Below are positions 1-64,000 of a DNA stretch of 64,000 nucleotides, piece after piece. Origin of the DNA: Cumulibacter soli (GTDB lineage Bacteria; Actinomycetota; Actinomycetes; Mycobacteriales; Antricoccaceae); contig NZ_SMSG01000002.1 in the NCBI RefSeq assembly GCF_004382795.1, positions 186,001-250,000 of the forward strand. The letters run 5' to 3'. A program made the position numbers and the translations under genes. The notes beneath the pieces were generated by a model. The model had not been told where the DNA came from, ran no database searches, and saw nothing but the letters and a program-made list of their open reading frames with translations. Every line of letters begins with the position of its first letter. Within the stretch, counting starts at the first letter, position 1.

Positions 1-1
1 C

Positions 2-388
2 TCTGGAGTCGGGAAATCGACCCTGGTGAATGCCCTTGTACCGAATGCCGGTCGCGCCACCGGGGACGTCGCCGGGCTGACCGGCAAGGGGCGTCACACA
101 TCGTCCTCGGCGATCGCATTGGCCTTACCCGACGGCGGATTCGTGATCGACACGCCGGGAATCCGATCGCTGGGTCTGGGACATGTAGACCCATCTATCC
201 TGCTCGCTGCATTCTCGGATCTAGCAACCGGCGCGGAGCAGTGCCCGAGCAACTGCCAGCACCTCGCCGGCGAGCCTGATTGCGCCCTCGATGCCTGGGT
301 GGCCGACGGACATAGCAGCGTTGCTCGACTGCGCAGCGTGCGTCGCTTACTGGCCTCGCGCCTCGGCGTCGATAGTCTGGGCTCATGA
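2..388 (+). CDS. rsgA: Ribosome small-subunit-dependent GTPase RsgA, C-terminal part (5' end outside window)
   Basis: RsgA is a circularly permuted GTPase that helps the 30S ribosomal subunit mature. The reading frame is open from base 2 and begins inside the P-loop (S-G-V-G-K-S-T-L-V-N), so the OB domain and the permuted G4/G5 motifs lie upstream of the window. The G2/G3 region follows: a T-S-S-S switch stretch and the D-T-P-G-I motif near base 160. The C-terminal zinc knuckle of the family is visible as C-P-S-N-C-Q-H followed by a cysteine at about bases 238-285. The stop overlaps the next ATG by 4 bp (ATGA), so the HisN-type gene is translationally coupled. The GTG at base 26 lies inside the P-loop and is not a plausible start. 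The family call is firm; only the partial status limits it. Confidence 0.93.
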   Translation, partial: SGVGKSTLVNALVPNAGRATGDVAGLTGKGRHTSSSAIALALPDGGFVIDTPGIRSLGLGHVDPSILLAAFSDLATGAEQCPSNCQHLAGEPDCALDAWVADGHSSVARLRSVRRLLASRLGVDSLGS

Positions 389-1215
389 CAGCTGAGTACA
401 CCGACGATATCCGCCTCGCCCATGTGATTGCCGACCAATTGGACGCGCTGACACTGGCGAGGTTTACGTCGATGGACTTCACGGTCGAATCCAAACCCGA
501 CCTCACTCCGGTTACCGATGCCGACCGGGACGCCGAGTCGTTGGCTCGGGCACTGCTGAGCAGGCACCGAGGCCGCGACGCCGTGCTCGGCGAAGAGGGT
601 GGCGAAAGCGGCCATTCCTCGCGTAAGTGGATCATCGACCCGATAGACGGTACGAAGAATTTCGTACGTGGTGTGCCGGTCTGGGCCACGCTGATCGGTC
701 TCCTCGATGGCGACGAAGTGGTAGCGGGGTTGGTGTCGGCACCTGCCCTGCGGCGGCGTTGGTGGGCCTCGAAGGGTGCTGGCGCGTGGACCGGCCGCAG
801 CCTGTCGCAGGGTAAACGGATCTGCGTGTCAAAGGTCGACGAGATCGCCGACGCCAGTCTGTCGTATTCCAGCCTGAACGGTTGGGCTGACCGCGATCAG
901 TTCGAGCAGTTCCTCAGGCTCATGGTGTCGTGCTGGCGAACGCGCGGTTACGGCGATTTCTGGTCCTACATGCTGTTGGCAGAGGGGGCAGTCGATATCG
1001 CCGCAGAGCCGGATCTGGAGTTGTGGGACCTCGCAGCGCTGATCCCGATCGTGCGTGAAGCCGGCGGGCAGTTCACCGGCGTCAGCGGCGGTGATCCGCT
1101 GGTCGAGAAGTGCGCGCTGGCCACGAACGGCAAATTACATAAGGCCGCGCTCGAATCGCTGCGTCTTGAGCGCTCGCCGTCGAGCCCGCCACCGGAAACG
1201 ACCCCGTATCTGTAG
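385..1215 (+). CDS. hisN: Inositol-monophosphatase-family phosphatase, probably histidinol-phosphatase HisN
   Basis: This is a 276-residue Mg2+-dependent, Li+-sensitive-type phosphatase. The family signatures are all present: G-E-E-G at about residue 71, the metal-binding W-I-I-D-P-I-D-G-T near residues 81-89, and the C-terminal W-D-L-A-A motif near residue 211. In actinobacteria the member adjacent to rsgA is usually the histidinol-phosphate phosphatase of histidine biosynthesis. That assignment rests on the neighbour and the family, not on a diagnostic residue; an inositol or other sugar monophosphatase cannot be excluded. The ATG overlaps the rsgA stop codon, indicating an operon. Length is typical for the family (about 260-280 residues). 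Confidence 0.85.
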   Translation: MTAEYTDDIRLAHVIADQLDALTLARFTSMDFTVESKPDLTPVTDADRDAESLARALLSRHRGRDAVLGEEGGESGHSSRKWIIDPIDGTKNFVRGVPVWATLIGLLDGDEVVAGLVSAPALRRRWWASKGAGAWTGRSLSQGKRICVSKVDEIADASLSYSSLNGWADRDQFEQFLRLMVSCWRTRGYGDFWSYMLLAEGAVDIAAEPDLELWDLAALIPIVREAGGQFTGVSGGDPLVEKCALATNGKLHKAALESLRLERSPSSPPPETTPYL

Positions 1216-1276
1216 ACCGCCTGCACACCCAGACGGATGTTCGAACATTTGTTCGATCTTGTGATAACGTGACGAC

Positions 1277-1900
1277 ATGTTGCTGCAAGGATCGTTACTG
1301 GACTCCGACGACACTCTCACCTTCGGCTCGTTAACCGCGTTACGGCGTACCGAACTCGCTCACGGCGCGTGGGTCGATCACCTCCCGGCGTGGGCGCAGG
1401 GCACGACCGAGCTGTTCGAAGAGTTACTGAGCGCAGTCGACTGGCGCGCCGACAAGCGATTGATGTACGACCGCGTCCTTGAGGTGCCCCGGCTCACTCG
1501 GTTCTATCGCGCATCCGAAACACTGCCGCATCCCGCCCTCGAGTGCGCTCGAGACGCGCTCAGCAAGCACTATCAGCCTGAACTCGGTGAACCATTCGTA
1601 ACCGCTGGGATGTGCCTCTACCGCGATGGGCATGATTCGGTGGCCTGGCACGGCGACCGCGAGGGCCGCTCCAGCACTCAGGACACGATGGTCGCGATCT
1701 TGTCGCTCGGCACCCCGCGCACACTTTCGCTACGACCGCGCGGCGGCGGGAGCACCGCACATCGCTTCCAGCTCGGGCACGGCGACCTCGTGGTGATGGG
1801 CGGCTCCTGTCAACGCACCTGGGACCACGCCGTCCCAAAAGCCGGTGGACTGCACGGACCACGCATTTCAGTTCAGTTCCGCACCGCCGGCGTGCGTTAG
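1277..1900 (+). CDS. AlkB-like 2-oxoglutarate/Fe(II)-dependent dioxygenase
   Basis: This 207-residue protein has the AlkB-family jelly-roll signatures. An H-x-D iron-binding pair occurs in the segment W-H-G-D (about residue 124), the second iron histidine is in W-D-H-A-V-P (about residue 183), and the 2-oxoglutarate-binding arginines sit in the C-terminal R-I-S-V-Q-F-R. Proteins of this type remove alkyl lesions from nucleic-acid bases by oxidative demethylation; the bacterial short form of about 200 residues is usual. The 3' end overlaps the convergent TVP38-type gene by about 33 bp. The ATG at 1277 gives an N-terminus in keeping with homologues. Substrate (DNA repair versus another nucleic acid) cannot be read from the sequence. 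Confidence 0.88.
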   Translation: MLLQGSLLDSDDTLTFGSLTALRRTELAHGAWVDHLPAWAQGTTELFEELLSAVDWRADKRLMYDRVLEVPRLTRFYRASETLPHPALECARDALSKHYQPELGEPFVTAGMCLYRDGHDSVAWHGDREGRSSTQDTMVAILSLGTPRTLSLRPRGGGSTAHRFQLGHGDLVVMGGSCQRTWDHAVPKAGGLHGPRISVQFRTAGVR

Positions 1901-2617
1901 CACCGCATCGGGTGCGCGGTTTCGCCCACGCCGTACTGCCGTCATGATCAGCGCGATGACACTGAGCATGCCGATCGCGCCAAGTGCCACCCAGAACTGC
2001 CAGGAGGTGACGTCGCCTCCGCTGGCGCCTACCAGTACGTACGCCGTGGTCGCGGGGATTGACCCAAGCAGCGTTGCCACCGCAAAGAACGTATACCTGA
2101 TTCGGGTGACGCCGAAGGCGTAGTTCAGCAGGGTAAACGGGAGCACCGGCAGGAGCCGGATGCCTAGCACTGCCAGGAAGTTGCGGTCGACGGCCTCGTC
2201 CACCTCGCGCATGTGCGGCCCAACGAGCGGGCGCACGGAACGGCCGATCACGTACCGCCCTAAGAAGAACGAGTACGTGGCACCCAGCGCGCCCGCACAC
2301 ATGCATATCAACACTCCGGGACCAAGGCCCCACAGCGCACCGGCGGCCATCGACAGGATGCTCTTCGGAAACGGGCCGACCGTGACTAGCGAAAACACCA
2401 GCACGAAAAATACTGGGCCCCACAGTCCCCACTGTGCGACACCGTCCCGAATTTCGGCGCCGCTGGGGAGGCCGAAAACCAGAACGCAGACGCCCGCGAT
2501 CGCGAAGCATCCGGCGAAAACACCCAGATGCCACCATGCGCGCCGCGGTACGGCACGTACCCGTCGCAGCGCGACATCGCGTAGGCGAGCGAACCTCACG
2601 AACTCACGCCCACTCAC
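1868..2617 (-). CDS. TVP38/TMEM64 (DedA-superfamily) membrane protein
   Basis: A 249-residue polytopic membrane protein with hydrophobic segments near residues 30-50, 70-105, 115-135, 150-175, 185-205 and 210-230. The middle carries the SNARE-associated/DedA domain signature: a G-x-x-x-G-rich loop (A-A-G-A-L-W-G), the segment F-L-G-R-Y, and a later basic residue followed by prolines (R-L-L-P-V-L-P-F) that is characteristic of the TVP38 family. Family members are linked to lipid scrambling or proton-coupled transport in membranes; a precise role is not assigned. Its start overlaps the lhgO stop by 4 bp, so both are read leftwards as one transcript. The 3' end runs into the convergent AlkB-like gene. 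Confidence 0.85.
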   Translation of the reverse strand: MSGREFVRFARLRDVALRRVRAVPRRAWWHLGVFAGCFAIAGVCVLVFGLPSGAEIRDGVAQWGLWGPVFFVLVFSLVTVGPFPKSILSMAAGALWGLGPGVLICMCAGALGATYSFFLGRYVIGRSVRPLVGPHMREVDEAVDRNFLAVLGIRLLPVLPFTLLNYAFGVTRIRYTFFAVATLLGSIPATTAYVLVGASGGDVTSWQFWVALGAIGMLSVIALIMTAVRRGRNRAPDAVLTHAGGAELN

Positions 2618-3804
2618 GACACCGCTTCGCCGGCGATATGCGCACCGATTTCCAACGCCGCCGTGGCCGCCGGCGACGGCGCGTTCAACACGTGCAGGTT
2701 GCGGCCGCGCCGCTGGATCAGGAAGTCGTCGATGATCGTCCCATCGACACCCAGTAACTGCGCGCGTACCCCGGAGGCAGACGGAACGAGGTCCTGCTCG
2801 CGCACCGCAGGTACCAGCTCGGCTAGTGAGGCAGCGAAGCGCTTGCGGGACAGCGATCTGCGCACTTCCATGACACCCACGCCAAAGTTGGCGCGCGCCA
2901 TCCGCCAGAACCCGGCGAACTTCAACGAGTCGACGAGGTCCTTTCGGTGGATCGACTTCCAGTCATATCCCTCACGCGAGAGCGCGAGGACCGCATTCGG
3001 TCCGGCATGCACACCGCCACGGGCCATCCGCGTCAAATGCACGCCGAGGAAGGGAAGGTCGGGGTTCGGCACCGGGTAAATAAGTCCGTTGACGAGGTAT
3101 TCGCGATCAGCGGTGAGTTCGTAGTATTCGCCGCGGAACGGCACCACCCGATATGGCAATGGATCGTCTTCGGAATCGAAGCCTGCGACGCGGTCGGCGT
3201 ACAGACCCGCGCAGGAGACCACCACGTCGGCAGTGATCGGATCGCTGCCGGTGTGCAGGATGGTCTGCTCTCCGCGGCGTTCGGCACCGATGATTTCCGT
3301 CGAGAACCGCACCTGCCCACCGCGCTCGACAATCATCTCGGCGAGTCGTTCGCACACCCCGATGTAGTCGATGATGGCGGTCGATTCGACCCGTAGCGCG
3401 CCCACCGCATTCACGTGCGGCTCATACTCACGTGCCTCCTCGACGCTGATCCGCCGCACCGGTACGCCGTTGTCCAGGCCGCGCTGCAGCACGCGTTCCA
3501 TCGCGGGCAGTTCGCTGTCGTTGGTGGCAACGATCAACTTGCCGGTGCGCTGCAGGCTGATTCCGTTCTCCTCAGCGAACCGCGCCATAGATTCGGCGCC
3601 CGCGCGCCCCATCTGCGCCTTCCTGGAGCCGGGCACGTAGTACACGCCGGAGTGGATCACACCCGAGTTGCGTCCGGTCTGATGCGCGGCGACCCGATCT
3701 TCCTTCTCCACGACCAGCACGTCCGCGCCGGGGTCGAGTCGGCCGATCTCCCGCGCCGTAGCGAGACCAATTATTCCGGCGCCGATCACCGCATACTTCG
3801 TCAC
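2614..3804 (-). CDS. lhgO: L-2-hydroxyglutarate oxidase (FAD-dependent)
   Basis: A 396-residue FAD oxidoreductase of the DAO family. The N-terminus has the dinucleotide-binding G-A-G-I-I-G motif at residues 8-13 with an acidic residue after beta-2 (V-V-E-K-E). The LhgO-typical H-Q-T-G-R-N-S-G-V-I-H-S-G-V-Y-Y stretch near residues 40-56 binds the flavin. LhgO oxidises L-2-hydroxyglutarate to 2-oxoglutarate, a metabolite-repair step that feeds electrons to the respiratory chain. Length and motif order match the family. It is cotranscribed with the downstream TVP38-type protein (4-bp overlap). The 156 bp upstream, to the acyl-CoA synthetase stop, show nothing recognisable. Confidence 0.9.
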   Translation of the reverse strand: MTKYAVIGAGIIGLATAREIGRLDPGADVLVVEKEDRVAAHQTGRNSGVIHSGVYYVPGSRKAQMGRAGAESMARFAEENGISLQRTGKLIVATNDSELPAMERVLQRGLDNGVPVRRISVEEAREYEPHVNAVGALRVESTAIIDYIGVCERLAEMIVERGGQVRFSTEIIGAERRGEQTILHTGSDPITADVVVSCAGLYADRVAGFDSEDDPLPYRVVPFRGEYYELTADREYLVNGLIYPVPNPDLPFLGVHLTRMARGGVHAGPNAVLALSREGYDWKSIHRKDLVDSLKFAGFWRMARANFGVGVMEVRRSLSRKRFAASLAELVPAVREQDLVPSASGVRAQLLGVDGTIIDDFLIQRRGRNLHVLNAPSPAATAALEIGAHIAGEAVS

Positions 3805-3960
3805 GTTCGTCTGTCCTTCCGCCGACCCAGACGAATGTTAGTCGTCGGCGAACGACTCAGGCGCCATCTGTGCACATCGCGGGGGTCATTCGCCTCACTG
3901 GCCTCGGGTGAAGCGGCGGAAGTCTGACGATCCGGTACGGGCGCGGTTATCGCGTCGGGA

Positions 3961-5664
3961 TCAGCCCTTGATCTCGGGAAAGTCGTCGTCGCGCCACTCG
4001 GTGCTCGGCTTATTGCCGACGATCTCCGTCTCCCGATCACGCAACTCCACCCGGCGGATCTTCCCCGAGATTGTCTTGGGCAGTTCATAGAATTCGATGC
4101 GACGTACACGCTGGAACGGCGCTAGCCGTTCGCGCGCATGCTTCAGGATCGCCTTCGCGGTCTCAGCAGAGTCCTCGTATCCCGGCGCCAGCGCAATGTA
4201 TGCCTTCGGAATTGCCAGGCGTACGTCGTCCGGTGCGGGAACTACCGCGGCCTCGGCAACAGCGGGATGCTCGATCAGCACCGACTCCAGTTCAAATGGA
4301 CTTACCTTGTAGTCACTGGCCTTGAACACGTCGTCGGTGCGGCCGATGAACGTGACGTACCCGTCCGGCGATATCGACGCGACGTCGCCGGAGTGGTAGA
4401 AGCCACCGGCCATCGCTTCGGCGTTCTTCTGCGGATCATCCTGGTATCCACTCATCAGCGACAGCGGAGACTTACTGAGGTCGAGGCAGATCTCACCCTC
4501 CCCGGTGGTCTGCTGATTCGAGACCGGGTCGACGATGACCACTGGCACGCCGGGCAGGAACTGCCCCATTGACCCCGGTTTGACTCTCGCGCCCGGTACG
4601 TTCCCGACGCTGGCGGTCGTTTCGGTCTGTCCATAGCCATCGCGCAGCGTGAGGCCCCAGGCGGCCTGCACCCGGTCGATCACCTCGGGGTTCAGTGGCT
4701 CGCCGGCACCGATGCATTCGCGCAGCTTCCACGGCCCGCCGCTGAGATCAGCGTTGATCAGCATCCGCCAGACCGTGGGCGGAGCGCAGAACGTAGTGAC
4801 CTGCTCTTCCTCGATCTGCGCCATCAACGCCGTGGCGTCGAATCGCGAATAGTTGTAGACGAAGATGGTCGCCTCAGCGATCCACGGCGCGAAGAAGCAT
4901 GACCAGGCGTGCTTTCCCCAACCTGGCGAAGAAATGTTCAGGTGTACGTCGCCCGGTCGCACCCCCAGCCAGTACATGGTCGATAGGTGCCCCACCGGAT
5001 AGGAGACCTGGGTGTGCTCGACGAGCTTGGGGCGGCTCGTGGTGCCGCTGGTGAAATACAACAGGAGCCGACTGTCTGCTGCAGTACGTGGGTGTTCGAT
5101 CTGTGGGTCGGTGACGTCGTACGCATCGTGGAAGTTCAGCCAGCCCTCGGCGGCCCCGATACAGATCCGGGTGTAGTCACCGGCGACGCCGCTGAGCTTG
5201 TCGACGTCGGTGGGATTGGTGATGACGTGTTTGGCATTGCCGCGCTGCATGCGGTCCGCCAGGTCGTCACTGCCAACCGCATTTGTGGTCGGCATGATGA
5301 CAGCACCGAGCTTGATGATCGCGAGCATCGCATCCCACAATTCGACCTGGTTGCCGAGCATCAGGATGACGGAGTCGCCCTTGCGTACCCCTTGATCGCG
5401 TAGCCAGTGCGCTACCTGATCCGATCGGCGGGCCATGTCATCAAAGGAGTACGAAGCGCGGGCTCCGTCCTCCTCAACGAGAATCAGCGCCGGGCGGTCG
5501 TTGCCGCGCGCGATGGCGTCGAACCAGTCGACCGCCCAGTTGAACGTGTCAGTGACGTCCGGCCAGCGAAAGTCCCGTACGGCTTCTTCGTAATTGCCGC
5601 GCCATGCCAGCAGCTGATCTCGTGCGGCCCGGTACGCCTCGGTTGCTTGCGACATGATGCACAC
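3961..5664 (-). CDS. AMP-forming acyl-CoA synthetase (medium-chain/ACSM-like)
   Basis: A 567-residue member of the ANL adenylating enzymes. The P-loop-like motif Y-F-T-S-G-T-T-S-R-P-K lies near residues 203-213, the A5 motif G-Y-G-Q-T-E near residue 344, the A7 aspartate in Y-H-S-G-D near residue 420, and the A10 lysine in K-T-I-S-G-K near residue 535. Overall layout, with the L-L-Y-F-T-S-G-T-T-S core and a W-G-K-H-A-W-S segment, resembles medium-chain acyl-CoA synthetases and acetyl-CoA-synthetase-like proteins rather than FadD. It activates a carboxylic acid to its CoA thioester through an acyl-adenylate; the chain length is not predictable. It is a single leftward gene with its own promoter in the region shared with the riboswitch leader. 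Confidence 0.82.
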   Translation of the reverse strand: MCIMSQATEAYRAARDQLLAWRGNYEEAVRDFRWPDVTDTFNWAVDWFDAIARGNDRPALILVEEDGARASYSFDDMARRSDQVAHWLRDQGVRKGDSVILMLGNQVELWDAMLAIIKLGAVIMPTTNAVGSDDLADRMQRGNAKHVITNPTDVDKLSGVAGDYTRICIGAAEGWLNFHDAYDVTDPQIEHPRTAADSRLLLYFTSGTTSRPKLVEHTQVSYPVGHLSTMYWLGVRPGDVHLNISSPGWGKHAWSCFFAPWIAEATIFVYNYSRFDATALMAQIEEEQVTTFCAPPTVWRMLINADLSGGPWKLRECIGAGEPLNPEVIDRVQAAWGLTLRDGYGQTETTASVGNVPGARVKPGSMGQFLPGVPVVIVDPVSNQQTTGEGEICLDLSKSPLSLMSGYQDDPQKNAEAMAGGFYHSGDVASISPDGYVTFIGRTDDVFKASDYKVSPFELESVLIEHPAVAEAAVVPAPDDVRLAIPKAYIALAPGYEDSAETAKAILKHARERLAPFQRVRRIEFYELPKTISGKIRRVELRDRETEIVGNKPSTEWRDDDFPEIKG

Positions 5665-5839
5665 CCTTCACATCTCGGCGGTTGGTTGTGAGGTCGAACA
5701 TAACCCACCGGTAGCCCGATCACACGCTGGTCTCCGCCTCAGCGCCGCTCCTGAGCGGCCTTCGCTGAGATGCCTGAGTTGTTTGAGGACTCGAACACTC
5801 AGTTGTCCGTAGACACACCCGGAGTTGGTGCGGGAACGT

Positions 5840-5990
5840 CACTGCCCGAAGGGGAGTAGTTCCGCCCGAGAGTGGATTTCTCAGGCGCGCTGCGTCGACA
5901 TGCTGACCGCCGGTGGAGGCGGTCCGGTGCAGCACCTCACTCGGTGAGGCGAACGAGACCTTCGGCCGGTTGTCGTGGCCGAAGATCTCA
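5840..5990 (+). ncRNA. Putative yybP-ykoY-type manganese riboswitch in the leader of the exchanger gene
   Basis: The leader contains the conserved 5' element GGGGAGTAG at 5851-5859, the hallmark of the yybP-ykoY aptamer, and a 3' element ACGAGACC at 5953-5960. Between them lie stem candidates ACCGCC/GGCGGT (5906-5923) and CTCAC/GTGAG (5936-5948). The GAGACC strand pairs with 5977-5989 (12 of 13 bp, loop 9 nt), forming a strong hairpin that ends 34 bases before the start codon. yybP-ykoY RNAs bind Mn2+ and control Mn exporters. The rest of the 359-bp gap (5665-5839) presumably carries the two divergent promoters, but I see no clear boxes. Aptamer edges are approximate; the match was recognised by eye. 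Confidence 0.8.
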
Positions 5991-6023
5991 CGCTTCGGTC
6001 GCCGTGAGGTGAGGACGTTCCTT

Positions 6024-7274
6024 GTGCCATCTGCCCTAGTTAGACGCGTGCTGTTGTGTCTGCTGATCGCGGCGCCCGCAGTATTCATCCGCATCACCGG
6101 CGCCCATATCGCCCCGGTTGCTGCGCTGTTCGTCTTCGGCGCATCCGTGGTCGCGGCGGCTTTTCTGCTCGCCTGGGCCGCAGAGGCGGCGCAGAAGGAT
6201 ATCTCGGGCGCGTTGGCGATTGCGCTACTCGCGCTGATCGCCGTACTTCCTGAGTATGCCGTCGATCTCTATTACGCTTTCCGTGCCGGTTCGGAGCCGG
6301 AATACACCCATTTCGCCGCGGCGAATATGACCGGTTCGAACCGGCTATTGCTCGGGTTCGGCTGGCCGCTGGTGGTCATCGTGGCGTATCTCGTCGCGCG
6401 TCGCCGGCGGCAACAAACTCAGCAGCAGTCGGGGGCGCTGAAATTATCAACGCGCAGCAGGGTCGATATCGGCTTCCTGGCGATCCTCGCCGTCATCGCC
6501 TTCCTCATCCCCCTGCTGGGCAGTATCCCGTTGTGGTTCGGCATCGCGCTGATCGCTGTGTTCGCGTTCTACCTGTGGCGTGCCGGCCACACCCACAGCG
6601 ACGAACCCGACGAGTTCGTCGGAATGCCGGCGGTAATCGCGGCAATGGATGCTGGCCGACGACGCGTCACCGTCATCATGCTGTTCGTCGTGTCCGCGGC
6701 GGTCATTGTGTCCTCGGCGGAGCCATTCGCCGAAGCACTGGTGGAATCGGGCTCCGCCCTCGGTATCGACAGTTACTTCCTCGTGCAGTGGCTGGCCCCG
6801 CTCGCCTCCGAGGCGCCGGAGTTCATCATCGCAGTGATGTTCGCTCTGCGCGGTATGGGCGCGGCCGCTATCGGCACGCTGATTGCCTCGAAAGTCAATC
6901 AGTGGAGTTTGCTCGTCGGCTCGCTGCCGGTGGCATACTGGTTCGGCGGCGGCACCGCGAACCTTCCAATGGACGACCGGCAGGTCGAGGAGTTCGTGTT
7001 GACCGCCACCCAGACCCTCCTCGGCGTCGCGATCATCATCGCGCTGCGGTTCGGTTGGCTCTCGGCGCTGGGCTTGGCGTTCCTATTCGGACTGCAATTT
7101 CTCATCACCGACACGAGCGGGAGATACCTGCTCAGCCTCGCGCAGGGAGTTCTCGCGATCGGCTACCTCATCGTCCACCGCCGCCATATCCTGCCCACCC
7201 TCGCGGCCCCCTTTCGGCGACCTCGCGGGCAGGCACCTAGCGAGCCCGAACCGGTTCAGGCGGGACGCCAGTAA
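6024..7274 (+). CDS. CaCA-superfamily (sodium/calcium exchanger-like) membrane protein, probable Mn2+ exporter
   Basis: A 416-residue protein of about ten hydrophobic segments organised as two halves, each with an alpha-repeat typical of cation/Ca2+ exchangers: L-P-E-Y-A-V-D in the first half and A-S-E-A-P-E-F in the second, whose acidic residues would coordinate the cation. The GTG at 6024 is chosen because GAGG at 6011-6014 gives a good ribosome-binding site and because the earlier in-frame ATG (5913) lies inside the riboswitch structure. The next gene encodes an MntR-type regulator 1 bp downstream. The riboswitch and regulator together suggest manganese rather than calcium as the physiological cation; this is inference, since the family transports several ions. 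Confidence 0.82.
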   Translation: MPSALVRRVLLCLLIAAPAVFIRITGAHIAPVAALFVFGASVVAAAFLLAWAAEAAQKDISGALAIALLALIAVLPEYAVDLYYAFRAGSEPEYTHFAAANMTGSNRLLLGFGWPLVVIVAYLVARRRRQQTQQQSGALKLSTRSRVDIGFLAILAVIAFLIPLLGSIPLWFGIALIAVFAFYLWRAGHTHSDEPDEFVGMPAVIAAMDAGRRRVTVIMLFVVSAAVIVSSAEPFAEALVESGSALGIDSYFLVQWLAPLASEAPEFIIAVMFALRGMGAAAIGTLIASKVNQWSLLVGSLPVAYWFGGGTANLPMDDRQVEEFVLTATQTLLGVAIIIALRFGWLSALGLAFLFGLQFLITDTSGRYLLSLAQGVLAIGYLIVHRRHILPTLAAPFRRPRGQAPSEPEPVQAGRQ

Positions 7275-7275
7275 C

Positions 7276-7953
7276 ATGAAACCAATGTCCAACCTTGCCG
7301 TCACCCGCGTGGTCGAGGACTACGTCACGCTCATCTGGAAGGCTTTCGAGTGGCCAGGTGGCACGCCTACGACGACTGATCTCGCAGCCCAACTCGGCGT
7401 GACGCCGTCCACCGTGTCGACGACCTTGAAGAAGCTCGCGCGCGATGGCTTCATCGAGTACGAACCATACGGCGACATCACTCTCACCGAGGCCGGACAC
7501 GCATTGGCTGTACGGGTCGTACGACGGCACCGGATCCTGGAGACCTACCTCGTCCACGCTTTGGGGATGCCCTGGGACGAGGTCCACCACGAAGCTGATC
7601 ACCTCGAGCACGCCATTTCCGACGCGGTGCTTCAGCGGATGGACGATGCCCTCGGCAATCCCACCCACGACCCGCACGGCGACCCCATCCCTGATGCACG
7701 AGGAGTCGTGCGGATCAGCCACGACGAATCATTGGCGGACGCCTCGCCTCCAGCGACGTTTCAAGTCACTCGGGTCTCGGATCGGTCCTCCGACCTGCTG
7801 CGTTATCTGCAGTCTCTGGGCATCAACGTAGGTGCTCGCTTGCGCGTGGACGAGGTGAATGCGGCTGCCGACGCCATCCGGCTTTCGATCGACGGCGCTC
7901 GGGTGCAGTTGAGCCTCTCCAGCGCGGCCGCTATTCGTGTGCGGCCGCTTTAA
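7276..7953 (+). CDS. mntR: DtxR/MntR-family metal-dependent transcriptional regulator
   Basis: A 225-residue iron/manganese-responsive repressor. The N-terminal winged helix contains T-D-L-A-A-Q-L-G-V-T-P-S-T-V as its helix-turn-helix (about residues 35-50) and the family's T-E-A-G-H wing. The dimerisation domain has the metal-site residues typical of the group: E-x-x-L-V-H (about 92-97), E-x-x-H-E-A-D-H-L-E-H-A-I-S (about 104-117). The last 75 residues look like the SH3-like FeoA domain found in long DtxR proteins. The gene starts 1 bp after the exchanger stop, so both are one operon controlled by the upstream riboswitch candidate. Specificity (Mn versus Fe) is inferred from context. A second ATG three codons in is an alternative start. 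Confidence 0.87.
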   Translation: MKPMSNLAVTRVVEDYVTLIWKAFEWPGGTPTTTDLAAQLGVTPSTVSTTLKKLARDGFIEYEPYGDITLTEAGHALAVRVVRRHRILETYLVHALGMPWDEVHHEADHLEHAISDAVLQRMDDALGNPTHDPHGDPIPDARGVVRISHDESLADASPPATFQVTRVSDRSSDLLRYLQSLGINVGARLRVDEVNAAADAIRLSIDGARVQLSLSSAAAIRVRPL

Positions 7954-7993
7954 CTCGGATTACTGTTAGGCGAGGAACCTCTCCGCGCGCTGC

Positions 7994-9118
7994 TCACGCC
8001 TGCTGCGGGGGCATTCGTGGCGGAACCGACTGACTGCGGCTCATGGTGATCGAGTTACGCAGCACGTTGGCGCTCCCGGCGCCCGGGCGATCGATGTGTG
8101 CCAACATGCCCAGGTGCTGAACCTGAGGGTCGGCGAAGACCTCGTCCATGGCCAGCACCGGCCCACACGGCACCCCGACCTCATTGAGCTTCTCGATCCA
8201 GTACGCCCGAGGTTGCTCGGCGAATAGGCTATCGAGCAGGTCATTCAACTCGTCGCGGTGCGCGTAGCGCTGCTTCGACGTCGCGAATCGCGGATCATCC
8301 GCACGAACGCGCGGACCGAGCAGATCGCACAGTCGGCCGAAGAGACGATCACCCATCGCCGCGACGTTCAGATGGCCGTCAGCGGCGGTATACGTGCCCA
8401 TCGGCGCCACTGTCGGGTGGTGGTTGCCTTCTGTCGTCGGAACCTCGCCATCGACGGTCCATCGCGCCGCTTGGAAATCCAAGAATGCGAGCATCGCTTC
8501 GATCAATGAGACCTGTACCCACTGCCCCTTACCGGATCGCGCACGCTCGTGTACGGCGATCAGCAGGCCGATCGCCAACTGGTGCCCGGCGGCAAGATCG
8601 GAGACCGCGATACCTGCCCGTACCGGGCCCGCACCCGGCGGACCGGTGATACTCATCAACCCGCCCATCCCCTGGATGATCTGATCGACGGCGCCTCGCT
8701 CCGAGTATGGGCCGTGCTGCCCATATCCGGAGATGCTCCCGTAGATCAACCGTGGATTGCGCGCCGAGAGCGTTTCGTAGTCGACACCCAGCCGGAACTT
8801 CACCGGGGCGCGGTTGTTCTCGACGACGATGTCAGCAGCGTCGGTCAGTTCGTACAGACGCGCTCGATCGCCTTCATCCTTGAGGTCGAGTTCCATCAGT
8901 GACTTGGAGCGATGCAGGTTGAGATAGTCCGCCGAAGCCCTGTCCCCCAGCCCGCCGCCGCTACCGGCTGGAGGCTCGATTCGAATAACGTGGGCGCCCC
9001 AATCTGCTAGGTACCGCACCGCCGTCGGGCCCGCCCGGGCCACGGTGAGGTCGATGACCACCAGATCATCCAGCGGCCCACTGGCCCTCCCGGCTATGTC
9101 AGACGGATGTGCTGGCAT
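7994..9118 (-). CDS. CaiB/BaiF family (class III) CoA-transferase
   Basis: A 374-residue CoA-transferase. The N-terminus has the family pattern V-V-I-D-L-T-V-A-R-A-G-P followed by A-D-W-G-A-H-V-I-R-I-E-P, and the region G-Y-G-Q-H-G-P-Y-S-E-R-G-A-V-D-Q carries the aspartate that becomes acylated in catalysis. Such enzymes move CoA from a donor thioester to a free carboxylic acid. The ATG at 9118 has a strong AGGAAGG site 6 bases upstream and overlaps the permease gene by 20 bp. It is the last gene of the ABC transporter operon, which suggests that the imported compound, or a product of it, is a carboxylate that is activated to its CoA ester inside the cell. The acceptor is unknown. Confidence 0.86.
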   Translation of the reverse strand: MPAHPSDIAGRASGPLDDLVVIDLTVARAGPTAVRYLADWGAHVIRIEPPAGSGGGLGDRASADYLNLHRSKSLMELDLKDEGDRARLYELTDAADIVVENNRAPVKFRLGVDYETLSARNPRLIYGSISGYGQHGPYSERGAVDQIIQGMGGLMSITGPPGAGPVRAGIAVSDLAAGHQLAIGLLIAVHERARSGKGQWVQVSLIEAMLAFLDFQAARWTVDGEVPTTEGNHHPTVAPMGTYTAADGHLNVAAMGDRLFGRLCDLLGPRVRADDPRFATSKQRYAHRDELNDLLDSLFAEQPRAYWIEKLNEVGVPCGPVLAMDEVFADPQVQHLGMLAHIDRPGAGSANVLRNSITMSRSQSVPPRMPPQQA

Positions 9119-10856
9119 GGTCCACCTTCCTGCTTGTCGGTGCGCGCTCGGACGCGACACGATCTTCTACGTCGCCGATAGTGGCACGCGCTGCCCTACG
9201 CGCGTTGACGCGACCAAGCCAACTCAGTAGCGGGACGACGCCCATCGCCGCGATGCTCACCACGAGCAGCAGGATCGACAGTGCCGCAACTTCCTGATAC
9301 AAGGAAGCCGCCGCGAGGCTCATGATGATGACCGCGATGACGTTGTTCTGTCCATTGAACAAGAAGATGGAGCTGTCTAGGTCACGGAATTGCAGAATGA
9401 AGGTCAGGACGCCCACGACCAGGATCGGCCCACGAAGCAGCGGCATCGTCACTCGGCGGAACGTAGTCAACCACCCGGCGCCTAAGCTGCGGGCCGCGTC
9501 TTCCAACGACCGATCAACCTGCATCAAACCGGCGTGCAGGTAGGTAAACGCCAACGGCAGATTTCCTACGATATAGGCGATCAACAAAATCCATAGCGTT
9601 CCGGCAAGGTTCGCGAAGCCTGCGCCGTACGCGATGATCAACGCGATGCCCAACACCGAGCCGGGGAACGCGAGCGGTAGCAGCATCACCGGCGCAATCG
9701 TGAGCGACGCCCGCGATTTCTGCCGCTCGACAAGCCACGCCCCGAGCATTGCGATCGCGATTGCCAGCACTGCCGCGCCCAGCGAGAGCAAGAAACTGTT
9801 ACGGAACGCGTCGATGATCTGTTGCTGGCCAAGAATCGACTCGAAGTTGCCGGTGAGGGTGAAGTTGTCGGCACCGATCGGATTGCCCATGGTTTCCCGG
9901 AATGCGGTGAGCAGCAATATCCCGAACGGCAGGACGACGGTGACTGCAACAACGCCGAGCCCCAGAATCGCTGCCGGAATCCGCCACTTGCCCAGGCGAA
10001 TCAGCGAACGTTGTCCCGGCTTCCCGCTGATAATGGAGAAACTCCGGCCACCAAAGCGGACGCGCTGTAGGTAGATGAGGACCCCTAGCACGATAATCGT
10101 CGGTATGCCGAGTACTGCGGCCATCTCAATGCGCGGCGGGAAGGTCGTGAGCTTGAGCATCGCCGTGGCGATGTTGTCGAACCGACTAGGCCCGCCAAGC
10201 AACTGCGCGGGGCCGTAGGCGACGAACGAGACCGTAAACACGAGGATGCATCCGGCGTAGATCGCCGGCATGATCAGCGGGACCGTGATCTTGCGGAACA
10301 CCGTCCACCGGCCCGCTCCCAAACTCGCGGCTGCGTGCTCGAGCGGAACCTCGATATTGTCGAGCGCCGCAGCCGTGGGGAGCAGGATCAGCGGAAACAT
10401 CACCACTGCCATGCAGAACACGATCCCCCACGGCGACATGATGTTTATCGGGCCGGTATCGAGGCCGAACCATTCCTGGAAGGGCTGATTGAGCAGGCCT
10501 GTTCGCGGTGAGAGCAGCAGGATCCACCCCAGCACTGCCACGAAGTTGGGGATGATAAACGTCATCAGCGATGCGCCGCGCACGAGCCGTTTGAACGGCA
10601 TGTCGGTACGCGCGATGAGGAACGCCAACGGCACCGCGAAGACTAGGCACAGGCCCGTCGTGGCCAGCGCTGTCCATAGTGAGTTCCACGCAGCGATGAG
10701 CAACGACGGCTCGGCGAGGATCTGGCTGTAGTTTCCTAGCCCGAAGGAACCGTCCTCCTGCCGAAAACTCAGCCGTACCAGCCCGAATGTCGGGTAGAGA
10801 ACGAGCGCGATCCCTGCTATCGCCCAGATCCCAAACGCGATAAAGCGTGAGCGCAT
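9099..10856 (-). CDS. ABC transporter double permease (ferric-iron/2-aminoethylphosphonate type)
   Basis: A 585-residue inner-membrane protein with about twelve hydrophobic segments made of two fused binding-protein-dependent permease units. Each half has an EAA coupling loop: E-H-A-A-A-S-L-G-A-G near residues 190-200 and E-D-A-A-R-S-L-G-A-G near residues 455-465, where the ATPase docks. This fused FbpB/ThiP-like layout serves ferric-ion, phosphonate, thiamine and some carboxylate importers. The start codon directly abuts the stop of the binding-protein gene (0 bp gap), and its 3' end overlaps the CoA-transferase. Annotation as an iron permease would be premature: the operon has no visible iron box and is linked to acyl-CoA enzymes. 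Confidence 0.87.
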   Translation of the reverse strand: MRSRFIAFGIWAIAGIALVLYPTFGLVRLSFRQEDGSFGLGNYSQILAEPSLLIAAWNSLWTALATTGLCLVFAVPLAFLIARTDMPFKRLVRGASLMTFIIPNFVAVLGWILLLSPRTGLLNQPFQEWFGLDTGPINIMSPWGIVFCMAVVMFPLILLPTAAALDNIEVPLEHAAASLGAGRWTVFRKITVPLIMPAIYAGCILVFTVSFVAYGPAQLLGGPSRFDNIATAMLKLTTFPPRIEMAAVLGIPTIIVLGVLIYLQRVRFGGRSFSIISGKPGQRSLIRLGKWRIPAAILGLGVVAVTVVLPFGILLLTAFRETMGNPIGADNFTLTGNFESILGQQQIIDAFRNSFLLSLGAAVLAIAIAMLGAWLVERQKSRASLTIAPVMLLPLAFPGSVLGIALIIAYGAGFANLAGTLWILLIAYIVGNLPLAFTYLHAGLMQVDRSLEDAARSLGAGWLTTFRRVTMPLLRGPILVVGVLTFILQFRDLDSSIFLFNGQNNVIAVIIMSLAAASLYQEVAALSILLLVVSIAAMGVVPLLSWLGRVNARRAARATIGDVEDRVASERAPTSRKVDHASTSV

Positions 10857-11924
10857 CTAGCCCAGCGCCTCGTCGAAGTTGGCGATGACCTCGTCACGCG
10901 TCGCGAGCAAATCGGGAACGTCGACGGTCACGATGGTGAGATCCTCCAATGGAGGTACGCCATCCGGCGCCGGGGAATCCTTCAGGACCGGGCGGTAACC
11001 CTCGTCCTTGATTTGATCCTGGTATGCAGAACACAGGATCCATTGCGCAAACACCAGCCCGGCGTTCGGATGCGGGGCATCGGCGAGCACGCCAATCTCA
11101 CCCGTCGTGGCCGGCACTCCTTCTTCGGGATAGATCATCTTCAACGGTTCGCCTCCGCTGGCGGCGCGCATGACCTCGGATTCGATTCCGGGCACCGCGA
11201 AGTCGGCCTCTCCGGTGAGAATCAACTGGTTGAGCGTCAGCGAACTGTCGGTGATGGTGGTATCGGCACCCGCGAACGTCGCGAGGTACTCATCGCCCAT
11301 CGTCTGCGTAATTCCGTATGTCGCGGCCAACGCCGAGCCCGATGAAGCAGGGTTCCCGAAAGCCACGATGCGCCCGTCGAGATCGCCGGATAGCGCGTCC
11401 CAGGTTTCAGGCACCGATCCCTCCAACAGTGTCTCGTTGTACTGGATACCAAACAGGAGCAGCGAGTTCGGATATGAGTAGCGGTTCGGATCCTTGAGGC
11501 CGTCAACGAAGTCATCGGCGTTGGGTACCTCGAACTCCTCGAGGACACCTTCATCGGTCCATTTGATGAATCCGCTCGGTTCGGCCAATCCGACGACGTC
11601 GGCCGGCACCGTGCCAGCTTCCAGGGAGGTGTCCACCTGCTGGATGAGGTCACCGGTGGGCTGTCTGTTTACCGACACCTCAATACCTGTCGCGGCATTG
11701 AATTTCTGCGAAATTCGCTGCAGTTGATCATCCGCGGACGGGGAAAAGTAGACGACCTGCCCCTCCTCGGTCGCCTTGTCCAGCACCTCCTGATCAATCC
11801 CACACTCGCTCGCAAGGTCGATACTCCCACCCCCGCCTTCGTCGCTCCCGCATGCCGTGAGCCACGGCAAGGACAACGCGGGGAGCACGGCTGCAACTAT
11901 CTTCCGGCTACGCAACTTGGTCAT
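10857..11924 (-). CDS. ABC transporter substrate-binding lipoprotein (family 1, FbpA-like)
   Basis: A 355-residue secreted binding protein. The start at 11924 gives a signal peptide with K-L-R-S-R-K, a hydrophobic stretch and a lipobox L-T-A-C around residue 25, followed by a Gly/Ser-rich linker, so the mature protein is a membrane-anchored lipoprotein. The segment V-V-Y-F-S-P-S-A-D-D and the later G-D-L-D-G-R-I-V-A-F-G-N-P-A-S-S-G motif are typical of the FbpA/AfuA/PhnS binding-protein fold. The fold binds ferric ions, phosphonates or organic anions; the conserved tyrosine pair of ferric binders is not obvious, though I cannot align it. It sits between the ATPase (17-bp overlap) and the permease. 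Confidence 0.85.
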   Translation of the reverse strand: MTKLRSRKIVAAVLPALSLPWLTACGSDEGGGGSIDLASECGIDQEVLDKATEEGQVVYFSPSADDQLQRISQKFNAATGIEVSVNRQPTGDLIQQVDTSLEAGTVPADVVGLAEPSGFIKWTDEGVLEEFEVPNADDFVDGLKDPNRYSYPNSLLLFGIQYNETLLEGSVPETWDALSGDLDGRIVAFGNPASSGSALAATYGITQTMGDEYLATFAGADTTITDSSLTLNQLILTGEADFAVPGIESEVMRAASGGEPLKMIYPEEGVPATTGEIGVLADAPHPNAGLVFAQWILCSAYQDQIKDEGYRPVLKDSPAPDGVPPLEDLTIVTVDVPDLLATRDEVIANFDEALG

Positions 11925-13077
11925 TGGGTACTCCTTGCTCAGCTGATTCAACTTGTTCGTTCTCCAGACCGCAGCACGATCCGGCATGCACATCCACGAC
12001 CACGCGATCTCCCGGACGTAAGGTGGCGGGCCCCGGTACTACGGCACGGAAATCTCCTAAGCCATCGATTCGCCGCAGCAGGTATTCGGTGGCCTCGCCG
12101 AGGTACATCGCCTCGTCAACCACCGCGTACTCTTCGCCTTCGGCGGCTAACTTGACCGACACGCCACCTGGACGCACCGACACCCTGATCGGTCCGGGGG
12201 GACTCCCCTGCGGCACGTAAGCACGCACGACGCAGCCGAATACCGAGACCATTCCCAGAGCCTCGCCGACCATCTCGTGCAACTCACCATCGACCAGGTT
12301 GGTCGCGCCAAGAGCCTTGGCGACGAATCCATTGCGTGGTTGGGCGTAGAGGTCCGCCGGACGGCCGAGTTGCTCGATCCGTCCCTCTCGCATCACTGCG
12401 ATTCGGTCGGCAAGCGACAACGCCTCGGTCTGATCGTGCGTTACGTACACCATGATCCGCGAGGACTCCGTGTGTAGGCGGCGAATCTCGCGCCGCATCT
12501 CCTCGCGAAGCTGCGTATCGAGATTGCTCAGTGGCTCATCAAGGAGCAACACGCGAGGCCGGGTGATCAGCGCGCGGGCCAACGAGACGCGTTGCTGCTG
12601 CCCGCCGGAAAGTTCGTGCGGATAGCGATCGATCAACGGACCTAGCTGCACGCTATCGAGCGCATCCTTGACTTGGCGCTGAATGGCTTTACGACTGGCA
12701 TGCAGCCGAGGACCGAAGCCGACATTGTCGGCCACCGTCATATGCGGCCACAGCGCATAGTTCTGGAATACGACGGCCATATTGCGCTTTTCGGCAGGAA
12801 CGAACCGATCCGCCGATGCGAGCGCACGGTCGTCAAGTTCAATCGACCCGGCGTCTGGCCGCTCGAAGCCGGCGATCAGTCGCAAGGTGGTCGTCTTGCC
12901 ACATCCGCTGGGGCCCAACAGGACTAAGGACTCGTCAGATGCCAATTCCAGGTTGATGTCGGTGAGGGCTTGGTAGTCACCAAACGTCTTGCTCAGCCCG
13001 GTGAGAGTGAGGGACCCGGCGTCCTGGTGGGGGTTGCTTCGTGCAAATTTTCGGCGAGTCGATGACGACATAGGCAT
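11908..13077 (-). CDS. ABC transporter ATP-binding protein (PotA/FbpC type)
   Basis: A 389-residue ATPase. Walker A is G-P-S-G-C-G-K-T-T near residues 53-61, the signature is L-S-G-G-Q-Q-Q-R near 157-164, Walker B is R-V-L-L-L-D-E-P near 175-182, and the switch histidine is in V-T-H-D-Q. The C-terminal 130 residues form the TOBE-type regulatory domain usual in importer ATPases of this class. It is the first gene of the leftward operon and lies divergent from the IclR regulator, 263 bp away. The stop codon lies inside the binding-protein start region, so the operon is translationally coupled. Function: energises import by the permease encoded two genes downstream. Confidence 0.9.
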   Translation of the reverse strand: MPMSSSTRRKFARSNPHQDAGSLTLTGLSKTFGDYQALTDINLELASDESLVLLGPSGCGKTTTLRLIAGFERPDAGSIELDDRALASADRFVPAEKRNMAVVFQNYALWPHMTVADNVGFGPRLHASRKAIQRQVKDALDSVQLGPLIDRYPHELSGGQQQRVSLARALITRPRVLLLDEPLSNLDTQLREEMRREIRRLHTESSRIMVYVTHDQTEALSLADRIAVMREGRIEQLGRPADLYAQPRNGFVAKALGATNLVDGELHEMVGEALGMVSVFGCVVRAYVPQGSPPGPIRVSVRPGGVSVKLAAEGEEYAVVDEAMYLGEATEYLLRRIDGLGDFRAVVPGPATLRPGDRVVVDVHAGSCCGLENEQVESAEQGVPNDQVA

Positions 13078-13108
13078 GGATCTCCAGACCGCGCGATGCG
13101 CGCGAAGT

Positions 13109-13125
13109 GTTTCGTCTCACGGAAC
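13109..13125. promoter_or_regulatory. Putative IclR operator, copy 1 (divergent promoter region)
   Basis: GTTTCGTCTCACGGAAC is a 7-3-7 inverted repeat with one mismatch, 32 bp upstream of the ABC ATPase start and within the divergent region before the iclR-type gene. It shares both arms, apart from one base, with the perfect palindrome at 14129-14145. Sites of this size and symmetry are usual for IclR-family dimers. No other strong element is evident in the 263-bp gap. Confidence 0.6.
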
Positions 13126-13340
13126 GCTCGTTTCGCTTTGTGCCAGAGTGGCAGCACGCCCGCAAGCGTGTCAAGAGTCACGTCGGACCCTTTTTCAACG
13201 ACGTCCAGCCTTGGGCGCGCACCACCACCGAGGCGCCGCAACCGCGATCGGCACGGCCAAGGTCGCCGTACCGGCACGTCGGCATCCTGGGGCGGGATAC
13301 GCTGATTTCCCTATCTCTCGTTGCTCACTAGGGAGCTTTA

Positions 13341-14063
13341 GTGCGTAGCTTGCAAGTCGCGTTCGCCGTGTTGGAAGAGATCGCCGAGGCCCAGGTAATC
13401 GGCGTATCCGAGCTTGCCCGTCGGTTGGATCTGCCCAAGGCAACGGTTCAACGTTCGTTGCAGGCGCTCGCCGACGTCCGGTACGTCGTACGTGCAGACA
13501 ATGCGCAGTGGCAGCTCAGCGCGCGAGTGCTCGGCTTAGCCAGCCAGATGAAGTACCACGACAACCTCGCCAGAGCCGCGCGACCAGCGATGAAGGACCT
13601 CTGCGACGAGGTGAACGAGACGATCCACCTCACGGTCCGCGAGGATCGGTGGGTCGTCCTGGTCAGCTTGGTCGAGCCGACCCGACCGGTGCGGACCACC
13701 GCGCACATCAGCAGTATGCAGTTGGCGCACGCGACTGCGACGGGCAAGGCCATGTTGGCCGCGCTGTCGGATGAGGACGTGCGCGAACTGCTCGGCACCG
13801 GGCTCGAGACACCCACCGAGCGCACCATCGCCACGATCCCAGCCCTACTCAAAGCGCTCGCCCAGATACGTCAGCGCGGCTACGCGATCAATGACCGCGA
13901 ATACCAGATCGACACCGCGTCGATTGCGGCTCCGATCCGAGATGCGAGCGGACGTACGGTCGCCGCCATGAGTATTTCCTCGCCGGCCACTCGGCTCAAG
14001 CGCAACCTCTGGAAGCCGTACGGCGAGGCTGTCGCCCGCGCGGCCTCCCGGGTGCAGATCTAA
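13341..14063 (+). CDS. IclR-family transcriptional regulator
   Basis: A 240-residue regulator that begins with GTG. The N-terminal winged helix contains the helix-turn-helix G-V-S-E-L-A-R-R-L-D-L-P-K-A-T-V-Q-R (about residues 20-37). The C-terminal GAF-like effector domain has the IclR pattern H-A-T-A-T-G-K-A-M-L-A near 134-144 and G-Y-A-I-N-D-R-E-Y near 180-188, followed by A-A-P-I-R-D. IclR proteins sense small organic acids and control catabolic operons. It is divergent from the ABC/CoA-transferase operon and directly precedes an enoyl-CoA hydratase and an SDR; matching palindromes stand before both transcription units, so it probably controls both. Activator or repressor mode is not determinable. 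Confidence 0.9.
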   Translation: MRSLQVAFAVLEEIAEAQVIGVSELARRLDLPKATVQRSLQALADVRYVVRADNAQWQLSARVLGLASQMKYHDNLARAARPAMKDLCDEVNETIHLTVREDRWVVLVSLVEPTRPVRTTAHISSMQLAHATATGKAMLAALSDEDVRELLGTGLETPTERTIATIPALLKALAQIRQRGYAINDREYQIDTASIAAPIRDASGRTVAAMSISSPATRLKRNLWKPYGEAVARAASRVQI

Positions 14064-14128
14064 CCGATCGCGAAACTTGACAGGTCATCCCCGCTTTTGC
14101 TTGGCTCACTCCGTGAAATGAAACATGA

Positions 14129-14145
14129 GTTCCGTATAACGGAAC
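14129..14145. promoter_or_regulatory. Putative IclR operator, copy 2 (perfect palindrome)
   Basis: GTTCCGTATAACGGAAC is a perfect 7-bp inverted repeat around a 3-bp centre, located in the 187-bp gap between the iclR-type gene and the enoyl-CoA hydratase. It is the cleaner version of the site at 13109-13125. Its position suits control of the hydratase/SDR promoter. Confidence 0.65.
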
Positions 14146-14250
14146 ATCGCGGGTGGCGTGGGATTCGAGTTCCTGTGTCACCAACAGATGTGACACCAAC
14201 GAGCGGACACTCTGGTGCCCGCGTGAACCAGAGTCACGGTGAGGAACGAC

Positions 14251-15027
14251 ATGACAGCAACCCTTGAGTTGGATCGCCCCAAACCCGGCGTAGCGGTGAT
14301 CACTTTCGCCAATCCACCGAGAAACCAAATGAGCGCCGACGCGCTCGTCGCCTTCCACGACATCCTCGATGAATTGGAGAAGGACCTACAGGTCCGCTGC
14401 CTGGTCATCACCGGCACCGGATCTTCCTGGTGCGCCGGCGCAGACTTGCGCGAAGAGCGTGGCCAAACGCCAGAGCAACTAAAGGCGCACGCTGATTCCA
14501 GGGCCTCCTTCGGGACCTTGATCGGCCGGCTCGAAACCATCCGCTTTCCGGTTATTGCTGCGATCAACGGATACACGATCGGCGGTGGCATGGAGCTGGC
14601 ACTCGCGTGCGACATCCGCGTCGGGTGCGAGGACGCCGTTTTCGTGTGTGCCGGAGTCAACGTCGGACTCATCGCGAGTTGGTATCGGCTACCTCGGGCC
14701 ATCGGCCTCGGACCTGCCAAGCACATGCTGCTGACCGGGGACAAGTTTGACGCCGATTGGGCGTTACGCAACGGCCTCATCACCGCGCTCTACGGCGCCT
14801 CCTCGTTGCTGGATGAGTCTGTCAAGCTCGCCGACCGGATCGCGACTCGGGCTCCGCTTTCGGTGGAGGCGACGAAGGAGTGCTCGGCTCAAGCGTTCGA
14901 ACTCTCCAGCGAGAGCGCCGCCGCGCTACACACGGAGAAGTTCCTCATCATGGCCGCCAGCGCGGACCACCGCGAAGCGGTCGCATCCTTCTTCGAGAAG
15001 CGTCCTGCAACATTCCTGAGGAAGTGA
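14251..15027 (+). CDS. Enoyl-CoA hydratase/isomerase family protein (crotonase fold)
   Basis: A 258-residue crotonase-family enzyme. The oxyanion-hole segments are W-C-A-G-A-D-L (about residue 63-69) and G-Y-T-I-G-G-G-M-E-L-A-L-A-C-D (about residues 109-123). The ATG at 14251 is chosen over the in-frame GTG at 14239 because GAGG lies 6 bases before it. The position that carries the first catalytic glutamate of hydratases falls in the segment V-F-V-C-A-G-V-N-V-G, which lacks the usual P-E pair, so the reaction may not be simple enoyl-CoA hydration; ring-cleaving, isomerising or decarboxylating crotonases are alternatives. It is followed 4 bp later by an SDR and preceded by the IclR-type palindrome. 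Confidence 0.85.
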   Translation: MTATLELDRPKPGVAVITFANPPRNQMSADALVAFHDILDELEKDLQVRCLVITGTGSSWCAGADLREERGQTPEQLKAHADSRASFGTLIGRLETIRFPVIAAINGYTIGGGMELALACDIRVGCEDAVFVCAGVNVGLIASWYRLPRAIGLGPAKHMLLTGDKFDADWALRNGLITALYGASSLLDESVKLADRIATRAPLSVEATKECSAQAFELSSESAAALHTEKFLIMAASADHREAVASFFEKRPATFLRK

Positions 15028-15031
15028 ACAG

Positions 15032-15766
15032 ATGCAACTCGGATTGACCGGAGCAGCAGCGCTGGTAACCGGAGCCAGCACGGGGATAGGCCGGGCGATC
15101 GCGCAGCAACTCGTCGAATCCGGCGCGCGAGTCGTGGTCTCCAGTCGTCGCTCGCCCGCGATACCCGTGGACGGCGCTCACGCGGAGTTTCTCGGCGACT
15201 TCGCGACACCGTCGTGGGCCGATGAACTCGTCACTCGCGCCACGCAATCACTCGGTGGCCTGGATATCGTCGCGCATTGTGCCGGCGGGGCGGTAAACGG
15301 AAGCTTCGATGCCCTCGACGCACCGGCGTGGCGCGACGGACTGGATCTCAATCTGCTCAGCGCCGTCGATCTGGTCCGCGCAGCCACACCACACCTGCGC
15401 GCCAGTCGCGGCCGAGTCCTGCTGTTGGGCGCCGTCAGTGGATCGGAGCCACGGGCGCACCACAGCATTTCAAATGTCGCAAAAGCGGGGATCGCTGCGT
15501 TGGGCAAGTCGCTGAGCCGCGATTTGGCACCCGACGGAATCATCGTCAATGTAATCGCGCCTGGCCGGATCCGGAGCGCCCAGGTAGATCGCGGATACCC
15601 GACCGAGCAAAGTCGCCGCGATTTCGCCGAATCCCAGATCCCGCTACAGCGCTTCGGCGAAGCTGACGAAGTTGCCAGCCTTGCGGCCTATCTCGTGTCG
15701 CCGCTGAACACCTACGTCACCGGACAGGTGATCGACGTCGATGGCGGTATGTCGCTGAGCTACTAG
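15032..15766 (+). CDS. Short-chain dehydrogenase/reductase family protein with altered catalytic Tyr position
   Basis: A 244-residue Rossmann-fold SDR. The cofactor motif is T-G-A-S-T-G-I-G near residues 11-18, the structural N/A-G motif appears as H-C-A-G-G near 84-88, and the active-site serine region is L-L-G-A-V-S-G-S. The Y-x-x-x-K motif is not intact: the lysine is present in N-V-A-K-A-G, but the residue four before it is serine (S-N-V-A-K). The C-terminal D-V-D-G-G-M motif is normal. The enzyme may therefore be a non-canonical reductase or have a binding role. It follows the crotonase by 4 bp and is followed by a strong terminator, so the pair is one IclR-linked transcript. Confidence 0.85.
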   Translation: MQLGLTGAAALVTGASTGIGRAIAQQLVESGARVVVSSRRSPAIPVDGAHAEFLGDFATPSWADELVTRATQSLGGLDIVAHCAGGAVNGSFDALDAPAWRDGLDLNLLSAVDLVRAATPHLRASRGRVLLLGAVSGSEPRAHHSISNVAKAGIAALGKSLSRDLAPDGIIVNVIAPGRIRSAQVDRGYPTEQSRRDFAESQIPLQRFGEADEVASLAAYLVSPLNTYVTGQVIDVDGGMSLSY

Positions 15767-15786
15767 ACATGGTGTAACTGAACGAA

Positions 15787-15821
15787 AGTTGGGCTCCGGA
15801 GGTATCCTCCGGAGCCCAACT
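15787..15821. terminator. Bidirectional terminator hairpin
   Basis: A perfect 16-bp inverted repeat with the 3-base loop TAT, GC-rich in its core, lies between the convergent SDR and AIM24 genes. It is followed by a short T-containing run on the plus strand (TCTTGCTG), so it is a likely intrinsic terminator for both directions. Confidence 0.8.
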
Positions 15822-15834
15822 CTTGCTGTGGTGA

Positions 15835-16548
15835 TTAGCGGAAGATTCCGCCGAGTCCGCCCTGCGGGTTATTGCCCGGAGCGAGCGAGGCTGCCCACTG
15901 CGCGAACGCCGATGGGTTGCGGGTCTGTAGGTAGATCCGCCCGGGGCCGGCGAAGTCGAACACGAATCCCTCACCGGACTTCATCGACTGTATCGTGCGG
16001 CCTTCGACAGCGCGCCGCATCCGGAACTGGATATTCAGGTCGTAAGCGACGACGTGACCGGTATCGACGACGATCTGCTCGCCCGGGGCAAGATCGACCA
16101 CGTCGATCGCGCCGAACACGCTGACGACCGCGGTGCCCTGCCCATGGCATCGGATACCGAAACCGCCCTCACCGCCGAACAGGTTCGCCATCCCGCCCCA
16201 CTTGGTCTCGATCTCGGTGCCGTACGAGTTCGCGATCCAGTTTCCGCGAGCGAGATAGAACGGCCGGTCGGGCTGAATGTCGATCGGCATGATGTCACCG
16301 GGCAGCACGCCGGTGACATCGACCCAGCCACCCTGCTGCGGCGCGGTGTACGTGGTGGTGAAGAACGATTCGCCGGCCAGCACCGAGCGCTTGATCCCCT
16401 GCATCACGCCGCCGGCTGACTTCGATTCGATGTGCATTCCTGGGCTGTGCATTGCCATCGCACCGCTTTCGACCCGCACGGGCTCGTTGGGTGCGAGCGA
16501 AAGCCTCGCTATTGCGAACGAAGGATTATGACGCAGATTCACCTGCAT
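15835..16548 (-). CDS. AIM24-family protein
   Basis: A 237-residue beta-rich protein of the AIM24/TIGR00266 family. Recognisable features are the N-terminal V-R-V-E-S-G-A-M segment, the Gly-rich linker A-G-G-V-M-Q-G-I-K-R, the F-F-T-T-T-Y region, and the later P-G-E-Q-I-V-V-D-T-G-H-V-V-A. Bacterial members form double-psi-like beta barrels of unknown function; the yeast relative affects mitochondrial inner-membrane architecture. It lies 19 bp downstream of pyruvate carboxylase on the same strand, so it may be cotranscribed, but no functional link is known to me. The C-terminus ends in a Gly-rich tail. Confidence 0.85.
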   Translation of the reverse strand: MQVNLRHNPSFAIARLSLAPNEPVRVESGAMAMHSPGMHIESKSAGGVMQGIKRSVLAGESFFTTTYTAPQQGGWVDVTGVLPGDIMPIDIQPDRPFYLARGNWIANSYGTEIETKWGGMANLFGGEGGFGIRCHGQGTAVVSVFGAIDVVDLAPGEQIVVDTGHVVAYDLNIQFRMRRAVEGRTIQSMKSGEGFVFDFAGPGRIYLQTRNPSAFAQWAASLAPGNNPQGGLGGIFR

Positions 16549-16567
16549 GATCGAACTCCATGTCTAC

Positions 16568-19500
16568 TCAAGTGATCACCAGCACGAGGTCGCCACCCTC
16601 GACCTGAGCAGCACCACCGAGTGCGACGCGTTCGACCTTACCCGCGACCGGCGATGTGATCGAGGCCTCCATCTTCATCGCCTCAATGGTCGCGACCGTC
16701 TGGCCAGCTTCTATCTGATCTCCTGCCGATACCGTCACCGTCACCACGCCGGCGAACGGTGCTCCGATCTGCCCGGGGCTGCCCTTGTCTGCCTTCTCGG
16801 CAGCCGGTACATCGCTGGAGATCGACCGATCGCGCACGCTGACCGGGCGCAGTTGGCCATTGATCGTGCACATGACCGTCCGGAAACCACGCTCGTCCGG
16901 CGCACTGATCGACTGCAGACCGAGATGTAGAGTCTTCCCCTCCTCGATCGACACGCGGTACTCCAGACCGGATTCCATGCCGTACAAGAATGGGGTCGTC
17001 GGCAACACCGACACGTTCCCGAACTTTTCGTAGTGGTCGAGATACTCGCGGGTGGGTCCGGGGAATAGCAGCCGGTTCAGCGTGCCACGTCGGTCCGAAC
17101 TCAGACCGGCTCGATCTGCCGCGGTGAGTTCGGTCATCTGTGGGGTGGCCTTGCGCCCGTCCAACGCCTTGGTGCGGAAGGGCTCTGGCCACCCGCCAGG
17201 GGGATCTCCCAACTCACCGTTCAGGAAGCCGATCACGGAGTCGGGAATGTCGAACTGGCCCGGGTTCTCCTCAAACTCGGCCGGGTCTGCACCGACGGCG
17301 ACCAGCTGCAGCGCGAGGTCGCCGACGACCTTGCTCGATGGCGTCACCTTGACGACGTTGCCGAGAATCCGGTTCGCGGCCGCGTACATGTCCTCGATCT
17401 GTTCGAATTTCTCGCCCAGGCCGAGCGCGATGGCCTGCTGCCGCAGGTTGGACAGTTGCCCGCCGGGAATCTCGTGGGTGTACACCCGACCGGTCGGTGC
17501 CGGCAGCCCGGACTCGAACGGCGCGTACAACTTGCGCACGCTCTCCCAGTACGGCTCGAGGTCGCATACCGCCTGTAGATCGAGTCCGGATTCGCGTGCG
17601 GAGAAGTCGGTCGCGGCCACCAGCGCCGACATCGACGGCTGGCTGGTCGTGCCGGCGACGGACGCCGACGCTGCGTCCACGGCATCTACGCCCGCTTCGA
17701 TCGCGGCCAGCAACGTGCCTAGCTGGCCACCGGTCGTATCGTGCGTGTGCAGATGCACCGGTAGATCGAAACGCTCGCGCAACGCCGTCACGAGCGTGCG
17801 GGCGGCCGGGGCCCGCAGCAATCCGGCCATATCCTTGATCGCCAGCACATGTGCGCCCGCGGCGACGATGTCGTCGGCCAGTCGCAGGTAGTAATCGAGC
17901 GTGTACAGCTTCTCCGCGGGATTACTCAGATCGCCGGTGTAACACAGGGCCACCTCGGCGACGGACGTGCCGGTCTCGCGGACGGCATCGATCGCCGGTC
18001 GCATCTGCGAGACATCGTTGAGCGCGTCGAAGATGCGGAACACATCGATACCGGTCGCCGCGGCCTCCTGGACAAACGCATTGGTGACGTCGGCCGGGTA
18101 CGGCGTGTAACCCACCGTATTGCGCCCGCGCAGCAACATCTGCAAGCAGATGTTCGGCACGGCCTCGCGCAGAGCGGCAAGGCGATCCCAGGGACTCTCG
18201 TTCAGGAAGCGCAGCGCTACGTCGTACGTCGCACCGCCCCACGCCTCGATGCTCCACAGTTGCGGCGTCAGTCGCGCGACGTGACCGGCCACATTCAGCA
18301 AATCCTCGGTGCGGACCCGGGTCGCCAACAGGGACTGGTGCGCGTCACGGAAGGTGGTGTCGGTAATCGCGATCCGCTCGTACGCGCGCAGCCCAGCCGC
18401 AAATCCCTCCGGGCCGAGATTGCGCAGGTGATCGCGCGAGGAGGGCGGCGGTGGCACGCTCAGGTCGAGGGCGGGCAGTTTGGTGACCGGCTGAACCTCG
18501 ATCGGCTTCTCGCCGTTCGGCTTGTTCACCGTGACGTCAGCGAGGAAGTTGAGCAACTTCGTACCGCGATCGGCCGACGAACGCGCGGTGAGCAATCGCG
18601 GGTGCTTGTCGATGAAGCTGGTCGTCAGGCGGCCGGCCTGGAAATCAGGATCGGCCAGCACCGCCTGCAGGAACGCCACGTTGGTGGACACCCCGCGGAT
18701 CCGGAACTCCGCAATGGCGCGCGCCGCGCGCTCCACGGCGACGCTGAAGTCGCGTCCACGGCAGGTGAGTTTGGTCAGCATCGAATCGAAATGCGCACCC
18801 ACCTCGGCACCGGTGTACGTCGTACCACCGTCCAGGCGCACACCAGCGCCGCCGGGTGAGCGGTAGGTCGTAATGATGCCGGTGTCCGGACGGAATCCGT
18901 TGGCGGGATCCTCTGTCGTGATGCGGCACTGCAGTGCCGCGCCGCGCACCTGAATCGAATCCTGGTCCAGGCCCAGGTCGGCGAGACTCTCCCCTGCCGC
19001 GATCCGCAGCTGCGAACGCACCAGATCGACGTCGGTGATCTCCTCGGTCACCGTGTGCTCGACCTGGATGCGCGGGTTCATCTCGATGAAGACGTAGTTG
19101 CCGTCCGGGTCGAGCAGGAACTCCACAGTACCGGCGTTCTTATAACCGATCTCGCGGGCAAAGCGCACGGCGTCCGCGCAGATCCGGTCGCGAAGTTCCG
19201 GATCGAGGTTGGGTGCGGGCGCGATTTCGACGACCTTCTGGTGCCGGCGCTGGACGGAGCAATCACGTTCGAAGAGGTGGATCACGTTCCCCTCGCCGTC
19301 GGCGAGGATCTGCACCTCAATGTGCCGGGGCTCGGTGACGGCCTGCTCTACGAAGACGGTCGGATCACCGAACGCGCCCTCGGCCTCGCGCATGCACGCC
19401 TCGATGGCCTCTCGCAGGTCGCCTTCGGCATCGACGCGACGCATGCCCCGACCACCACCACCGGCGACTGCTTTGACGAACAGCGGGAACGGGATCTGCT

Positions 19501-19993
19501 CGGCCGCCTTCATCAGTTCATCGGCGTCGGTGGACGGCGGAACGGACTGCAGCGTCGGCACTCCGGCTCTCTGCGCGGCAGCGATCGCGCGCGCCTTGTT
19601 GCCGGTGAGCGTGAGCACTTCGGCGCTCGGCCCGATGAAGGTGATCCCGGCAGCGTCACACGCCTCCGCGAGCTTCGGGTTCTCACTCAGGAAGCCGTAA
19701 CCCGGATAGATCGCGTCCGCGCCGCATTTGACCGCGGTCTCGACGATGAGTTCGGGGTCCAGATAGGCGCGGACAGGGTGCCCTTCTTCGCCGATCTGGT
19801 AGGCCTCGTCGGCCTTGAGCCGATGCTCAGAATTGCGATCTTCGTACGGGAACACGGCGACGGTGCCGGCGTGCATCTCGTACGCAGCTCGAAAGGCCCG
19901 GATCGCAATCTCGCCGCGGTTGGCGACGAGGACCTTGGAAAACCCGGGCCGCTCGGTGGAGCGGGCTGCCTGGCTCGTTACATCGTGGTCCAT
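16568..19993 (-). CDS. pyc: Pyruvate carboxylase
   Basis: A 1141-residue single-chain, biotin-dependent enzyme that carboxylates pyruvate to oxaloacetate, refilling the TCA cycle. Domains in order: biotin carboxylase (about residues 17-470) with V-A-N-R-G-E-I-A-I-R at the start, the ATP-grasp glycine loop G-G-G-G-R-G-M-R near 176, and E-M-N-P-R-I-Q-V-E-H near 303; carboxyltransferase (about 540-810) opening with D-T-T-F-R-D-A-H-Q-S and containing the metal-binding H-L-H-T-H-D; the PC tetramerisation region; and the biotinyl domain, whose acceptor lysine is K1107 in E-A-M-K-M-E. Length and order equal the actinobacterial Pyc. AIM24 follows 19 bp downstream. A small inverted repeat precedes the gene. 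Confidence 0.97.
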   Translation of the reverse strand: MDHDVTSQAARSTERPGFSKVLVANRGEIAIRAFRAAYEMHAGTVAVFPYEDRNSEHRLKADEAYQIGEEGHPVRAYLDPELIVETAVKCGADAIYPGYGFLSENPKLAEACDAAGITFIGPSAEVLTLTGNKARAIAAAQRAGVPTLQSVPPSTDADELMKAAEQIPFPLFVKAVAGGGGRGMRRVDAEGDLREAIEACMREAEGAFGDPTVFVEQAVTEPRHIEVQILADGEGNVIHLFERDCSVQRRHQKVVEIAPAPNLDPELRDRICADAVRFAREIGYKNAGTVEFLLDPDGNYVFIEMNPRIQVEHTVTEEITDVDLVRSQLRIAAGESLADLGLDQDSIQVRGAALQCRITTEDPANGFRPDTGIITTYRSPGGAGVRLDGGTTYTGAEVGAHFDSMLTKLTCRGRDFSVAVERAARAIAEFRIRGVSTNVAFLQAVLADPDFQAGRLTTSFIDKHPRLLTARSSADRGTKLLNFLADVTVNKPNGEKPIEVQPVTKLPALDLSVPPPPSSRDHLRNLGPEGFAAGLRAYERIAITDTTFRDAHQSLLATRVRTEDLLNVAGHVARLTPQLWSIEAWGGATYDVALRFLNESPWDRLAALREAVPNICLQMLLRGRNTVGYTPYPADVTNAFVQEAAATGIDVFRIFDALNDVSQMRPAIDAVRETGTSVAEVALCYTGDLSNPAEKLYTLDYYLRLADDIVAAGAHVLAIKDMAGLLRAPAARTLVTALRERFDLPVHLHTHDTTGGQLGTLLAAIEAGVDAVDAASASVAGTTSQPSMSALVAATDFSARESGLDLQAVCDLEPYWESVRKLYAPFESGLPAPTGRVYTHEIPGGQLSNLRQQAIALGLGEKFEQIEDMYAAANRILGNVVKVTPSSKVVGDLALQLVAVGADPAEFEENPGQFDIPDSVIGFLNGELGDPPGGWPEPFRTKALDGRKATPQMTELTAADRAGLSSDRRGTLNRLLFPGPTREYLDHYEKFGNVSVLPTTPFLYGMESGLEYRVSIEEGKTLHLGLQSISAPDERGFRTVMCTINGQLRPVSVRDRSISSDVPAAEKADKGSPGQIGAPFAGVVTVTVSAGDQIEAGQTVATIEAMKMEASITSPVAGKVERVALGGAAQVEGGDLVLVIT

Positions 19994-20014
19994 GTGGCTA
20001 TCAATCTTCCGGTC

Positions 20015-20032
20015 TTGGCGAATTCACGCCAA
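20015..20032. promoter_or_regulatory. Small inverted repeat upstream of pyc
   Basis: TTGGCGAATTCACGCCAA is a perfect 6-6-6 inverted repeat 22 bp before the pyc start, within the 128-bp gap to the CDF gene. It has the size of a dimeric regulator site, but I do not recognise the regulator and the position could also be in the 5' leader. Confidence 0.3.
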
Positions 20033-20121
20033 CGGCAGGGATCATGTGAACCTACCAGCGACGCAAGGGCCGTCCAGGTCGATCTCATGGTGCGGACGAC
20101 GACCCATGATCTATGTTGCGT

Positions 20122-21024
20122 TCACCACGCGACCTCATGGCATTGCTTCGTCGGCGCGGTCTCGATCTGCAGCGTCGCGTGCTCGATCCCGTGATCACGT
20201 TGTAGCGCTGTCTGCGCCGCGACGAGTACCGCTTGTCGCTGGCCCTCCGCATTAACCCGCAGGTGCGCAGTTGCCACGTTCATTCCGGAGGTGAGGGTCC
20301 ACACGTGCAGGTCGTGGATGTCCAGGACGCCATCCAGTTCGCGCAACTCGCGTTCGATCACGGCGAGGTCCAGATCCTTGGGCGCGTGTTGACCGAGTAC
20401 GTGCAGCACCTGCCTACCCAGGATCACCGCGCGAACCGCAACGAAAGCCCCGATAGCGAGGGCGACGATGGTGTCCCAGATACCCGCCCCGGTAATCATC
20501 ACCAGCATGCCCGCGGCGATGACTCCGACGCTGCCGGCCGCATCGGCGACAACTTCGTAGTACGCCCCTTTGACGTTGATCGACTCCCGTGATCCGGCGC
20601 GTAACAGCACCATCGAGATGAGATTGATCGCCAGGCCCAGCGCTCCGACGATGAGCATCGTGCCGGTGGCCAGTTCCGTGGGCGCACCAACTCGGCCGAT
20701 CGCCTCGACGACGACGTACGCCGCCACGCCCAACATGATGAGCACGGTCAGCCCGGCGGCAAATACCTCGACCCGGTACGAGCCGAACGAGCGCCGTCCG
20801 GTGCGATCCGGCCGAGTCGCGATCCGAGTGGCCACCAGTGCTGCGCCGAGCGCGATGACATCGGCGGCCATATGGCCGGCGTCGGAAATCAGCGCCAGCG
20901 ATCCGGACGCGATACCCGCAACGAGCTCGACGACGAAGAACACCGCGACCATCGCGAACGCGACGGCTAGCTTGCCCCGGTGTCGCGCGCCGGCATGCGC
21001 CGCATGATCGTGTCCAGCACCCAT
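20122..21024 (-). CDS. Cation diffusion facilitator (CzcD/ZitB-like) metal exporter
   Basis: A 300-residue proton-coupled divalent-metal exporter. Six hydrophobic segments occupy roughly residues 20-210. The H-x-x-x-D zinc-site motif of TM2 is in D-A-G-H-M-A-A-D, and the paired motif of TM5 lies in Y-Y-E-V-V-A-D. A His-rich N-terminus (G-H-D-H-A-A-H-A-G-A-R-H) precedes TM1, as in zinc exporters, and the cytoplasmic C-terminal domain has D-I-H-D-L-H-V-W-T-L-T. The start at 21024 is supported by a GGAGGA site 5 bases upstream; an in-frame ATG 48 bases earlier lacks one. Zn2+ is the likeliest ion, with Co2+ or Cd2+ as alternatives. The gene stands alone upstream of pyc. Confidence 0.9.
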   Translation of the reverse strand: MGAGHDHAAHAGARHRGKLAVAFAMVAVFFVVELVAGIASGSLALISDAGHMAADVIALGAALVATRIATRPDRTGRRSFGSYRVEVFAAGLTVLIMLGVAAYVVVEAIGRVGAPTELATGTMLIVGALGLAINLISMVLLRAGSRESINVKGAYYEVVADAAGSVGVIAAGMLVMITGAGIWDTIVALAIGAFVAVRAVILGRQVLHVLGQHAPKDLDLAVIERELRELDGVLDIHDLHVWTLTSGMNVATAHLRVNAEGQRQAVLVAAQTALQRDHGIEHATLQIETAPTKQCHEVAW

Positions 21025-21108
21025 GTCTTCCTCCAACTCGACCGATACATTCAATAGTACGCATATGTGCATCGATTTGGCATGCGCCGGTAGTAATCGG
21101 TTGTTGGT

Positions 21109-21624
21109 CTAGTCGCGGGCTAGCGCGAGATCGGCGAGTTTTGCGACCGTGTTGATATTGCGGGCCGTGCCAGTGGCCGCGGCAGGCAGCTGCAACTTGG
21201 AGCTGCCCATTCCGTCGGGGTAGGCGATATAGATCTCGCGCGTCCCGATTGCGATCCGCTCTGTCCGTTGAAAGCGAACGTGATCCAGAGCGTCCGGCAG
21301 CGGCGCAGATTCCAAGAAAGAGACAAGCGTGAACTTCCCGGGCGTATCGGTGAACGGATTCGCCGCACGCACCTGCGCCATCTGCGCCGCAGTCCGGACG
21401 AACACCGGACATGCCTTGCCGAAGTAGGTGTAGAGCCGAGCGGCGAGCGCATCGCGCACCGCAACCTCATCGGCATCGGAGGTGAAGACGACGTTCCCGC
21501 TGGCGATGTACGTCGCCACCTCACCGAATCCGACCTCGACGCACATCGCGCGCAACTCGGCCATCGGCAACCTCCCGGTACCCCCAACGTTCACCGCACG
21601 CAGCAACGCGACATAAGCAGTCAT
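21109..21624 (-). CDS. DUF1697-family protein
   Basis: A 171-residue cytoplasmic protein of the DUF1697 family, recognised by its N-terminus (Y-V-A-L-L-R-A-V-N-V-G-G), the central Y-I-A-S-G-N-V-V-F segment and the later N-P-F motif. The start at 21624 follows a purine-rich GAGGGGG site; the frame stays open a further 27 codons upstream without family similarity. No function is established for the family. It lies between the CDF exporter and the divergent IlvD-like gene and looks like a single-gene unit. Confidence 0.85.
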   Translation of the reverse strand: MTAYVALLRAVNVGGTGRLPMAELRAMCVEVGFGEVATYIASGNVVFTSDADEVAVRDALAARLYTYFGKACPVFVRTAAQMAQVRAANPFTDTPGKFTLVSFLESAPLPDALDHVRFQRTERIAIGTREIYIAYPDGMGSSKLQLPAAATGTARNINTVAKLADLALARD

Positions 21625-21831
21625 GCGCACCCCCTCGCAGCGATAGTGGCATAGCCGTGATCGCTTCGGCCGATCCCGCTGCCCGTCGTCACGACCGACC
21701 CCCATCGCGACGAACTATGGTTCAGCACCGCACAGCCTTAATCGGTTCGCTGGCCGCTTCAGGGTTACCGTCTCGGCCAGCCTGCGTTATGTTCACCGTA
21801 GATAACGAACACTCGAAACAGGGGAAACGCC

Positions 21832-23439
21832 ATGGCCAGTAGTGAACCCAAACCGGACGGCGGACCACGCGTCGGCATCGTGTCTGCCGGCAACGACGTG
21901 TCGATTTGTAACCTCCCGATCATCCGCCAGGTGGACGCCGTACGCAGCGAACTGCTGTCCCTCGGCGTCGAGGCGACCGTATCCGGCGTCCCGTCCGTGA
22001 CCGACGGAATAGCGATGGGCACACCCGGAATGCTGACCTCACTGACATCGCGCGACCTACTCGCCGATGCACTCGCGTTCCGGGTACGCAACGAACAGCT
22101 TGACGGCGTGATCGCATTCGGCGCCTGTGACAAGACCAACCCTGGTCTGATGATGGGCATCGCCGCGGCCAATGTCCCATCGATTTACATCTACGGTGGC
22201 TACTCGCAGGGCGGGCTGCATCGCGGTAAGCGCCCCGACGGTATGGGCGTCGTGGAGGGTGTCGGCAAAGTGGGCGCCGGCACCATGACCGAAGACGACC
22301 TCAACGACATCACCCGACACTCGAACGCCACCGCGGGCGCGTGCGGCGTCTTGGCGACCGCGAACACCATGGCCTGCGTCGGCGAGGCGTTGGGGATCTC
22401 CCCGGTGGAAAGTTCCGGGCCTCCCGGCTCCTGGGCAAACCGGGAAGTGCTTGCCCGCACCGCCGGCGAACACCTACTCCAGATGATCGAAAACGGTGGT
22501 CCGCTCCCCCGCGAAATCATCACCCGTCAGTCGTTGCTCAATGCGGCGGCGGTCGTCGCTGCTATCGGCGGGTCCACCAACGCCGCGCTGCATCTACCCG
22601 CGATCGCCGCAGCAGCGGGGATCGAGTTGGATGTATTCGAACTGGAGAAGGTCTTCGCGCGTACGCCGTACATCGTTGACGTGCTGCCCGGCGGTAAGCA
22701 GGGGCACTTCGCGTTCTACAAGGCAGGCGGGGTGGGACTCATCATCCGAATGCTGATCGACGAAGGCCTCGTGGACGGCGACGCCCCCACCATCCAAGGC
22801 ACGACCCTGCAGGAAACGTACGGACACCTGGAACTGCCGACCGATCAGACCGTGATCCGCCCGATGACGCAGCCACGCTCCCCCCGCGGCGGTACCCAGA
22901 TTCTGCGCGGCAACCTCGCGCCCGACGGCGCAGCGATCAAGGCAGCAGGACTGGCCGTACATAAGCACACCGGCCCCGCGCGGGTATTCGAGAGCGAGGC
23001 TGACTGCATGCAGGCCGTGCTGGATCAACAGTATGAATCCGGAGATGTGCTCGTGATCCGCAATGTCGGTCCGCGAGGTGGGCCAGGAATGCCGGAGATG
23101 CTCGCGGTCACCGCCGCAATCTATGGCCAGGGACACGGCGAGGACGTCGCGCTGATCACCGATGGACGATTCTCCGGAGGCACCCGCGGGCTGTGCGTCG
23201 GACACATCAGCCCCGAGGCCGCACTGGGCGGTCCGGTGGGAGTGCTGCGTAACGGCGACGAGATCACGATCGATCTTGATACCGGCACGATCGATGTGGC
23301 GTTGACGCCGGAGGAACTGGCCGCGCGGCTGTCCGAGTTCACGCCGCACCGTCCCGTGGTCAACGGCGTGCTGTGGAAGTACGCGAACCGTGCCGGATCC
23401 GCGCGTCATGGCGCCGTCGCCGCGGAGTGTGCCTCGTGA
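21832..23439 (+). CDS. IlvD/Edd-family dehydratase, catalytic subunit lacking the usual N-terminal arm
   Basis: A 535-residue iron-sulfur dehydratase of the dihydroxy-acid/sugar-acid family. Candidates for all three cluster cysteines are present: S-I-C-N near residue 24, G-A-C-D-K-T near 98 and G-A-C-G-V near 167. The C-terminal active-site motif [11 protein letters not shown] is near 440. The protein begins directly at the first beta strand (V-G-I-V-S-A-G-N-D), without the roughly 35-residue arm that precedes it in DHAD. An in-frame TAG at 21799 shows the arm is not encoded upstream. The next gene overlaps by GTGA and encodes an IlvD-like partner that has this arm. Substrate may be a branched-chain dihydroxy-acid or a sugar acid. 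Confidence 0.85.
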
Positions 23440-24239
23440 CCGAACGCCAGACTCATTCGGACCGTTACGTCACCTCCGGCTACCAGAACGCGCTGCACCG
23501 CGCCTACCTCTACGGTTTGGGCCTGACCGACCGCGATATGAAACAACCGTTCGTCGGCGTCGCCCAATGCGTCAACGAGGCGCGCCCCGAGGCACGGGCA
23601 CTGCAGGCCGCATTCGACATCACCCGCGATGCGTGCGCGGCCGCCGGATTGACCTCTCGACACTTCGGGGTCCCGGTCGCGCTGCACGAATCCGAGCCCG
23701 CGGACGCCGTGCAGGCCCGCGAATTCGCCGCGGACTCCTGCGAGCTCGTCGTCCGCGGTCACTGGTACGACGCCTTAATCGGCACAGCGGCAACTCCTGC
23801 GAGCATGTTCGGCGTTGCGCAAACGATAATCCGGCTGAGAATTCCCGGGCTGGTCGTCGTCCCGCGGCTACGGTCGGCGTCCGCGGATGTGCTCGCCACC
23901 GTTGCTCTGCTCGAGCGGCTGCAGCTGGCCGTGCAGGTGTCGGTTGAGGAAGCGCCGGACGAATTGAACGCCGCCTGCCTGCGGTTGCGGGCCGAAGTCG
24001 ACGGGTCGGCGCGGACGAACTCACTGGCCGATGATCTGCGCGGCGGGGTGCTTGGTGACCTCGCGGTGCCGGAGACGATCTGGAGCGGACTTGCCGCGTT
24101 AGCCCATGAGTGCGGTATCAGTTCCCTCGCTGAGCTCGGCCTTCAGCTACCGGCCGGCGTCGATGATGAATCCGCCGTCACCGCGGGGATCGAATATCCC
24201 GGACCGATCGAGAGCCCGCTGAATTACGACGCGCTCTAA
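23436..24239 (+). CDS. Truncated IlvD-like protein lacking conserved cluster cysteines; putative partner subunit
   Basis: A 267-residue protein that resembles only the N-terminal half of IlvD/Edd dehydratases. It starts with the family arm ([10 protein letters not shown], then G-L-T-D-R-D and P-F-V-G-V-A) and continues to [10 protein letters not shown]. The P-C-N cysteine position reads A-R-P-E-A-R and the C-D-K position reads I-G-T-A-A-T-P, so it cannot build the usual cluster. The C-terminal domain is missing; residues 150-267 are weakly conserved to my eye. Its GTG overlaps the dehydratase stop by 4 bp, implying coupled synthesis. It may be a structural or regulatory subunit completing the arm-less dehydratase. 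A decaying duplicate is the alternative, but the frame is intact. Confidence 0.75.
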
Positions 24240-24247
24240 GTGCGGGT

Positions 24248-24286
24248 GCTCGCGCCGCCGTCGACGTGACGAACGGCGGCGCGAGC
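24248..24286. terminator. Terminator hairpin between convergent genes
   Basis: A perfect 14-bp GC-rich inverted repeat (outer bases GCTCGCG/CGCGAGC) with an 11-base loop lies just after the IlvD-like partner gene and before the convergent ynfA-type gene. No U-run follows, as is common in actinobacteria. Confidence 0.7.
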
Positions 24287-24303
24287 CACCTATCGCTGGC
24301 TGC

Positions 24304-24633
24304 TCACCCGCGGGGCGCGTACATAATGATGCCGACACCGACCAGGCAAATGATCGCGCCAATAACGTCGTATCGATCTGGTTTGAATCCGTCCGCGATC
24401 ATCCCCCACAGCAATGATCCAGCGACAAACACACCGCCGTACGCCGCGAGGATGCGTCCGAAGTTCGCGTCGGGTTGCAGCGTCGCGACGAGCCCATAGG
24501 CGCCCAGAGCGATAATCCCCGCGCCGACCCATAACCAGCCGCGATGTTCGCGAATCCCTTGCCACACAAGCCAGGCGCCGCCGATCTCGGCGATGGCAGC
24601 TAGCACGAACAACAGCACGGAACGAGCGATCAT
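24304..24633 (-). CDS. YnfA/UPF0060 family small membrane protein
   Basis: A 109-residue protein with four predicted transmembrane helices (about residues 3-22, 29-50, 59-80, 86-105). The UPF0060 signatures are [10 protein letters not shown] near residue 14, G-A-Y-G-L-V-A-T near 45 and A-A-Y-G-G-V-F-V near 65, and the tail D-x-x-G-A-x-I-C-L-x-G. The family is related to small multidrug resistance-type proteins, but function is not settled. The start at 24633 is preferred over the ATG five codons upstream because the shorter form matches the family length of about 108 residues. It is transcribed alone, towards the IlvD-like pair. Confidence 0.88.
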
Positions 24634-24799
24634 CGCCCTATTGTGCACGGCGCTGCGTCAACACGAAGCCGAGCACCGCGCGCACAGTCCGGCCGCTCCC
24701 TACGAGGCACAGCCTCATGTTTCCGCCGCCGGTCTCTAGCCGTCGGCGCCACGCAATGCCAGAGTGAGCAGAACAGTCGAGTCAAGCCAGGGAGAACTC

Positions 24800-25624
24800 A
24801 TGGAACTGATCGCCAGCGGATACGAACTCGTCGAAGCTCCTGTTGCGACACCAGCGGGAGGAGTCGTTTTCTCCGACGTTCTCGGTGGCGGCATCTACGA
24901 ATGGTCCCCGGACACCTCGGAGACATCGACCGTGCTTGCTAAGCGACGCGGTGTGGGTGGCATGGCGCGACATGCTGACGGCGGACTGGTCATCTCTGGC
25001 CGCGATATCTCCCACCTGGCCGCGGATGGCACGACTCGGATTATCCACGAGCTCGCCGAGGACGTCAGAGGTATCAACGACCTCACCGTCGATCCCGACG
25101 GACGCATCGTCGTCGGCCAGCTTCGGTTTCGCCCATTTACCGATGAGGAGCCAGTCCCCGGCGAATACGTCGCCGTGGGCGGCGACCAGCCCACCGTGCC
25201 GGTGGTGGACGACGTCCTCTGGGTCAATGGCTGTCAGTTCTCACCAGATGGCTCGACGTTCTACGGCTGCGACGTACACCGCGGGACCGTCATCGCTGCC
25301 GATCGACAGGCCGATGGCACGTACCGAAACCGACGCGTCGTGATCGAGTCACCTACCGGCGTCGCCGACGGGATGGCGGTCGATGAGAACGGCGCTATCT
25401 GGGTCGCGCTCGGACCATCGGGTTCGGTGGGACGATTCGCTCCCGACGGAAAACTTGACCTGCAGGTCACCATGGACGCCACCTTCGTTGCCAGCCTCTG
25501 CTTCGGCGGCACCGACGGCAAAGACCTGTTCGCGACCTCCATCGCGCGCGACGGTGGGCCGGGAGCCGTCTTCCACGGACGTGTCGACGTAGCCGGGGCG
25601 CCGATCACCGCAGCCACAGTGTGA
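24800..25624 (+). CDS. SMP-30/gluconolactonase/LRE-family protein
   Basis: A 274-residue six-bladed beta-propeller hydrolase. The metal-site motifs of the family are visible: an early acidic/aromatic blade (F-S-D-V), the R-G-I-N-D-L-T-V-D-P-D-G-R segment near residue 90, and the late V-A-D-G-M-A-V-D-E-N-G-A-I-W-V-A motif near 188-203. Such enzymes open sugar lactones or related esters with a divalent metal. The ATG at 24800 follows GGGAG by 6 bases. It is close to an IlvD/Edd dehydratase, a common partner in oxidative sugar-acid routes, though not in the same operon. A second, unrelated copy lies at 28452-29411. Confidence 0.82.
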   Translation: MELIASGYELVEAPVATPAGGVVFSDVLGGGIYEWSPDTSETSTVLAKRRGVGGMARHADGGLVISGRDISHLAADGTTRIIHELAEDVRGINDLTVDPDGRIVVGQLRFRPFTDEEPVPGEYVAVGGDQPTVPVVDDVLWVNGCQFSPDGSTFYGCDVHRGTVIAADRQADGTYRNRRVVIESPTGVADGMAVDENGAIWVALGPSGSVGRFAPDGKLDLQVTMDATFVASLCFGGTDGKDLFATSIARDGGPGAVFHGRVDVAGAPITAATV

Positions 25625-25685
25625 ACCGCCGCGGACCACGGCGATACAGTTGCATTGTCAACGAATCAGCCGATGGGATCTCCGC

Positions 25686-26618
25686 ATGCCCGTATATGAA
25701 AGCCTGACCGACGTCGTCGGCCGCACGCCGTTACTCGCACTCAACCGCTTCGCCCCGGATAGTGCGGCGCGGCTGCTGGCGAAACTCGAGTACTTCAACC
25801 CGTTGTCTAGCGTCAAGGATCGCACCGGTCTGTCGATCGTGCGCGCGGCTGAAGCTGACGGGCGACTCGGCCCGGGCGGCACCATCGTCGAAGCGACCTC
25901 GGGCAACACCGGAATCGCGCTCGCTTGGGTCGGCGCGTCCCTGGGGTACCGCGTAGTTCTCGTCATGCCCGACGACGTCTCGAACGAACGCCTGTTGCTG
26001 CTCAAGGCGCTCGGCGCCGAGGTCGAGTTCACCCCTGGCGCTGAGGGTATGGCCGGCGCCAATCAGCGCGCCGGTCAGATCATCGAAGCCGACCCGACCG
26101 CTTTTCTTTCCGGTCAGGGCGGCAATCCCGCGAACCCGGCAATTCACGAGGGCACCACAGGTCCGGAGATTTGGTCCGATACTGGGGGCAAGGTCGACGT
26201 GATCGTCGGCGCCACCGGGACCGGCGGAAGCCTGTCCGGCACCGGTCGCTACCTACGTTCGGTGAACCCCGACGTCAAGGTGATCGGCGTTGAGCCCGAC
26301 GAAGCACCGGTGCTCAATGGTGGTGAGTGGCAGCCGCACAAGATCCAGGGAATCACCGGCGGCAACGGCGTACCCCCGACCACGGACATGGAACTCATCG
26401 ACGAAGTAGTGCGGATCCCGCAAGACACCGCGATCGAGACCGCGCGTGAAATCATGCGCTCCGAAGGCGTCATGCCCGGCATCTCCTCCGGAGCCGTCCT
26501 GGAGGCAATGCGTCGCCTTGGCGAGCGTCCCGAGTTCGCCGGCAAAACCGTCGTGGGGATCCTCGCCGACACCGGCGAGCGGTACCTATCTACCGAACTG
26601 TTCGACCACGTTCGATAG
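25686..26618 (+). CDS. cysK: Cysteine synthase (O-acetylserine sulfhydrylase)
   Basis: A 310-residue PLP enzyme that makes cysteine from O-acetylserine and sulfide. The PLP lysine lies in P-L-S-S-V-K-D-R near residue 42, the phosphate/substrate loop T-S-G-N-T-G near residues 70-75, and the glycine-rich PLP phosphate-binding G-A-T-G-T-G-G near 173-179; the late S-S-G-A motif is near 264. The length is typical. The gene is monocistronic and ends at a 54-bp perfect palindrome. No serine acetyltransferase gene is adjacent. Given the sulfur-scavenging cluster 4 kb away it may consume the sulfide or sulfite released there after reduction, which is inference. Confidence 0.9.
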   Translation: MPVYESLTDVVGRTPLLALNRFAPDSAARLLAKLEYFNPLSSVKDRTGLSIVRAAEADGRLGPGGTIVEATSGNTGIALAWVGASLGYRVVLVMPDDVSNERLLLLKALGAEVEFTPGAEGMAGANQRAGQIIEADPTAFLSGQGGNPANPAIHEGTTGPEIWSDTGGKVDVIVGATGTGGSLSGTGRYLRSVNPDVKVIGVEPDEAPVLNGGEWQPHKIQGITGGNGVPPTTDMELIDEVVRIPQDTAIETAREIMRSEGVMPGISSGAVLEAMRRLGERPEFAGKTVVGILADTGERYLSTELFDHVR

Positions 26619-26651
26619 CGAATCGCGCCTTCGGCGCAACGAAGTACAAAC

Positions 26652-26705
26652 CAGGAAGGGATGTCCACGAGTAGGCACGTGCCTACTCGTGGACATCCCT
26701 TCCTG
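26652..26705. terminator. 54-bp perfect palindrome; bidirectional terminator
   Basis: Two 27-base arms without a spacer, beginning CAGGAAGGGATG and ending CATCCCTTCCTG, centred between 26678 and 26679. It stands between the convergent cysK and acyl-CoA synthetase genes and is followed by ATATATC on the plus strand. It is the longest exact inverted repeat I noticed in the window. Role as terminator is inferred from position. Confidence 0.75.
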
Positions 26706-26726
26706 ATATATCTGAGATCAGGGTCG

Positions 26727-28433
26727 CTACTGCGGTGCGGCGATCGTGGTGCGCAAGTCCCGCTTGAGCACCTTGCCAGTCGGGGTTCGCGGCAGCCCCT
26801 CAGGCATGAACACGACCTGGGACGGCACCTTGAACTTCGCCAGGCGCTGCGCGACATGGTCCTTTACGTCCTGCTCGCTGGGGGTTGCCCCCTCACGCGG
26901 GACGACGACCGCAACGGCCTCCTCACCCAACTCCTCGTGCGGAATGCCGATCAGCGCCACGTCTTCGATTCCGGGATGCTCGTACAGCACGGCCTCGACT
27001 TCGGCGCAGTAGATATTCTCCCCGCCACGAATGACGACGTCCTTCATTCGGTCCATCACGTAGACCCAGCCGTCCTCCACTCGACCGATATCGCCGGTAT
27101 GGAACCAGCCGTCGGTGAACGCCGCCGCCGTACCCTCTGGGTTGTTCCAGTAGCCGCGCACGATGTTCGGCCCGCGGAACCATAGTTCGCCGAGTCCGCC
27201 CTCCGGTGCATCGCGACCGGTATCCGGTTCAACGACTCGCACGTCTGTACCTGGCTGGCACCGACCGACGCTGTTCGGGTTATCCAGGTAGTCAGCGCCG
27301 GTGTTGGACACGACCGCGGAAGTGGTCTCGGTCAGTCCGTATCCGTTCCCTGGGGACACCGCACGCTGGAACAGCGAACCGATCCGATCGATCAGGTCTG
27401 GCGGCACCGGCGCTCCACCGGCGCTGATGCCGGTGAGGTTCTGGTACCGCTCTGGTTTAGCCGCGACGTCCTCAAGTACGGCCCGCACTACGGTAGGCAC
27501 GCCGCCGATGCTGGTTACGTCCTCGCTCACAACGAGCTCGCTCGCCTCCGCGCGGTCCCACTTGTACTGAGTGACCGTCTTAGCGCCGATCATCATGCCG
27601 AAGCCGAGTGAGGTCACGCCGGCGATGTGAAACATCGCGAACGTACAGAAAGCACTCGGTTGCGGCGCGTCCGGATCCGGCTCCGGGATTTCGCCGCCGT
27701 TGGCGATCGCGGCGCTCACCATGGCACCGAGCAGCGTGTTGCGCAGGTTCGTCACGTGGTTACGGTGCGTTCCCACCGCACCCTTCGGACGCCCGGTGGT
27801 ACCGGAGGTATAGAGAATCGTTGCGTCATCCTCGGGTAGGACCTCGACATCCGGTACCGGAGCATCCAAGTCCAACGACGCCAACAGGTCACTCCATTGG
27901 CGCGCACCCTCGGTCGGCGCGCTCGGTCGTACCTCGATCAGCGGAATGCCGTCCTTGGCCAGTTGTGGCGCCAGCATCGCGGCGCGCTCACCGTCGGCAA
28001 CCACCAACTTCACCCCGGAATCGTCAATCGCGTACTGCAATTCCGGAGCCGTCCACCAGGCATTCAATGGCACGATGACGAGCCCGAGGATGTGGGTGAC
28101 CTGGGTCCACACCGCCCATTCCGGGTAGTTCCGCATCGCTACCGCAATGCGATCGCCCTTGACGAGCCCGTAGTCCTCCTGCAGCGCCTTCGCCAGACCC
28201 AAAACCTGTCGGGCATGATCGGCGTAGGTGACTCGTTCACCGTTGTACGCGGTGATGTAGCGATCACCGAACTGCTTTGCGGTCAGCGCGATGTCGCGCA
28301 GCGTCTGTGGCCCGTTCTTGTACACGCGCCACGGGATGCCGTTGATCTCCTGCTCGACAATCTCGAATTCCTGGCCTGGGCCGGTGAATTTCTCGATTAG
28401 CTCCGCACGGGTGATTGTGGGTGCATCAGTCAT
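26727..28433 (-). CDS. AMP-dependent acyl-CoA synthetase (FadD-like)
   Basis: A 568-residue fatty-acid/aryl-CoA ligase of the ANL superfamily. The nucleotide loop Y-T-S-G-T-T-G-R-P-K-G lies near residues 208-218, the A5 motif G-Y-G-L-T-E-T near 362, W-F-H-T-G-D near 441, and the catalytic lysine in R-T-P-T-G-K-V near 556. The overall layout is of the long-chain FadD class. It activates a carboxylic acid to its CoA ester; the acid is unknown. It is followed upstream (18 bp) by an SMP-30-like gene on the same strand, suggesting an operon in which an ester or lactone is hydrolysed and the acid then activated. Confidence 0.87.
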   Translation of the reverse strand: MTDAPTITRAELIEKFTGPGQEFEIVEQEINGIPWRVYKNGPQTLRDIALTAKQFGDRYITAYNGERVTYADHARQVLGLAKALQEDYGLVKGDRIAVAMRNYPEWAVWTQVTHILGLVIVPLNAWWTAPELQYAIDDSGVKLVVADGERAAMLAPQLAKDGIPLIEVRPSAPTEGARQWSDLLASLDLDAPVPDVEVLPEDDATILYTSGTTGRPKGAVGTHRNHVTNLRNTLLGAMVSAAIANGGEIPEPDPDAPQPSAFCTFAMFHIAGVTSLGFGMMIGAKTVTQYKWDRAEASELVVSEDVTSIGGVPTVVRAVLEDVAAKPERYQNLTGISAGGAPVPPDLIDRIGSLFQRAVSPGNGYGLTETTSAVVSNTGADYLDNPNSVGRCQPGTDVRVVEPDTGRDAPEGGLGELWFRGPNIVRGYWNNPEGTAAAFTDGWFHTGDIGRVEDGWVYVMDRMKDVVIRGGENIYCAEVEAVLYEHPGIEDVALIGIPHEELGEEAVAVVVPREGATPSEQDVKDHVAQRLAKFKVPSQVVFMPEGLPRTPTGKVLKRDLRTTIAAPQ

Positions 28434-28451
28434 GTGTGTGCTCCTTTCCGA

Positions 28452-29411
28452 TTAAGCCGAGTAGGCGAGGTCGAGGCCTCTGCTTGGCCATTGGACCTCG
28501 TACAACCGGCCGAGGCCGGAGGACGTCACGAACGCCTTGTGTGAATCTCCACCGACGAAGCAGATGTTGGTGACGAAGAAGTCATGCTCGGGAACCGGAA
28601 TCTGATACAGAAGTTCCCCTTTCGGCGAGATCGCGCTCACTGCGCCGGTAACGAGGGTCGCCACGCACACGTTGCCATCACCGTCGACGGCCAGCGAGTC
28701 CAGTAGCTGGTAACCGGAGAATCCGTGCATCAGGTGGCCCCCGCCCGGGCCGACGCCGTCGCGACGGACCGAACCCGGCTGATCGATATCCCACGCCCAT
28801 ACGCGGCCGGTGTGCGTCTCGGCGACGTACACTCTCGAACCGTCCGGCGAGAGGCCGACACCGTTTGCGCTGGTCAATGGGTGCACGACCTCGGTGATCT
28901 TTGAACCGTCCGCGGCCGCGTAGTAGAGCACGGAGGTGTCACTCTTACGATCCTTGTGTTTGCCGAGATCGGTGAACCAGAATCCGCCGGTGGTGTCGAA
29001 GACGATGTCGTTCGGTCCGCGCAGTTTGCGACCCTCGCACTCGGTGTAGAGGTCGGTGACCTGGCCGGCGTCCGGGCCGTCAATCACCACGCGCTGAATC
29101 CGTCCACCGATGTAGTCGTCCGGCTCGCCGCCGGGAGCGGTCAACTCGCCGCGCTGATGCCACTCGAAGCCACCGTTGTTGCATACGTACACCGCGCCGT
29201 CCGGTCCCAGCGCCGCACCATTCGGACCGCCGCCAAGCTCCGCGATCACACTGATGTCACCGTCCGGGCTCACTCGCGACAGAGTCCCGCGCTTGATCTC
29301 CACGAGGATGACCGAACCGTCGCTCATCGCGATCGGCCCCTCCGGGAAATCCAACTCGCGCGTGATCTCACGCACCTGCGGCATCGGGTCGGGCTGACTT
29401 GCAGCGGGCAT
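28452..29411 (-). CDS. SMP-30/gluconolactonase/LRE-family protein (second copy)
   Basis: A 319-residue beta-propeller hydrolase. Family features include F-P-E-G-P-I (metal-binding glutamate) near residue 23, G-P-N-G-A-A near 62, the R-G-P-N-D-I-V-F-D segment near 131 and the S-A-N-G-V-G-L-S-P-D segment near 182. It is only distantly similar to the copy at 24800-25624. It is probably the first gene of a two-gene unit with the FadD-like ligase, whose start is 18 bp downstream. The ATG at 29411 and another six codons upstream (29429) are both possible. Substrate likely a lactone or phosphate-free ester. Confidence 0.8.
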   Translation of the reverse strand: MPAASQPDPMPQVREITRELDFPEGPIAMSDGSVILVEIKRGTLSRVSPDGDISVIAELGGGPNGAALGPDGAVYVCNNGGFEWHQRGELTAPGGEPDDYIGGRIQRVVIDGPDAGQVTDLYTECEGRKLRGPNDIVFDTTGGFWFTDLGKHKDRKSDTSVLYYAAADGSKITEVVHPLTSANGVGLSPDGSRVYVAETHTGRVWAWDIDQPGSVRRDGVGPGGGHLMHGFSGYQLLDSLAVDGDGNVCVATLVTGAVSAISPKGELLYQIPVPEHDFFVTNICFVGGDSHKAFVTSSGLGRLYEVQWPSRGLDLAYSA

Positions 29412-29538
29412 GGTGATGCGACCTTCCATCGGCTGATTGACTGATCACTACACAAAGTAGAAGTGAGCCTGTTCACTGTCAACGACCGTCCGCAGGGCAA
29501 GACGCGCACCGCACACCCTCAGCGCGCACAATGTAGCC

Positions 29539-30186
29539 ATGACCGAAGCCCTCGAAGCGCAAGTGAACGACGACTCGGACGAGTACGAGGAACTCGAAGA
29601 GTACGACGCGCCCCCGCCACGCTCGCTGGGCTGGATCCTCGTCGTCGGCGGCGTCCTGAGTTTCATCGCATCGTTCATCCTCAGCGCCGAACGCGTCGAA
29701 ATGCTCAAAGACCCGAACTACATGCCGACGTGCAGTATCAACGACGTACTGAAGTGCAGCACAGTGATGGGCTCCTCACAGGGGGAGTTGTTCGGATTCC
29801 CCAACCCGTTCATCGGTCTGGCCGCCTTCCCCATCGTGATCCTCTCCGGAGCGTTGGCCCTCTCCTCCGCGCGCGTCCCGAGCTGGTTCTGGCGCTGGCT
29901 ACTGGTGGGCTCGACGTACGGCATCGTCCTGGTTGGCTGGCTGATTTTCCAGAGCCTGTACGAAATCCGCGCTTTGTGCCCGTACTGCATGGTGGTGTGG
30001 GCCTGCGTGATCCCAATCTTCTGGCGCACGCTTGGTTTCACCCTCGCCGACGGCCATTTCGGCCCGAACGTCGCAGCGGCCGGCATCTCCCGATTCCTGG
30101 GGCGGTTCTGGTGGCTGCTGACGCTGATCTCCTACGCAGCCGTCACCACGATGGTGCTGATCGCCTTCCGCTACGCCTTTTTCTAA
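29539..30186 (+). CDS. Vitamin K epoxide reductase (VKOR) family membrane protein
   Basis: A 215-residue protein with an acidic N-terminal tail (E-Y-E-E-L-E-E-Y) and four to five transmembrane helices. The redox elements of bacterial VKOR are present: the paired cysteines C-S-I-N-D-V-L-K-C near residues 64-72, the adjacent G-S-S-Q-G segment, and the quinone-proximal C-P-Y-C near 150-153. VKOR reoxidises DsbA-like proteins, passing electrons to menaquinone, and so supports disulfide formation in secreted proteins. No Dsb-like partner is adjacent. It is a single gene, divergent from the SMP-30 gene and closed by two hairpins. Confidence 0.9.
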   Translation: MTEALEAQVNDDSDEYEELEEYDAPPPRSLGWILVVGGVLSFIASFILSAERVEMLKDPNYMPTCSINDVLKCSTVMGSSQGELFGFPNPFIGLAAFPIVILSGALALSSARVPSWFWRWLLVGSTYGIVLVGWLIFQSLYEIRALCPYCMVVWACVIPIFWRTLGFTLADGHFGPNVAAAGISRFLGRFWWLLTLISYAAVTTMVLIAFRYAFF

Positions 30187-30208
30187 ACGCCTCAGCGCGC
30201 ACTGAGGC

Positions 30209-30241
30209 AACAACCCGCACATGCAGAGTGTGCGGGTTGTT
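30209..30241 (+). terminator. Terminator after the VKOR gene
   Basis: A 12-bp perfect stem AACAACCCGCAC/GTGCGGGTTGTT with a 9-base loop, followed by CCTCTT. A smaller stem (GCCTCAG/CTGAGGC, around 30189-30207) precedes it. Together they close the VKOR transcript and insulate it from the sulfur-linked module that begins at 30304. Confidence 0.75.
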
Positions 30242-30303
30242 CCTCTTCATCCCGAGGAATGCGCTGCGGATTCCCACAGCAATGGTGATCTGGAGCACAT
30301 CGG

Positions 30304-30340
30304 TTGCACCTGCACAGCCCGTCGTTTAGTCTTCAACCAG
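30304..30340 (+). promoter_or_regulatory. Promoter P1 of the first leader-peptide module, with conserved downstream box
   Basis: A -35-like TTGCAC (30304-30309), a 17-bp spacer and a TANNNT -10 box TAGTCT (30327-30332). The segment GTCGTTTAGTCTTCAACC begins a 20-bp block (30321-30340) that is 19/20 identical to 41889-41908 before the second leader gene, and the spacing is the same at both sites. The conserved CTTCAACCAG after the -10 box would include the start site and may be a regulator site. Confidence 0.65.
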
Positions 30341-30376
30341 TTCCTATTGTGCGATCAGTGAGGAGAGATGCTGGAC

Positions 30377-30505
30377 ATGCGTACCGTTCACAGCGTCATC
30401 TCCGCGGCCCCCACGCACAATCAGCAGAACATGACCGATCACGAAGCCGCATGGCGGCTGTACGTCGATCTCGGTCTCGTCGCCAGCATGCGCTGTCGCC
30501 CTTAG
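30377..30505 (+). CDS. Short leader peptide 1 (42 codons), C-terminal M-R-C-R-P
   Basis: A small open frame, M-R-T-V-H-S at the start and R-L-Y-V-D-L-G-L-V-A-S-M-R-C-R-P at the end, preceded by AGGAG. An in-frame ATG three codons upstream (30368) is the alternative start. It is clearly homologous to the 37-codon frame at 41957-42070: both share M-R-T, a histidine, A-A-W-R-L-Y-x-D-L-x-L and a final M-R-C-x-x. This resembles the short leader peptides found before sulfur-assimilation genes of actinobacteria, which end in a D-L-x-R-V-A-S-x-x-C pattern and can act as cysteine-sensitive attenuators. The 189 bp between its stop and the first monooxygenase gene have no other frame and could fold into an attenuator. 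Confidence 0.72.
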   Translation: MRTVHSVISAAPTHNQQNMTDHEAAWRLYVDLGLVASMRCRP

Positions 30506-30694
30506 ACGCGGTTCCTCGTAGTCCACGTCATTTCACACATCTTCGCCGTGACGGCGTTCCGTCCGTCATGCGCAGCTCGCATCCACTAATCCGCGAGTCC
30601 TAGGCGTCCCCCACTCTGAGTCACTGCAGTCCACCTGACTGCGCCGCGGGTCGCCGTCGATGTGCCCTCCTTTTCTGACAAAGGGTCTTTTCGC

Positions 30695-31945
30695 ATGCCA
30701 CAAATTCCTTCATCCGTCGTACCCAACTTTTCCGATCAGCCGGCCCCTAAGTCGATTCAGCTCTCCGTCGCCCTCGACGGCGCCGGTTGGCATCCCGCCG
30801 CATGGCGCGAACCCGGGGCTCGGCCGGCCGACCTGTTCACCAGCGCGTACTGGGCCGACCTCGCCTTTGAGGCAGAACGGGGCCTGCTGGACTTCATCAC
30901 CATCGAGGACTCTCTGGGTCTGCAGTCCGAGCACTTCGGCACTGGTGCGGACCACCGCACCGACCAGGTGCGCGGTCGGCTCGACGCCGCCCTCCTCGCC
31001 TCGGCGCTTGGCCCAATCACGTCCTCGATCGGCCTCATTCCGACGGTCACCACCACCCACACCGAACCGTTCCACGTCTCGAAGACCATCGCCTCACTGG
31101 ACTACGCGAGTAACGGCCGAGCCGGATGGCGAGTGCAGGTTTCCAGCCGGCGTCACGAGTCCGAGCATTTCGGGCGGCGAGACATCCCAGAGATAGACCG
31201 GAAGTGGGCGCGAACCGAACACGGTCGCCGAGTCATCGGTGAGTTGTTTGACGAAGCCGCCGATGCGATCGAGGTGGTTCGCAGACTGTGGGACAGTTGG
31301 GAGAGCGACGCCGAAATCCGCGACGCCGAAACCGGCCGGTTCATCGATCGCGACAAGTTGCACTACATCGAGTTCGAAGGCGACCACTTCAGCGTCAAGG
31401 GACCCTCGATCACACCGCGTCCACCGCAGGGCCAGCCGGTCGTTACGGCGCTAGCCCACGCACCAATCCCCTACCAACTGGCGGCGCGAGGCGCAGATCT
31501 GGTCTTCATCACGCCGCAGACGATCGACGACATCCCGCACCTGGTCGCTCAAGTACGCGACGCCGAACGTTTGGTGAACCGCACCGGCACCCCGCTGCTT
31601 ATCCACGCCGACCTACTCGTACTGCTGAATGAGACTCAGCGGGGCGCGACCGAGCGGCTAGCGCGGCTGAATGCCTCGGACGGCACCGACCTCCGCTCCG
31701 ACGCCGCAATCGTCGCCACCACACCCCAGCAACTCGCCGATCAGCTCGTCGAGTGGTCTGCGGCGGGGCTGGACGGTTTCCGGCTGCGCCCCGCCGTACT
31801 CCCGGACGATTTGCGGGCGATTACCCGCGGCGTTGTTCCCGCACTACAGCGCGCGGGGCTGTTCCGCGCGGGATATGAGCAAGACACCCTGCGCCAGCGA
31901 CTCGGCCTACCAGAGGCCGTCAACCGCTACGCCGCAATCGCCTAA
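30695..31945 (+). CDS. LLM-class (luciferase-family) flavin-dependent monooxygenase, module 1
   Basis: A 416-residue TIM-barrel protein. The ATG at 30695 follows AAAGGG and matches the paralogue at 43860. Early motif A-L-D-G-A-G-W-H-P-A-A-W and the middle stretch G-R-A-G-W-R-V-Q-V-S-S are typical of xenobiotic-degrading flavin monooxygenases, which use reduced FMN and oxygen. The segment F-S-V-K-G-P-S-I-T-P-R-P-P-Q-G-Q-P corresponds to the NtaA/DszA-type signature. It is the first structural gene after leader peptide 1 and overlaps none; the next monooxygenase begins 19 bp later. Part of CCTTT before the start can pair with the AAAGG ribosome-binding site (5 bp), hinting at translational control. 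Confidence 0.82.
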   Translation: MPQIPSSVVPNFSDQPAPKSIQLSVALDGAGWHPAAWREPGARPADLFTSAYWADLAFEAERGLLDFITIEDSLGLQSEHFGTGADHRTDQVRGRLDAALLASALGPITSSIGLIPTVTTTHTEPFHVSKTIASLDYASNGRAGWRVQVSSRRHESEHFGRRDIPEIDRKWARTEHGRRVIGELFDEAADAIEVVRRLWDSWESDAEIRDAETGRFIDRDKLHYIEFEGDHFSVKGPSITPRPPQGQPVVTALAHAPIPYQLAARGADLVFITPQTIDDIPHLVAQVRDAERLVNRTGTPLLIHADLLVLLNETQRGATERLARLNASDGTDLRSDAAIVATTPQQLADQLVEWSAAGLDGFRLRPAVLPDDLRAITRGVVPALQRAGLFRAGYEQDTLRQRLGLPEAVNRYAAIA

Positions 31946-31964
31946 CAACCAAGGACTTCCCACC

Positions 31965-33356
31965 ATGAGTACCCGCAAACAGATCATCCTCGGCGCACAC
32001 TTCCCGGGCGTCAATAACACCACCGTGTGGCAAGATCCCGACTCCGGCAGCCAGATCGAATTTAAGTCGTTCAAGCACATGGCCGAGTCCGCCGAGCGCG
32101 GAAAGTTCGATTTCCTGTTCCTGGCCGAGGGACTTCGACTGCGCGAACAGCGCGGCAAGATCCACGACCTCGACGTCGTGGGTCGACCCGACACCTTCGC
32201 CGTATTGGCCGCCCTGTCCTCGGTCACCAGCAATCTCGGGCTGATCGGCACCATCAACGCGACGTTCAACGAACCGTACGAAGTCGCTCGCCAATTCGCG
32301 ACGCTCGATCACCTTTCTGCCGGCCGAGCCGCGTGGAATGTCGTCACCAGTTCTGATGCGTTCACCGGCGCGAACTTCCGCCGCGGCGGCTATCTAGATC
32401 GCGAACTACGTTACGAACGCGCCCGAGAGTTGGTGCAGACCGCTCGCGAACTATGGGATTCCTGGGCGCCGAACGCTATCGCCGCCGACAAGCAGACCGG
32501 CCGGTTCCTCAACGAGGAGAATGCGGGAGCGTTCGCACACACCGGGGATCAGTTTGAGATCCGCGGGCGATTCAACGTACCCCGGCCGCCGCAGGGGCAC
32601 CCGGTAATTCTGCAGGCCGGTGATTCTGCACAAGGCCGTGAGTTCGCCGCGCAGACCGCCGACGCGATCTTCACCAGGCACGGCACGCTGGATGAGGGCA
32701 TCGCGTTCAGTCGGGACGTCAAGGCCCGCGCCGTACGAAACGGCCGTAGTGCCGACGACCTGAAGGTTCTTCCGGGAGTCGGGTTCATCCTCGGCGATAC
32801 GGATGCTGACGCCGAGGAGATCAACCGCGAAGTGCGCCTACAGCAGGTGAGCCCGCAAACTGCCATTCTGTTGCTGGAGCAGGTCTGGAATCGGGATCTA
32901 TCGTCGTACGACGCTGATGGACCGCTACCGAAGGTCGATCCCGACGTCGAGTCGATCTCGATCATTCAAGGCCGTGCCCGGATCGTCGACGGGGTCCTGG
33001 AAACCGCGCAGCGGTACCGCGCGCTGGCCGAGGCGAAGAACCTCAGCATCCGCGAACTCATTGTCGAGGTGACCAGCCGCGGACTATTCGTCGGCAGCGC
33101 GAGGACCATAGCTGACAAGCTCGACGAATTCGTACTCGCCGGGGCCAGCGACGGTTTCATCTTGGTGCCGCACATCGTGCCGCATGGCATGGACCGCTTC
33201 GTCGATGAAGTCGTCCCGTTGCTGCAGGAGCGCGGCGCCCTGCGCGCCGAATACGACTCCGGCTCAACCCTGCGAGAGAACCTCGGACTCACACCCGCGA
33301 CGCCCGCGACCGTCTGGGCCGAGCGCGCCGGTGATCTGGAAGCGGCAGCATCATGA
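31965..33356 (+). CDS. NtaA/SnaA/DszA-family FMN-dependent monooxygenase, module 1
   Basis: A 463-residue flavin-dependent monooxygenase. The start at 31965 has AAGGA upstream; the open frame continues 98 codons earlier only as a shadow of the preceding gene. Family landmarks: F-L-A-E-G-L-R-L-R near residues 47-55, D-H-L-S-A-G-R-A-A-W-N-V-V-T-S near 112-126, the F-R-R-G-G-Y-L segment, and P-R-P-P-Q-G-H-P-V-I-L-Q-A-G-D-S near 205-220. These enzymes oxygenate N- or S-containing chelators, sulfones or S-alkyl compounds, cleaving a C-N or C-S bond. The next gene (binding protein) overlaps by ATGA, so oxidation and uptake are coexpressed. Its paralogue is at 44999. Confidence 0.87.
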   Translation: MSTRKQIILGAHFPGVNNTTVWQDPDSGSQIEFKSFKHMAESAERGKFDFLFLAEGLRLREQRGKIHDLDVVGRPDTFAVLAALSSVTSNLGLIGTINATFNEPYEVARQFATLDHLSAGRAAWNVVTSSDAFTGANFRRGGYLDRELRYERARELVQTARELWDSWAPNAIAADKQTGRFLNEENAGAFAHTGDQFEIRGRFNVPRPPQGHPVILQAGDSAQGREFAAQTADAIFTRHGTLDEGIAFSRDVKARAVRNGRSADDLKVLPGVGFILGDTDADAEEINREVRLQQVSPQTAILLLEQVWNRDLSSYDADGPLPKVDPDVESISIIQGRARIVDGVLETAQRYRALAEAKNLSIRELIVEVTSRGLFVGSARTIADKLDEFVLAGASDGFILVPHIVPHGMDRFVDEVVPLLQERGALRAEYDSGSTLRENLGLTPATPATVWAERAGDLEAAAS

Positions 33357-34954
33357 GGCACCGCTTCCTTTTTGCATCTCTCGCTGCGATCCCGACATTG
33401 GCGCTAGCCTCCTGCAGCGGAGCCGGTGCCGAAGGGTCGGACAACAGCACGCCGAGCTCAGGCGGAAGCGCGACATTCGCGGTGAGTTCAGATGCAGGGT
33501 GCGCCGATCCACAGCAAGCCAGCAGCAACGACGCTATTTGGCCGATGCGACAGATCGTTGACTCGCTGACTGATCAGGATCCGGAATCCGGTGACATCGT
33601 GCCGTGGCTGGCGCAGTCGTGGGAGATCAATGATGACGCGACCGAGTTCACGTTCCATCTGGTCTCCGATGCCACGTTCAGCGATGGCGAGCCGGTGGAC
33701 GCCGAAGCGGTCAAGGCCAACTTCGACGCGATCGGTGACCTCGGCGCACGCGGGACATTGGCCCAGGGGTACCTGACCGGCTATACCGGAGCGACCGTCG
33801 TCGATCCGCAGACGGTCACGATCTCCTTCGACGAACCGAATGCGCAGTTCCTGCAGGCAACGTCCACGCACAGCCTCGGGCTGCTCTCACCAGCGAGCGT
33901 GCAACTCGGCGAAGACGAACGGTGCGCCGGTGTAGTGGGATCGGGCCCGTTCGTGATCGAGGACTACACCCCGGACCAGTCCATCGTGTTGACCAAGCGC
34001 GACGGTTACGACTGGGGTTCCTCACTCTTCGCGCACGACGGCGAGGCGTACCTCGATCAGGTCACATTCCAGATCGTGCCCGAGTCCGGAGTCCGTGCCG
34101 GCAGCTTGCAGTCCGGTGAGGTCGATGCGATCAGCAGCATCGGCCCCCAAGACGAAGCAGCATTCACCGGCACCGATGTCCAGCTTCAGGACCGCGCCAA
34201 CCCCGGCATCGTATTCAATCTCGCGTTCAACCACGGGCGACCGCTTGGCGCCGACCCCATCGTGCGAGAGGCGATCTCGAAGGTGATCGACCGCCCGCAA
34301 ATTGTCGATACCGTCTACACCTCACAGACAAAGCCTGCCACCAGCATCCTCGCCGAGACCACGCCCTATTACGACTCTCAAGAGGACCTGCTGGGCACCG
34401 ATATCGACGGCGCCCAGCAACTACTCGAGGACGACGGTTGGTCGACCGGCGAGGAGGGAATCTACGCCAAGAACGGAAAGAAACTCAGCCTGACAATCTC
34501 GTGGAGTGCGGTCATCGGCACCAACAAACCCGCCTTGGAATTGATTCAACAGCAGGCCGCAGCCGCCGGCATCGACCTACAACTCAAGGAACTGCAGGTC
34601 AGCGACTCGGCAACCGTGATCGCCGAAGGCGACTTCGACATCTGGTGGTACAACGTGACCCGCGCCGATCCGGACATTTTGCGATCAACGTACTCAACGA
34701 GCCTGTCAAACCGGTATTCGCTGCCGCCATCGGAGCTCGATGAGGTGCTTGACGCTCAGGGCGCAGTCGCGGATCCGCAGCAAAGGGCCGAGTACGCCGC
34801 CGACGCTCAGCAGCTGATCGTGCAGAACTACTACGCGATCCCGATCGTCGAACTCACCACTGTCTTGGCCCACGGGCCGAACATCCATGACATCGCCTTC
34901 GACGCATCCTCGCGAATCCAACTGTTCGACACCTACATCGACGACAAGGGGTGA
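33353..34954 (+). CDS. Peptide-type ABC transporter substrate-binding lipoprotein (family 5), module 1
   Basis: A 533-residue extracellular binding protein. A signal peptide (R-H-R-F-L-F-A-S-L) ends in the lipobox L-A-S-C near residue 20, giving a lipid-anchored mature protein. The SBP_bac_5 fold is recognisable from S-L-T-D-Q-D-P-E-S-G, L-A-Q-S-W-E-I-N-D-D-A-T-E-F-T-F-H-L and the later V-R-E-A-I-S-K-V-I-D-R-P-Q-I. Members bind peptides, glutathione, nickel or other ligands. It is a close paralogue of the protein at 42208; a 134-bp stretch (33728-33861) is identical to 42595-42728. The permease pair follows directly, so this copy is the one tied to the transporter. Confidence 0.88.
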   Translation: MRHRFLFASLAAIPTLALASCSGAGAEGSDNSTPSSGGSATFAVSSDAGCADPQQASSNDAIWPMRQIVDSLTDQDPESGDIVPWLAQSWEINDDATEFTFHLVSDATFSDGEPVDAEAVKANFDAIGDLGARGTLAQGYLTGYTGATVVDPQTVTISFDEPNAQFLQATSTHSLGLLSPASVQLGEDERCAGVVGSGPFVIEDYTPDQSIVLTKRDGYDWGSSLFAHDGEAYLDQVTFQIVPESGVRAGSLQSGEVDAISSIGPQDEAAFTGTDVQLQDRANPGIVFNLAFNHGRPLGADPIVREAISKVIDRPQIVDTVYTSQTKPATSILAETTPYYDSQEDLLGTDIDGAQQLLEDDGWSTGEEGIYAKNGKKLSLTISWSAVIGTNKPALELIQQQAAAAGIDLQLKELQVSDSATVIAEGDFDIWWYNVTRADPDILRSTYSTSLSNRYSLPPSELDEVLDAQGAVADPQQRAEYAADAQQLIVQNYYAIPIVELTTVLAHGPNIHDIAFDASSRIQLFDTYIDDKG

Positions 34955-34961
34955 CGGCGAC

Positions 34962-35942
34962 GTGGCCAGATACCTGCTGCGCCGATTAGGCCTCGCGATC
35001 GGCGTCCTATGGGCTGCCTTCACGGTCTCCTTCGTGGTGCTCTACCTGGTTCCCGGTGACGTCGTCGATGCGATGACCTCGGCGTCGGACGTCCCACTGT
35101 CGGCGGCGCAGATCGCCGACCTACGGGCAGAGTACGGCGTCGACGAGCCACTGATCGTGCAGTACGGCGAACGACTGTGGGCCGCGTTGCAAGGCGACTT
35201 CGGCAATTCGATTCAGAATGGCCGCTCGGTCACCGACTCAATCATGGGTGCGCTGCCGTCGACTGCCGCCCTCGCGGGGTTCGCGCTCGGGCTCGCCGTG
35301 ATCGGCGGCGGCCTGCTCGCACTTGTCGCAAGCGGTACCGAATCGCGCTGGGCGCGTCAACTGTTGCTGGCGCTCCCACCGCTGGCGGTGTCCCTGCCGA
35401 CGTTCTGGGTCGGCCTGGTGCTGGTGCAGATCTTCAGCTTCCAGTTCGGCTGGTTTCCCGCGGTAGGCGGTGAAGGCATCGCCGGTCTCGTACTGCCGGC
35501 AATCACGCTGGCACTGCCGATCGGCGCGGTGTTCGCACAGGTGCTCTCGCAATCGCTGGGAGCTGCCCTGCACGACGCGTACGTCACGACGGCACGCGCC
35601 AAAGGCGTAGGGCGAGCAGCCGTCTTACTGCGGCACGCCCTACGCAACGCAGCACTACCCGCGCTCACGATCGCCGGCGTACTCGTCGGCAACCTGCTGG
35701 CCGGTGCGGTGGTCGTCGAAACCGTGTTCGCCAGAGCCGGCATCGGACGGTTGACCGTACAGGGCGTCACCGCGCAAGACATTCCACTTGTACAAGGCAT
35801 CGTAGTGTTCGGCGCGCTCGTGTTCGTCACCGTGAACCTGATTGTCGACGTGATCTATCCGCTGTTGGATCCCCGCGTCGCAATCGCCCGGAACAAAGTG
35901 CCTAAAGAACGACCGGCCGCCACGAAGGAGGTGCTGGTATGA
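34962..35942 (+). CDS. DppB-type ABC transporter permease
   Basis: A 326-residue inner-membrane permease with six hydrophobic segments. It starts with the family-typical R-Y-L-L-R-R-L-G-L-A-I-G-V-L after GTG at 34962. An in-frame ATG 25 codons earlier would overlap the binding-protein gene and add no conserved residues. The segment F-V-V-L-Y-L-V-P-G-D-V-V is the DppB signature, and the EAA-like loop lies in A-R-A-K-G-V-G-R-A-A-V-L-L-R-H-A-L. It would pair with the DppC-like protein. Function: forms the membrane channel for import of a peptide-like or organosulfur ligand. Confidence 0.9.
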   Translation: MARYLLRRLGLAIGVLWAAFTVSFVVLYLVPGDVVDAMTSASDVPLSAAQIADLRAEYGVDEPLIVQYGERLWAALQGDFGNSIQNGRSVTDSIMGALPSTAALAGFALGLAVIGGGLLALVASGTESRWARQLLLALPPLAVSLPTFWVGLVLVQIFSFQFGWFPAVGGEGIAGLVLPAITLALPIGAVFAQVLSQSLGAALHDAYVTTARAKGVGRAAVLLRHALRNAALPALTIAGVLVGNLLAGAVVVETVFARAGIGRLTVQGVTAQDIPLVQGIVVFGALVFVTVNLIVDVIYPLLDPRVAIARNKVPKERPAATKEVLV

Positions 35943-36868
35943 GCGAGGCAGCGACCCTTGAACGTAAGACGCCGCCTGCGGTATCACCGGAATTCGGTTC
36001 CCGTGAGGATGCGTTGGACAGTGCTCCACCGCCTGCCCGACGTGGATTGCCGCGATGGCTGACATTCGCACTGGCGCGACCCGGGCTGATCCTCAGCGTG
36101 CTGTTCCTCGGCATGGTTCTGCTGGCATGCTTCGCCCCGAATGTCCTGGCCGACGGTGACCCACTCACCGGAGATCCTGACGATCATCTACAAGGACCTA
36201 GCGGCGAACACCTCTTCGGCACCGACCAACTTGGTCGCGACATCTATACCCGGGTGGTGCACGGAACCGCTTTATCGCTGCAATCAGCGCTCGTTGCCGT
36301 CTCGATCGCGCTCATCGTCGGCGGCCTGCTAGGTCTGGTTGCCGGGACGATCGGTAGATGGGTGGACGAGGCGATCATGCGGGTCGTGGACGTCCTGCTG
36401 GCGATTCCCGCCCTTCTGCTATCACTGGCGCTTATCACCGCACTCGGATACGGCACGCTGAACGTGGCGATCGCCGTTGCGATCGGTTCTATAGCTACGT
36501 TTTCGCGAGTCGCGCGGTCGCAAACGTTAAAGGTCGCCCAAGCCACCTATGTCGAGGCCGCCCGATCGGTGGGCTCGCGGGGGTGGACGACGTTGCGACG
36601 GCACATCCTGCCGAATGCAGCCGGCCCGATCATCGCGCTCGCGGTGCTGGAGTTTGGCGTCGCGATCCTCGCGGTCAGTTCATTGAGCTTCCTCGGGTAC
36701 GGCGCTCCCCCGCCCACGCCGGAGTGGGGATCGATGGTCGCCGAAGGACGAAACTATCTGGCCACCTCGTGGTGGCTCACTACTCTGCCAGGCCTGACGG
36801 TCGCGGCGACCGTGCTGGCGGTCAACCGCGTTTCCCGCGCCCTGGACGGCGAATGGAGCCGAGCATAA
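35939..36868 (+). CDS. DppC-type ABC transporter permease
   Basis: A 309-residue permease. The N-terminus is long and charged before the first membrane helix (P-G-L-I-L-S-V-L-F-L). The motif H-L-F-G-T-D-Q-L-G-R-D near residues 91-101 is diagnostic of the DppC family, and the EAA loop is in Y-V-E-A-A-R-S-V-G-S-R-G-W. The final stretch W-G-S-M-V-A-E-G-R-N-Y is also typical. Its start overlaps the DppB-like stop (ATGA), and its stop is adjacent to the ATPase start with no gap, so subunit amounts are coupled. Confidence 0.92.
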   Translation: MSEAATLERKTPPAVSPEFGSREDALDSAPPPARRGLPRWLTFALARPGLILSVLFLGMVLLACFAPNVLADGDPLTGDPDDHLQGPSGEHLFGTDQLGRDIYTRVVHGTALSLQSALVAVSIALIVGGLLGLVAGTIGRWVDEAIMRVVDVLLAIPALLLSLALITALGYGTLNVAIAVAIGSIATFSRVARSQTLKVAQATYVEAARSVGSRGWTTLRRHILPNAAGPIIALAVLEFGVAILAVSSLSFLGYGAPPPTPEWGSMVAEGRNYLATSWWLTTLPGLTVAATVLAVNRVSRALDGEWSRA

Positions 36869-38545
36869 ATGACCGCAACCAATCCACTGCTGCAGGTGAC
36901 GGACCTACACGCGAGTTACCGCACCCGCTCGGGCTCGGCTGCTGCGCTGCGCGGGGTCGACCTACGAGTATCGCGCGGCGAAGTCGTCGCGTTAGTCGGC
37001 GAGTCCGGTTCCGGTAAGTCAACGCTCGCCCACGCGATCATCGGCCTCCTACCAGCCAACGCGAGCATCGACGGTGGCTCGATCCGCTGGCGTGACCAAG
37101 AAATCGCCGGCGCCTCGAACCGTACCTACCGACGGCTCCGGGGGCGTGAGATCGGACTGGTGCCACAAGACCCGACCATTTCGCTCAATCCGGTTCAACG
37201 AATCGGTCCGCAGGTCGCCGAAGTGTTGCGTGCGCATGGGCTAGCCGATCGCCGCACCTCAACCAACGCTGCAATCGAGGCGTTGGATCGGGCTGGGCTA
37301 CCCGATCCCGGGGTGCGCGCCAAACAGTACCCACACCAACTCTCCGGCGGTATGCGCCAGCGCGCACTGATCGCGATCGGCACCGCCGCCGAACCCAGCC
37401 TGCTCATCGCTGACGAACCCACCAGCGCACTTGACGTGACCGTCCAGGCACGCATCCTCGATGCGATCGAGACGATGCGCGACGAACAGGACATGGCAGT
37501 GCTGCTGGTCACGCACGATCTGGGTGTCGCCGCCGATCGCGCGCAGCGCATCGTGGTGATGTCGAACGGGCAAATCGTCGAGGAGGGACCGACCGAGCAG
37601 GTCTTACACGCACCGCGGCACGACTACACCAAGCGGCTGCTGCAAGCCGCGCCCGGGCTACGCCTCGGCGACACGGCCGAGAGCATTGATGTCAGCTCCC
37701 CGGATCCCGCTCGGATCGCAACAGCCAACGCTGCAGCGCCGCCACTGGTGCAGAGCGTCAATCTCGTCAAGGAGTTCGACCTTCCGGGCGGCGGCACGCT
37801 GCGCGCGGTCAACGACGTAAGTTTCCAGATTCGGATCGGGCACACCCTCGCGCTGGTGGGCGAATCCGGATCCGGGAAATCCACCACAGCGCGTCTGGTG
37901 CTCGGCCTGGAGCAGCCGACGTCGGGCACGGTGACGGTCGCCGGCCGGCAGATGAACGGCCTACGCGGGTCCGCCTGGCGCGACGCGCGCCGGAGCGCGC
38001 AACTGGTCTATCAGAATCCCTATGCGTCGTTGGACCCACGTTGGAGCGTCGCGGATATCGTCACCGAACCGCTGCGGGTCTTCGACGTGGGCAGCAAAGA
38101 GGATCGACATCGACGTGCCGCGGAGTTGATCGGCCGTGTCGCATTGCCCTACGCGACGCTCAAACGCAAGGCAACCGAACTATCTGGTGGGCAACGGCAA
38201 CGGGTCGCGATCGCACGCGCACTAGCTCTTTCTCCCGAACTCGTCGTACTCGATGAACCGGTCTCCGCGCTGGATGTGTCCGTACAGGCCCAGGTTCTGG
38301 AACTACTCGTCGAACTGCAGTCGCAACAGCAACTGACCTACCTGTTCATCACCCACGACCTAGCGGTAGTTCGGCAGATCGCCCACAGCGCGGCGGTCAT
38401 GCGCCGCGGCGAGATCGTCGAGGCCGGCGCCACCAACGACTTGTTCACCAATCCCCGACATGACTACACCCGCGACCTGCTGGCGGCAATCGCCGGGCAA
38501 CGCAGCAGCGCAGATCGCGTACCGATCGGAGCAGTATCGAAATGA
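36869..38545 (+). CDS. Fused DppDF-type ABC transporter ATPase
   Basis: A 558-residue protein with two ATPase modules in one chain. Module 1: Walker A G-E-S-G-S-G-K-S-T near residues 45-53, signature L-S-G-G-M-R-Q-R near 159, Walker B L-L-I-A-D-E-P near 180. Module 2: G-E-S-G-S-G-K-S-T near 333, signature L-S-G-G-Q-R-Q-R near 434, and L-V-V-L-D-E-P near 453. The C-terminal oligopeptide-transporter tail follows each module (P-R-H-D-Y-T). Fused DppDF proteins are common in GsiA-like transporters of glutathione and peptides. It directly follows the permeases and overlaps the next monooxygenase by ATGA. The two modules come from one ancestral fusion. Confidence 0.92.
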   Translation: MTATNPLLQVTDLHASYRTRSGSAAALRGVDLRVSRGEVVALVGESGSGKSTLAHAIIGLLPANASIDGGSIRWRDQEIAGASNRTYRRLRGREIGLVPQDPTISLNPVQRIGPQVAEVLRAHGLADRRTSTNAAIEALDRAGLPDPGVRAKQYPHQLSGGMRQRALIAIGTAAEPSLLIADEPTSALDVTVQARILDAIETMRDEQDMAVLLVTHDLGVAADRAQRIVVMSNGQIVEEGPTEQVLHAPRHDYTKRLLQAAPGLRLGDTAESIDVSSPDPARIATANAAAPPLVQSVNLVKEFDLPGGGTLRAVNDVSFQIRIGHTLALVGESGSGKSTTARLVLGLEQPTSGTVTVAGRQMNGLRGSAWRDARRSAQLVYQNPYASLDPRWSVADIVTEPLRVFDVGSKEDRHRRAAELIGRVALPYATLKRKATELSGGQRQRVAIARALALSPELVVLDEPVSALDVSVQAQVLELLVELQSQQQLTYLFITHDLAVVRQIAHSAAVMRRGEIVEAGATNDLFTNPRHDYTRDLLAAIAGQRSSADRVPIGAVSK

Positions 38546-39645
38546 AATTCCTCGTCCTGACCCTGATCACTCATACTCCGGATCCGGTCACCGGAGTCCA
38601 AACGTCGACGCACGAACGGCTGCGCCGCGTGATCGAGCACGCCGAACTGGCCGAGGAACTCGGCTACGACGGTTATGCCGTTGGCGAGCGGCACGAACGG
38701 CCATTTATTTCCTCATCGCCACCGGTGGTCCTGAGCCACATCGCTGCCCGTACCCGCACCATCCGGCTATTCACCGGTGTCACGACACTGGCACTGCTGG
38801 ATCCGGTCCGCGCGTACGAGGACTACGCAACGCTCGACAACCTCGCCGACGGACGCCTGGAACTCATCATCGGCAAAGGAAACGGCTCCGCGCAGCGCGA
38901 ACTTTTCGCGGTCACGCCAGAGGACCAATGGGACCGCAACAAGGAATCTTACGAGCTGTTCCGACAGCTATGGCGTACGCCGACAGTGTCCTTCCAGGGA
39001 AGGTATCGACCACCAATTGATACCGCGGAAGTCTGGCCGAAGCCGTTCCAGCGCCCGATCCGGGTGTGGCACGGCAGCGCCACCAGCGAACGGTCCGTCG
39101 ATCTGGCGGTTCAATATGGCGAACCTCTGTTCTCCGCGAACGTCACCAACCCGATCGAGCCGTACGCCGACCTCGTCGCCTATTACCGGCGCCGGTGGGC
39201 CGAGGCCGGGCGGGACCCGCGTGATGCGCTGGTCGGAGCAGGCACGGCCGGGTTCTCGATCGCCAGACGGTCTCAGGACGCGATCGAGGCATTCCGTCCG
39301 CTCTACGTGGCGCGCGAGAAGGCACTGGCCGCTAGCGGAGTTCAGCCGGTATTCGCCTCGTATGAGGATTTCGTCGACCGCAGTTCGGCGTTGATCGGCA
39401 GTCCCCAGCAAGTCGGCGAGAAGATTCGTCGCATCCATCAATACCTAGGCAACGAGGTACTGCACCTGCACGCCGACGGTGAGGGCCAGAGCACGGCCGA
39501 ACACCGCGCTTCTCTGGAACTGTTTCAGAGCGAGGTCGCGCCGGAACTTCGTCGCGACCTGCCGAGCAGACCCCTGGCCGCCCCAGTCAATCCGGCTTCG
39601 GAAATTCAGCACAATCACTCCGCGTCGGAGAAGGTGGCGATCTGA
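38542..39645 (+). CDS. LLM-class flavin-dependent monooxygenase
   Basis: A 367-residue luciferase-family protein. Typical features are the N-terminal E-H-A-E-L-A-E-E-L-G-Y-D-G-Y-A-V-G-E-R-H segment (about residues 31-50), D-N-L-A-D-G-R-L-E-L-I-I-G-K-G-N-G near 98-114, and R-I-R-V-W-H-G-S-A near the middle. It lacks the C-terminal extension of the NtaA/DszA group and differs from the pairs at 30695/43860, so it is a third type within the cluster. It overlaps the ATPase stop by ATGA and is followed 2 bp later by another LLM protein. Substrate unknown; cofactor reduced FMN or F420 cannot be told apart by motif. Confidence 0.85.
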   Translation: MKFLVLTLITHTPDPVTGVQTSTHERLRRVIEHAELAEELGYDGYAVGERHERPFISSSPPVVLSHIAARTRTIRLFTGVTTLALLDPVRAYEDYATLDNLADGRLELIIGKGNGSAQRELFAVTPEDQWDRNKESYELFRQLWRTPTVSFQGRYRPPIDTAEVWPKPFQRPIRVWHGSATSERSVDLAVQYGEPLFSANVTNPIEPYADLVAYYRRRWAEAGRDPRDALVGAGTAGFSIARRSQDAIEAFRPLYVAREKALAASGVQPVFASYEDFVDRSSALIGSPQQVGEKIRRIHQYLGNEVLHLHADGEGQSTAEHRASLELFQSEVAPELRRDLPSRPLAAPVNPASEIQHNHSASEKVAI

Positions 39646-39647
39646 GA

Positions 39648-40787
39648 ATGAGCACTATCCCCATGTCCATCCTTGATCTCGCACCGATCCCCGACGGCTC
39701 GAGTGCCGCGGATGCGCTGCGCAACACCATCGATCTCGCGAAGCAGGCCGAGCAGTTCGGGTACAACCGCTATTGGGTCGCCGAACATCATTTCAATCCG
39801 GGCGTTGCGAGCTCCTCACCGACCGTCCTGATCGCACTGATTGCCGCAGCGACAAAACGAATCCGGGTAGGGTCGGGCGCCGTACTCGCCGGGAACACGA
39901 CCGCGACCGCGCTCGTCGAGCAGTGGGGCACCATCGATGCGTTACACCCGGGGCGTCTCGATCTCGGGCTCGGCAGGACAGGCCAGCGCCGCCAGGAAGC
40001 ATTCGCCACGGTCGCCGCAGCGCCGGCGACCGCCCCCACCAACCCCCGGCGTCAGGAACGAACGGTGAACGGGCTGTTACTACCGGCGCCGGTTGACATC
40101 ACCAAGCTCTTGACCTCAGATCGGCTGCGGAATCAGGATGTGCTGCTGCGTCAGGAAGGTGCCGTACCACCGCCGTTTGCCGAACAGGTCTCAGACGTCG
40201 AGGCACTGCTGAACGGCTCCTTCATCGGCCCTTCAGGCGATCCCGTGCACGTGGTGCCGGGCGAGGGCGCGCAGCTACAGGTCTGGCTTTTGGGCAGCAG
40301 CGGTGGTGAGAGCGCGCAGCTCGCCGGTGCGCGCGGTTTACCGTTCGCCGCCAACTATCACGTCGCGCCGTCGGCTGTCCTCGACGCAGTTGAGGCATAC
40401 CGCGCCGCATTCGTCCCCTCAGCGACGCTAGCCGAACCCTACGTGGTGGTCTCGGCCGATGTCGTGGTCGCCGAGAGCGACGAACGAGCGAAAGCGCTCG
40501 CTGCGCCCTATCCCACCTGGGTACACAGCATCCGCAGCGGCGCGGGCGCGATTCCCTACCCCTCGCCCAACCAGGTTGCGCTCAACGAGTTCTCGAGCGA
40601 AGACTGGGCGCTCGTCGAGGATCGCGTTCGCACTCAGTTCGTGGGTTCACCCGCGCGTGTCGCCGAGCGCCTGCGCGTCCTACAGGACGCCACCGGCGCT
40701 GACGAGTTACTCATCACCTCGGTCACTCACGATCACTCTGACCGAGTGCGCTCACACGAATTACTAGCAACCGAGTGGCTCGGCTAA
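39648..40787 (+). CDS. MsnO8-like LLM-class flavin-dependent oxidoreductase
   Basis: A 379-residue luciferase-family protein beginning I-P-M-S-I-L-D-L-A-P-I-P-D-G, a start typical of MsnO8-type oxidoreductases. The R-Y-W-V-A-E-H-H-F-N-P-G-V-A-S-S segment and the L-H-P-G-R-L-D-L-G-L-G-R motif support the call. Members lie in clusters for sulfur-compound use or antibiotic biosynthesis and oxidise small molecules. The gene is 2 bp after the previous LLM gene, and 87 bp precede the DUF1684 gene. Four different luciferase-type enzymes therefore belong to this transcription unit. Confidence 0.83.
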   Translation: MSTIPMSILDLAPIPDGSSAADALRNTIDLAKQAEQFGYNRYWVAEHHFNPGVASSSPTVLIALIAAATKRIRVGSGAVLAGNTTATALVEQWGTIDALHPGRLDLGLGRTGQRRQEAFATVAAAPATAPTNPRRQERTVNGLLLPAPVDITKLLTSDRLRNQDVLLRQEGAVPPPFAEQVSDVEALLNGSFIGPSGDPVHVVPGEGAQLQVWLLGSSGGESAQLAGARGLPFAANYHVAPSAVLDAVEAYRAAFVPSATLAEPYVVVSADVVVAESDERAKALAAPYPTWVHSIRSGAGAIPYPSPNQVALNEFSSEDWALVEDRVRTQFVGSPARVAERLRVLQDATGADELLITSVTHDHSDRVRSHELLATEWLG

Positions 40788-40874
40788 GTCCCCATCATCA
40801 GCTCGCCCGTTAGGAACCGAACACGCAGCATCAGCGACCGGCCTCGCCGCCGCTGCCTGACATAGGAGAAACTC

Positions 40875-41735
40875 ATGACCGCTACCGGTATCGACGCCCA
40901 CCAGTTCGCCGAAGAATGGGCGCGGTGGCATGCCGACCACGAAAAGTTACGTGCACACGAGCACGGATTCCTGGCCATAACCGGCCTGCATTGGCTCGGC
41001 GATCAGCCCATCACGCTGCCCGACGCGCCGGGCACCTGGAGCACCGGCGACAACGGCCCAGTCGTCGAGCTCGATGGCGCCGAATCACTTACCCTCAACG
41101 GTGTTGCGATCACCGGCCGACACCAATTCGGACCGATACCCGAGCGCGGTGGCGTCGATGTCGCATTCGACGGTGGGGTGATCGAAGTAGCGCGCCGAGG
41201 TGGGCGGGACCTGCTACGACCGCGACGAGCAGATAACCCGTTCCTCGCCGAATACAAGGGAAATCCGACCTTTGATCCATCTGCAACCTGGCGTGTGAAG
41301 GCACGCTTCCTGCCATGGGATGAGCCCCGCGCCGTCACCGTCGGTGCCGCCGTGGACGACCTGCAGCACGTCTACGACTCCCCTGGACAAGTCGAGTTCG
41401 ACCTCGACGGTCAGCGGATCCGACTCACTGTGTTCCCCGGTCACACGCCAGATTCGCTGTTCGCGCTATTTACCGATCAAACGAGCGGCGTCACTACCTA
41501 TAGCGCAAACCGGAGCCTATCGATCCCCGCTCCGGATGACGCCGGGAATACGGTCATCGACTTCAATCGCGCGACGAACCTGCCATGCGCACACACCGAC
41601 TTCGCTACCTGCCCGCTGCCGCCGGCCGAGAACCGCCTGACGATAGCCGTCGAGGCAGGAGAGAAGACGCCGACGAGTCGACTCGTCGGCACCGTTACCG
41701 AATCGGGCATCACCGCTCCGGAGTTGTACCGATAG
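40875..41735 (+). CDS. DUF1684-family protein
   Basis: A 286-residue protein of the DUF1684 family. The signature is the C-terminal D-F-N-R-A-T-N-L-P-C-A-H-T followed by T-C-P-L-P-P-A-E-N-R-L; the N-terminal W-R/W-H-x-D-H segment and L-x-W-L-G-D motif fit too. There is no signal peptide. Function is not established, but the family often occurs next to flavin monooxygenases, as here. It starts with ATG at 40875 after GAGAAACTC. It is the last gene of module 1 and is closed by a strong terminator at 41765-41797. Confidence 0.87.
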   Translation: MTATGIDAHQFAEEWARWHADHEKLRAHEHGFLAITGLHWLGDQPITLPDAPGTWSTGDNGPVVELDGAESLTLNGVAITGRHQFGPIPERGGVDVAFDGGVIEVARRGGRDLLRPRRADNPFLAEYKGNPTFDPSATWRVKARFLPWDEPRAVTVGAAVDDLQHVYDSPGQVEFDLDGQRIRLTVFPGHTPDSLFALFTDQTSGVTTYSANRSLSIPAPDDAGNTVIDFNRATNLPCAHTDFATCPLPPAENRLTIAVEAGEKTPTSRLVGTVTESGITAPELYR

Positions 41736-41764
41736 CACAGCCGATCTAGCCGCTTCCCAAACAT

Positions 41765-41797
41765 GGCGGGTCTTTGGGGTTCCCCCGAAGGCCCGCC
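41765..41797 (+). terminator. Terminator closing module 1
   Basis: A 15-bp stem with two G-U pairs (outer GGCGGG/CCCGCC, inner GGGG/CCCC) and a 3-base loop, located 29 bp after the DUF1684 stop and followed by CTGTGCGTTCTTG. It separates module 1 from the second leader promoter. Confidence 0.75.
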
Positions 41798-41871
41798 CTG
41801 TGCGTTCTTGCAGACCCTAGATATATCAGGCATGCGCGATTATGAGGCACGCCACACCGCCTCGTTGCCAC

Positions 41872-41908
41872 TTGTGCAACCTAGGGCAGTCGTTTATTCT
41901 TCAACCAG
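41872..41908 (+). promoter_or_regulatory. Promoter P2 of the second leader-peptide module
   Basis: A -35-like TTGTGC (41872-41877), a 17-bp spacer and a -10 box TATTCT (41895-41900), followed by the same CTTCAACCAG block as in P1. GTCGTTTATTCTTCAACC (start of 41889-41908) differs from the P1 copy at a single base. The duplication covers promoter, leader peptide and part of the structural genes. Confidence 0.65.
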
Positions 41909-41956
41909 GCAATTCGGCCACACCCCAACGATATCGGCGAAGAAAAGGACGGCCCC

Positions 41957-42070
41957 ATGCGTACTGCTGGCACCTTCCGTATCGCCACCACGCACCTGCA
42001 GGGATACGACGCCGCATGGCGGCTCTACCTTGACCTGGCACTCGCTGCCGGAATGCGCTGTCCGCGCTAG
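41957..42070 (+). CDS. Short leader peptide 2 (37 codons), C-terminal M-R-C-P-R
   Basis: A small open frame starting M-R-T-A-G-T and ending A-A-W-R-L-Y-L-D-L-A-L-A-A-G-M-R-C-P-R, with AAGGA 7 bases upstream. It is the paralogue of the frame at 30377-30505: the A-A-W-R-L-Y-x-D-L-x-L core and the final M-R-C are shared while the N-termini differ, which implies selection on the encoded peptide rather than mere DNA duplication. The 137 bp that follow, up to the binding-protein gene at 42208, contain no gene and end with an AAAGG site. Role as a sulfur- or cysteine-responsive leader is inferred from its resemblance to actinobacterial sulfur leaders. Confidence 0.72.
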   Translation: MRTAGTFRIATTHLQGYDAAWRLYLDLALAAGMRCPR

Positions 42071-42207
42071 TCGCGCCACCCCAGCCCGCATTCCCTCTCG
42101 TCACCCATCGGCACTCCGGCCGCGATGGTTTGGCCACTACGCGTATCACCGTAATCGCCACCCGTTGGCGCGTGACGCCACATCTCCTGACAAAGGTCAA
42201 AACTCTC

Positions 42208-43815
42208 ATGCGTCTGCAACGCACTCATCTGCGCATCTCTCTGTCCTTCCTCCCACTCGCCTCGCTGGCACTCACCGCGTGCGGTGGTGCCTCTGCTGAT
42301 TCCAGCGACGCGCGCTCTCCCAGCCCGGGCGGTAACGCGACGTTCGCCGTCAGTTCCGATGCCGGCTGCGTTGATCCGCAGCAAGTCGGCAGCAACGACG
42401 CGATATGGTCCGCGCGCCAGGTCGTTGATTCCCTCACTGATCAGGATCCCGAGTCCGGGGAAATCGTGCCGTGGCTCGCCGAATCGTGGGACATCAACGA
42501 CGACGCGACCGAGTTCACGTTCCACCTGCATGACGGCGCGACATTCAGCGACGGGGAACCGGTCGACGCTGAATCGGTCAAGGCCAATTTCGATGCGATC
42601 GGTGACCTCGGCGCACGCGGGACATTGGCCCAGGGGTACCTGACCGGCTATACCGGAGCGACCGTCGTCGATCCGCAGACGGTCACGATCTCCTTCGACG
42701 AACCGAATGCGCAGTTCCTGCAGGCAACCTCTACGCACAGCCTCGGACTGCTCTCGCCGCAAAGCGCGAAACTCAGCGACGACGAGCGCTGCGAAGGCGT
42801 CGTGGGATCGGGCCCCTTCGTGCTCGAGGACTACACGCCGGATCAGTCCATCATTCTGGCGAAGCGTGACGGCTACGACTGGGGATCATCCCTGTTCACC
42901 CACGATGGCGAGGCCTACCTCGATCAGATCACGTTCCAGATCGTGCCCGAGTCCGGAGTCCGTGCCGGCAGCTTGCAATCGGGTGAGGTCGATGCGATCA
43001 GCAGCATCGGCCCCCAAGACGAAGCAGCATTCACCGGCACCGATGTTCAACTTCAGGACCGCTCCAACCCCGGCGTGGTGTTCAACCTCGGGTTCAACTA
43101 CGGGCGACCGCTTGGCGCCGACCCCGTCGTGCGAGAGGCGATCTCGAAGGTGATCGACCGCCAGCAGATCGTGGACACCGTCTACACCTCGCAAACGCTG
43201 CCGGCCACCAGCATCCTGGCTTCCACGACGCCCTACTACGCCTCCCAGGAAGAACTTCTGGGCACCGATATCGACGGCGCCCAGCAACTACTCGAGGACG
43301 ACGGTTGGTCGGCCGGCGAGGACGGAATCTACGCCAAGAACGGAAAGAAACTCAGCCTGACAATCTCCTGGAGTGCGGTCATCGGCACCAACAAACCCGC
43401 ACTCGAACTCATCCAACAACAGGCGGCGGCCGCCGGCATCGACCTGCAGCTCCAGGAAGTGCAGATCAGCGAGACAACGGCAGTACTTGCCGAAGGCGAT
43501 TTCGACATTTTCTGGGGCAACATCACCCGGGCAGATCCGGACATTCTGCGATCCAGTTATTGGAGCGGCGGCGCGAACCGCTACCAGTTGCCCGCGTCTG
43601 AACTGGATGACCTCCTGGTCGCACAGTCGGCCGAAATCGATCCGGCGATACGTGCCGATGTGCTCGCGGAACTTCAGGAGACGTTCGTTCAGGACTACGT
43701 CTCGGTCCCGGTCGTCGAACTCACGACCGTGCTGGCGCACGGACCACATATTCACGACATCACTTACGACGCGTCCTCACGCATCCAGTTGTTCGACACC
43801 TATGTCAGCGCGTAG
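42208..43815 (+). CDS. Peptide-type ABC transporter substrate-binding lipoprotein (family 5), module 2
   Basis: A 535-residue lipoprotein, close paralogue of the one at 33353. The start at 42208 gives a signal peptide with lipobox L-T-A-C near residue 25; the earlier in-frame start would put extra residues before the signal. The SBP_bac_5 body is nearly collinear with copy 1, and the middle is highly alike; 42595-42728 is identical to 33728-33861. The C-terminal 100 residues diverge more. No permease or ATPase is encoded in module 2, so it presumably hands a second ligand to the transporter of module 1. It follows leader peptide 2 and precedes two monooxygenases. Confidence 0.87.
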   Translation: MRLQRTHLRISLSFLPLASLALTACGGASADSSDARSPSPGGNATFAVSSDAGCVDPQQVGSNDAIWSARQVVDSLTDQDPESGEIVPWLAESWDINDDATEFTFHLHDGATFSDGEPVDAESVKANFDAIGDLGARGTLAQGYLTGYTGATVVDPQTVTISFDEPNAQFLQATSTHSLGLLSPQSAKLSDDERCEGVVGSGPFVLEDYTPDQSIILAKRDGYDWGSSLFTHDGEAYLDQITFQIVPESGVRAGSLQSGEVDAISSIGPQDEAAFTGTDVQLQDRSNPGVVFNLGFNYGRPLGADPVVREAISKVIDRQQIVDTVYTSQTLPATSILASTTPYYASQEELLGTDIDGAQQLLEDDGWSAGEDGIYAKNGKKLSLTISWSAVIGTNKPALELIQQQAAAAGIDLQLQEVQISETTAVLAEGDFDIFWGNITRADPDILRSSYWSGGANRYQLPASELDDLLVAQSAEIDPAIRADVLAELQETFVQDYVSVPVVELTTVLAHGPHIHDITYDASSRIQLFDTYVSA

Positions 43816-43859
43816 TCACCGACCGCGATAACCCTTCTATTCCGGGAAGTTGACCCAAC

Positions 43860-45002
43860 ATGTCGCACATACCCACCGATCTCTCTCGTACGCCGTTGGC
43901 GATCGGCATAGAACTCAATGGCGCGGGCGTACATCCTGCGGCCTGGACTACGCGACCTGCTCGGTCGTTCACCGAACCTCGGCGATTCCGTGAACTCGCG
44001 CGCGGAGCCGAGAATGCCGGCTTCACGTTCGTCACGTTCGGCGAGCGCGATGCTCTCGATCCGCCCACTGGTCCGATAGGCCGTCTCGATTCGATCGAGC
44101 TTGCTGCGTTCGTGGCAGCTTCGACTCGCGACATCGGCCTGCTGGCAGTCGCCGGAGTAATTCACGCCGAGCCGTTTCACCTCGCCAATCAGCTCGCGAG
44201 CCTCGACTTCGCGGCGACCGGCCGAGCCGGATGGATCGTAGATCCCTATGACAGCGCCGAACGCGCGCGTTCCTACGGCGTACCCCAGATCACCGATGCT
44301 CACCGGCGGCGTGCTGAGGCCAGCGAGGTCGTGGCGGCCGTACGACGACTATGGGACACGTGGGAGGACGGCGTACTAATCGCAGACGTGGAGTCCGGGC
44401 ACTTCCTCGACCCGGACCGGCTGCACTACGCAGACTTCGACGGCGAGTTCTTCAGTGTCAAAGGTCCAGCGATCACACCGCGGCCTCCGCAGGGCCACCT
44501 TCCGATCCTCGCGCCCGCCACCGCGGACGCCCCGATCGTCGATGTCATCCTGGCGAGCGCGTCAGATCTGTCGCAGCTTCGCGAGCGCATCCGCGCGCAA
44601 CGGTCACAATTCGCACAACCCGTCCGGGTGATCGTCGAGCTCGAGGTTCTGCTGGACAGCGACAGCAGCTCGGCTACGGAACGTCTGCAAGTGTTGGACC
44701 GCGAGCATACCTGGGATTCGAGCCGCCTACGCTACGTTGGCGACGCCAACGGACTCGTTTCGCTGCTGCGGGACATCAGCCCCGACGCAGATGGTGTCAG
44801 GCTCTTCGGCGCGGTGACGGACGTGGACCTGTGGGCATTGGTCCGCAGCGTGCTGCCCCGACTTCGCGATCGCGGCCTTCTCGCGCTACCGTCGCGGAAC
44901 CTGCGGGCAACTTTCGGACTAGGTGCCGCGAGCAACTCGTTGAGCAACTCACGGCACCCCGACCATTCGGCACAGCCGGTACCGGCGGGAGTGTCCCGAT
45001 GA
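43860..45002 (+). CDS. LLM-class flavin-dependent monooxygenase, module 2
   Basis: A 380-residue luciferase-family protein, paralogue of the protein at 30695. Shared landmarks are E-L-N-G-A-G-V-H-P-A-A-W near residue 18, the A-T-G-R-A-G-W stretch near 119, W-D-T-W-E-D-G and the F-F-S-V-K-G-P-A-I-T-P-R-P-P-Q-G motif. The C-terminus is shorter and more divergent than in copy 1. The stop overlaps the next monooxygenase start (ATGA), giving coupled synthesis. Function is presumably oxygenation of a related but different sulfur or nitrogen compound. Confidence 0.82.
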   Translation: MSHIPTDLSRTPLAIGIELNGAGVHPAAWTTRPARSFTEPRRFRELARGAENAGFTFVTFGERDALDPPTGPIGRLDSIELAAFVAASTRDIGLLAVAGVIHAEPFHLANQLASLDFAATGRAGWIVDPYDSAERARSYGVPQITDAHRRRAEASEVVAAVRRLWDTWEDGVLIADVESGHFLDPDRLHYADFDGEFFSVKGPAITPRPPQGHLPILAPATADAPIVDVILASASDLSQLRERIRAQRSQFAQPVRVIVELEVLLDSDSSSATERLQVLDREHTWDSSRLRYVGDANGLVSLLRDISPDADGVRLFGAVTDVDLWALVRSVLPRLRDRGLLALPSRNLRATFGLGAASNSLSNSRHPDHSAQPVPAGVSR

Positions 45003-46333
45003 GCATTCCGAAAATTTCCCAGCGCGGTCACCAACTGCACCTCGCATTGTTCTTTCCGTTCGCACCCAACTATTTGTGGAACGAGACCGAACGGAACGAT
45101 ATTTACTACGACTTCGATGCGCACGTGCAATTGATCAAGACCGCCGAACGCGGTCTGTTCAGCACCGTGTTCTTCGGGGAGAGTCTGCGGTTGCGTGAGC
45201 ATCTGGGCAAGGTGAACGTCTCGGCGATCACCGGTCGTCCGGACGCGCTGGTGCTGTTCGCCTACCTCGCCGCACACACCTCGAACATCGGCTTTGTAGC
45301 CACCCTGAACACCACCTACGCCGATCCGATCGACCTCGCCCGCCGAATCGCGACGGTCGACGTACTCACCGAAGGGCGCGCCGGATGGAACGTCGTTACG
45401 ACTGACAATGCCTGGACCGGCGCGAACTTCCGTAAAGGCGGCTACCTACCACACCGCGACCGGTACCGGCATGCCGCTGAGCACATCGACGCGATACAGG
45501 CCATCTGGGACGGCTGGGATGCCGGGACGGCCGACTACTCCGGCGAGTTCTACGATCTGGCAACCCGTTCCACTGTGCCCCCAAGCCCGCAGGCACAGCC
45601 GGTGTTCTTTCAGGCCGGCGAATCCGACGAAGGACGAGACTTCGCCGCGAAGTATGCCGAAGGCATCTTCTCGCGCTATATCGATTTCGAACCTGCTCTC
45701 GCATTTGCCCACGACCTCGGCCGGCGGTTAGTCGCCGCAGGGCGCCCGGCCGATGACGTGCGGATCTTTCCGAGCGCGGGTGTCGTGCTCGGTGATACCG
45801 ACAAGGAGGCCCACGAGAAGTCTGTGTGGTTGCGCGATCAGATCTGGACCGACCGCCGCATCCTGGAGGTCATCGAGGCGGTGTGGGGTCGGGATCTGTC
45901 CGGCACCGACGTCGACGGACCGTTGCCCGAGCAGGGTCCGACGATCATCAAGCAAAGCCGTAGCCATGGGGTGATGAACTCCAGGGATGAGCCACAACGC
46001 ATCGCCGCCAGCTGGCGTGACCTCTCTACGGAACACGGATACTCCATCAGAGAACTGGTGCATCATCTGACGGCTTCTCGCTCTTTCGTGGGTACGCCCT
46101 CGAAGGTTGCCGACGAGCTCACGCGGTACGTGCGGGCCGGCGCCATCGATGGGCTGAACCTCACCGCGGACGCCTTTCCCCATGGCTTGGGCGATGTAGT
46201 CGATCGCCTAGTGCCCGAACTACAGGAACGTGGCGTGTACCCGCGCGAGTATGCGGGAACGACGCTGCGCGAGAACCTCGGCCTCTCGGCCCCCGTATCG
46301 CGTCGCCGCGTAGCGGACGGAGTGAGCGCGTGA
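44999..46333 (+). CDS. NtaA/SnaA/DszA-family FMN-dependent monooxygenase, module 2
   Basis: A 444-residue flavin-dependent monooxygenase, paralogue of the protein at 31965. The start at 44999 overlaps the previous stop; the frame continues far upstream only as a shadow. Landmarks: F-F-G-E-S-L-R-L-R-E-H near residues 58-68, V-L-T-E-G-R-A-G-W-N-V-V-T-T near 122-135, F-R-K-G-G-Y-L-P, and S-P-Q-A-Q-P-V-F-F-Q-A-G-E-S near 197-210. Members oxidise nitrilotriacetate, sulfones or S-alkyl compounds with reduced FMN supplied by a separate reductase. The OYE-family gene downstream overlaps by GTGA and may assist with flavin reduction or product reduction. Confidence 0.86.
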   Translation: MSIPKISQRGHQLHLALFFPFAPNYLWNETERNDIYYDFDAHVQLIKTAERGLFSTVFFGESLRLREHLGKVNVSAITGRPDALVLFAYLAAHTSNIGFVATLNTTYADPIDLARRIATVDVLTEGRAGWNVVTTDNAWTGANFRKGGYLPHRDRYRHAAEHIDAIQAIWDGWDAGTADYSGEFYDLATRSTVPPSPQAQPVFFQAGESDEGRDFAAKYAEGIFSRYIDFEPALAFAHDLGRRLVAAGRPADDVRIFPSAGVVLGDTDKEAHEKSVWLRDQIWTDRRILEVIEAVWGRDLSGTDVDGPLPEQGPTIIKQSRSHGVMNSRDEPQRIAASWRDLSTEHGYSIRELVHHLTASRSFVGTPSKVADELTRYVRAGAIDGLNLTADAFPHGLGDVVDRLVPELQERGVYPREYAGTTLRENLGLSAPVSRRRVADGVSA

Positions 46334-47445
46334 GCACCCAACAGCAGTTCCGGCCGGTGGTGGCCGGCCAGCGCAGCGGGCTATTCGACCCGCTCACGAT
46401 CCGCGGGGTGACGTTCGCAAATCGTGCGTGGCTTTCGCCAATGTGCCAGTATTCGGCCGAAGGCGGGCTACCGGGCGATTGGCATCTAGCGCATCTCGGT
46501 GCCCGCGCCTCCGGGGGATTCGGACTCGTGATGGCCGAATCTACGGCCGTCTCGCCAGAGAGCCGGATCAGTCTGTATGACACCGGACTGTGGAACGACG
46601 CCCAGCGACAGGCATGGCAGAGAATCGTGAGCTTCGTGCACACGCGCGGCGCGAAGATCGGGATCCAGCTGTCACATGCAGGACGAAAGGCCTCGATCCG
46701 CCGGCCGTGGGATGACGATCAAGGATCGCTACCCTCCGCTAACGGCGGCTGGCGTACGGCGAGTGTGGACGATGTCCCGTTTCCGGGCCTCGATGCGCCG
46801 AGACGGCTGAACCTCGACGACATCGCGGTTATCGTTGACGACTTCGCAGCCGCAGCTCGCCGCGCCGACGCCGCCGGGTTTGATGTGCTTGAGATTCAGG
46901 CTGGACATGGCTTCCTACTGCATAGTTTCTTATCGCCACTGAGCAACCAACGCGAGGGGCGGTACGGCGGGTCACCACAGAATCGAGCGCGCCTGTTGTT
47001 CGAGGTGATCGATTCTGCTCGCGGCGTGTGGCCGTCGGACAAGCCGTTGTTCGTCCGATTCTCGGTCACGGACTGGCTGGCCGACGGCCTGGTGCCCGCC
47101 GACATCACCGCGTTGACGCAGCAGTTGCGGCAGCACGGTGTTGACCTGATCGACGTGTCCAGTGGCGGTCTGCTCCCCGCGCAACCTCCCACCAGTCCGG
47201 GCTATCACGTGCCGCTGGCCGATTCGATCCGCGATGCCGGGCAGTTGCCGGTCGCCGTGGTGGGCGAGATCGACGGCCCGCAGCAGGCGCAGAAAGTGAT
47301 CGATTCCGGTTCTGCAGACGCAGTATTTCTCGGTCGCGCTGCACTACGCGACCCGATGTGGCCACTACGGGCAGCGCATGAATTGGACGTGACCGATCGC
47401 GACTGGTTGTGGCAACCGCAATACGTGCGCGGGAACTGGGCATAA
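46330..47445 (+). CDS. Old-yellow-enzyme family NADH:flavin oxidoreductase (YqjM-like)
   Basis: A 371-residue FMN TIM-barrel reductase starting with GTG that overlaps the previous stop. Characteristic motifs are N-R-A-W-L-S-P-M-C-Q-Y near residue 31-41 (the cysteine is the YqjM-class active-site residue), I-G-I-Q-L-S-H-A-G-R-K-A near 110, the Q-A-G-H-G-F-L-L-H-S-F-L-S-P segment near 190, and V-F-L-G-R-A-A-L-R-D-P near 335. OYEs reduce activated C=C bonds with NAD(P)H. It is the last gene of module 2. Whether it handles the product of the monooxygenases or supplies electrons is unknown. Confidence 0.88.
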   Translation: MSTQQQFRPVVAGQRSGLFDPLTIRGVTFANRAWLSPMCQYSAEGGLPGDWHLAHLGARASGGFGLVMAESTAVSPESRISLYDTGLWNDAQRQAWQRIVSFVHTRGAKIGIQLSHAGRKASIRRPWDDDQGSLPSANGGWRTASVDDVPFPGLDAPRRLNLDDIAVIVDDFAAAARRADAAGFDVLEIQAGHGFLLHSFLSPLSNQREGRYGGSPQNRARLLFEVIDSARGVWPSDKPLFVRFSVTDWLADGLVPADITALTQQLRQHGVDLIDVSSGGLLPAQPPTSPGYHVPLADSIRDAGQLPVAVVGEIDGPQQAQKVIDSGSADAVFLGRAALRDPMWPLRAAHELDVTDRDWLWQPQYVRGNWA

Positions 47446-47523
47446 CCGCCCGCTTTCGGTGCGCAACTGGCTTCGCTCGAAGGCTGCGCTGGCTATCCTT
47501 CGACGTCGGCACCGCCGTACGCG

Positions 47524-48912
47524 CTATAGACGACGATCCGCTGGCGACTGGACGCCGCGATCAGCGTCGGCGGCGTCTATCGGCACGACGACGCGCGCCG
47601 TGGTGCCCGATGTCAATCCAGAAATTGTGAAATCGCCGCCGCCTGCCCGTACGGAGGTTTCCACAAGTAGTAGCCCGATGTGGCCCGGTTCGGTCGCCCC
47701 TGGTGCATACCCGATGCCGTCATCGGCGACGACCAGCGCAGCGGCGCCATCCGCGACGGTGACACCGACGTCGATGTGGCGCGCGTCGGCGTGCTTGAGC
47801 GCGTTCGTGACCAACTCGGCCGCGGCCGGCCATAAGAGTCCAGCGACCGCGTCAGGTACCGGCGGCTCGGGTTCAGAGATGCTCACCTGAGCCGACGATG
47901 AGGCCCGCAATGGCAGCCGTTGCAGGTAATCGGACAACGACCGATCGCGCAGCGGCGCGAAATCCTGTGCGATACCCCGAAGTTCATCAGTGTCCTGTCC
48001 CAACAGGGCGGCAACCCGCCGCAACATCGATGCGCGCTCCGGATCGTCCTCGCGCTCAGCCAACGAACTGAGCGCGAGCCCGGACGCCGCTAGGTCCTGT
48101 ATGACACCGTCATGCAGCTGCGCGGCAATCTCTTGGCGCGAGCGTTCGGATGCTGCAAGCCCGTACGCAAGCGCGTCATGCCGCTCCCGGGCCAGTCGAT
48201 CAAGCCGGCGGACGGTGCGCACGCTTAACGGAATCAGCAAGCCGCTGAGCACGATCAGCCCGACGGCGACGATCGGGATCTGCACTCGCAGCGCACCGAT
48301 GAGCGTGTCGTCCTCGTACGTCGCTACATACAACTCAGCCCATAGGTGGGATCCCTGCGAATCGGTGAAGCCAACGAACACCTCTCGCATCGGCATATCC
48401 TGATCGAACCGATGCGCGTAGTCGTCAGGCACGTCTCGGACAACTATCTCGTCGTCCGCCAACGCCGCTGCGAGCGACTGATCGAGCTTCTCGGTTTGAC
48501 CAACAAGACGTGGATCATCTGCATATATGAGAAGTACCTCGTCGCCTTCGACCCGCCAGATCTTGACTCGATCGATCACACCCGCCGACAACAACGGATC
48601 TAACGCCGCTTCGAGGGAGGACGAAGGCAATGCCGCCCCGCTGAGGTTCTCCTCGGCGAGGACGTCTTTGACCGCCGAGACGCGCTCGATCGCCGCCTGG
48701 GAGTAACGATCCGCCTGAACCTTGACCAAATAAGCGTCGAGGGCGAAGACCAACGCGATCATCACCGCCGTGATCCCGACGGTGATCAGCAGGTGGTTGC
48801 GGATCGCCCGGCCTGTTGGTCCGGTGAACCCCCGGCCCGAGGACCGGGGCTGGCCGGTGGACTCGGCAGTTCGGTGACGTTCGGTCGTTTCCCGGCCGGT
48901 CGATCTAGCCAC
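47524..48912 (-). CDS. Sensor histidine kinase (NarL-type, HisKA_3)
   Basis: A 462-residue membrane kinase. A first membrane helix near residues 37-58, an extracytoplasmic sensor of about 135 residues with many acidic residues (possible metal or ligand site), and a second helix near 205-228 are followed by the HisKA_3 phosphoacceptor in A-A-Q-L-H-D-G-V-I-Q-D (about residue 259-269) and an ATPase domain with N-A-L-K-H-A-D-A and D-D-G-I-G-Y. The start lies 8 bp inside the cognate regulator gene, so the pair is an operon (regulator first). The pair diverges from efeU, so a role in iron or redox control is plausible but unproven. Confidence 0.88.
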   Translation of the reverse strand: MARSTGRETTERHRTAESTGQPRSSGRGFTGPTGRAIRNHLLITVGITAVMIALVFALDAYLVKVQADRYSQAAIERVSAVKDVLAEENLSGAALPSSSLEAALDPLLSAGVIDRVKIWRVEGDEVLLIYADDPRLVGQTEKLDQSLAAALADDEIVVRDVPDDYAHRFDQDMPMREVFVGFTDSQGSHLWAELYVATYEDDTLIGALRVQIPIVAVGLIVLSGLLIPLSVRTVRRLDRLARERHDALAYGLAASERSRQEIAAQLHDGVIQDLAASGLALSSLAEREDDPERASMLRRVAALLGQDTDELRGIAQDFAPLRDRSLSDYLQRLPLRASSSAQVSISEPEPPVPDAVAGLLWPAAAELVTNALKHADARHIDVGVTVADGAAALVVADDGIGYAPGATEPGHIGLLLVETSVRAGGGDFTISGLTSGTTARVVVPIDAADADRGVQSPADRRL

Positions 48913-49528
48913 GTGGCCGCGCGCTCACGCCCGCTCGCGAGGCCAGCGCGACAGCCTCCAGCTGAGATCGGACACCAAGCTTCGCCAGCACCGCTTTGAT
49001 ATGACCGCGCACCGTGAGCACGGACAGTTCGAGATCCGCGGCGATCCGGGTCGCGTCCTGACCGTCAACGATCCGGATCAGCACCTGACGTTCACGGTCA
49101 GTGAGCGAGCCGCCGGCGAGAGAGTCTTCGGGAAAGCGGTCAGCTACGTGCGGCTGGCTCGGGCTGGCGTAGCTGAGAGCGGCGGTCAACGTTGACAATG
49201 ACCCATCTTTGGCCAGGTAGCCGCTGGCGCCGAGGTCGATCGCTCGGGCGGCCTCGGCGCGCCTGGGGTGCCCGGTAAGCAGGATGACGCGGGTGGAGTG
49301 CGTAGCCGCGAACGGCACGAGATCTACCCCGGTGCCGTCCGGGAGTCGCACGTCCACGACGGCGACATCGACATGCTCGTCGAGCAGCGCTTCACGGGCC
49401 TGCGCGATCGATGACGCGCTGCGGACCGTGCGGAGGAATGTCATACCGCGCAGCGTAAACACCATGAGGTCCGTGAACACCTGGTGATCGTCCACAACCA
49501 ATACCGACAGTTGTTCCGTTGCCGCCAT
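48905..49528 (-). CDS. LuxR/NarL-type response regulator
   Basis: A 207-residue response regulator. The receiver domain has D-D-H at residues 12-14, the phospho-acceptor aspartate in V-V-D-V-R-L-P-D near residue 58, and the conserved T and K (L-L-T-G-H-P; Y-L-A-K-D-G). The C-terminal LuxR helix-turn-helix runs from L-T-D-R-E-R-Q-V-L to L-T-V-R-G-H-I-K-A-V-L-A-K-L-G. It is divergent from efeU across a 161-bp region holding the iron box and is cotranscribed with the kinase. It presumably controls efeUOB or itself; target sites are not apparent. Confidence 0.9.
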   Translation of the reverse strand: MAATEQLSVLVVDDHQVFTDLMVFTLRGMTFLRTVRSASSIAQAREALLDEHVDVAVVDVRLPDGTGVDLVPFAATHSTRVILLTGHPRRAEAARAIDLGASGYLAKDGSLSTLTAALSYASPSQPHVADRFPEDSLAGGSLTDRERQVLIRIVDGQDATRIAADLELSVLTVRGHIKAVLAKLGVRSQLEAVALASRAGVSARPRG

Positions 49529-49575
49529 CGACCACCTCGTCTCTTCGGGTACTACCCAATCTTAGGGGTAGCGAT

Positions 49576-49594
49576 TTAGGTGAGGCGAACCTTA
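49576..49594. promoter_or_regulatory. IdeR/DmdR-type iron box before efeU
   Basis: TTAGGTGAGGCGAACCTTA matches the actinobacterial iron-box consensus TTAGGTTAGGCTAACCTAA at 16 of 19 positions, including both TTAGG and AACCT half-sites. It lies 96 bp before the efeU start and 48 bp before the divergent response-regulator start. IdeR with Fe2+ would repress efeUOB, and perhaps the two-component genes, in iron-replete cells. Confidence 0.8.
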
Positions 49595-49689
49595 GTCTCG
49601 ACCGGGCTGGTCCGCCCCTTCAGGACGAGATAGGAAACCCCACGCACCATGCTGTCGAACCTCGTCGACGCCTGCACCAGAGCTGCACC

Positions 49690-51312
49690 GTGCTAGCCAC
49701 CTTCGTCATCGGTCTGCGCGAAGGACTCGAGGCGGCATTGATCGTCGGCATTATCGCGGCATTCCTGAAACGCAACGGCACCCGCGCAGACCTACGCCGC
49801 ATGTGGGTAGGAGTCGGACTCGCCATCCTGCTGTGCATTGCCGTCGGGATCGGGCTGGAGGCGCTGACCGAAGGTCTACCGCAGCGGCAACAGGAAATGC
49901 TCGAATGCGTGATCGCCATCGTCGCGGTGAGCATGGTCACGGCCATGATCTTTTGGATGCGCACGCATTCACGCGACCTGCGCGGCGACCTTGAGGGCGC
50001 GGCCTCTGGCGCGCTGGCCCGCGGGTCGACGTACGCGTTGGTCGCGATGGCGTTTCTGGCGGTGCTGCGCGAAGGATTCGAAACGTCGGTGTTCTTATTG
50101 GCCGCTGTGCAGAATGCCGCGAATGGGGTGACGCCGCTGCTGGGCGCATTGCTCGGAATCGTCATCGCGCTTGGGATCGGCTGGCTGATTTACCGCGGCG
50201 CCATGCACTTCAACATGGCCAAGTTCTTCACCATCACCGGCGTCTTCCTGGTGCTGGTTGCCGCCGGACTCGTGTTGAAGACGTTCCGAGCGGCGTACGA
50301 GGCGAGCTGGCTAACCATCGGCCAAATTCCGGTTCCGGGTCTACAGAACGTGGTCGCGAAAGGATCTATTGCCGATGCGATTGCTGGCGGCGTCTTCGGC
50401 ATCCAATCGAATCTGGTGCTGATCGAGGTCGCGGCGTACCTGCTGTACGCGGTGCCGATGCTGGCCGTCGTGCTGTGGCCGAAGAATCACCAACCGACGG
50501 CCCGCACTCTGGCGCGCGCGCTGGGCATTACCGCGGGCGTATTCGTCTGTATCGGTGTCGCCGGGCTCCTGCTGGCTCCGTCGCCACACCTTGTCGACGC
50601 GACGTCGATCACGCTCTCCGCGGTACACGCGGACACGTTGAGCGGCGACGACTCTTCCGGTCAGGACGAGCAACTGAGGGTCGACGTCGTCTCGGCCGAC
50701 CTCGACGAGGCGACGTTGACACTCGGCGAGGAGTCGATGACCCTACCGTTCAATGGACATGCTGCGGACGGCGATGAGTACCTGCTGAGCGAGTCGGTAC
50801 CGCCCGAATCGGCCGCGGTTACGGATCTGACTGAGGCTCCGGCAACGCTCAGCGGTGAGCAGATCGCGGCGGTCCGCGGCCGGTATCCGGTCGGCATTAC
50901 CGAAGCCGACCGCAACACCGACTTCCCGGCGACGTATACGACCACGATCGCGACCCGCGTAGTGATCGACACCGACTCGCTAGCCGTGCTCGATCTCCAG
51001 CGGGTCGAGTCGCTGCAGGCCTCGGTAACCCTGCCGACCGGTAACAGCGTGAGCGTCGGCGCGATCGCGACCAATACGACCCGGATGGATGACGCGTCAC
51101 GCGCTGCCGGGGTCGCGGCCGCTGACGGGTACGCCTCCGACGAGCAACAGGGCGAGATTTTCGGCGCCCTCGTACCGCTATTGAGCGCGCTGATGGCACT
51201 GGCGACCGGCGCGGCAGCGTTCACGATCGCTCGGCGCTCGGCGCGCACCGCCACCGACAACACCCCATTCGGGGAATCCGCATCACCAACGCGAGAGAAA
51301 GAAGCCGTATGA
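49690..51312 (+). CDS. efeU: Iron-uptake permease EfeU (FTR1 family) with extra C-terminal extracytoplasmic domain
   Basis: A 540-residue protein. The first 290 residues form the FTR1-like permease with seven membrane helices and two iron-binding R-E-G-L-E motifs (L-R-E-G-L-E near residue 11, L-R-E-G-F-E near 133). GTG at 49690 gives the family-typical start V-L-A-T-F-V-I-G-L-R-E-G-L-E; the upstream frame is unrelated and contains the iron box. About 230 further residues follow a helix: an acidic, probably extracytoplasmic region with R-Y-P-V-G-I and a terminal membrane helix. E. coli EfeU is only about 280 residues. It forms the EfeUOB system with the next two genes (4-bp overlap). Confidence 0.9.
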   Translation: MLATFVIGLREGLEAALIVGIIAAFLKRNGTRADLRRMWVGVGLAILLCIAVGIGLEALTEGLPQRQQEMLECVIAIVAVSMVTAMIFWMRTHSRDLRGDLEGAASGALARGSTYALVAMAFLAVLREGFETSVFLLAAVQNAANGVTPLLGALLGIVIALGIGWLIYRGAMHFNMAKFFTITGVFLVLVAAGLVLKTFRAAYEASWLTIGQIPVPGLQNVVAKGSIADAIAGGVFGIQSNLVLIEVAAYLLYAVPMLAVVLWPKNHQPTARTLARALGITAGVFVCIGVAGLLLAPSPHLVDATSITLSAVHADTLSGDDSSGQDEQLRVDVVSADLDEATLTLGEESMTLPFNGHAADGDEYLLSESVPPESAAVTDLTEAPATLSGEQIAAVRGRYPVGITEADRNTDFPATYTTTIATRVVIDTDSLAVLDLQRVESLQASVTLPTGNSVSVGAIATNTTRMDDASRAAGVAAADGYASDEQQGEIFGALVPLLSALMALATGAAAFTIARRSARTATDNTPFGESASPTREKEAV

Positions 51313-52502
51313 ACCGCACGACCCGATCCCTGCTGCCACTGACCGTGGCCGCATCGCTGCTGTTGAGCGGATGTGGATCCGACTCTGATAGTTCCTCCGA
51401 CAAGAAGTCCGACGGTCCATCGTCCGGCACCATCGAGATCACGGTCAGTGAAGCCGACGGCTGTGTTGCCGAACCCGACACGGCACCAGCCGGTGCGCTG
51501 ACCTTCCACGTAACGAATGTCGACGCCGCCGGCGTCACCGAGGTCGAGGTCGTCTCCGACCAGCGCATCCGCGGCGAAAAGGAGAACCTGGCGCCCGGTT
51601 TCGACGCGACGTTCTCGGCGAAGCTCGACGGCGGCCAGTACGAGATCTACTGCCCCGGCGCAACCACCGAGAAGGTACCCTTCACCGTCACCGGTGAAGC
51701 TCCGCAGACCAGCGATGATCTGAGCGTGCTGCTACAGCAGGCGACGGTGGATTACGCCGAGTATATCGACACGCAGGTCGGTGCGCTGCAGGAGTCTCTG
51801 CCGGCGCTGGTCGATGCGATCGCCGACGGCGACCTGGAGGCGGCGAAAATCGCGTACGCGAACTCGCGGGTGTTCTACGAGAAGATCGAGCCGGTCGCTG
51901 AGTCGTTCGGCGACCTCGACCCGGCGATCGACCTGCGCGAGGGCGACGTTGCCGCGGGCGAGGACTTGACCGGCTTCCATCCGATCGAGAAGGCGCTGTG
52001 GATCGATGGCTCCACCGACGGTCTCGAGGAACTGACCACCCAGCTGACCGCGGACGTCGACGACCTGAAGGGCCGCACCGGGGAGTTGTCGAAGAACACG
52101 AAGGCCGACAGCGCGGACGGCGACCGGTACCTGCCGGATGAGATCGCCAACGGCGCGGTGGCGCTGCTCGACGAGGTACAGCAGTCCAAGATCACCGGCG
52201 AGGAGGAGGCGTACTCACACCTGGACATCGTGGACTTCCAGGCAAACGTGGAAGGTTCGCTTCAGGCATTCGCAACGCTGAAGCCGGCGCTGGACCAGAT
52301 CGACGAAACGCTGGTGCCGACGATTTCGGACAAGTTTGACCTGCTGGTCGCCGAGGTACAGAAGCTGAAGGATCCGCAGTCGCTGGGCGGATACGTCGCC
52401 TACGACAAGGTCACCGACGCGCAGAAGAAGACGCTCACTGACAGCCTGCTGGCCGTCATCGAGCCGCTGTCGACGATCTCGTCGAAGGTCGCCAACGCGT
52501 AA
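51309..52502 (+). CDS. efeO: Iron-uptake protein EfeO (cupredoxin plus M75 domain lipoprotein)
   Basis: A 397-residue secreted component. The signal peptide ends in the lipobox L-S-G-C near residue 20, so it is membrane-anchored. An N-terminal cupredoxin-like domain (about residues 35-135, with Y-E-I-Y-C-P-G-A) precedes the peptidase-M75-like, all-helical domain, which carries the metal-binding H-x-x-E motif in G-F-H-P-I-E-K-A near residue 225. EfeO captures iron and passes it to EfeU. Its start overlaps the efeU stop; efeB follows 3 bp later. Length is typical for the full-length EfeO form. Confidence 0.92.
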   Translation: MNRTTRSLLPLTVAASLLLSGCGSDSDSSSDKKSDGPSSGTIEITVSEADGCVAEPDTAPAGALTFHVTNVDAAGVTEVEVVSDQRIRGEKENLAPGFDATFSAKLDGGQYEIYCPGATTEKVPFTVTGEAPQTSDDLSVLLQQATVDYAEYIDTQVGALQESLPALVDAIADGDLEAAKIAYANSRVFYEKIEPVAESFGDLDPAIDLREGDVAAGEDLTGFHPIEKALWIDGSTDGLEELTTQLTADVDDLKGRTGELSKNTKADSADGDRYLPDEIANGAVALLDEVQQSKITGEEEAYSHLDIVDFQANVEGSLQAFATLKPALDQIDETLVPTISDKFDLLVAEVQKLKDPQSLGGYVAYDKVTDAQKKTLTDSLLAVIEPLSTISSKVANA

Positions 52503-52505
52503 GAC

Positions 52506-53774
52506 ATGACTACATCTGACTCGTTCCAGTCCTCGCGCCGCTCGTTCCTGGGCGGCGCGGGGTTGGTCTTCGGCGGCGCTCTCGCAGGCGGGATAGCAGC
52601 CCAGGGTCTCACACCGGGCGCGTCGACCGGTTCGCCTGCCGGATCCGCGGCCGATTCGACCGTTCCGTTCTTCGGCGATCATCAAGGGGGTGTGAGCACC
52701 GCTGCGCAGGACCGGCTGATGTTCGCGGCGCTCGATGTCACCACGACCAGCACCGAGGACCTGACGCACTTGCTCGGCCGCTGGGCGGCAATGGCGAGCA
52801 GGTTCACCCAGGGCGAGCAGGTGTCGGCAGCACCGGAGCGGGCCGACGTACCGCCGAAGGACACCGGCGAAACTCTGGACATGCCGCCGGAGCAGTTGAC
52901 CATCACGGTCGGGTTCGGGCCCGGCCTATTCGATGATCGGTTCGGGTTGGCATCACGGATGCCCGCGGCGCTGAAGCCGCTGGATCCCTTGCCCGGCGAT
53001 CAGGTGCTGGATCCGGCGATCAGCGGCGGAGACCTGTGCATTCAAGCGTGCGCGAACGATCCGCAGGTGGTGTTTCACGCGGTGCGCAATATGGTGCGTG
53101 CGGCCCGTGGTGTGGCCGTGCTGCGCTGGTCGCAGCTTGGTTTCGGACGCGCTTCGGCTACCGGTTCCGGTCAGTCGACTCCGCGGAACCTGTTCGGTTT
53201 CAAAGACGGGACCAACAACATCAAGGCGGACGATACGGCAGCGCTTTCCGATTATGTATGGGTTGGCGACGACACGGATCAACCGTGGATGACCGGTGGA
53301 ACGTATCTGGTGACGCGCAAGATCCGCATGGAGATCGAATCCTGGGACGCTGACTTCCTGGCAGACCAGGAGCGCATCTTCGCCCGGCTGAAGTCCACCG
53401 GCGCACCGTTGACCGGGTCGGCCGAGTTCGACCCGGTCGATTTTGGCGCGACCTCCGGCGGCGAACCGGTGATCGATCCGAACTCACACGTTGCCTTAGC
53501 GGCTCCGCAACTCAACGACGGGGTGCGGATCCTGCGCCGTGGATACAACTACACCGACGGTCAGCACGCCGGCAACGGAAAGCTTGACGCGGGGTTGTTC
53601 TTCATCTGCTTCCAGCAGGACCCGCACACTCAGTTCGCCGTCCTGCAAGAGAAGTTGGGCAAGTCCGACCTGTTGAACGAGTACATCGCGCACGTATCTT
53701 CCGGCGTGTGGGCCGTTCCCCCAGGCCTATCGGAGCCCGGCGATTGGTACGGCAAGAAGCTCTTCAGCCCGTGA
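52506..53774 (+). CDS. efeB: Deferrochelatase/peroxidase EfeB (DyP type, Tat-exported)
   Basis: A 422-residue haem peroxidase. The N-terminal Tat signal S-S-R-R-S-F-L-G-G is followed by a hydrophobic stretch, so the protein is exported folded. The DyP signature G-F-K-D-G-T-N-N near residue 237-244 carries the catalytic aspartate; the proximal histidine candidate is in N-S-H-V-A-L near 325, and the R-I-L-R-R-G-Y segment near 339 is conserved. EfeB oxidises ferrous iron or removes iron from haem for the uptake complex. It completes efeUOB and shows no break. The adjacent 3' gap has only a 16-bp palindrome (53830-53845). Confidence 0.93.
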   Translation: MTTSDSFQSSRRSFLGGAGLVFGGALAGGIAAQGLTPGASTGSPAGSAADSTVPFFGDHQGGVSTAAQDRLMFAALDVTTTSTEDLTHLLGRWAAMASRFTQGEQVSAAPERADVPPKDTGETLDMPPEQLTITVGFGPGLFDDRFGLASRMPAALKPLDPLPGDQVLDPAISGGDLCIQACANDPQVVFHAVRNMVRAARGVAVLRWSQLGFGRASATGSGQSTPRNLFGFKDGTNNIKADDTAALSDYVWVGDDTDQPWMTGGTYLVTRKIRMEIESWDADFLADQERIFARLKSTGAPLTGSAEFDPVDFGATSGGEPVIDPNSHVALAAPQLNDGVRILRRGYNYTDGQHAGNGKLDAGLFFICFQQDPHTQFAVLQEKLGKSDLLNEYIAHVSSGVWAVPPGLSEPGDWYGKKLFSP

Positions 53775-53859
53775 TCGGTTTCGCCGCTACGGGCTGCTTC
53801 CCGCGAGTTGCCTCCGTTGGTGAAGGGACTCCAGCAGCTGCTGGACTCATCCACCCAGG

Positions 53860-54336
53860 TTATGCGTCGACCCAACTTTGATAGTCGTCGACATAGTTGG
53901 CGCCGAACGCGATGACGTACTTCCCCTCGGGCAGGCGCTTGCCGAATCCAGCGATCACTAGACCGATCTCCGCAAAGATGACGCCCGCTCTCGTGCGCCC
54001 TTGACGATGCGGTTCACGCTCACACATCTGGGCGAAGCCGTCCGGGTCGAGCAGGTCAAGGCCGTTGTAAAACACGGGGACATACGCAGCACCGTTGAGT
54101 TGGGCTCGGATCCTCGCGCCACGACCAGGCTTGAAAACGTACATGGCGCTAAGGCGACCAGTTAAGCCGTCGAATTCGTACTCTGTTGCCCCACGACGCT
54201 CCGCAGTGAGGTCGAGAATATCGTCGTGCCGGGTGTCATCCGCGGCTCCAGCCACGGCGGCGACTTCCTCGTAAGTCATTCCGAAGCGGACGTCGTCGAT
54301 GCCCTCAAAGGGTCGCAAGATCTGACTCACCAGCAC
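53860..54336 (-). CDS. Hypothetical protein, family not recognised
   Basis: A 158-residue soluble protein with no signal peptide or membrane segment. The N-terminus I-L-R-P-F-E-G-I-D-D-V-R-F-G-M-T-Y-E-E-V resembles the start of small domains with the pattern G-I-x-x-I-x-F-G-M-x-x-x-E-V, found in some toxin-immunity and pilus-associated proteins. The composition is mixed alpha/beta with aromatic residues near the C-terminus. It stands alone between efeB and the TetR gene. The 223 bp upstream (54337-54559) show no feature. Codon use looks normal for the window, so the frame is probably real. Confidence 0.6.
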   Translation of the reverse strand: MLVSQILRPFEGIDDVRFGMTYEEVAAVAGAADDTRHDDILDLTAERRGATEYEFDGLTGRLSAMYVFKPGRGARIRAQLNGAAYVPVFYNGLDLLDPDGFAQMCEREPHRQGRTRAGVIFAEIGLVIAGFGKRLPEGKYVIAFGANYVDDYQSWVDA

Positions 54337-54559
54337 TGCTCCGTTCGTGTCACGCAGACCTCGACGACAGTCAGACCGTATCGGCCTCGCCTAACCAGGG
54401 AGCTTCCATCGTTGCCGCCGCGGAAGAATCGATCGTCGCGACTACCTGCCCAGAGACTGAACGGCAGAAGAAATCTGCGATTCGCCAGCCACTACGGCGG
54501 CGCGCCGCATAGCCGAGGGCCCGCGGGCGCGCGACTGCGGGTTCCGCCAGGCTCGGCGC

Positions 54560-55132
54560 TCAACGCGGTCGGATGCCGGCGAGATATACCCGCACGAGCC
54601 ACGATTCGAGATCCGGGATCTCTTGGAGAACCAGTGCGGGGATCGGCCTGGACAACAGACCGAGGCCGACCTGCAATGTGAATGGGTCCACAGACTTATC
54701 GACCAGCCCGTGCGACTTGGCGCGGTCAACCACCTGGGTGATCGCCGCGATGACCCCACTACGGGTGACTGCAACGCCGGCCATGAACTCGTCGTCATCC
54801 CGACGCAAGTCGGCGATCACCGGGAAGACAGACCCGAGACGCAATTCGACCACCTCGGATGCGAATCGCTTCCACCCCTGCTCTGGCGACGCGTCGATCG
54901 CGATCGCGCCGCGTTCGCAGATGGCGATAATCCCTGCGGCAGTGGACTCCAGCAGGGCGAGTTCAAGCGCGCGCGGATCGGCGAAGTTTCGATACAGCGT
55001 CGCGATGCCGACGCCGGCACGATGTGCAACGGCGCTCAATGGCGGACGGTCGCCGCGCTCGGCATAGAGCTGGAGTGCGGCGTCAATGATCTTTGCACGG
55101 TTCGCTTGCGCATCGGCTCGCACTGCGCTCAC
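54560..55132 (-). CDS. TetR/AcrR-family transcriptional regulator
   Basis: A 190-residue repressor. The N-terminal domain has the TetR pattern N-R-A-K-I-I-D-A-A-L-Q-L-Y-A-E-R-G then A-V-A-H-R-A-G-V-G-I-A-T-L-Y-R-N-F (about residues 12-50). The C-terminal ligand-binding region is helical and divergent. It is divergent from the membrane-protein gene at 55247 with two inverted repeats in the 114-bp gap. It likely represses that gene and itself. The inducer cannot be guessed; export of a small molecule is possible from the partner type. Confidence 0.9.
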   Translation of the reverse strand: MSAVRADAQANRAKIIDAALQLYAERGDRPPLSAVAHRAGVGIATLYRNFADPRALELALLESTAAGIIAICERGAIAIDASPEQGWKRFASEVVELRLGSVFPVIADLRRDDDEFMAGVAVTRSGVIAAITQVVDRAKSHGLVDKSVDPFTLQVGLGLLSRPIPALVLQEIPDLESWLVRVYLAGIRPR

Positions 55133-55172
55133 CGCCCTTCTACCCGGTCACATTCGTTGACCGCAGTCTATG

Positions 55173-55189
55173 TGGAGGATTATGCTCCA
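55173..55189. promoter_or_regulatory. Putative TetR operator 1
   Basis: TGGAGGATTATGCTCCA is a 17-bp inverted repeat with one mismatched pair around a central T, 40 bp before the TetR start. Half-site TGGAG recurs in operator 2. Confidence 0.55.
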
Positions 55190-55210
55190 TAATACATCCG
55201 GAGCAATCTT

Positions 55211-55229
55211 CTCCACTTACGCTGTGGAG
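55211..55229. promoter_or_regulatory. Putative TetR operator 2
   Basis: CTCCAC and GTGGAG form a perfect 6-bp inverted repeat with a 7-bp spacer, 17 bp before the membrane-protein start. It uses the same half-site as operator 1, but in the opposite orientation, so the two may bind one regulator. Confidence 0.5.
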
Positions 55230-55246
55230 TCATCCAGGGAGGAACG

Positions 55247-56281
55247 ATGAGCGAACAGCTCACGACTACCGAAACGTCGGCTGGATCCACCACCGTGGAC
55301 ACCGACCGCCAGTCGCCAACGGCCGAGAACGACAAACTCGGCAAGCTCATCGGGATCATCCTGGGGCTCACAGTGATGATCGGCGCGATGTTGCTCGCCT
55401 TTGCGACTCCCCAACTCAACTCCGGGGCGCGCGACCTTCCGTTGGCCGTCAGCGGCAGCCCTCAAGCCTTGGAGCAGGTCACTGCGCAATTGGAGCAAGG
55501 AGCGGCGGATACCTTCGACATCACCACCTATGCCACGGCCGACGAGGGCGCCGAGGCGATCAAGAATCGCGACGCGATCGGTGGAATTGCCCTCACCGGT
55601 GACGGTGTGACAATCCAGACCGCAGCCGGCGCAGGGGCGTCCTACAAGACGGTGCTGACGAGCATCGGCGCCCAACTGGAGGCAGCCGGACAGCAGGTCA
55701 CCTACGTAGAGTTGGCGCCCACTACGGCAGAGGACCCGGGTGGGAACGCGCTCGTCAGCCTCGGCATGCCTCTGATCTTCGGCGGAATGGCTGGAGGCGC
55801 CGTATTCTTCCTTGTCTACAAGGGATCCCTACGGAACCGACTGCTCGGTGCAACGGTGTTCGCGATCACCGGCGGGCTCACCGCTACCGCGATACTGCAG
55901 TTCGGCTTCGGGACGTTCGATGGGAATTACTGGCTTACCAGCCTCGCCGTTAGTGCCGGGATCATGGCGATCTCATACCTCATCCTCGGACTCTCCTCGA
56001 TCATCGGTTACGCCGGCCTAGGCATCGTGGCGGTGTTGATGATGTTTGTGTCCAACCCGTTGTCGGGGTTGGCCGCCGGACCAGACTGGTTGCCAGCGTT
56101 CTGGGGTGATTTCGGCCAATTCCTCCCGGTCGGCGCCGCAGGCACCGCGATCCGGTCAGGTGTCTATTTCGACGGTGCCGGAGCGACGCAGGCGTGGATC
56201 GTGCTCGCGTGCTGGATCGCCCTCGGACTCGGCCTGGCAGTGCTCGGCGCTCGACGCCGGGTGGCGGCCTCCGCGCGCTAG
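55247..56281 (+). CDS. YhgE/Pip-like (ABC-2-type) membrane protein
   Basis: A 344-residue protein. An N-terminal membrane helix (about residues 31-50) precedes an extracytoplasmic region of about 115 residues, with the P-L-A-V segment typical of YhgE/Pip N-terminal halves, and five to six helices from residue 165 onwards (G-M-P-L-I-F-G-G-M-A-G-G-A near 167). This arrangement is that of the truncated ABC-2/YhgE-like permease proteins often controlled by TetR regulators and linked to efflux. No ATPase gene lies nearby. The start follows GGGAGG. The C-terminus ends in a basic A-R-R-R tail. Confidence 0.78.
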   Translation: MSEQLTTTETSAGSTTVDTDRQSPTAENDKLGKLIGIILGLTVMIGAMLLAFATPQLNSGARDLPLAVSGSPQALEQVTAQLEQGAADTFDITTYATADEGAEAIKNRDAIGGIALTGDGVTIQTAAGAGASYKTVLTSIGAQLEAAGQQVTYVELAPTTAEDPGGNALVSLGMPLIFGGMAGGAVFFLVYKGSLRNRLLGATVFAITGGLTATAILQFGFGTFDGNYWLTSLAVSAGIMAISYLILGLSSIIGYAGLGIVAVLMMFVSNPLSGLAAGPDWLPAFWGDFGQFLPVGAAGTAIRSGVYFDGAGATQAWIVLACWIALGLGLAVLGARRRVAASAR

Positions 56282-56314
56282 GAGGCCCGCCGCCCTTGTC
56301 GGCAGGTTCACACC

Positions 56315-56575
56315 TAGAAGTCCACCGAGGAGGTCCACCGGTTAGAAGGCGTACGTCCGGTCTTCCATACCCTTGCCGGCGGGACCGCCGAGGAAGTCCA
56401 CCGGCCAGAAGGCGGGCGACCGATCCTTCATACCCTTGCCCGACATGTTCACGCCGGAAGTCCACCGGCCAGAAGGCGCACGTCCGACACGACGCGCCCG
56501 TGCCTGGCAGGCACACCGAGGAAGTCCACCAGCTAGAAGGCGTACGTCCGATACTCCAAACCCTTCACCTGATTG
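56315..56575. repeat. Degenerate 63-64-bp tandem repeat of the SUKH-like gene's 3' end
   Basis: Four copies of a unit with the core GTCCACC, then AGAAGGCG and a pyrimidine-rich run end (TACCCTTGCC), at spacing 63-64 bp (anchors 56332, 56395, 56459, 56523). Read on the minus strand the units resemble the C-terminus of the neighbouring gene, e.g. K-G-M-x-D-R-T-Y-A-F followed by a stop in the outermost unit. The copy at 56523 is the gene's own end. A half copy stands at 56319. No gene is present in 56282-56532 otherwise. Confidence 0.7.
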
Positions 56576-57114
56576 ACCCAGGCATTAAAGGGATCTGGCT
56601 CTGGGAAACTCCAGTGTTCCGGGATCTCCACGCCGAATTCGGCCTCAACCCATGCGCGAAATTCCGCGTGCGCCTCAACCGATTCTTCCTCAAAGGGCTC
56701 GCCTTCGATGAACTCGCCGACCTCGTCGTACCCAATGGCTACGAGCCGCAAGAAATCCACAGCGTTATCAGCGAGCAGACTTACCGCGCCGTCCGACCCG
56801 AGCGCACCGATGCGGATGTCGCCGGCATCGTCGAGCCACAACACACCCAGACCACCGGATCCGTCGAGTTCGACAAAAGGCGCCAGCCGGTCATAGCCAG
56901 CCTCGTCCGGTTCGAACCAACCCATGAGTGACGCCGACGGCGTAAATACCACGCCGAGTTGCGCTTCACCGGCGTACGGCGTCATGTAATAGCCGTGTTC
57001 GTTCTGCAGCCCCCACCCCTGGTCCTCCATCCAGGTAAAGGCACGTTCCAGTGGTTCGGGGATCGAGAGGCCTGCGGGCAGCGTTGGGGTGAGTTCTTCG
57101 GCGAATCGCGACAT
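56533..57114 (-). CDS. SMI1/KNR4 (SUKH)-like protein
   Basis: A 193-residue acidic protein. The start at 57114 is chosen because the frame upstream runs into a 27-bp minisatellite and has no family similarity. The central stretch (F-V-E-L-D-G-S-G-G-L-G-V-L-W-L-D-D, then L-L-A-D-N-A-V-D-F-L-R-L-V-A-I-G-Y) and the C-terminal F-R-A-W-V-E-A-E-F-G-V fit the SUKH superfamily, whose members often serve as immunity proteins against polymorphic toxins. No toxin gene lies nearby, so it may be an orphan immunity gene or a housekeeping SUKH protein. The family call is from general pattern only. Confidence 0.6.
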   Translation of the reverse strand: MSRFAEELTPTLPAGLSIPEPLERAFTWMEDQGWGLQNEHGYYMTPYAGEAQLGVVFTPSASLMGWFEPDEAGYDRLAPFVELDGSGGLGVLWLDDAGDIRIGALGSDGAVSLLADNAVDFLRLVAIGYDEVGEFIEGEPFEEESVEAHAEFRAWVEAEFGVEIPEHWSFPEPDPFNAWVNQVKGLEYRTYAF

Positions 57115-57171
57115 GCCATCAGCATAGGCAAATGTCGTCCTGGACCGCGTCGGGTGGCGACTCAGCCGACC

Positions 57172-57335
57172 AACCCGGTCCGCCCTATGGAACTGGCCGC
57201 CCCCGTCCGCCCTGCAGAACTGACTGCCCCTGTCCGCCCTGTGCAACCGCCCGCCCCGGTCCGCCCTGCAGAACTGACTGCCCCTGTCCTCCCTGCGGAG
57301 CTGGCCGAACCGGTCCGCGATGTGGAACTGGCTGC
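57172..57335. repeat. 27-bp minisatellite, about 6 copies
   Basis: Tandem 27-bp units with the consensus GTCCGCCCTGCAGAACTG plus 9 bases, spanning the promoter side of the SUKH-like gene to near the DUF3995 gene. The plus frame would read A-P-V-R-P-A-E-L-T repeats. The unit is a multiple of 3, but neither adjacent gene uses the frame, so I treat it as intergenic. There are no spacers, which excludes a CRISPR array. Confidence 0.75.
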
Positions 57336-57349
57336 GAGCACGGCAACGC

Positions 57350-57739
57350 CTAGAAGCCCGCACAGTGGGCGATAGTAGGTGTCGTCGGGTCGTCGGAACC
57401 GCGCATCGGCCGACGGCATCCCAATACCGTCAGTGCCCGGTTTCCGCCTAGGACGGCGCGCCCCAGCAGGCCCACTCCCAGGGCGCGGCGGCCGAGAGTG
57501 ACGACACGGCCATCCCCCATCAGGCCTGCGGCGGCCACACCTCCGACGGCCAACATTGCTCCGACTGCGGCGGTCGGGACAGCTGGCGGGAACTCCGTCG
57601 ATCCCGCGGTCGCCACAGCAAGACTCCTGCGGTCCGACGCTGGCCAGGAGGAGCCGGGCGCCCACGCAATATGCATCGCGCCGACAGATGCGAGCCCTGT
57701 GCCCGCGATCGCACGCGAGACACCAGCAACGATATTCAT
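57350..57739 (-). CDS. Small membrane protein, DUF3995-like
   Basis: A 129-residue protein with three to four short hydrophobic segments. The A-M-H-I-A-W-A-P-G-S-S-W-P segment near residue 21 and the later P-A-V-P-T-A-A-V-G-A-M-L and L-G-R-R-A-L-G-V-G-L-L-G-R-A segments fit the DUF3995 family. No function is known. It is a single gene among tandem repeats. The start at 57739 is an ATG after ATCGTTGCTGGTG, without a strong ribosome-binding site, so leaderless translation is possible. Confidence 0.6.
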   Translation of the reverse strand: MNIVAGVSRAIAGTGLASVGAMHIAWAPGSSWPASDRRSLAVATAGSTEFPPAVPTAAVGAMLAVGGVAAAGLMGDGRVVTLGRRALGVGLLGRAVLGGNRALTVLGCRRPMRGSDDPTTPTIAHCAGF

Positions 57740-57844
57740 GCCAGCACTCTACGGCGCGGTCTGGCCTCGGTATCGCTCACCAATCAGCGACTCTGCGCCA
57801 CCGAAGCCACGGCCCGCGACTAGGGGCGAGGACGCGCATGCGCT

Positions 57845-57945
57845 GGTTCCGGACGAGGTAAGGGATCCGCTCGGGCTGGTTCACGATGAAGTAAGAGTTC
57901 CGCTCGTGCCGGTTCACGACGAAGCAAGAGTCCGCTCGTGCCGGC
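57845..57945. repeat. 33-bp tandem repeat, about 3 copies
   Basis: Units such as GGTTCACGACGAAGCAAGAG followed by TCCGCTCGTGCC recur at 33-bp spacing, with degenerate traces to about 58020 (GGTTCACGACGAAGACAGG at 57980). The 386-bp stretch 57740-58125 contains no gene; these repeats and the 3' end of the DUF222 gene's terminator region are all I see. The plus frame would read L-V-x-D-E-V-R-x-P-L-x. Confidence 0.65.
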
Positions 57946-58125
57946 GCCGGCGCGGTAGTGCTCTCGCGTCAACGCCCCGGTTCACGACGAAGACAGGAGA
58001 TCTGGGGTTCTGGTTGAGGACACAGGCAAGGGATCTGGGCAGTCGACCCTACGGATGACTTGGCGGCGCTTCCGATTACTGGGCGGCGCCATGAGCGAGG
58101 CGCAAACGGGTCGATGGCCAAGGCA

Positions 58126-59922
58126 TCATGCGACAGATATCGGCAGTGGGCTGCGGCGATCATCGGCGGCGTGGCCAGGAACTCGCCGGTCGTCAGCAAG
58201 ATAACTGTTCAACAGGTCGACGAGTTCATGGTGGAACTGCTCTCGGCGATGCGGGTTGGCGACATGCGCAATCAGCAAACTCACCAAGTCATCCAGTGGG
58301 TCAAGCCCCTCGCCGTCGTCTAGTTCCGTTCTACCGAAGGAATCCGCACACCTCTGCTCTTCACTGCGTAGGCTCCTGGCCTTCCGAGCAACGTCCTCGA
58401 TCTGGCGTTGATCAGGGATCTTGATCCGCATGTTCAACTTCGGTCTTTGATCTGGATCGACCCATTGCGGCGGCGTCCACCACGGCAGACCATCAATCAT
58501 GTCAACCCGCCAGCCGGACCGTTCAAACTCGCGATGATGATGTCCGCAAACCAGCGTCAGGTTGTCGACATCCGTGCCGCCCCCGCGCCACCACTCAAAA
58601 ACGTGGTGCCGCTGGCACCAGTCTGGCGGCACGTCACATCCGGGAAACGAACACCCACCATCTCTCGCGATCAACGCGTGCGTCTGGTTTTCCGTCGCGA
58701 CTCGCCGCGAGCGGCCAAAGGCAACAACACCACCGATATTGGTCGTCCACGTCGGGACCAGCATCGCCTCATCGGCCAGGCGCACGAAGTCGTGCAGCGT
58801 GATCCGGTCGCCGCCAGCCACCCGGCCGACGTACCGCCGCACGGCCGATCGGGGGTCATGACGCGACATGAAATCGATCGCGGCCTCTGAGTCCGAGTCG
58901 CCGCGCGCGATACCCAGCGCATCGAGAATCGCGTCTAGGTCGACGTTGATGTGAACTGTGGCGGCAGTTCCGCCACTCGCTGGCACGCCGGCAAGCTCCA
59001 GCAGACGCCGGGCAGCATCCCCGAGAGCGTCATGCCGACGCTGGTCTGCGCTGCGATCGTCGGCCGCACCAGCCTCGCTCGGTCGCGGGGCGCTCAACGG
59101 CGACAGAACCGCCTCCAGCTGCGCCTTAACAGTGGGATCCAGAAGCCCGTTGATCTGATACAGACCGTCGTACCGCCGTGGGCCAATCCGCACGCCGCGC
59201 CGCGCCGCGCAAATCGCCGGCTCCGGGCCCGTGCCGTCGGGAAGCAAGATCTGATCGAGCTTCTCGCTCGCCACCTTCAGTTCGGCGGGCCCGAGCGCGT
59301 CGGCATGCCGGACCAGGACCTCCTCCGCCTGTTCGCTCAACGAAGGATCTATGGCGGGAATCGCGGTGATCCGTCGCATCGCGGAAAGGATCTCGTCTAC
59401 TTGGCCGGTGGTCACTGCGCCGGCGACGACCGCACTCGCCAGGCTTGGTAGCGCGGGCGGTTTCTCACCGGCACTGAACCCGTTGCGAGTAAGCAGTTGC
59501 TTCGCGCGACGCTCCCGAGCGTTTGCTTCGGCGATTCCGATCCGCAGACTCCGGGCAAGACCACGAGCAACACGCTTCTCACCGGTGAAGGTCGAGAATG
59601 ACGGATCCTCCCCGGCGGCCTCAACGACGTGACTATCGACAAGGATGCTTCGCGACCGAAACGCCTCGAACTCGCTAGCCAGCCGCAACAGGCATCTCGG
59701 ATCAAGCGCACCAAAATCGCCACGCTGACCAATATCGATCAGCGCGTCCAGCCCATCGTGCAACCGCTGCAAGGCTGCCGCGATCTCTGCAGAGAATTCC
59801 TCCGCGACGGCAAGACACCTCGCGCCCTGCGCCGACGAATCCGCACCCGCCTTGGCCTCATTGGGGACGAACCGGTAGGGGTCGGGATCGGTCTGCACAA
59901 ACTCGTCACGATCGACGTCCAT
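58126..59922 (-). CDS. DUF222/HNH endonuclease domain protein (13E12 repeat family)
   Basis: A 598-residue protein. The start at 59922 has a perfect AGGAGG 6 bases upstream; two earlier in-frame ATGs do not. Residues 30-330 form the DUF222 region, and the HNH nuclease motif lies near residues 440-490: C-S-F-P-G-C then W-C-Q-R-H-H-V and N-L-T-L-V-C-G-H-H-H, a Zn-ribbon HNH. This multicopy family is typical of actinobacteria and sometimes tied to mobile DNA or repeated elements; its role is unclear. It lies next to an IS481 element. Codon use and length are normal. Confidence 0.88.
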   Translation of the reverse strand: MDVDRDEFVQTDPDPYRFVPNEAKAGADSSAQGARCLAVAEEFSAEIAAALQRLHDGLDALIDIGQRGDFGALDPRCLLRLASEFEAFRSRSILVDSHVVEAAGEDPSFSTFTGEKRVARGLARSLRIGIAEANARERRAKQLLTRNGFSAGEKPPALPSLASAVVAGAVTTGQVDEILSAMRRITAIPAIDPSLSEQAEEVLVRHADALGPAELKVASEKLDQILLPDGTGPEPAICAARRGVRIGPRRYDGLYQINGLLDPTVKAQLEAVLSPLSAPRPSEAGAADDRSADQRRHDALGDAARRLLELAGVPASGGTAATVHINVDLDAILDALGIARGDSDSEAAIDFMSRHDPRSAVRRYVGRVAGGDRITLHDFVRLADEAMLVPTWTTNIGGVVAFGRSRRVATENQTHALIARDGGCSFPGCDVPPDWCQRHHVFEWWRGGGTDVDNLTLVCGHHHREFERSGWRVDMIDGLPWWTPPQWVDPDQRPKLNMRIKIPDQRQIEDVARKARSLRSEEQRCADSFGRTELDDGEGLDPLDDLVSLLIAHVANPHRREQFHHELVDLLNSYLADDRRVPGHAADDRRSPLPISVA

Positions 59923-59999
59923 CGCAGACCTCCTCTCGAATTGCTTGTCATTCATCGTACATATGTTCGATGAATGCGTCAATAGGTCGCGAACATGGG

Positions 60000-61434
60000 T
60001 GTGATGTCTCAGGACAGGGGTGACAGTTCTGCATCAGGACATCGGTGACACTTCGTGTGTCAGGACATCGGTGGCGGTTCGGGGTTCTTGGGTCGTGGTC
60101 CGGGTGGCCGGCCGTTGCCGACGTAGCGGATGCCGGGTGCAGGTCGGGTGTGCTCGGCGAGGATCTCGCCGTCGAGGTCGGTGACGATGATCGTGTCTGC
60201 GGCTGTGATGGCCACGACCTGTTGGAAGGCGTGTGTGACGTCGATCTTGTAGACGACTCCCTCCAGACAGATGGTGCCTGAGGTAGTGACGGTTCTGATC
60301 CGGGTGTCTGCGGGCAGATCGGCCGGTGGCGTCGGTCTGGGACGACGCACCGGCGCGGGTGCTCGGTAGATGGGCCGGTCTGGTTGCGGTCGGGGCGCAT
60401 CGGCTTTCGGGGTCGCTTGCCACGCGACCAGCGGTGTGACGCGGCCGGGTAGGCCTTGGTGTGGGCGCTGGGTGTTGTAGATGGCATCGAACGCGTCGAC
60501 CTGTGTCTGGAGCTCGGTGAGGGTCTCGGCGAGGGGCTGCTTGTCGAGGTAGCGGAACAGGGTCTGATGGAATCGTTCGTTCTTTCCTTGCGTGGTCGGC
60601 TTGTACGGTTTGCCGGTGATCGCTTCGACGCCGAGGGCGGCCAGGTGCGCGACGAGTTGGCCGGTGCGCCCGAGCCGTGACGGGTTCAGCGCGATCCCGT
60701 TGTCGCTAAGCAGTCGCTGGGGCACTCCGTGCGCGGCGATGGCCTTGTCGACGATGGTGATCGCGTCCTTCGCGGTCTCGCCCCACGCGACGTGTGAGGC
60801 AAGGGCGTAGCGGGAGTGGTCGTCGAGGAGCTGGAAGATCACGCATTTGCGTCCGCCGGTCAGGACGTATTCGGTGGCGTCGAGCTGCCAGCACGCGTTC
60901 GGCGCTGGGTAGACGAAGCGTCGCCATGCCGAGCGCGGCTTCTTCTTCGGCTCCAACCGCGCGACGCCGGCCTCGCGGAAGATCCGCGCCAGCGACGCTG
61001 TCGAGGGCACGTGCTCGAGACCTATCGAGCGCATCTTCTCGTGCACGCTGATCGGACCGTGGTCCAGACCGGAGGCCTCCAGCGCCGCGCGGACAGCGAT
61101 CGCTTCACTCTTCGTCTGATCACTCGACCGGGACGGGCTGGTCTTCGGGCGCCGGGTCCGCGGCTCGAGCGCCGCGGCCGGCCCGTCGTCCTTCGCGCGC
61201 CTACGCAGCTCGTAGAAGGACTTACGGGAGATACCGTGCTCGGCGCAGAACGTCGAGACCGCGCCGCGCGGCGCATCATCAGGCCACTGCGAGATCGCCA
61301 GACGGACACGAGGATCGATAGGTTCATTGACTGCCACCACCCGAGCCTTAGGCGCGAAGTGTCACCACCAACACAGCCCGAACCGTCACCGATGAGCTGA
61401 TACAGAACTGTCACCGATGTCTTGATAGATGACA
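60000..61434. mobile_element. IS481-family insertion sequence
   Basis: A 1435-bp element with one transposase gene. Imperfect terminal inverted repeats of about 50 bp begin TGT at both ends: left end from 60000 (TGTGATGTCTCAGGAC), right end up to 61434 (reverse complement TGTCATCTATCAAGAC). The GTGACAGTTCTG core is shared, with internal GGTGAC repeats near each end. I see no clear target-site duplication (flanks GGG and GGT). The element inserted next to the DUF222 gene, probably into intergenic DNA. Confidence 0.85.
60060..61340 (-). CDS. IS481-family transposase (DDE)
   Basis: A 426-residue transposase. An N-terminal helix-turn-helix (S-R-K-S-F-Y-E-L-R-R-R) is followed by the integrase core with D in W-Q-L-D-A-T-E-Y near residue 154, D in L-L-S-D-N-G near 217 and E in K-N-E-R-F-H-Q near 257. 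The C-terminal 100 residues include a small beta-rich domain (I-C-L-E-G-V-V-Y-K-I) common in this group. The frame is intact, so the element may be active. Confidence 0.93.
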   Translation of the reverse strand: MVAVNEPIDPRVRLAISQWPDDAPRGAVSTFCAEHGISRKSFYELRRRAKDDGPAAALEPRTRRPKTSPSRSSDQTKSEAIAVRAALEASGLDHGPISVHEKMRSIGLEHVPSTASLARIFREAGVARLEPKKKPRSAWRRFVYPAPNACWQLDATEYVLTGGRKCVIFQLLDDHSRYALASHVAWGETAKDAITIVDKAIAAHGVPQRLLSDNGIALNPSRLGRTGQLVAHLAALGVEAITGKPYKPTTQGKNERFHQTLFRYLDKQPLAETLTELQTQVDAFDAIYNTQRPHQGLPGRVTPLVAWQATPKADAPRPQPDRPIYRAPAPVRRPRPTPPADLPADTRIRTVTTSGTICLEGVVYKIDVTHAFQQVVAITAADTIIVTDLDGEILAEHTRPAPGIRYVGNGRPPGPRPKNPEPPPMS

Positions 61435-61498
61435 GGTGCTGTCATCGGCGCACAACCCCAGACAGTAGGGGCGGCTCAGGAGATCCACATCCAGCACA

Positions 61499-61526
61499 GC
61501 GGGACACCGTGCGCACGGTGTCCCGC
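61499..61526. terminator. 28-bp perfect palindrome downstream of the WYL regulator
   Basis: GCGGGACACCGTGC and its exact complement meet without spacer at 61512/61513. It lies 103 bp beyond the WYL gene stop, in the 194-bp gap to the IS element, and is a plausible terminator for that gene. Nothing else is visible in this gap. Confidence 0.5.
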
Positions 61527-61628
61527 CCTCGCGGCTGAGGCCGTTGCGGTCGTCGACTATCGCCGGGGAACTGCTCGGCGGTACGCCTGATGAGGTGCGC
61601 GCACAAGGACACAGGGCGGGCGATGCGG

Positions 61629-62609
61629 CTAGGACGAGGCAGGCCAGCCCGACTCGCGGTACTGCGCCAAAGCCTCGGCTGCAGTGTCCGCCATCATCGC
61701 CCGCAACTCCGGCGGATCGAGGGCCTGCACCCAGTTCCCAAAACCAAGCAGCACACCGACCACCCCACGTAAGGCATGCACGCGCGCCTCGATCAGCGAC
61801 CACTCCTCGTCCAATTCGCTCACTGCGGGTTCGCCCAGCAGCGTGATCTGAAGCGATCGCAAGGCAAGATCGACTCGATCGCGACGAGTCCGCAGCCGAA
61901 TCAACACGCTGTCGCGCGCGTTCCATCCGGCCCGGATGCCTCGCCAGACCTGCCGCACATCCAGCCTTTCGGGCCGCCTGGTCGGTTCGTCGAGCAATCG
62001 GATGTCGGTGATCCGACTTATCCGGTAGGTGTGGGGTTTACCGCGGTGCGCCGCGACCAGGTACCAGGTGGACCCCGCCAAAACCAAGCCCCATGGGTCG
62101 ACGGTTCGGCGTCCGCCATTGTCGGACGACAGCGCCTCATAGAGAATCCGCGCTCGGCAGTCGCGCTGTACAGCCTCAAACACGGGCGCTAGCGCGTCGG
62201 GATTGTGCGCCGTCCCACCCCAGCCGCCAGGATCCACGATCACCCGATCGAGCAATCTGCCCACCTGCTGCGCGTGATCTTCGGGCAGGCCGCTGGCCAT
62301 AGAGCGGACGGCGCGGCTGAACGCCTGATTTAGACCGAGGGCGTCGGCCACGCCCGCTCCCCCGATCAGCAACGCCTTGGATTCATCGACTGTCAGGTCG
62401 GCGCTATCGGGCCGATATCCGGGAAGTAGCGCGTAGCCGCCTTCGCGGCCGCGTTCGGCGTACACCGGGACGCCCATCAACGAGAGCGCATCAATATCAC
62501 GCTGGATCGTGCGGCTGGTGACCTCGAGTCGCGCAGCGAGGTCGGCCGCACTCAGGCGGACATGTCGGCGCAGTAAGTCGACGATCGACAACAAGCGGTC
62601 CGCGCGCAT
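61629..62609 (-). CDS. YafY-type transcriptional regulator with WYL domain
   Basis: A 326-residue regulator. The N-terminal winged helix (R-L-L-S-I-V-D-L-L, then L-S-A-A-D-L-A-A-R-L-E-V-T-S-R-T-I-Q-R-D-I) is followed by the G-R-E-G-G-Y segment, a WYL domain around residues 140-215 with the W-Y-L-V-A-A-H-R-G-K-P-H-T-Y-R-I-S-R pattern, and a C-terminal WCX-like domain. It is divergent from the TIGR03086 gene with a long palindrome between them, so it probably controls that gene and itself. WYL domains bind nucleic acids or small ligands; the signal is unknown. Confidence 0.9.
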   Translation of the reverse strand: MRADRLLSIVDLLRRHVRLSAADLAARLEVTSRTIQRDIDALSLMGVPVYAERGREGGYALLPGYRPDSADLTVDESKALLIGGAGVADALGLNQAFSRAVRSMASGLPEDHAQQVGRLLDRVIVDPGGWGGTAHNPDALAPVFEAVQRDCRARILYEALSSDNGGRRTVDPWGLVLAGSTWYLVAAHRGKPHTYRISRITDIRLLDEPTRRPERLDVRQVWRGIRAGWNARDSVLIRLRTRRDRVDLALRSLQITLLGEPAVSELDEEWSLIEARVHALRGVVGVLLGFGNWVQALDPPELRAMMADTAAEALAQYRESGWPASS

Positions 62610-62626
62610 AACTCATACTCTGCCAT

Positions 62627-62655
62627 TCATATACGACAGAGGATGTCGTATATGA
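62627..62655. promoter_or_regulatory. Palindromic operator between the WYL regulator and the TIGR03086 gene
   Basis: TCATATACGACA and its exact complement TGTCGTATATGA are separated by GAGGA, a 12-5-12 perfect inverted repeat. It begins 18 bp before the WYL gene start and ends 56 bp before the divergent ATG, the place expected for a divergent autoregulatory operator. Confidence 0.72.
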
Positions 62656-62710
62656 GCTGCGATTCTGGCATCACGACGGCGAACGTCGTCACACGCCACG
62701 AGGAGGAATC

Positions 62711-63319
62711 ATGAACGCACCGGACCTTCGCCCACACGTCACGCGCGCCCAGGAGTGGATCGCTACCCTGATCGACGGCGTCACGCCCGCAGATCTCGAC
62801 TTGCCCACGCCGTGTGCGGACTTCAACGTGCGTGATCTTCTGCAGCATCTGTTCGCTGTCGAGAAGCGCGTCGAGTCCGTCGGCTTGATCGGCACTATCG
62901 CGGATGTACCTACCTCATTGCCGCTTCCTTCGGGCGATCTTGGCGCCGGATTCCGGATTGCGGCTGCAGCGGCGATCGCGCCCTGGGACGACGACAGACT
63001 CACCTCGATTGTGACGGTGCCATTCGGAACACTGCCGGGAGCCGCCGCGCTCGGCGCCTACCTGAGCGAGCACATCGTCCACGGCTGGGATCTCGCCGTA
63101 GCAACCGGACAACCGTCGGAGACCGACGAGGACATCGCGACAATCGCGCTACAGGCGATGACGAATGCTTTGCCCGCCGAGCCGCGTGGCGGAGATATTC
63201 CCTTCGACGCGCCCGTCGAGCCGGCCGCGGATGCCGGACCCACAGAGCAACTCGCGAACTGGACGGGTCGCTCGCGGGCGGTGAGCGGGCGAGTCAAGAA
63301 TCGCGCGGCCGGCGCATAG
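62711..63319 (+). CDS. TIGR03086-family protein (maleylpyruvate isomerase/DinB fold)
   Basis: A 202-residue protein of the mycothiol-dependent DinB-like group. Visible family features are the N-terminal T-R-A-Q-E-W-I-A segment, the T-P-C-A-D-F-N-V-R-D-L-L-Q-H-L motif near residues 33-47 (metal-binding histidine candidate) and the E-H-I-V-H-G-W-D-L-A motif near 119-128. Such proteins bind a metal and may use mycothiol; a specific reaction is not known for this subgroup. It is divergent from a WYL regulator, with a palindromic operator between, and has AGGAGG 5 bases before the ATG. Confidence 0.88.
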   Translation: MNAPDLRPHVTRAQEWIATLIDGVTPADLDLPTPCADFNVRDLLQHLFAVEKRVESVGLIGTIADVPTSLPLPSGDLGAGFRIAAAAAIAPWDDDRLTSIVTVPFGTLPGAAALGAYLSEHIVHGWDLAVATGQPSETDEDIATIALQAMTNALPAEPRGGDIPFDAPVEPAADAGPTEQLANWTGRSRAVSGRVKNRAAGA

Positions 63320-63463
63320 GGACAGGCCCAGCCAGGCCCAGTCGCTGAGGCCCACGCTCGTGGCGCTGGTGCCGACCACCGCCACGCATGAGACTTGGTC
63401 GACCGGATCGATACCGTGGTTCGCAACGATCATTCGGATCGGCTAGATCCGGGCTGCGAGTGC

Positions 63464-63817
63464 CTATGTGCGGTCGGTGGCTTCGGCGCGTACGAAGGTG
63501 GGCGGATTCGCCCGCCACGCGGCGATGACTGCCCCATGGCCACGGTACTTCTCGGCGTACGCGTCAAGGATCTCCGGAATATCCGACTCCGGGGCCAGGG
63601 AGGCATTCCCGGTACACGACACCTTGCCTGCACGCATTTCAAGCTCGCCAGCGTGCAACGCGTTTCGTAGCCAATCGCTGGTGAGGCCGCCTCGGGCGGC
63701 GGCATAGAACCGGTCGTGTACGACGACAAACCAGACGCGCACGAGGTGTTCGGCTCCGGTGTATCGCCCATGCGTCACGACGGTGCACGTCTGGCCTCGC
63801 CATTGATTTGGGTCCAT
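63464..63817 (-). CDS. DUF2255-family-like small protein
   Basis: A 117-residue soluble protein. The stretch V-V-T-H-G-R-Y-T-G-A-E-H-L-V-R-V-W-F-V-V-V resembles DUF2255 and the related flavin-binding split barrels of nitroreductase-like small proteins. The later W-L-R-N-A-L and the C-terminal A-A-W-R-A-N-P segments also fit. No neighbours in the same direction; the 144-bp gap upstream on the other side shows nothing. Function unknown. Family assignment is tentative. Confidence 0.6.
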   Translation of the reverse strand: MDPNQWRGQTCTVVTHGRYTGAEHLVRVWFVVVHDRFYAAARGGLTSDWLRNALHAGELEMRAGKVSCTGNASLAPESDIPEILDAYAEKYRGHGAVIAAWRANPPTFVRAEATDRT

Positions 63818-63928
63818 CCATCCACGATGTCAGAGTCCGATGTCGCCGTCATCGTCGCGCCGCCGTCATCCGCGAGTTCCACGGCAACGGCAAGCAACAG
63901 CGATACGCGCACCGTTGAGCACAGCCAC

Positions 63929-64000
63929 CTACTTTCGCTGGCGGGACTTCACCAGCCCCCATACGTGCGCCGCGGCGATCAGGACGCCGAAGATGCTCAC
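63929..64000 (-). CDS. C-terminal fragment of a membrane protein (5' part beyond the window)
   Basis: A frame open to the window end on the minus strand encodes S-I-F-G-V-L-I-A-A-A-H-V-W-G-L-V followed by a basic K-S-R-Q-R-K tail and TAG. A hydrophobic helix with a positively charged end is typical of a membrane-protein C-terminus. Only 24 codons are visible, so no family can be named. Confidence 0.4.
   Translation of the reverse strand: MSIFGVLIAAAHVWGLVKSRQRK

Follow-up and report, generated by a model that had tools for sequence, protein, structure and literature searches.

Paired leader peptides with a single cysteine codon ahead of two probable organosulphur operons in Cumulibacter soli

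Two operons in a 64,000-nucleotide stretch of the Cumulibacter soli genome (here called the window) are each preceded by a short open reading frame, and the encoded peptides, leader 1 and leader 2, share a C-terminal core (Table 1). The question raised by the pair is what such a core might sense. The reading that we favor, with a probability of roughly 60%, is that both leaders are cis-acting peptides that tie a probable organosulphur-uptake operon to the supply of cysteinyl-tRNA, a ribosome stalled at a UGU codon blocking Rho-type termination.

Table 1. Features of the two leader regions and their operons (window positions)
Feature	Position	Strand	Remarks
Leader 1 promoter	30304..30340	+	-35-like TTGCAC (30304-30309), 17-nt spacer, -10 TAGTCT (30327-30332), box 30321-30340
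Leader peptide 1 ORF	30377..30505	+	42 aa; MRTVHSVISAAPTHNQQNMTDHEAAWRLYVDLGLVASMRCRP; TGT cysteine codon 30494-30496
Spacer from leader 1 to first gene	30506..30694	+	MRC/stop region predicted to pair with Shine-Dalgarno (SD) sequence and start codon of first gene
Operon 1	30695..40787	+	luciferase-like monooxygenases, SBP_bac_5, two permeases, double ATPase, two more luciferase-like monooxygenases
-35-like hexamer TTGTGC, leader 2	41872..41877	+	17 nt ahead of -10; same spacing in leader 1 and both congeneric orthologues
19/20 box, leader 2	41889..41908	+	promoter spacer end, -10 TATTCT (41895-41900), presumed start region TCAACCAG
Leader peptide 2 ORF	41957..42070	+	37 aa; C-terminal M-R-C-P-R-stop; MRTAGTFRIATTHLQGYDAAWRLYLDLALAAGMRCPR
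Leader 2 conserved 17-codon core	42011..42061	+	AAWRLYLDLALAAGMRC; TGT cysteine codon 42059-42061
Spacer after leader 2 stop	42071..42207	+	C-rich, G-poor; SD-like AAAGG at 42192-42196 (by eye)
SBP_bac_5 solute-binding protein	42208..43815	+	first gene of operon 2; 81% identical to the operon 1 protein
Luciferase-like monooxygenase	43860..45002	+	resembles NtaA/DmoA family, below cut-off
Second luciferase-like monooxygenase	44351..46333	+	NtaA/DmoA family, over cut-off
NADH:flavin oxidoreductase (OYE family)	46330..47445	+	

The two peptides have AAWRLYxDLxLxAxMRC in common, and in both the cysteine codon is TGT and is followed by exactly two codons and then TAG. Their N-terminal halves differ in length and in sequence, and leader 1 has an alternative in-frame ATG at 30368. 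The preliminary description of the locus had reported two paralogous leaders with the same C-terminal core and a box identical at 19 of 20 positions, and both are present as claimed. It had also taken the peptide sequence itself to be under selection and had proposed a codon-level comparison. Between the two copies, 6.5 synonymous and 4.5 nonsynonymous changes were counted over the 17 codons of the core (pN/pS 0.25). A degenerate core pattern retrieved four leaders from 3 of 61 genomes, all of one genus. The window's genome has two of them, and G001 and G002, the only other genomes of the genus in the set, have one each. A slightly different core pattern had no exact match in the genome_contigs collection, which possibly leaves out records of or near the window's genome. 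The leaders of the congeners differ by three synonymous and no nonsynonymous changes in the core and by five of each in the 18 codons before it, all small numbers, and a frameshifted core, which the preliminary description had named as speaking against its reading, was found in none of the four copies. The purifying codon pattern of the core and the orthologous leaders in both congeners bear out selection on the peptide.

The congeners also indicate what may once have preceded the leaders. In both, a SAM-IV aptamer (93.3 bits in G001, 98.5 bits in G002) starts on the final base of the box and lies between the promoter box and the leader, the ATG that aligns with that of the window being 28 nt (G001) or 26 nt (G002) past the 3' end of the aptamer; the G002 leader has an earlier in-frame ATG as well. 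Rfam reported no SAM riboswitch in the window at gathering scores, our own unfiltered SAM-IV model gave best plus-strand scores of only 2.8 and 2.0 bits at the two loci, and our own SAM-I model had no match in the window at E values up to 0.001. SAM-IV (RF00634) and SAM-I (RF00162) riboswitches, which stand just ahead of the leader in relatives, were undetected at both window loci. In the window species, both copies seem to have shed their SAM input and retained promoter and leader. The stronger statement that its genome is without any SAM riboswitch proved wrong, as two SAM-I matches over the cut-off and one sub-threshold SAM-IV match (29.2 bits) are present. Behind the latter (locus L149, G000:C4:177352-177453, minus strand) come a leader-like ORF with a TGT cysteine codon, scoring 17.0 bits and ending AVRRFPIDLMMTASSLCRY, and then an ABC ATPase that by eye looks like the nitrate/sulphonate type; L149 may be a riboswitch-leader stack of this kind in decay.

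The operons downstream carry one monooxygenase each over the NtaA/DmoA family cut-off, together with permeases and a double ATPase in operon 1 and an OYE-type flavin oxidoreductase in operon 2. The solute-binding proteins (SBPs) are 81% identical and two pairs of monooxygenases 34% and 39% identical, and thus neither operon is simply a copy of the other. The second operon 2 monooxygenase probably starts downstream of the listed ORF start, because its family match begins near residue 243. From family knowledge, we take the gene types to suggest uptake and desulphuration of organic sulphur, and both operons are probably sulphur-scavenging (organosulphur) operons. A DUF1684 protein is encoded on the same strand between operon 1 and leader 2 (40875-41735). 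Directly after operon 2 lie a two-component pair (histidine kinase and LuxR-type response regulator) and an FTR1/imelysin iron-uptake cluster (47524-49528 and 49519-52502).

To place the leaders, the HMM of the actinobacterial "putative leader peptide" family NF042934 of NCBIfam (cis_reg_atten; cut-off 27 bits) was used. Neither window peptide was matched at E values up to 10, and the window leaders are absent from the seven matches obtained in the genome at that limit (150 of 170 first-look candidates scored). Because the cut-off is not reached, we do not count the window leaders as members and claim relatedness only. Three of five leader-like peptides from SBP-homologue loci exceed the cut-off, and family-type leaders at such loci read RR[HY][VI]DLxRVxSxxC. 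With a profile of our own built from 24 NF042934-type cores, leader 1 scored 9.8 bits, a score reached by 3 of 13089 shuffled short ORFs (2.3e-4), and ranked 15th among 4025 real short ORFs, behind 14 that look like family leaders. The G001 and G002 orthologues scored 12.0 bits (2 of 13089 shuffled short ORFs as high, 1.5e-4). Leader 2 scored -0.6 bits (null fraction 3e-3), which by itself is near background, and thus its link to the family runs through leader 1 and the orthologues.

Intermediate forms connect the window peptides to the family. A second G001 leader, MHSTATRRRHVDYGRMSCMRCRPGR, stands ahead of another SBP gene, scores 13.9 bits, and bridges both forms through M-R-C-R-P, and Pseudonocardia leaders such as TWHAWRHHVDLCRTATALCRA (L230; similar at L158, L215, and L235) share A-W-R-x-[HY]-[VI]-D-L with the window form. 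Because of these intermediates, the window peptides look like a diverged branch of NF042934. Like the family, they have a position ahead of a probable sulphur transport operon, an R-x-[HY]-V-D-L-x7-C core near the C terminus, a TGT cysteine codon, and a C-rich spacer; unlike the family, they lack an HMM match and have AAWRLY before VDL, L rather than R after it, and M-R before the cysteine. Resemblance of the core to a large actinobacterial leader family ahead of homologous operons lends credibility to the sensing role that had been suggested. The window's genome also encodes canonical-form leaders: one at G000:C11:13194 (L064; MTFEYAFSRRHVDLLRVSSALCC) exceeds the NF042934 cut-off with 32.3 bits, and another at C1:738883 (L068), ending TKRRCIDLCRVSACRCRAI, falls below it with 24.1 bits and stands ahead of what is, by eye, a lipoprotein-type binding protein. 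A leader subtype reading TRRHVDY(C/V)R(T/V), located away from the SBP gene, likewise has TGT (L168, L182, L191, and others).

Leaders and aptamers were mapped around SBP homologues at the best 80 of 382 relatives, 4 of which have less than 1 kb of upstream sequence; many are Streptomyces loci, and hence the set does not amount to 80 independent cases. A leader of at least 10 bits occurred somewhere, on either strand, at 72 of the 80 loci. A family-type leader lay on the same strand within 1 kb upstream at 61 loci, as against 1 antisense leader and none on either strand in a 1-kb stretch of the SBP gene; no leader was found within 1 kb upstream at the other 19. Aptamers were called with models of our own (R1 and R2), the SAM-I model being built on four sequences. 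Fifty-two of the 61 SBP-proximal leaders follow an aptamer at no more than 250 nt (42 SAM-IV and 10 SAM-I), indicating that both riboswitch classes occupy the same slot, and no aptamer was found ahead of the remaining 9. Seen from the aptamers, 64 of the 74 in these loci are followed by a leader core and 10 have no leader within 250 nt, and the control, with aptamer and leader on opposite strands, yields 3 pairs. The distance from aptamer end to leader core is 17 to 69 nt for SAM-I and 81 to 131 nt for SAM-IV.

Re-testing with Rfam at eight loci gave agreement on SAM-IV ahead of the SBP-proximal leader at the three where our own model is strong (L160, L168, and L186), and a weak match at L193 (48.9 bits, own model) went unreported at the gathering score. 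For SAM-I, 11 of 15 matches in 13 loci reached the gathering score, L215 fell just below it (42.1 versus 44.4), and three were unreported (L192, L194 at 6647-6742, and L236); among the 10 SBP-proximal cases 8 were confirmed, the exceptions being L215 and L236. At the scale of whole genomes in the order, a comparison by hand placed one of 96 NF042934 matches no more than 120 nt downstream, on the same strand, for at least 11 of 64 SAM-IV places, and the riboswitch-leader stack is therefore a minority of SAM-IV riboswitches genome-wide and the rule only at SBP loci. In a subset of 30 of the 64 places, 4 had a leader downstream on the same strand and none had one in each of three control positions. 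SAM aptamers without a leader within 250 nt occur at SBP loci such as L226 (Nesterenkonia massiliensis; 5118-5228 and 17155-17274) and L225 (6146-6239); riboswitch and leader modules seem to be gained or lost separately.

The cysteine codon of the leaders is highly regular. The core cysteine is encoded by TGT in 60 of 61 SBP-proximal leaders, 108 of 111 others, and 153 of 157 distinct cores, counts that are not independent because the leaders are related by descent. By comparison, TGT accounts for 5 of 143 cysteine codons in the SBP genes and for 31 of 79 other cysteines of the 61 leader ORFs (longest reading). The window-type leaders, which score too low for inclusion in these sets, have TGT in all four cases. 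Letters after TGT vary in the family rows printed, and thus what is kept seems to be the codon and not a longer motif. TGT is not the sole rare codon in the core, though much the strongest: aspartate at core position 7 has the rare codon GAT in 61 of 157 cores versus 6%. A stop two codons past the cysteine is found in 54 of the 61 SBP-proximal and in each of the four window-type leaders; the distance varies among the other 111.

The spacer beyond the stop is biased in composition. Over its first 40 nt, C and G fractions are 0.55 and 0.15 after leader 2 and 0.35 and 0.17 after leader 1; the means for 157 family leaders are 0.477 and 0.273, with C exceeding G in 93% (95% of the 61 SBP-proximal leaders). 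Among controls, 60 stops of SBP genes showed this excess in 30% of cases, 10737 stops of other short ORFs from the 80 loci in 44%, 59 stretches lying 420 to 460 nt before the core in 54%, and 2447 stops of open frames of at least 250 codons in any frame, many of which are not genes, in 51%. No intrinsic terminator-like site of the kind expected of a classical attenuator was found in 41750-42300 or 30200-30750. As judged by composition, a C-rich, G-poor tract after the stop would fit a Rho-loading site.

The likeliest way for these features to act together, in our view, is as follows. When Cys-tRNA is scarce, the ribosome would stall at the UGU codon close to the leader's end and occupy the beginning of the C-rich tract. 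Rho-type termination within the spacer would then be prevented, and the operon would be on. When cysteine is ample, the ribosome would finish the leader and leave, exposing the tract. The proposal works like TnaC of Escherichia coli, in which a Rho-type site is masked by a ribosome held next to it at the leader end; TnaC responds to excess tryptophan through arrest by the peptide, whereas the signal proposed for the window is a lack of Cys-tRNA. In relatives, a SAM-IV or SAM-I riboswitch ahead may gate translation of the leader, making a two-input switch for SAM and cysteine. More tentatively, and as a possibility that we hold to be worth stating rather than probable, a large actinobacterial family might sense through one rare, wobble-read UGU codon, a sensor that at organosulphur operons would routinely lie behind a SAM-IV or SAM-I riboswitch, SAM gating leader translation and Cys-tRNA its extent; the window would then represent the state after SAM loss, both duplicated operons responding to cysteine only. 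If so, a single mRNA leader would let actinobacteria weigh both ends of the sulphur pathway when deciding on organic sulphur scavenging. Two regularities make the idea testable, namely, the near-invariant rare cysteine codon and the recurrent pairing with two SAM riboswitch classes.

Several observations sit uneasily with termination by Rho under control of Cys-tRNA: a single cysteine codon rather than a run, an indication of Rho by base composition only, a TGT codon that might be kept for another reason, the enrichment of GAT in the same core, and the failure of the NF042934 HMM to match either window peptide. The fold of the leader 1 RNA, better than 99 of 100 shuffles and with SD pairing, would suit translational attenuation. 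In that scheme the end of the leader is base-paired to the ribosome-binding site of the first gene until a ribosome held up at the cysteine codon frees it, without transcription termination. For leader 1 the z-score of the RNA is -2.5, that of the duplex -2.2, and in the minimum-energy fold the MRC/stop region is paired with the SD sequence and start codon; moreover, cysteine genes of Mycobacterium smegmatis are described as regulated by translation attenuation in the available text of a 2026 paper (PMC13236596). Leader 2 does not follow suit (fold z-score -0.4, duplex z +1.6), and over 59 loci the mean duplex z was +0.26 compared with +0.24 for a mid-spacer control at 54 of them. In the duplex test the gene start of leader 1 was set 2 nt too late, for which little effect is expected on a 31-nt stretch. 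Nineteen Streptomyces spacers, picked by a pattern around the SD sequence and hence conserved within it by construction, gave a covariation term of -0.29 kcal/mol and a two-sided change in 7 of 45 predicted pairs. A structured attenuator was rejected for lack of an intrinsic terminator, leader-SD pairing no higher than control in the 59 loci, and little covariation in the 19 spacers. We consider translational attenuation unlikely as a general account, and a translational variant for leader 1 is possible on the modeled fold. About equally improbable is arrest by the nascent chain, the [HY]-[VI]-D-L...C peptide stalling the ribosome on a metabolite and not by lack of charged tRNA. TnaC and SecM are peptides that stall the ribosome in this manner, and both the purifying codon pattern and the conservation of positions away from the cysteine ([HY][VI]DL, and AAWR in the window type) would be expected of one. 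A purely peptide-based arrest leaves the near-invariant synonymous choice of TGT (153 of 157) unexplained, and the cysteine-to-stop tail varies in the wider family.

The preliminary description had raised the possibility of one regulator binding CTTCAACCAG at both promoters; on the strict form of this reading, a transcription factor co-regulates both operons and the leaders are incidental. In its favor, the 20-mers GTCGTTTAGTCTTCAACCAG (30321-30340) and GTCGTTTATTCTTCAACCAG (41889-41908) are identical at 19 of 20 positions, compared with a best match of 16 when one 150-nt upstream region was set against 60 base-composition shuffles of the other. A longer box, TCGTTTANTNTTCAACNAG, was found with up to two mismatches in 3 of 5 genomes searched and is nearly confined to these leaders: two sites in the window's genome (one at each leader), one ahead of the orthologous leader in each congener, and one further two-mismatch site elsewhere in G001, with none in the five genomes when the pattern was read backwards. 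CTTCAACCAG itself occurs exactly twice in the window and at 5 places with at most one mismatch, as against 2.0 expected, a number reached by 5 of 100 shuffles, and by itself is weak evidence. All four copies have the promoter form TTGnnn-N17-TAnTnT, and the -35-like hexamer of leader 2 starts at 41872, the cited start of the locus; that both copies have the same promoter architecture was correctly described. A consensus promoter scan reported no promoter at either leader (41750-42300 and 30200-30750), and the promoter reading is based on hexamers and spacing common to the four copies. A -10-like hexamer is also seen by eye at a similar distance ahead of the aptamer in many other SAM-IV loci. 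Because the SAM-IV aptamer of the congeners begins at the end of the box, the box is most simply read as promoter and start region. CTTCAACCAG was rejected as an operator, since it coincides with the -10 end and presumed start of the core promoter at a fixed 17 nt from the -35-like hexamer, and no inverted or direct repeat is evident in the box by eye. We consider such a regulator very improbable, and of the proposed two-operon regulon there stands that two operons with paralogous genes share leader and promoter, while a common trans-regulator is unsupported. Still less credible is that the ORFs encode small functional proteins of their own or arise by chance. The differing N-terminal halves would suit a chance or fast-evolving peptide, but all four copies retain the core at a fixed place, each with TGT two codons ahead of the stop, and similar leaders precede homologous operons at 61 of 80 loci.

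We conclude that the feature is ordinary in kind, a cysteine-type leader ahead of probable sulphur genes, and unusual in form, an HMM-invisible branch with its riboswitch apparently lost. A leader known so far from one genus is thereby linked to a family whose sole NCBI designation is "putative leader peptide." Canestrari (2020) reportedly deals with cysteine leader peptides of mycobacteria. The mycobacterial cysteine leaders (NCBIfam Ms4527A and Ms5788A; PMC1262725, PMC4633059), as far as these sources were available, are likewise short ORFs with cysteine near the end ahead of sulphur genes, but have runs or clusters of cysteine codons, whereas each window leader has one codon and no consecutive run. 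In the available text of Seliverstov et al. (2005), Rho was suggested at mycobacterial cysteine leaders without terminator hairpins and the tna operon was named as a model; the Rho motifs were not conserved, and the prediction was called weak (PMC1262725). The examples of Shell (2015), in the portion available, are on leaderless mRNAs (PMC4633059), whereas the presumed start in the window lies about 50 nt (leader 2) or 40 nt (leader 1) before the ORF. In the consulted sections of other work, UGC dominates in the alphaproteobacterial cysS cysteine uORF (PMC8632094), and eight leaders are named in Streptomyces lividans, none for cysteine (PMC8079986).

The available parts of PMC2965389, PMC12452182, and PMC9094748 contain nothing on an invariant UGU or on a stack of SAM riboswitch and cysteine leader, and among the titles and abstract openings of the papers listed none concerned either in actinobacteria, which falls short of proving novelty. 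In Mycobacterium tuberculosis, a B12 riboswitch and a translated uORF similarly share one 5' region, but the ligand is another one and the abstract is silent on uORFs sensing an amino acid (PMC11260477). The window's genome has a cobalamin riboswitch of its own, with a score of 80.4 bits, at 16392-16555 of locus L011 on contig C12.
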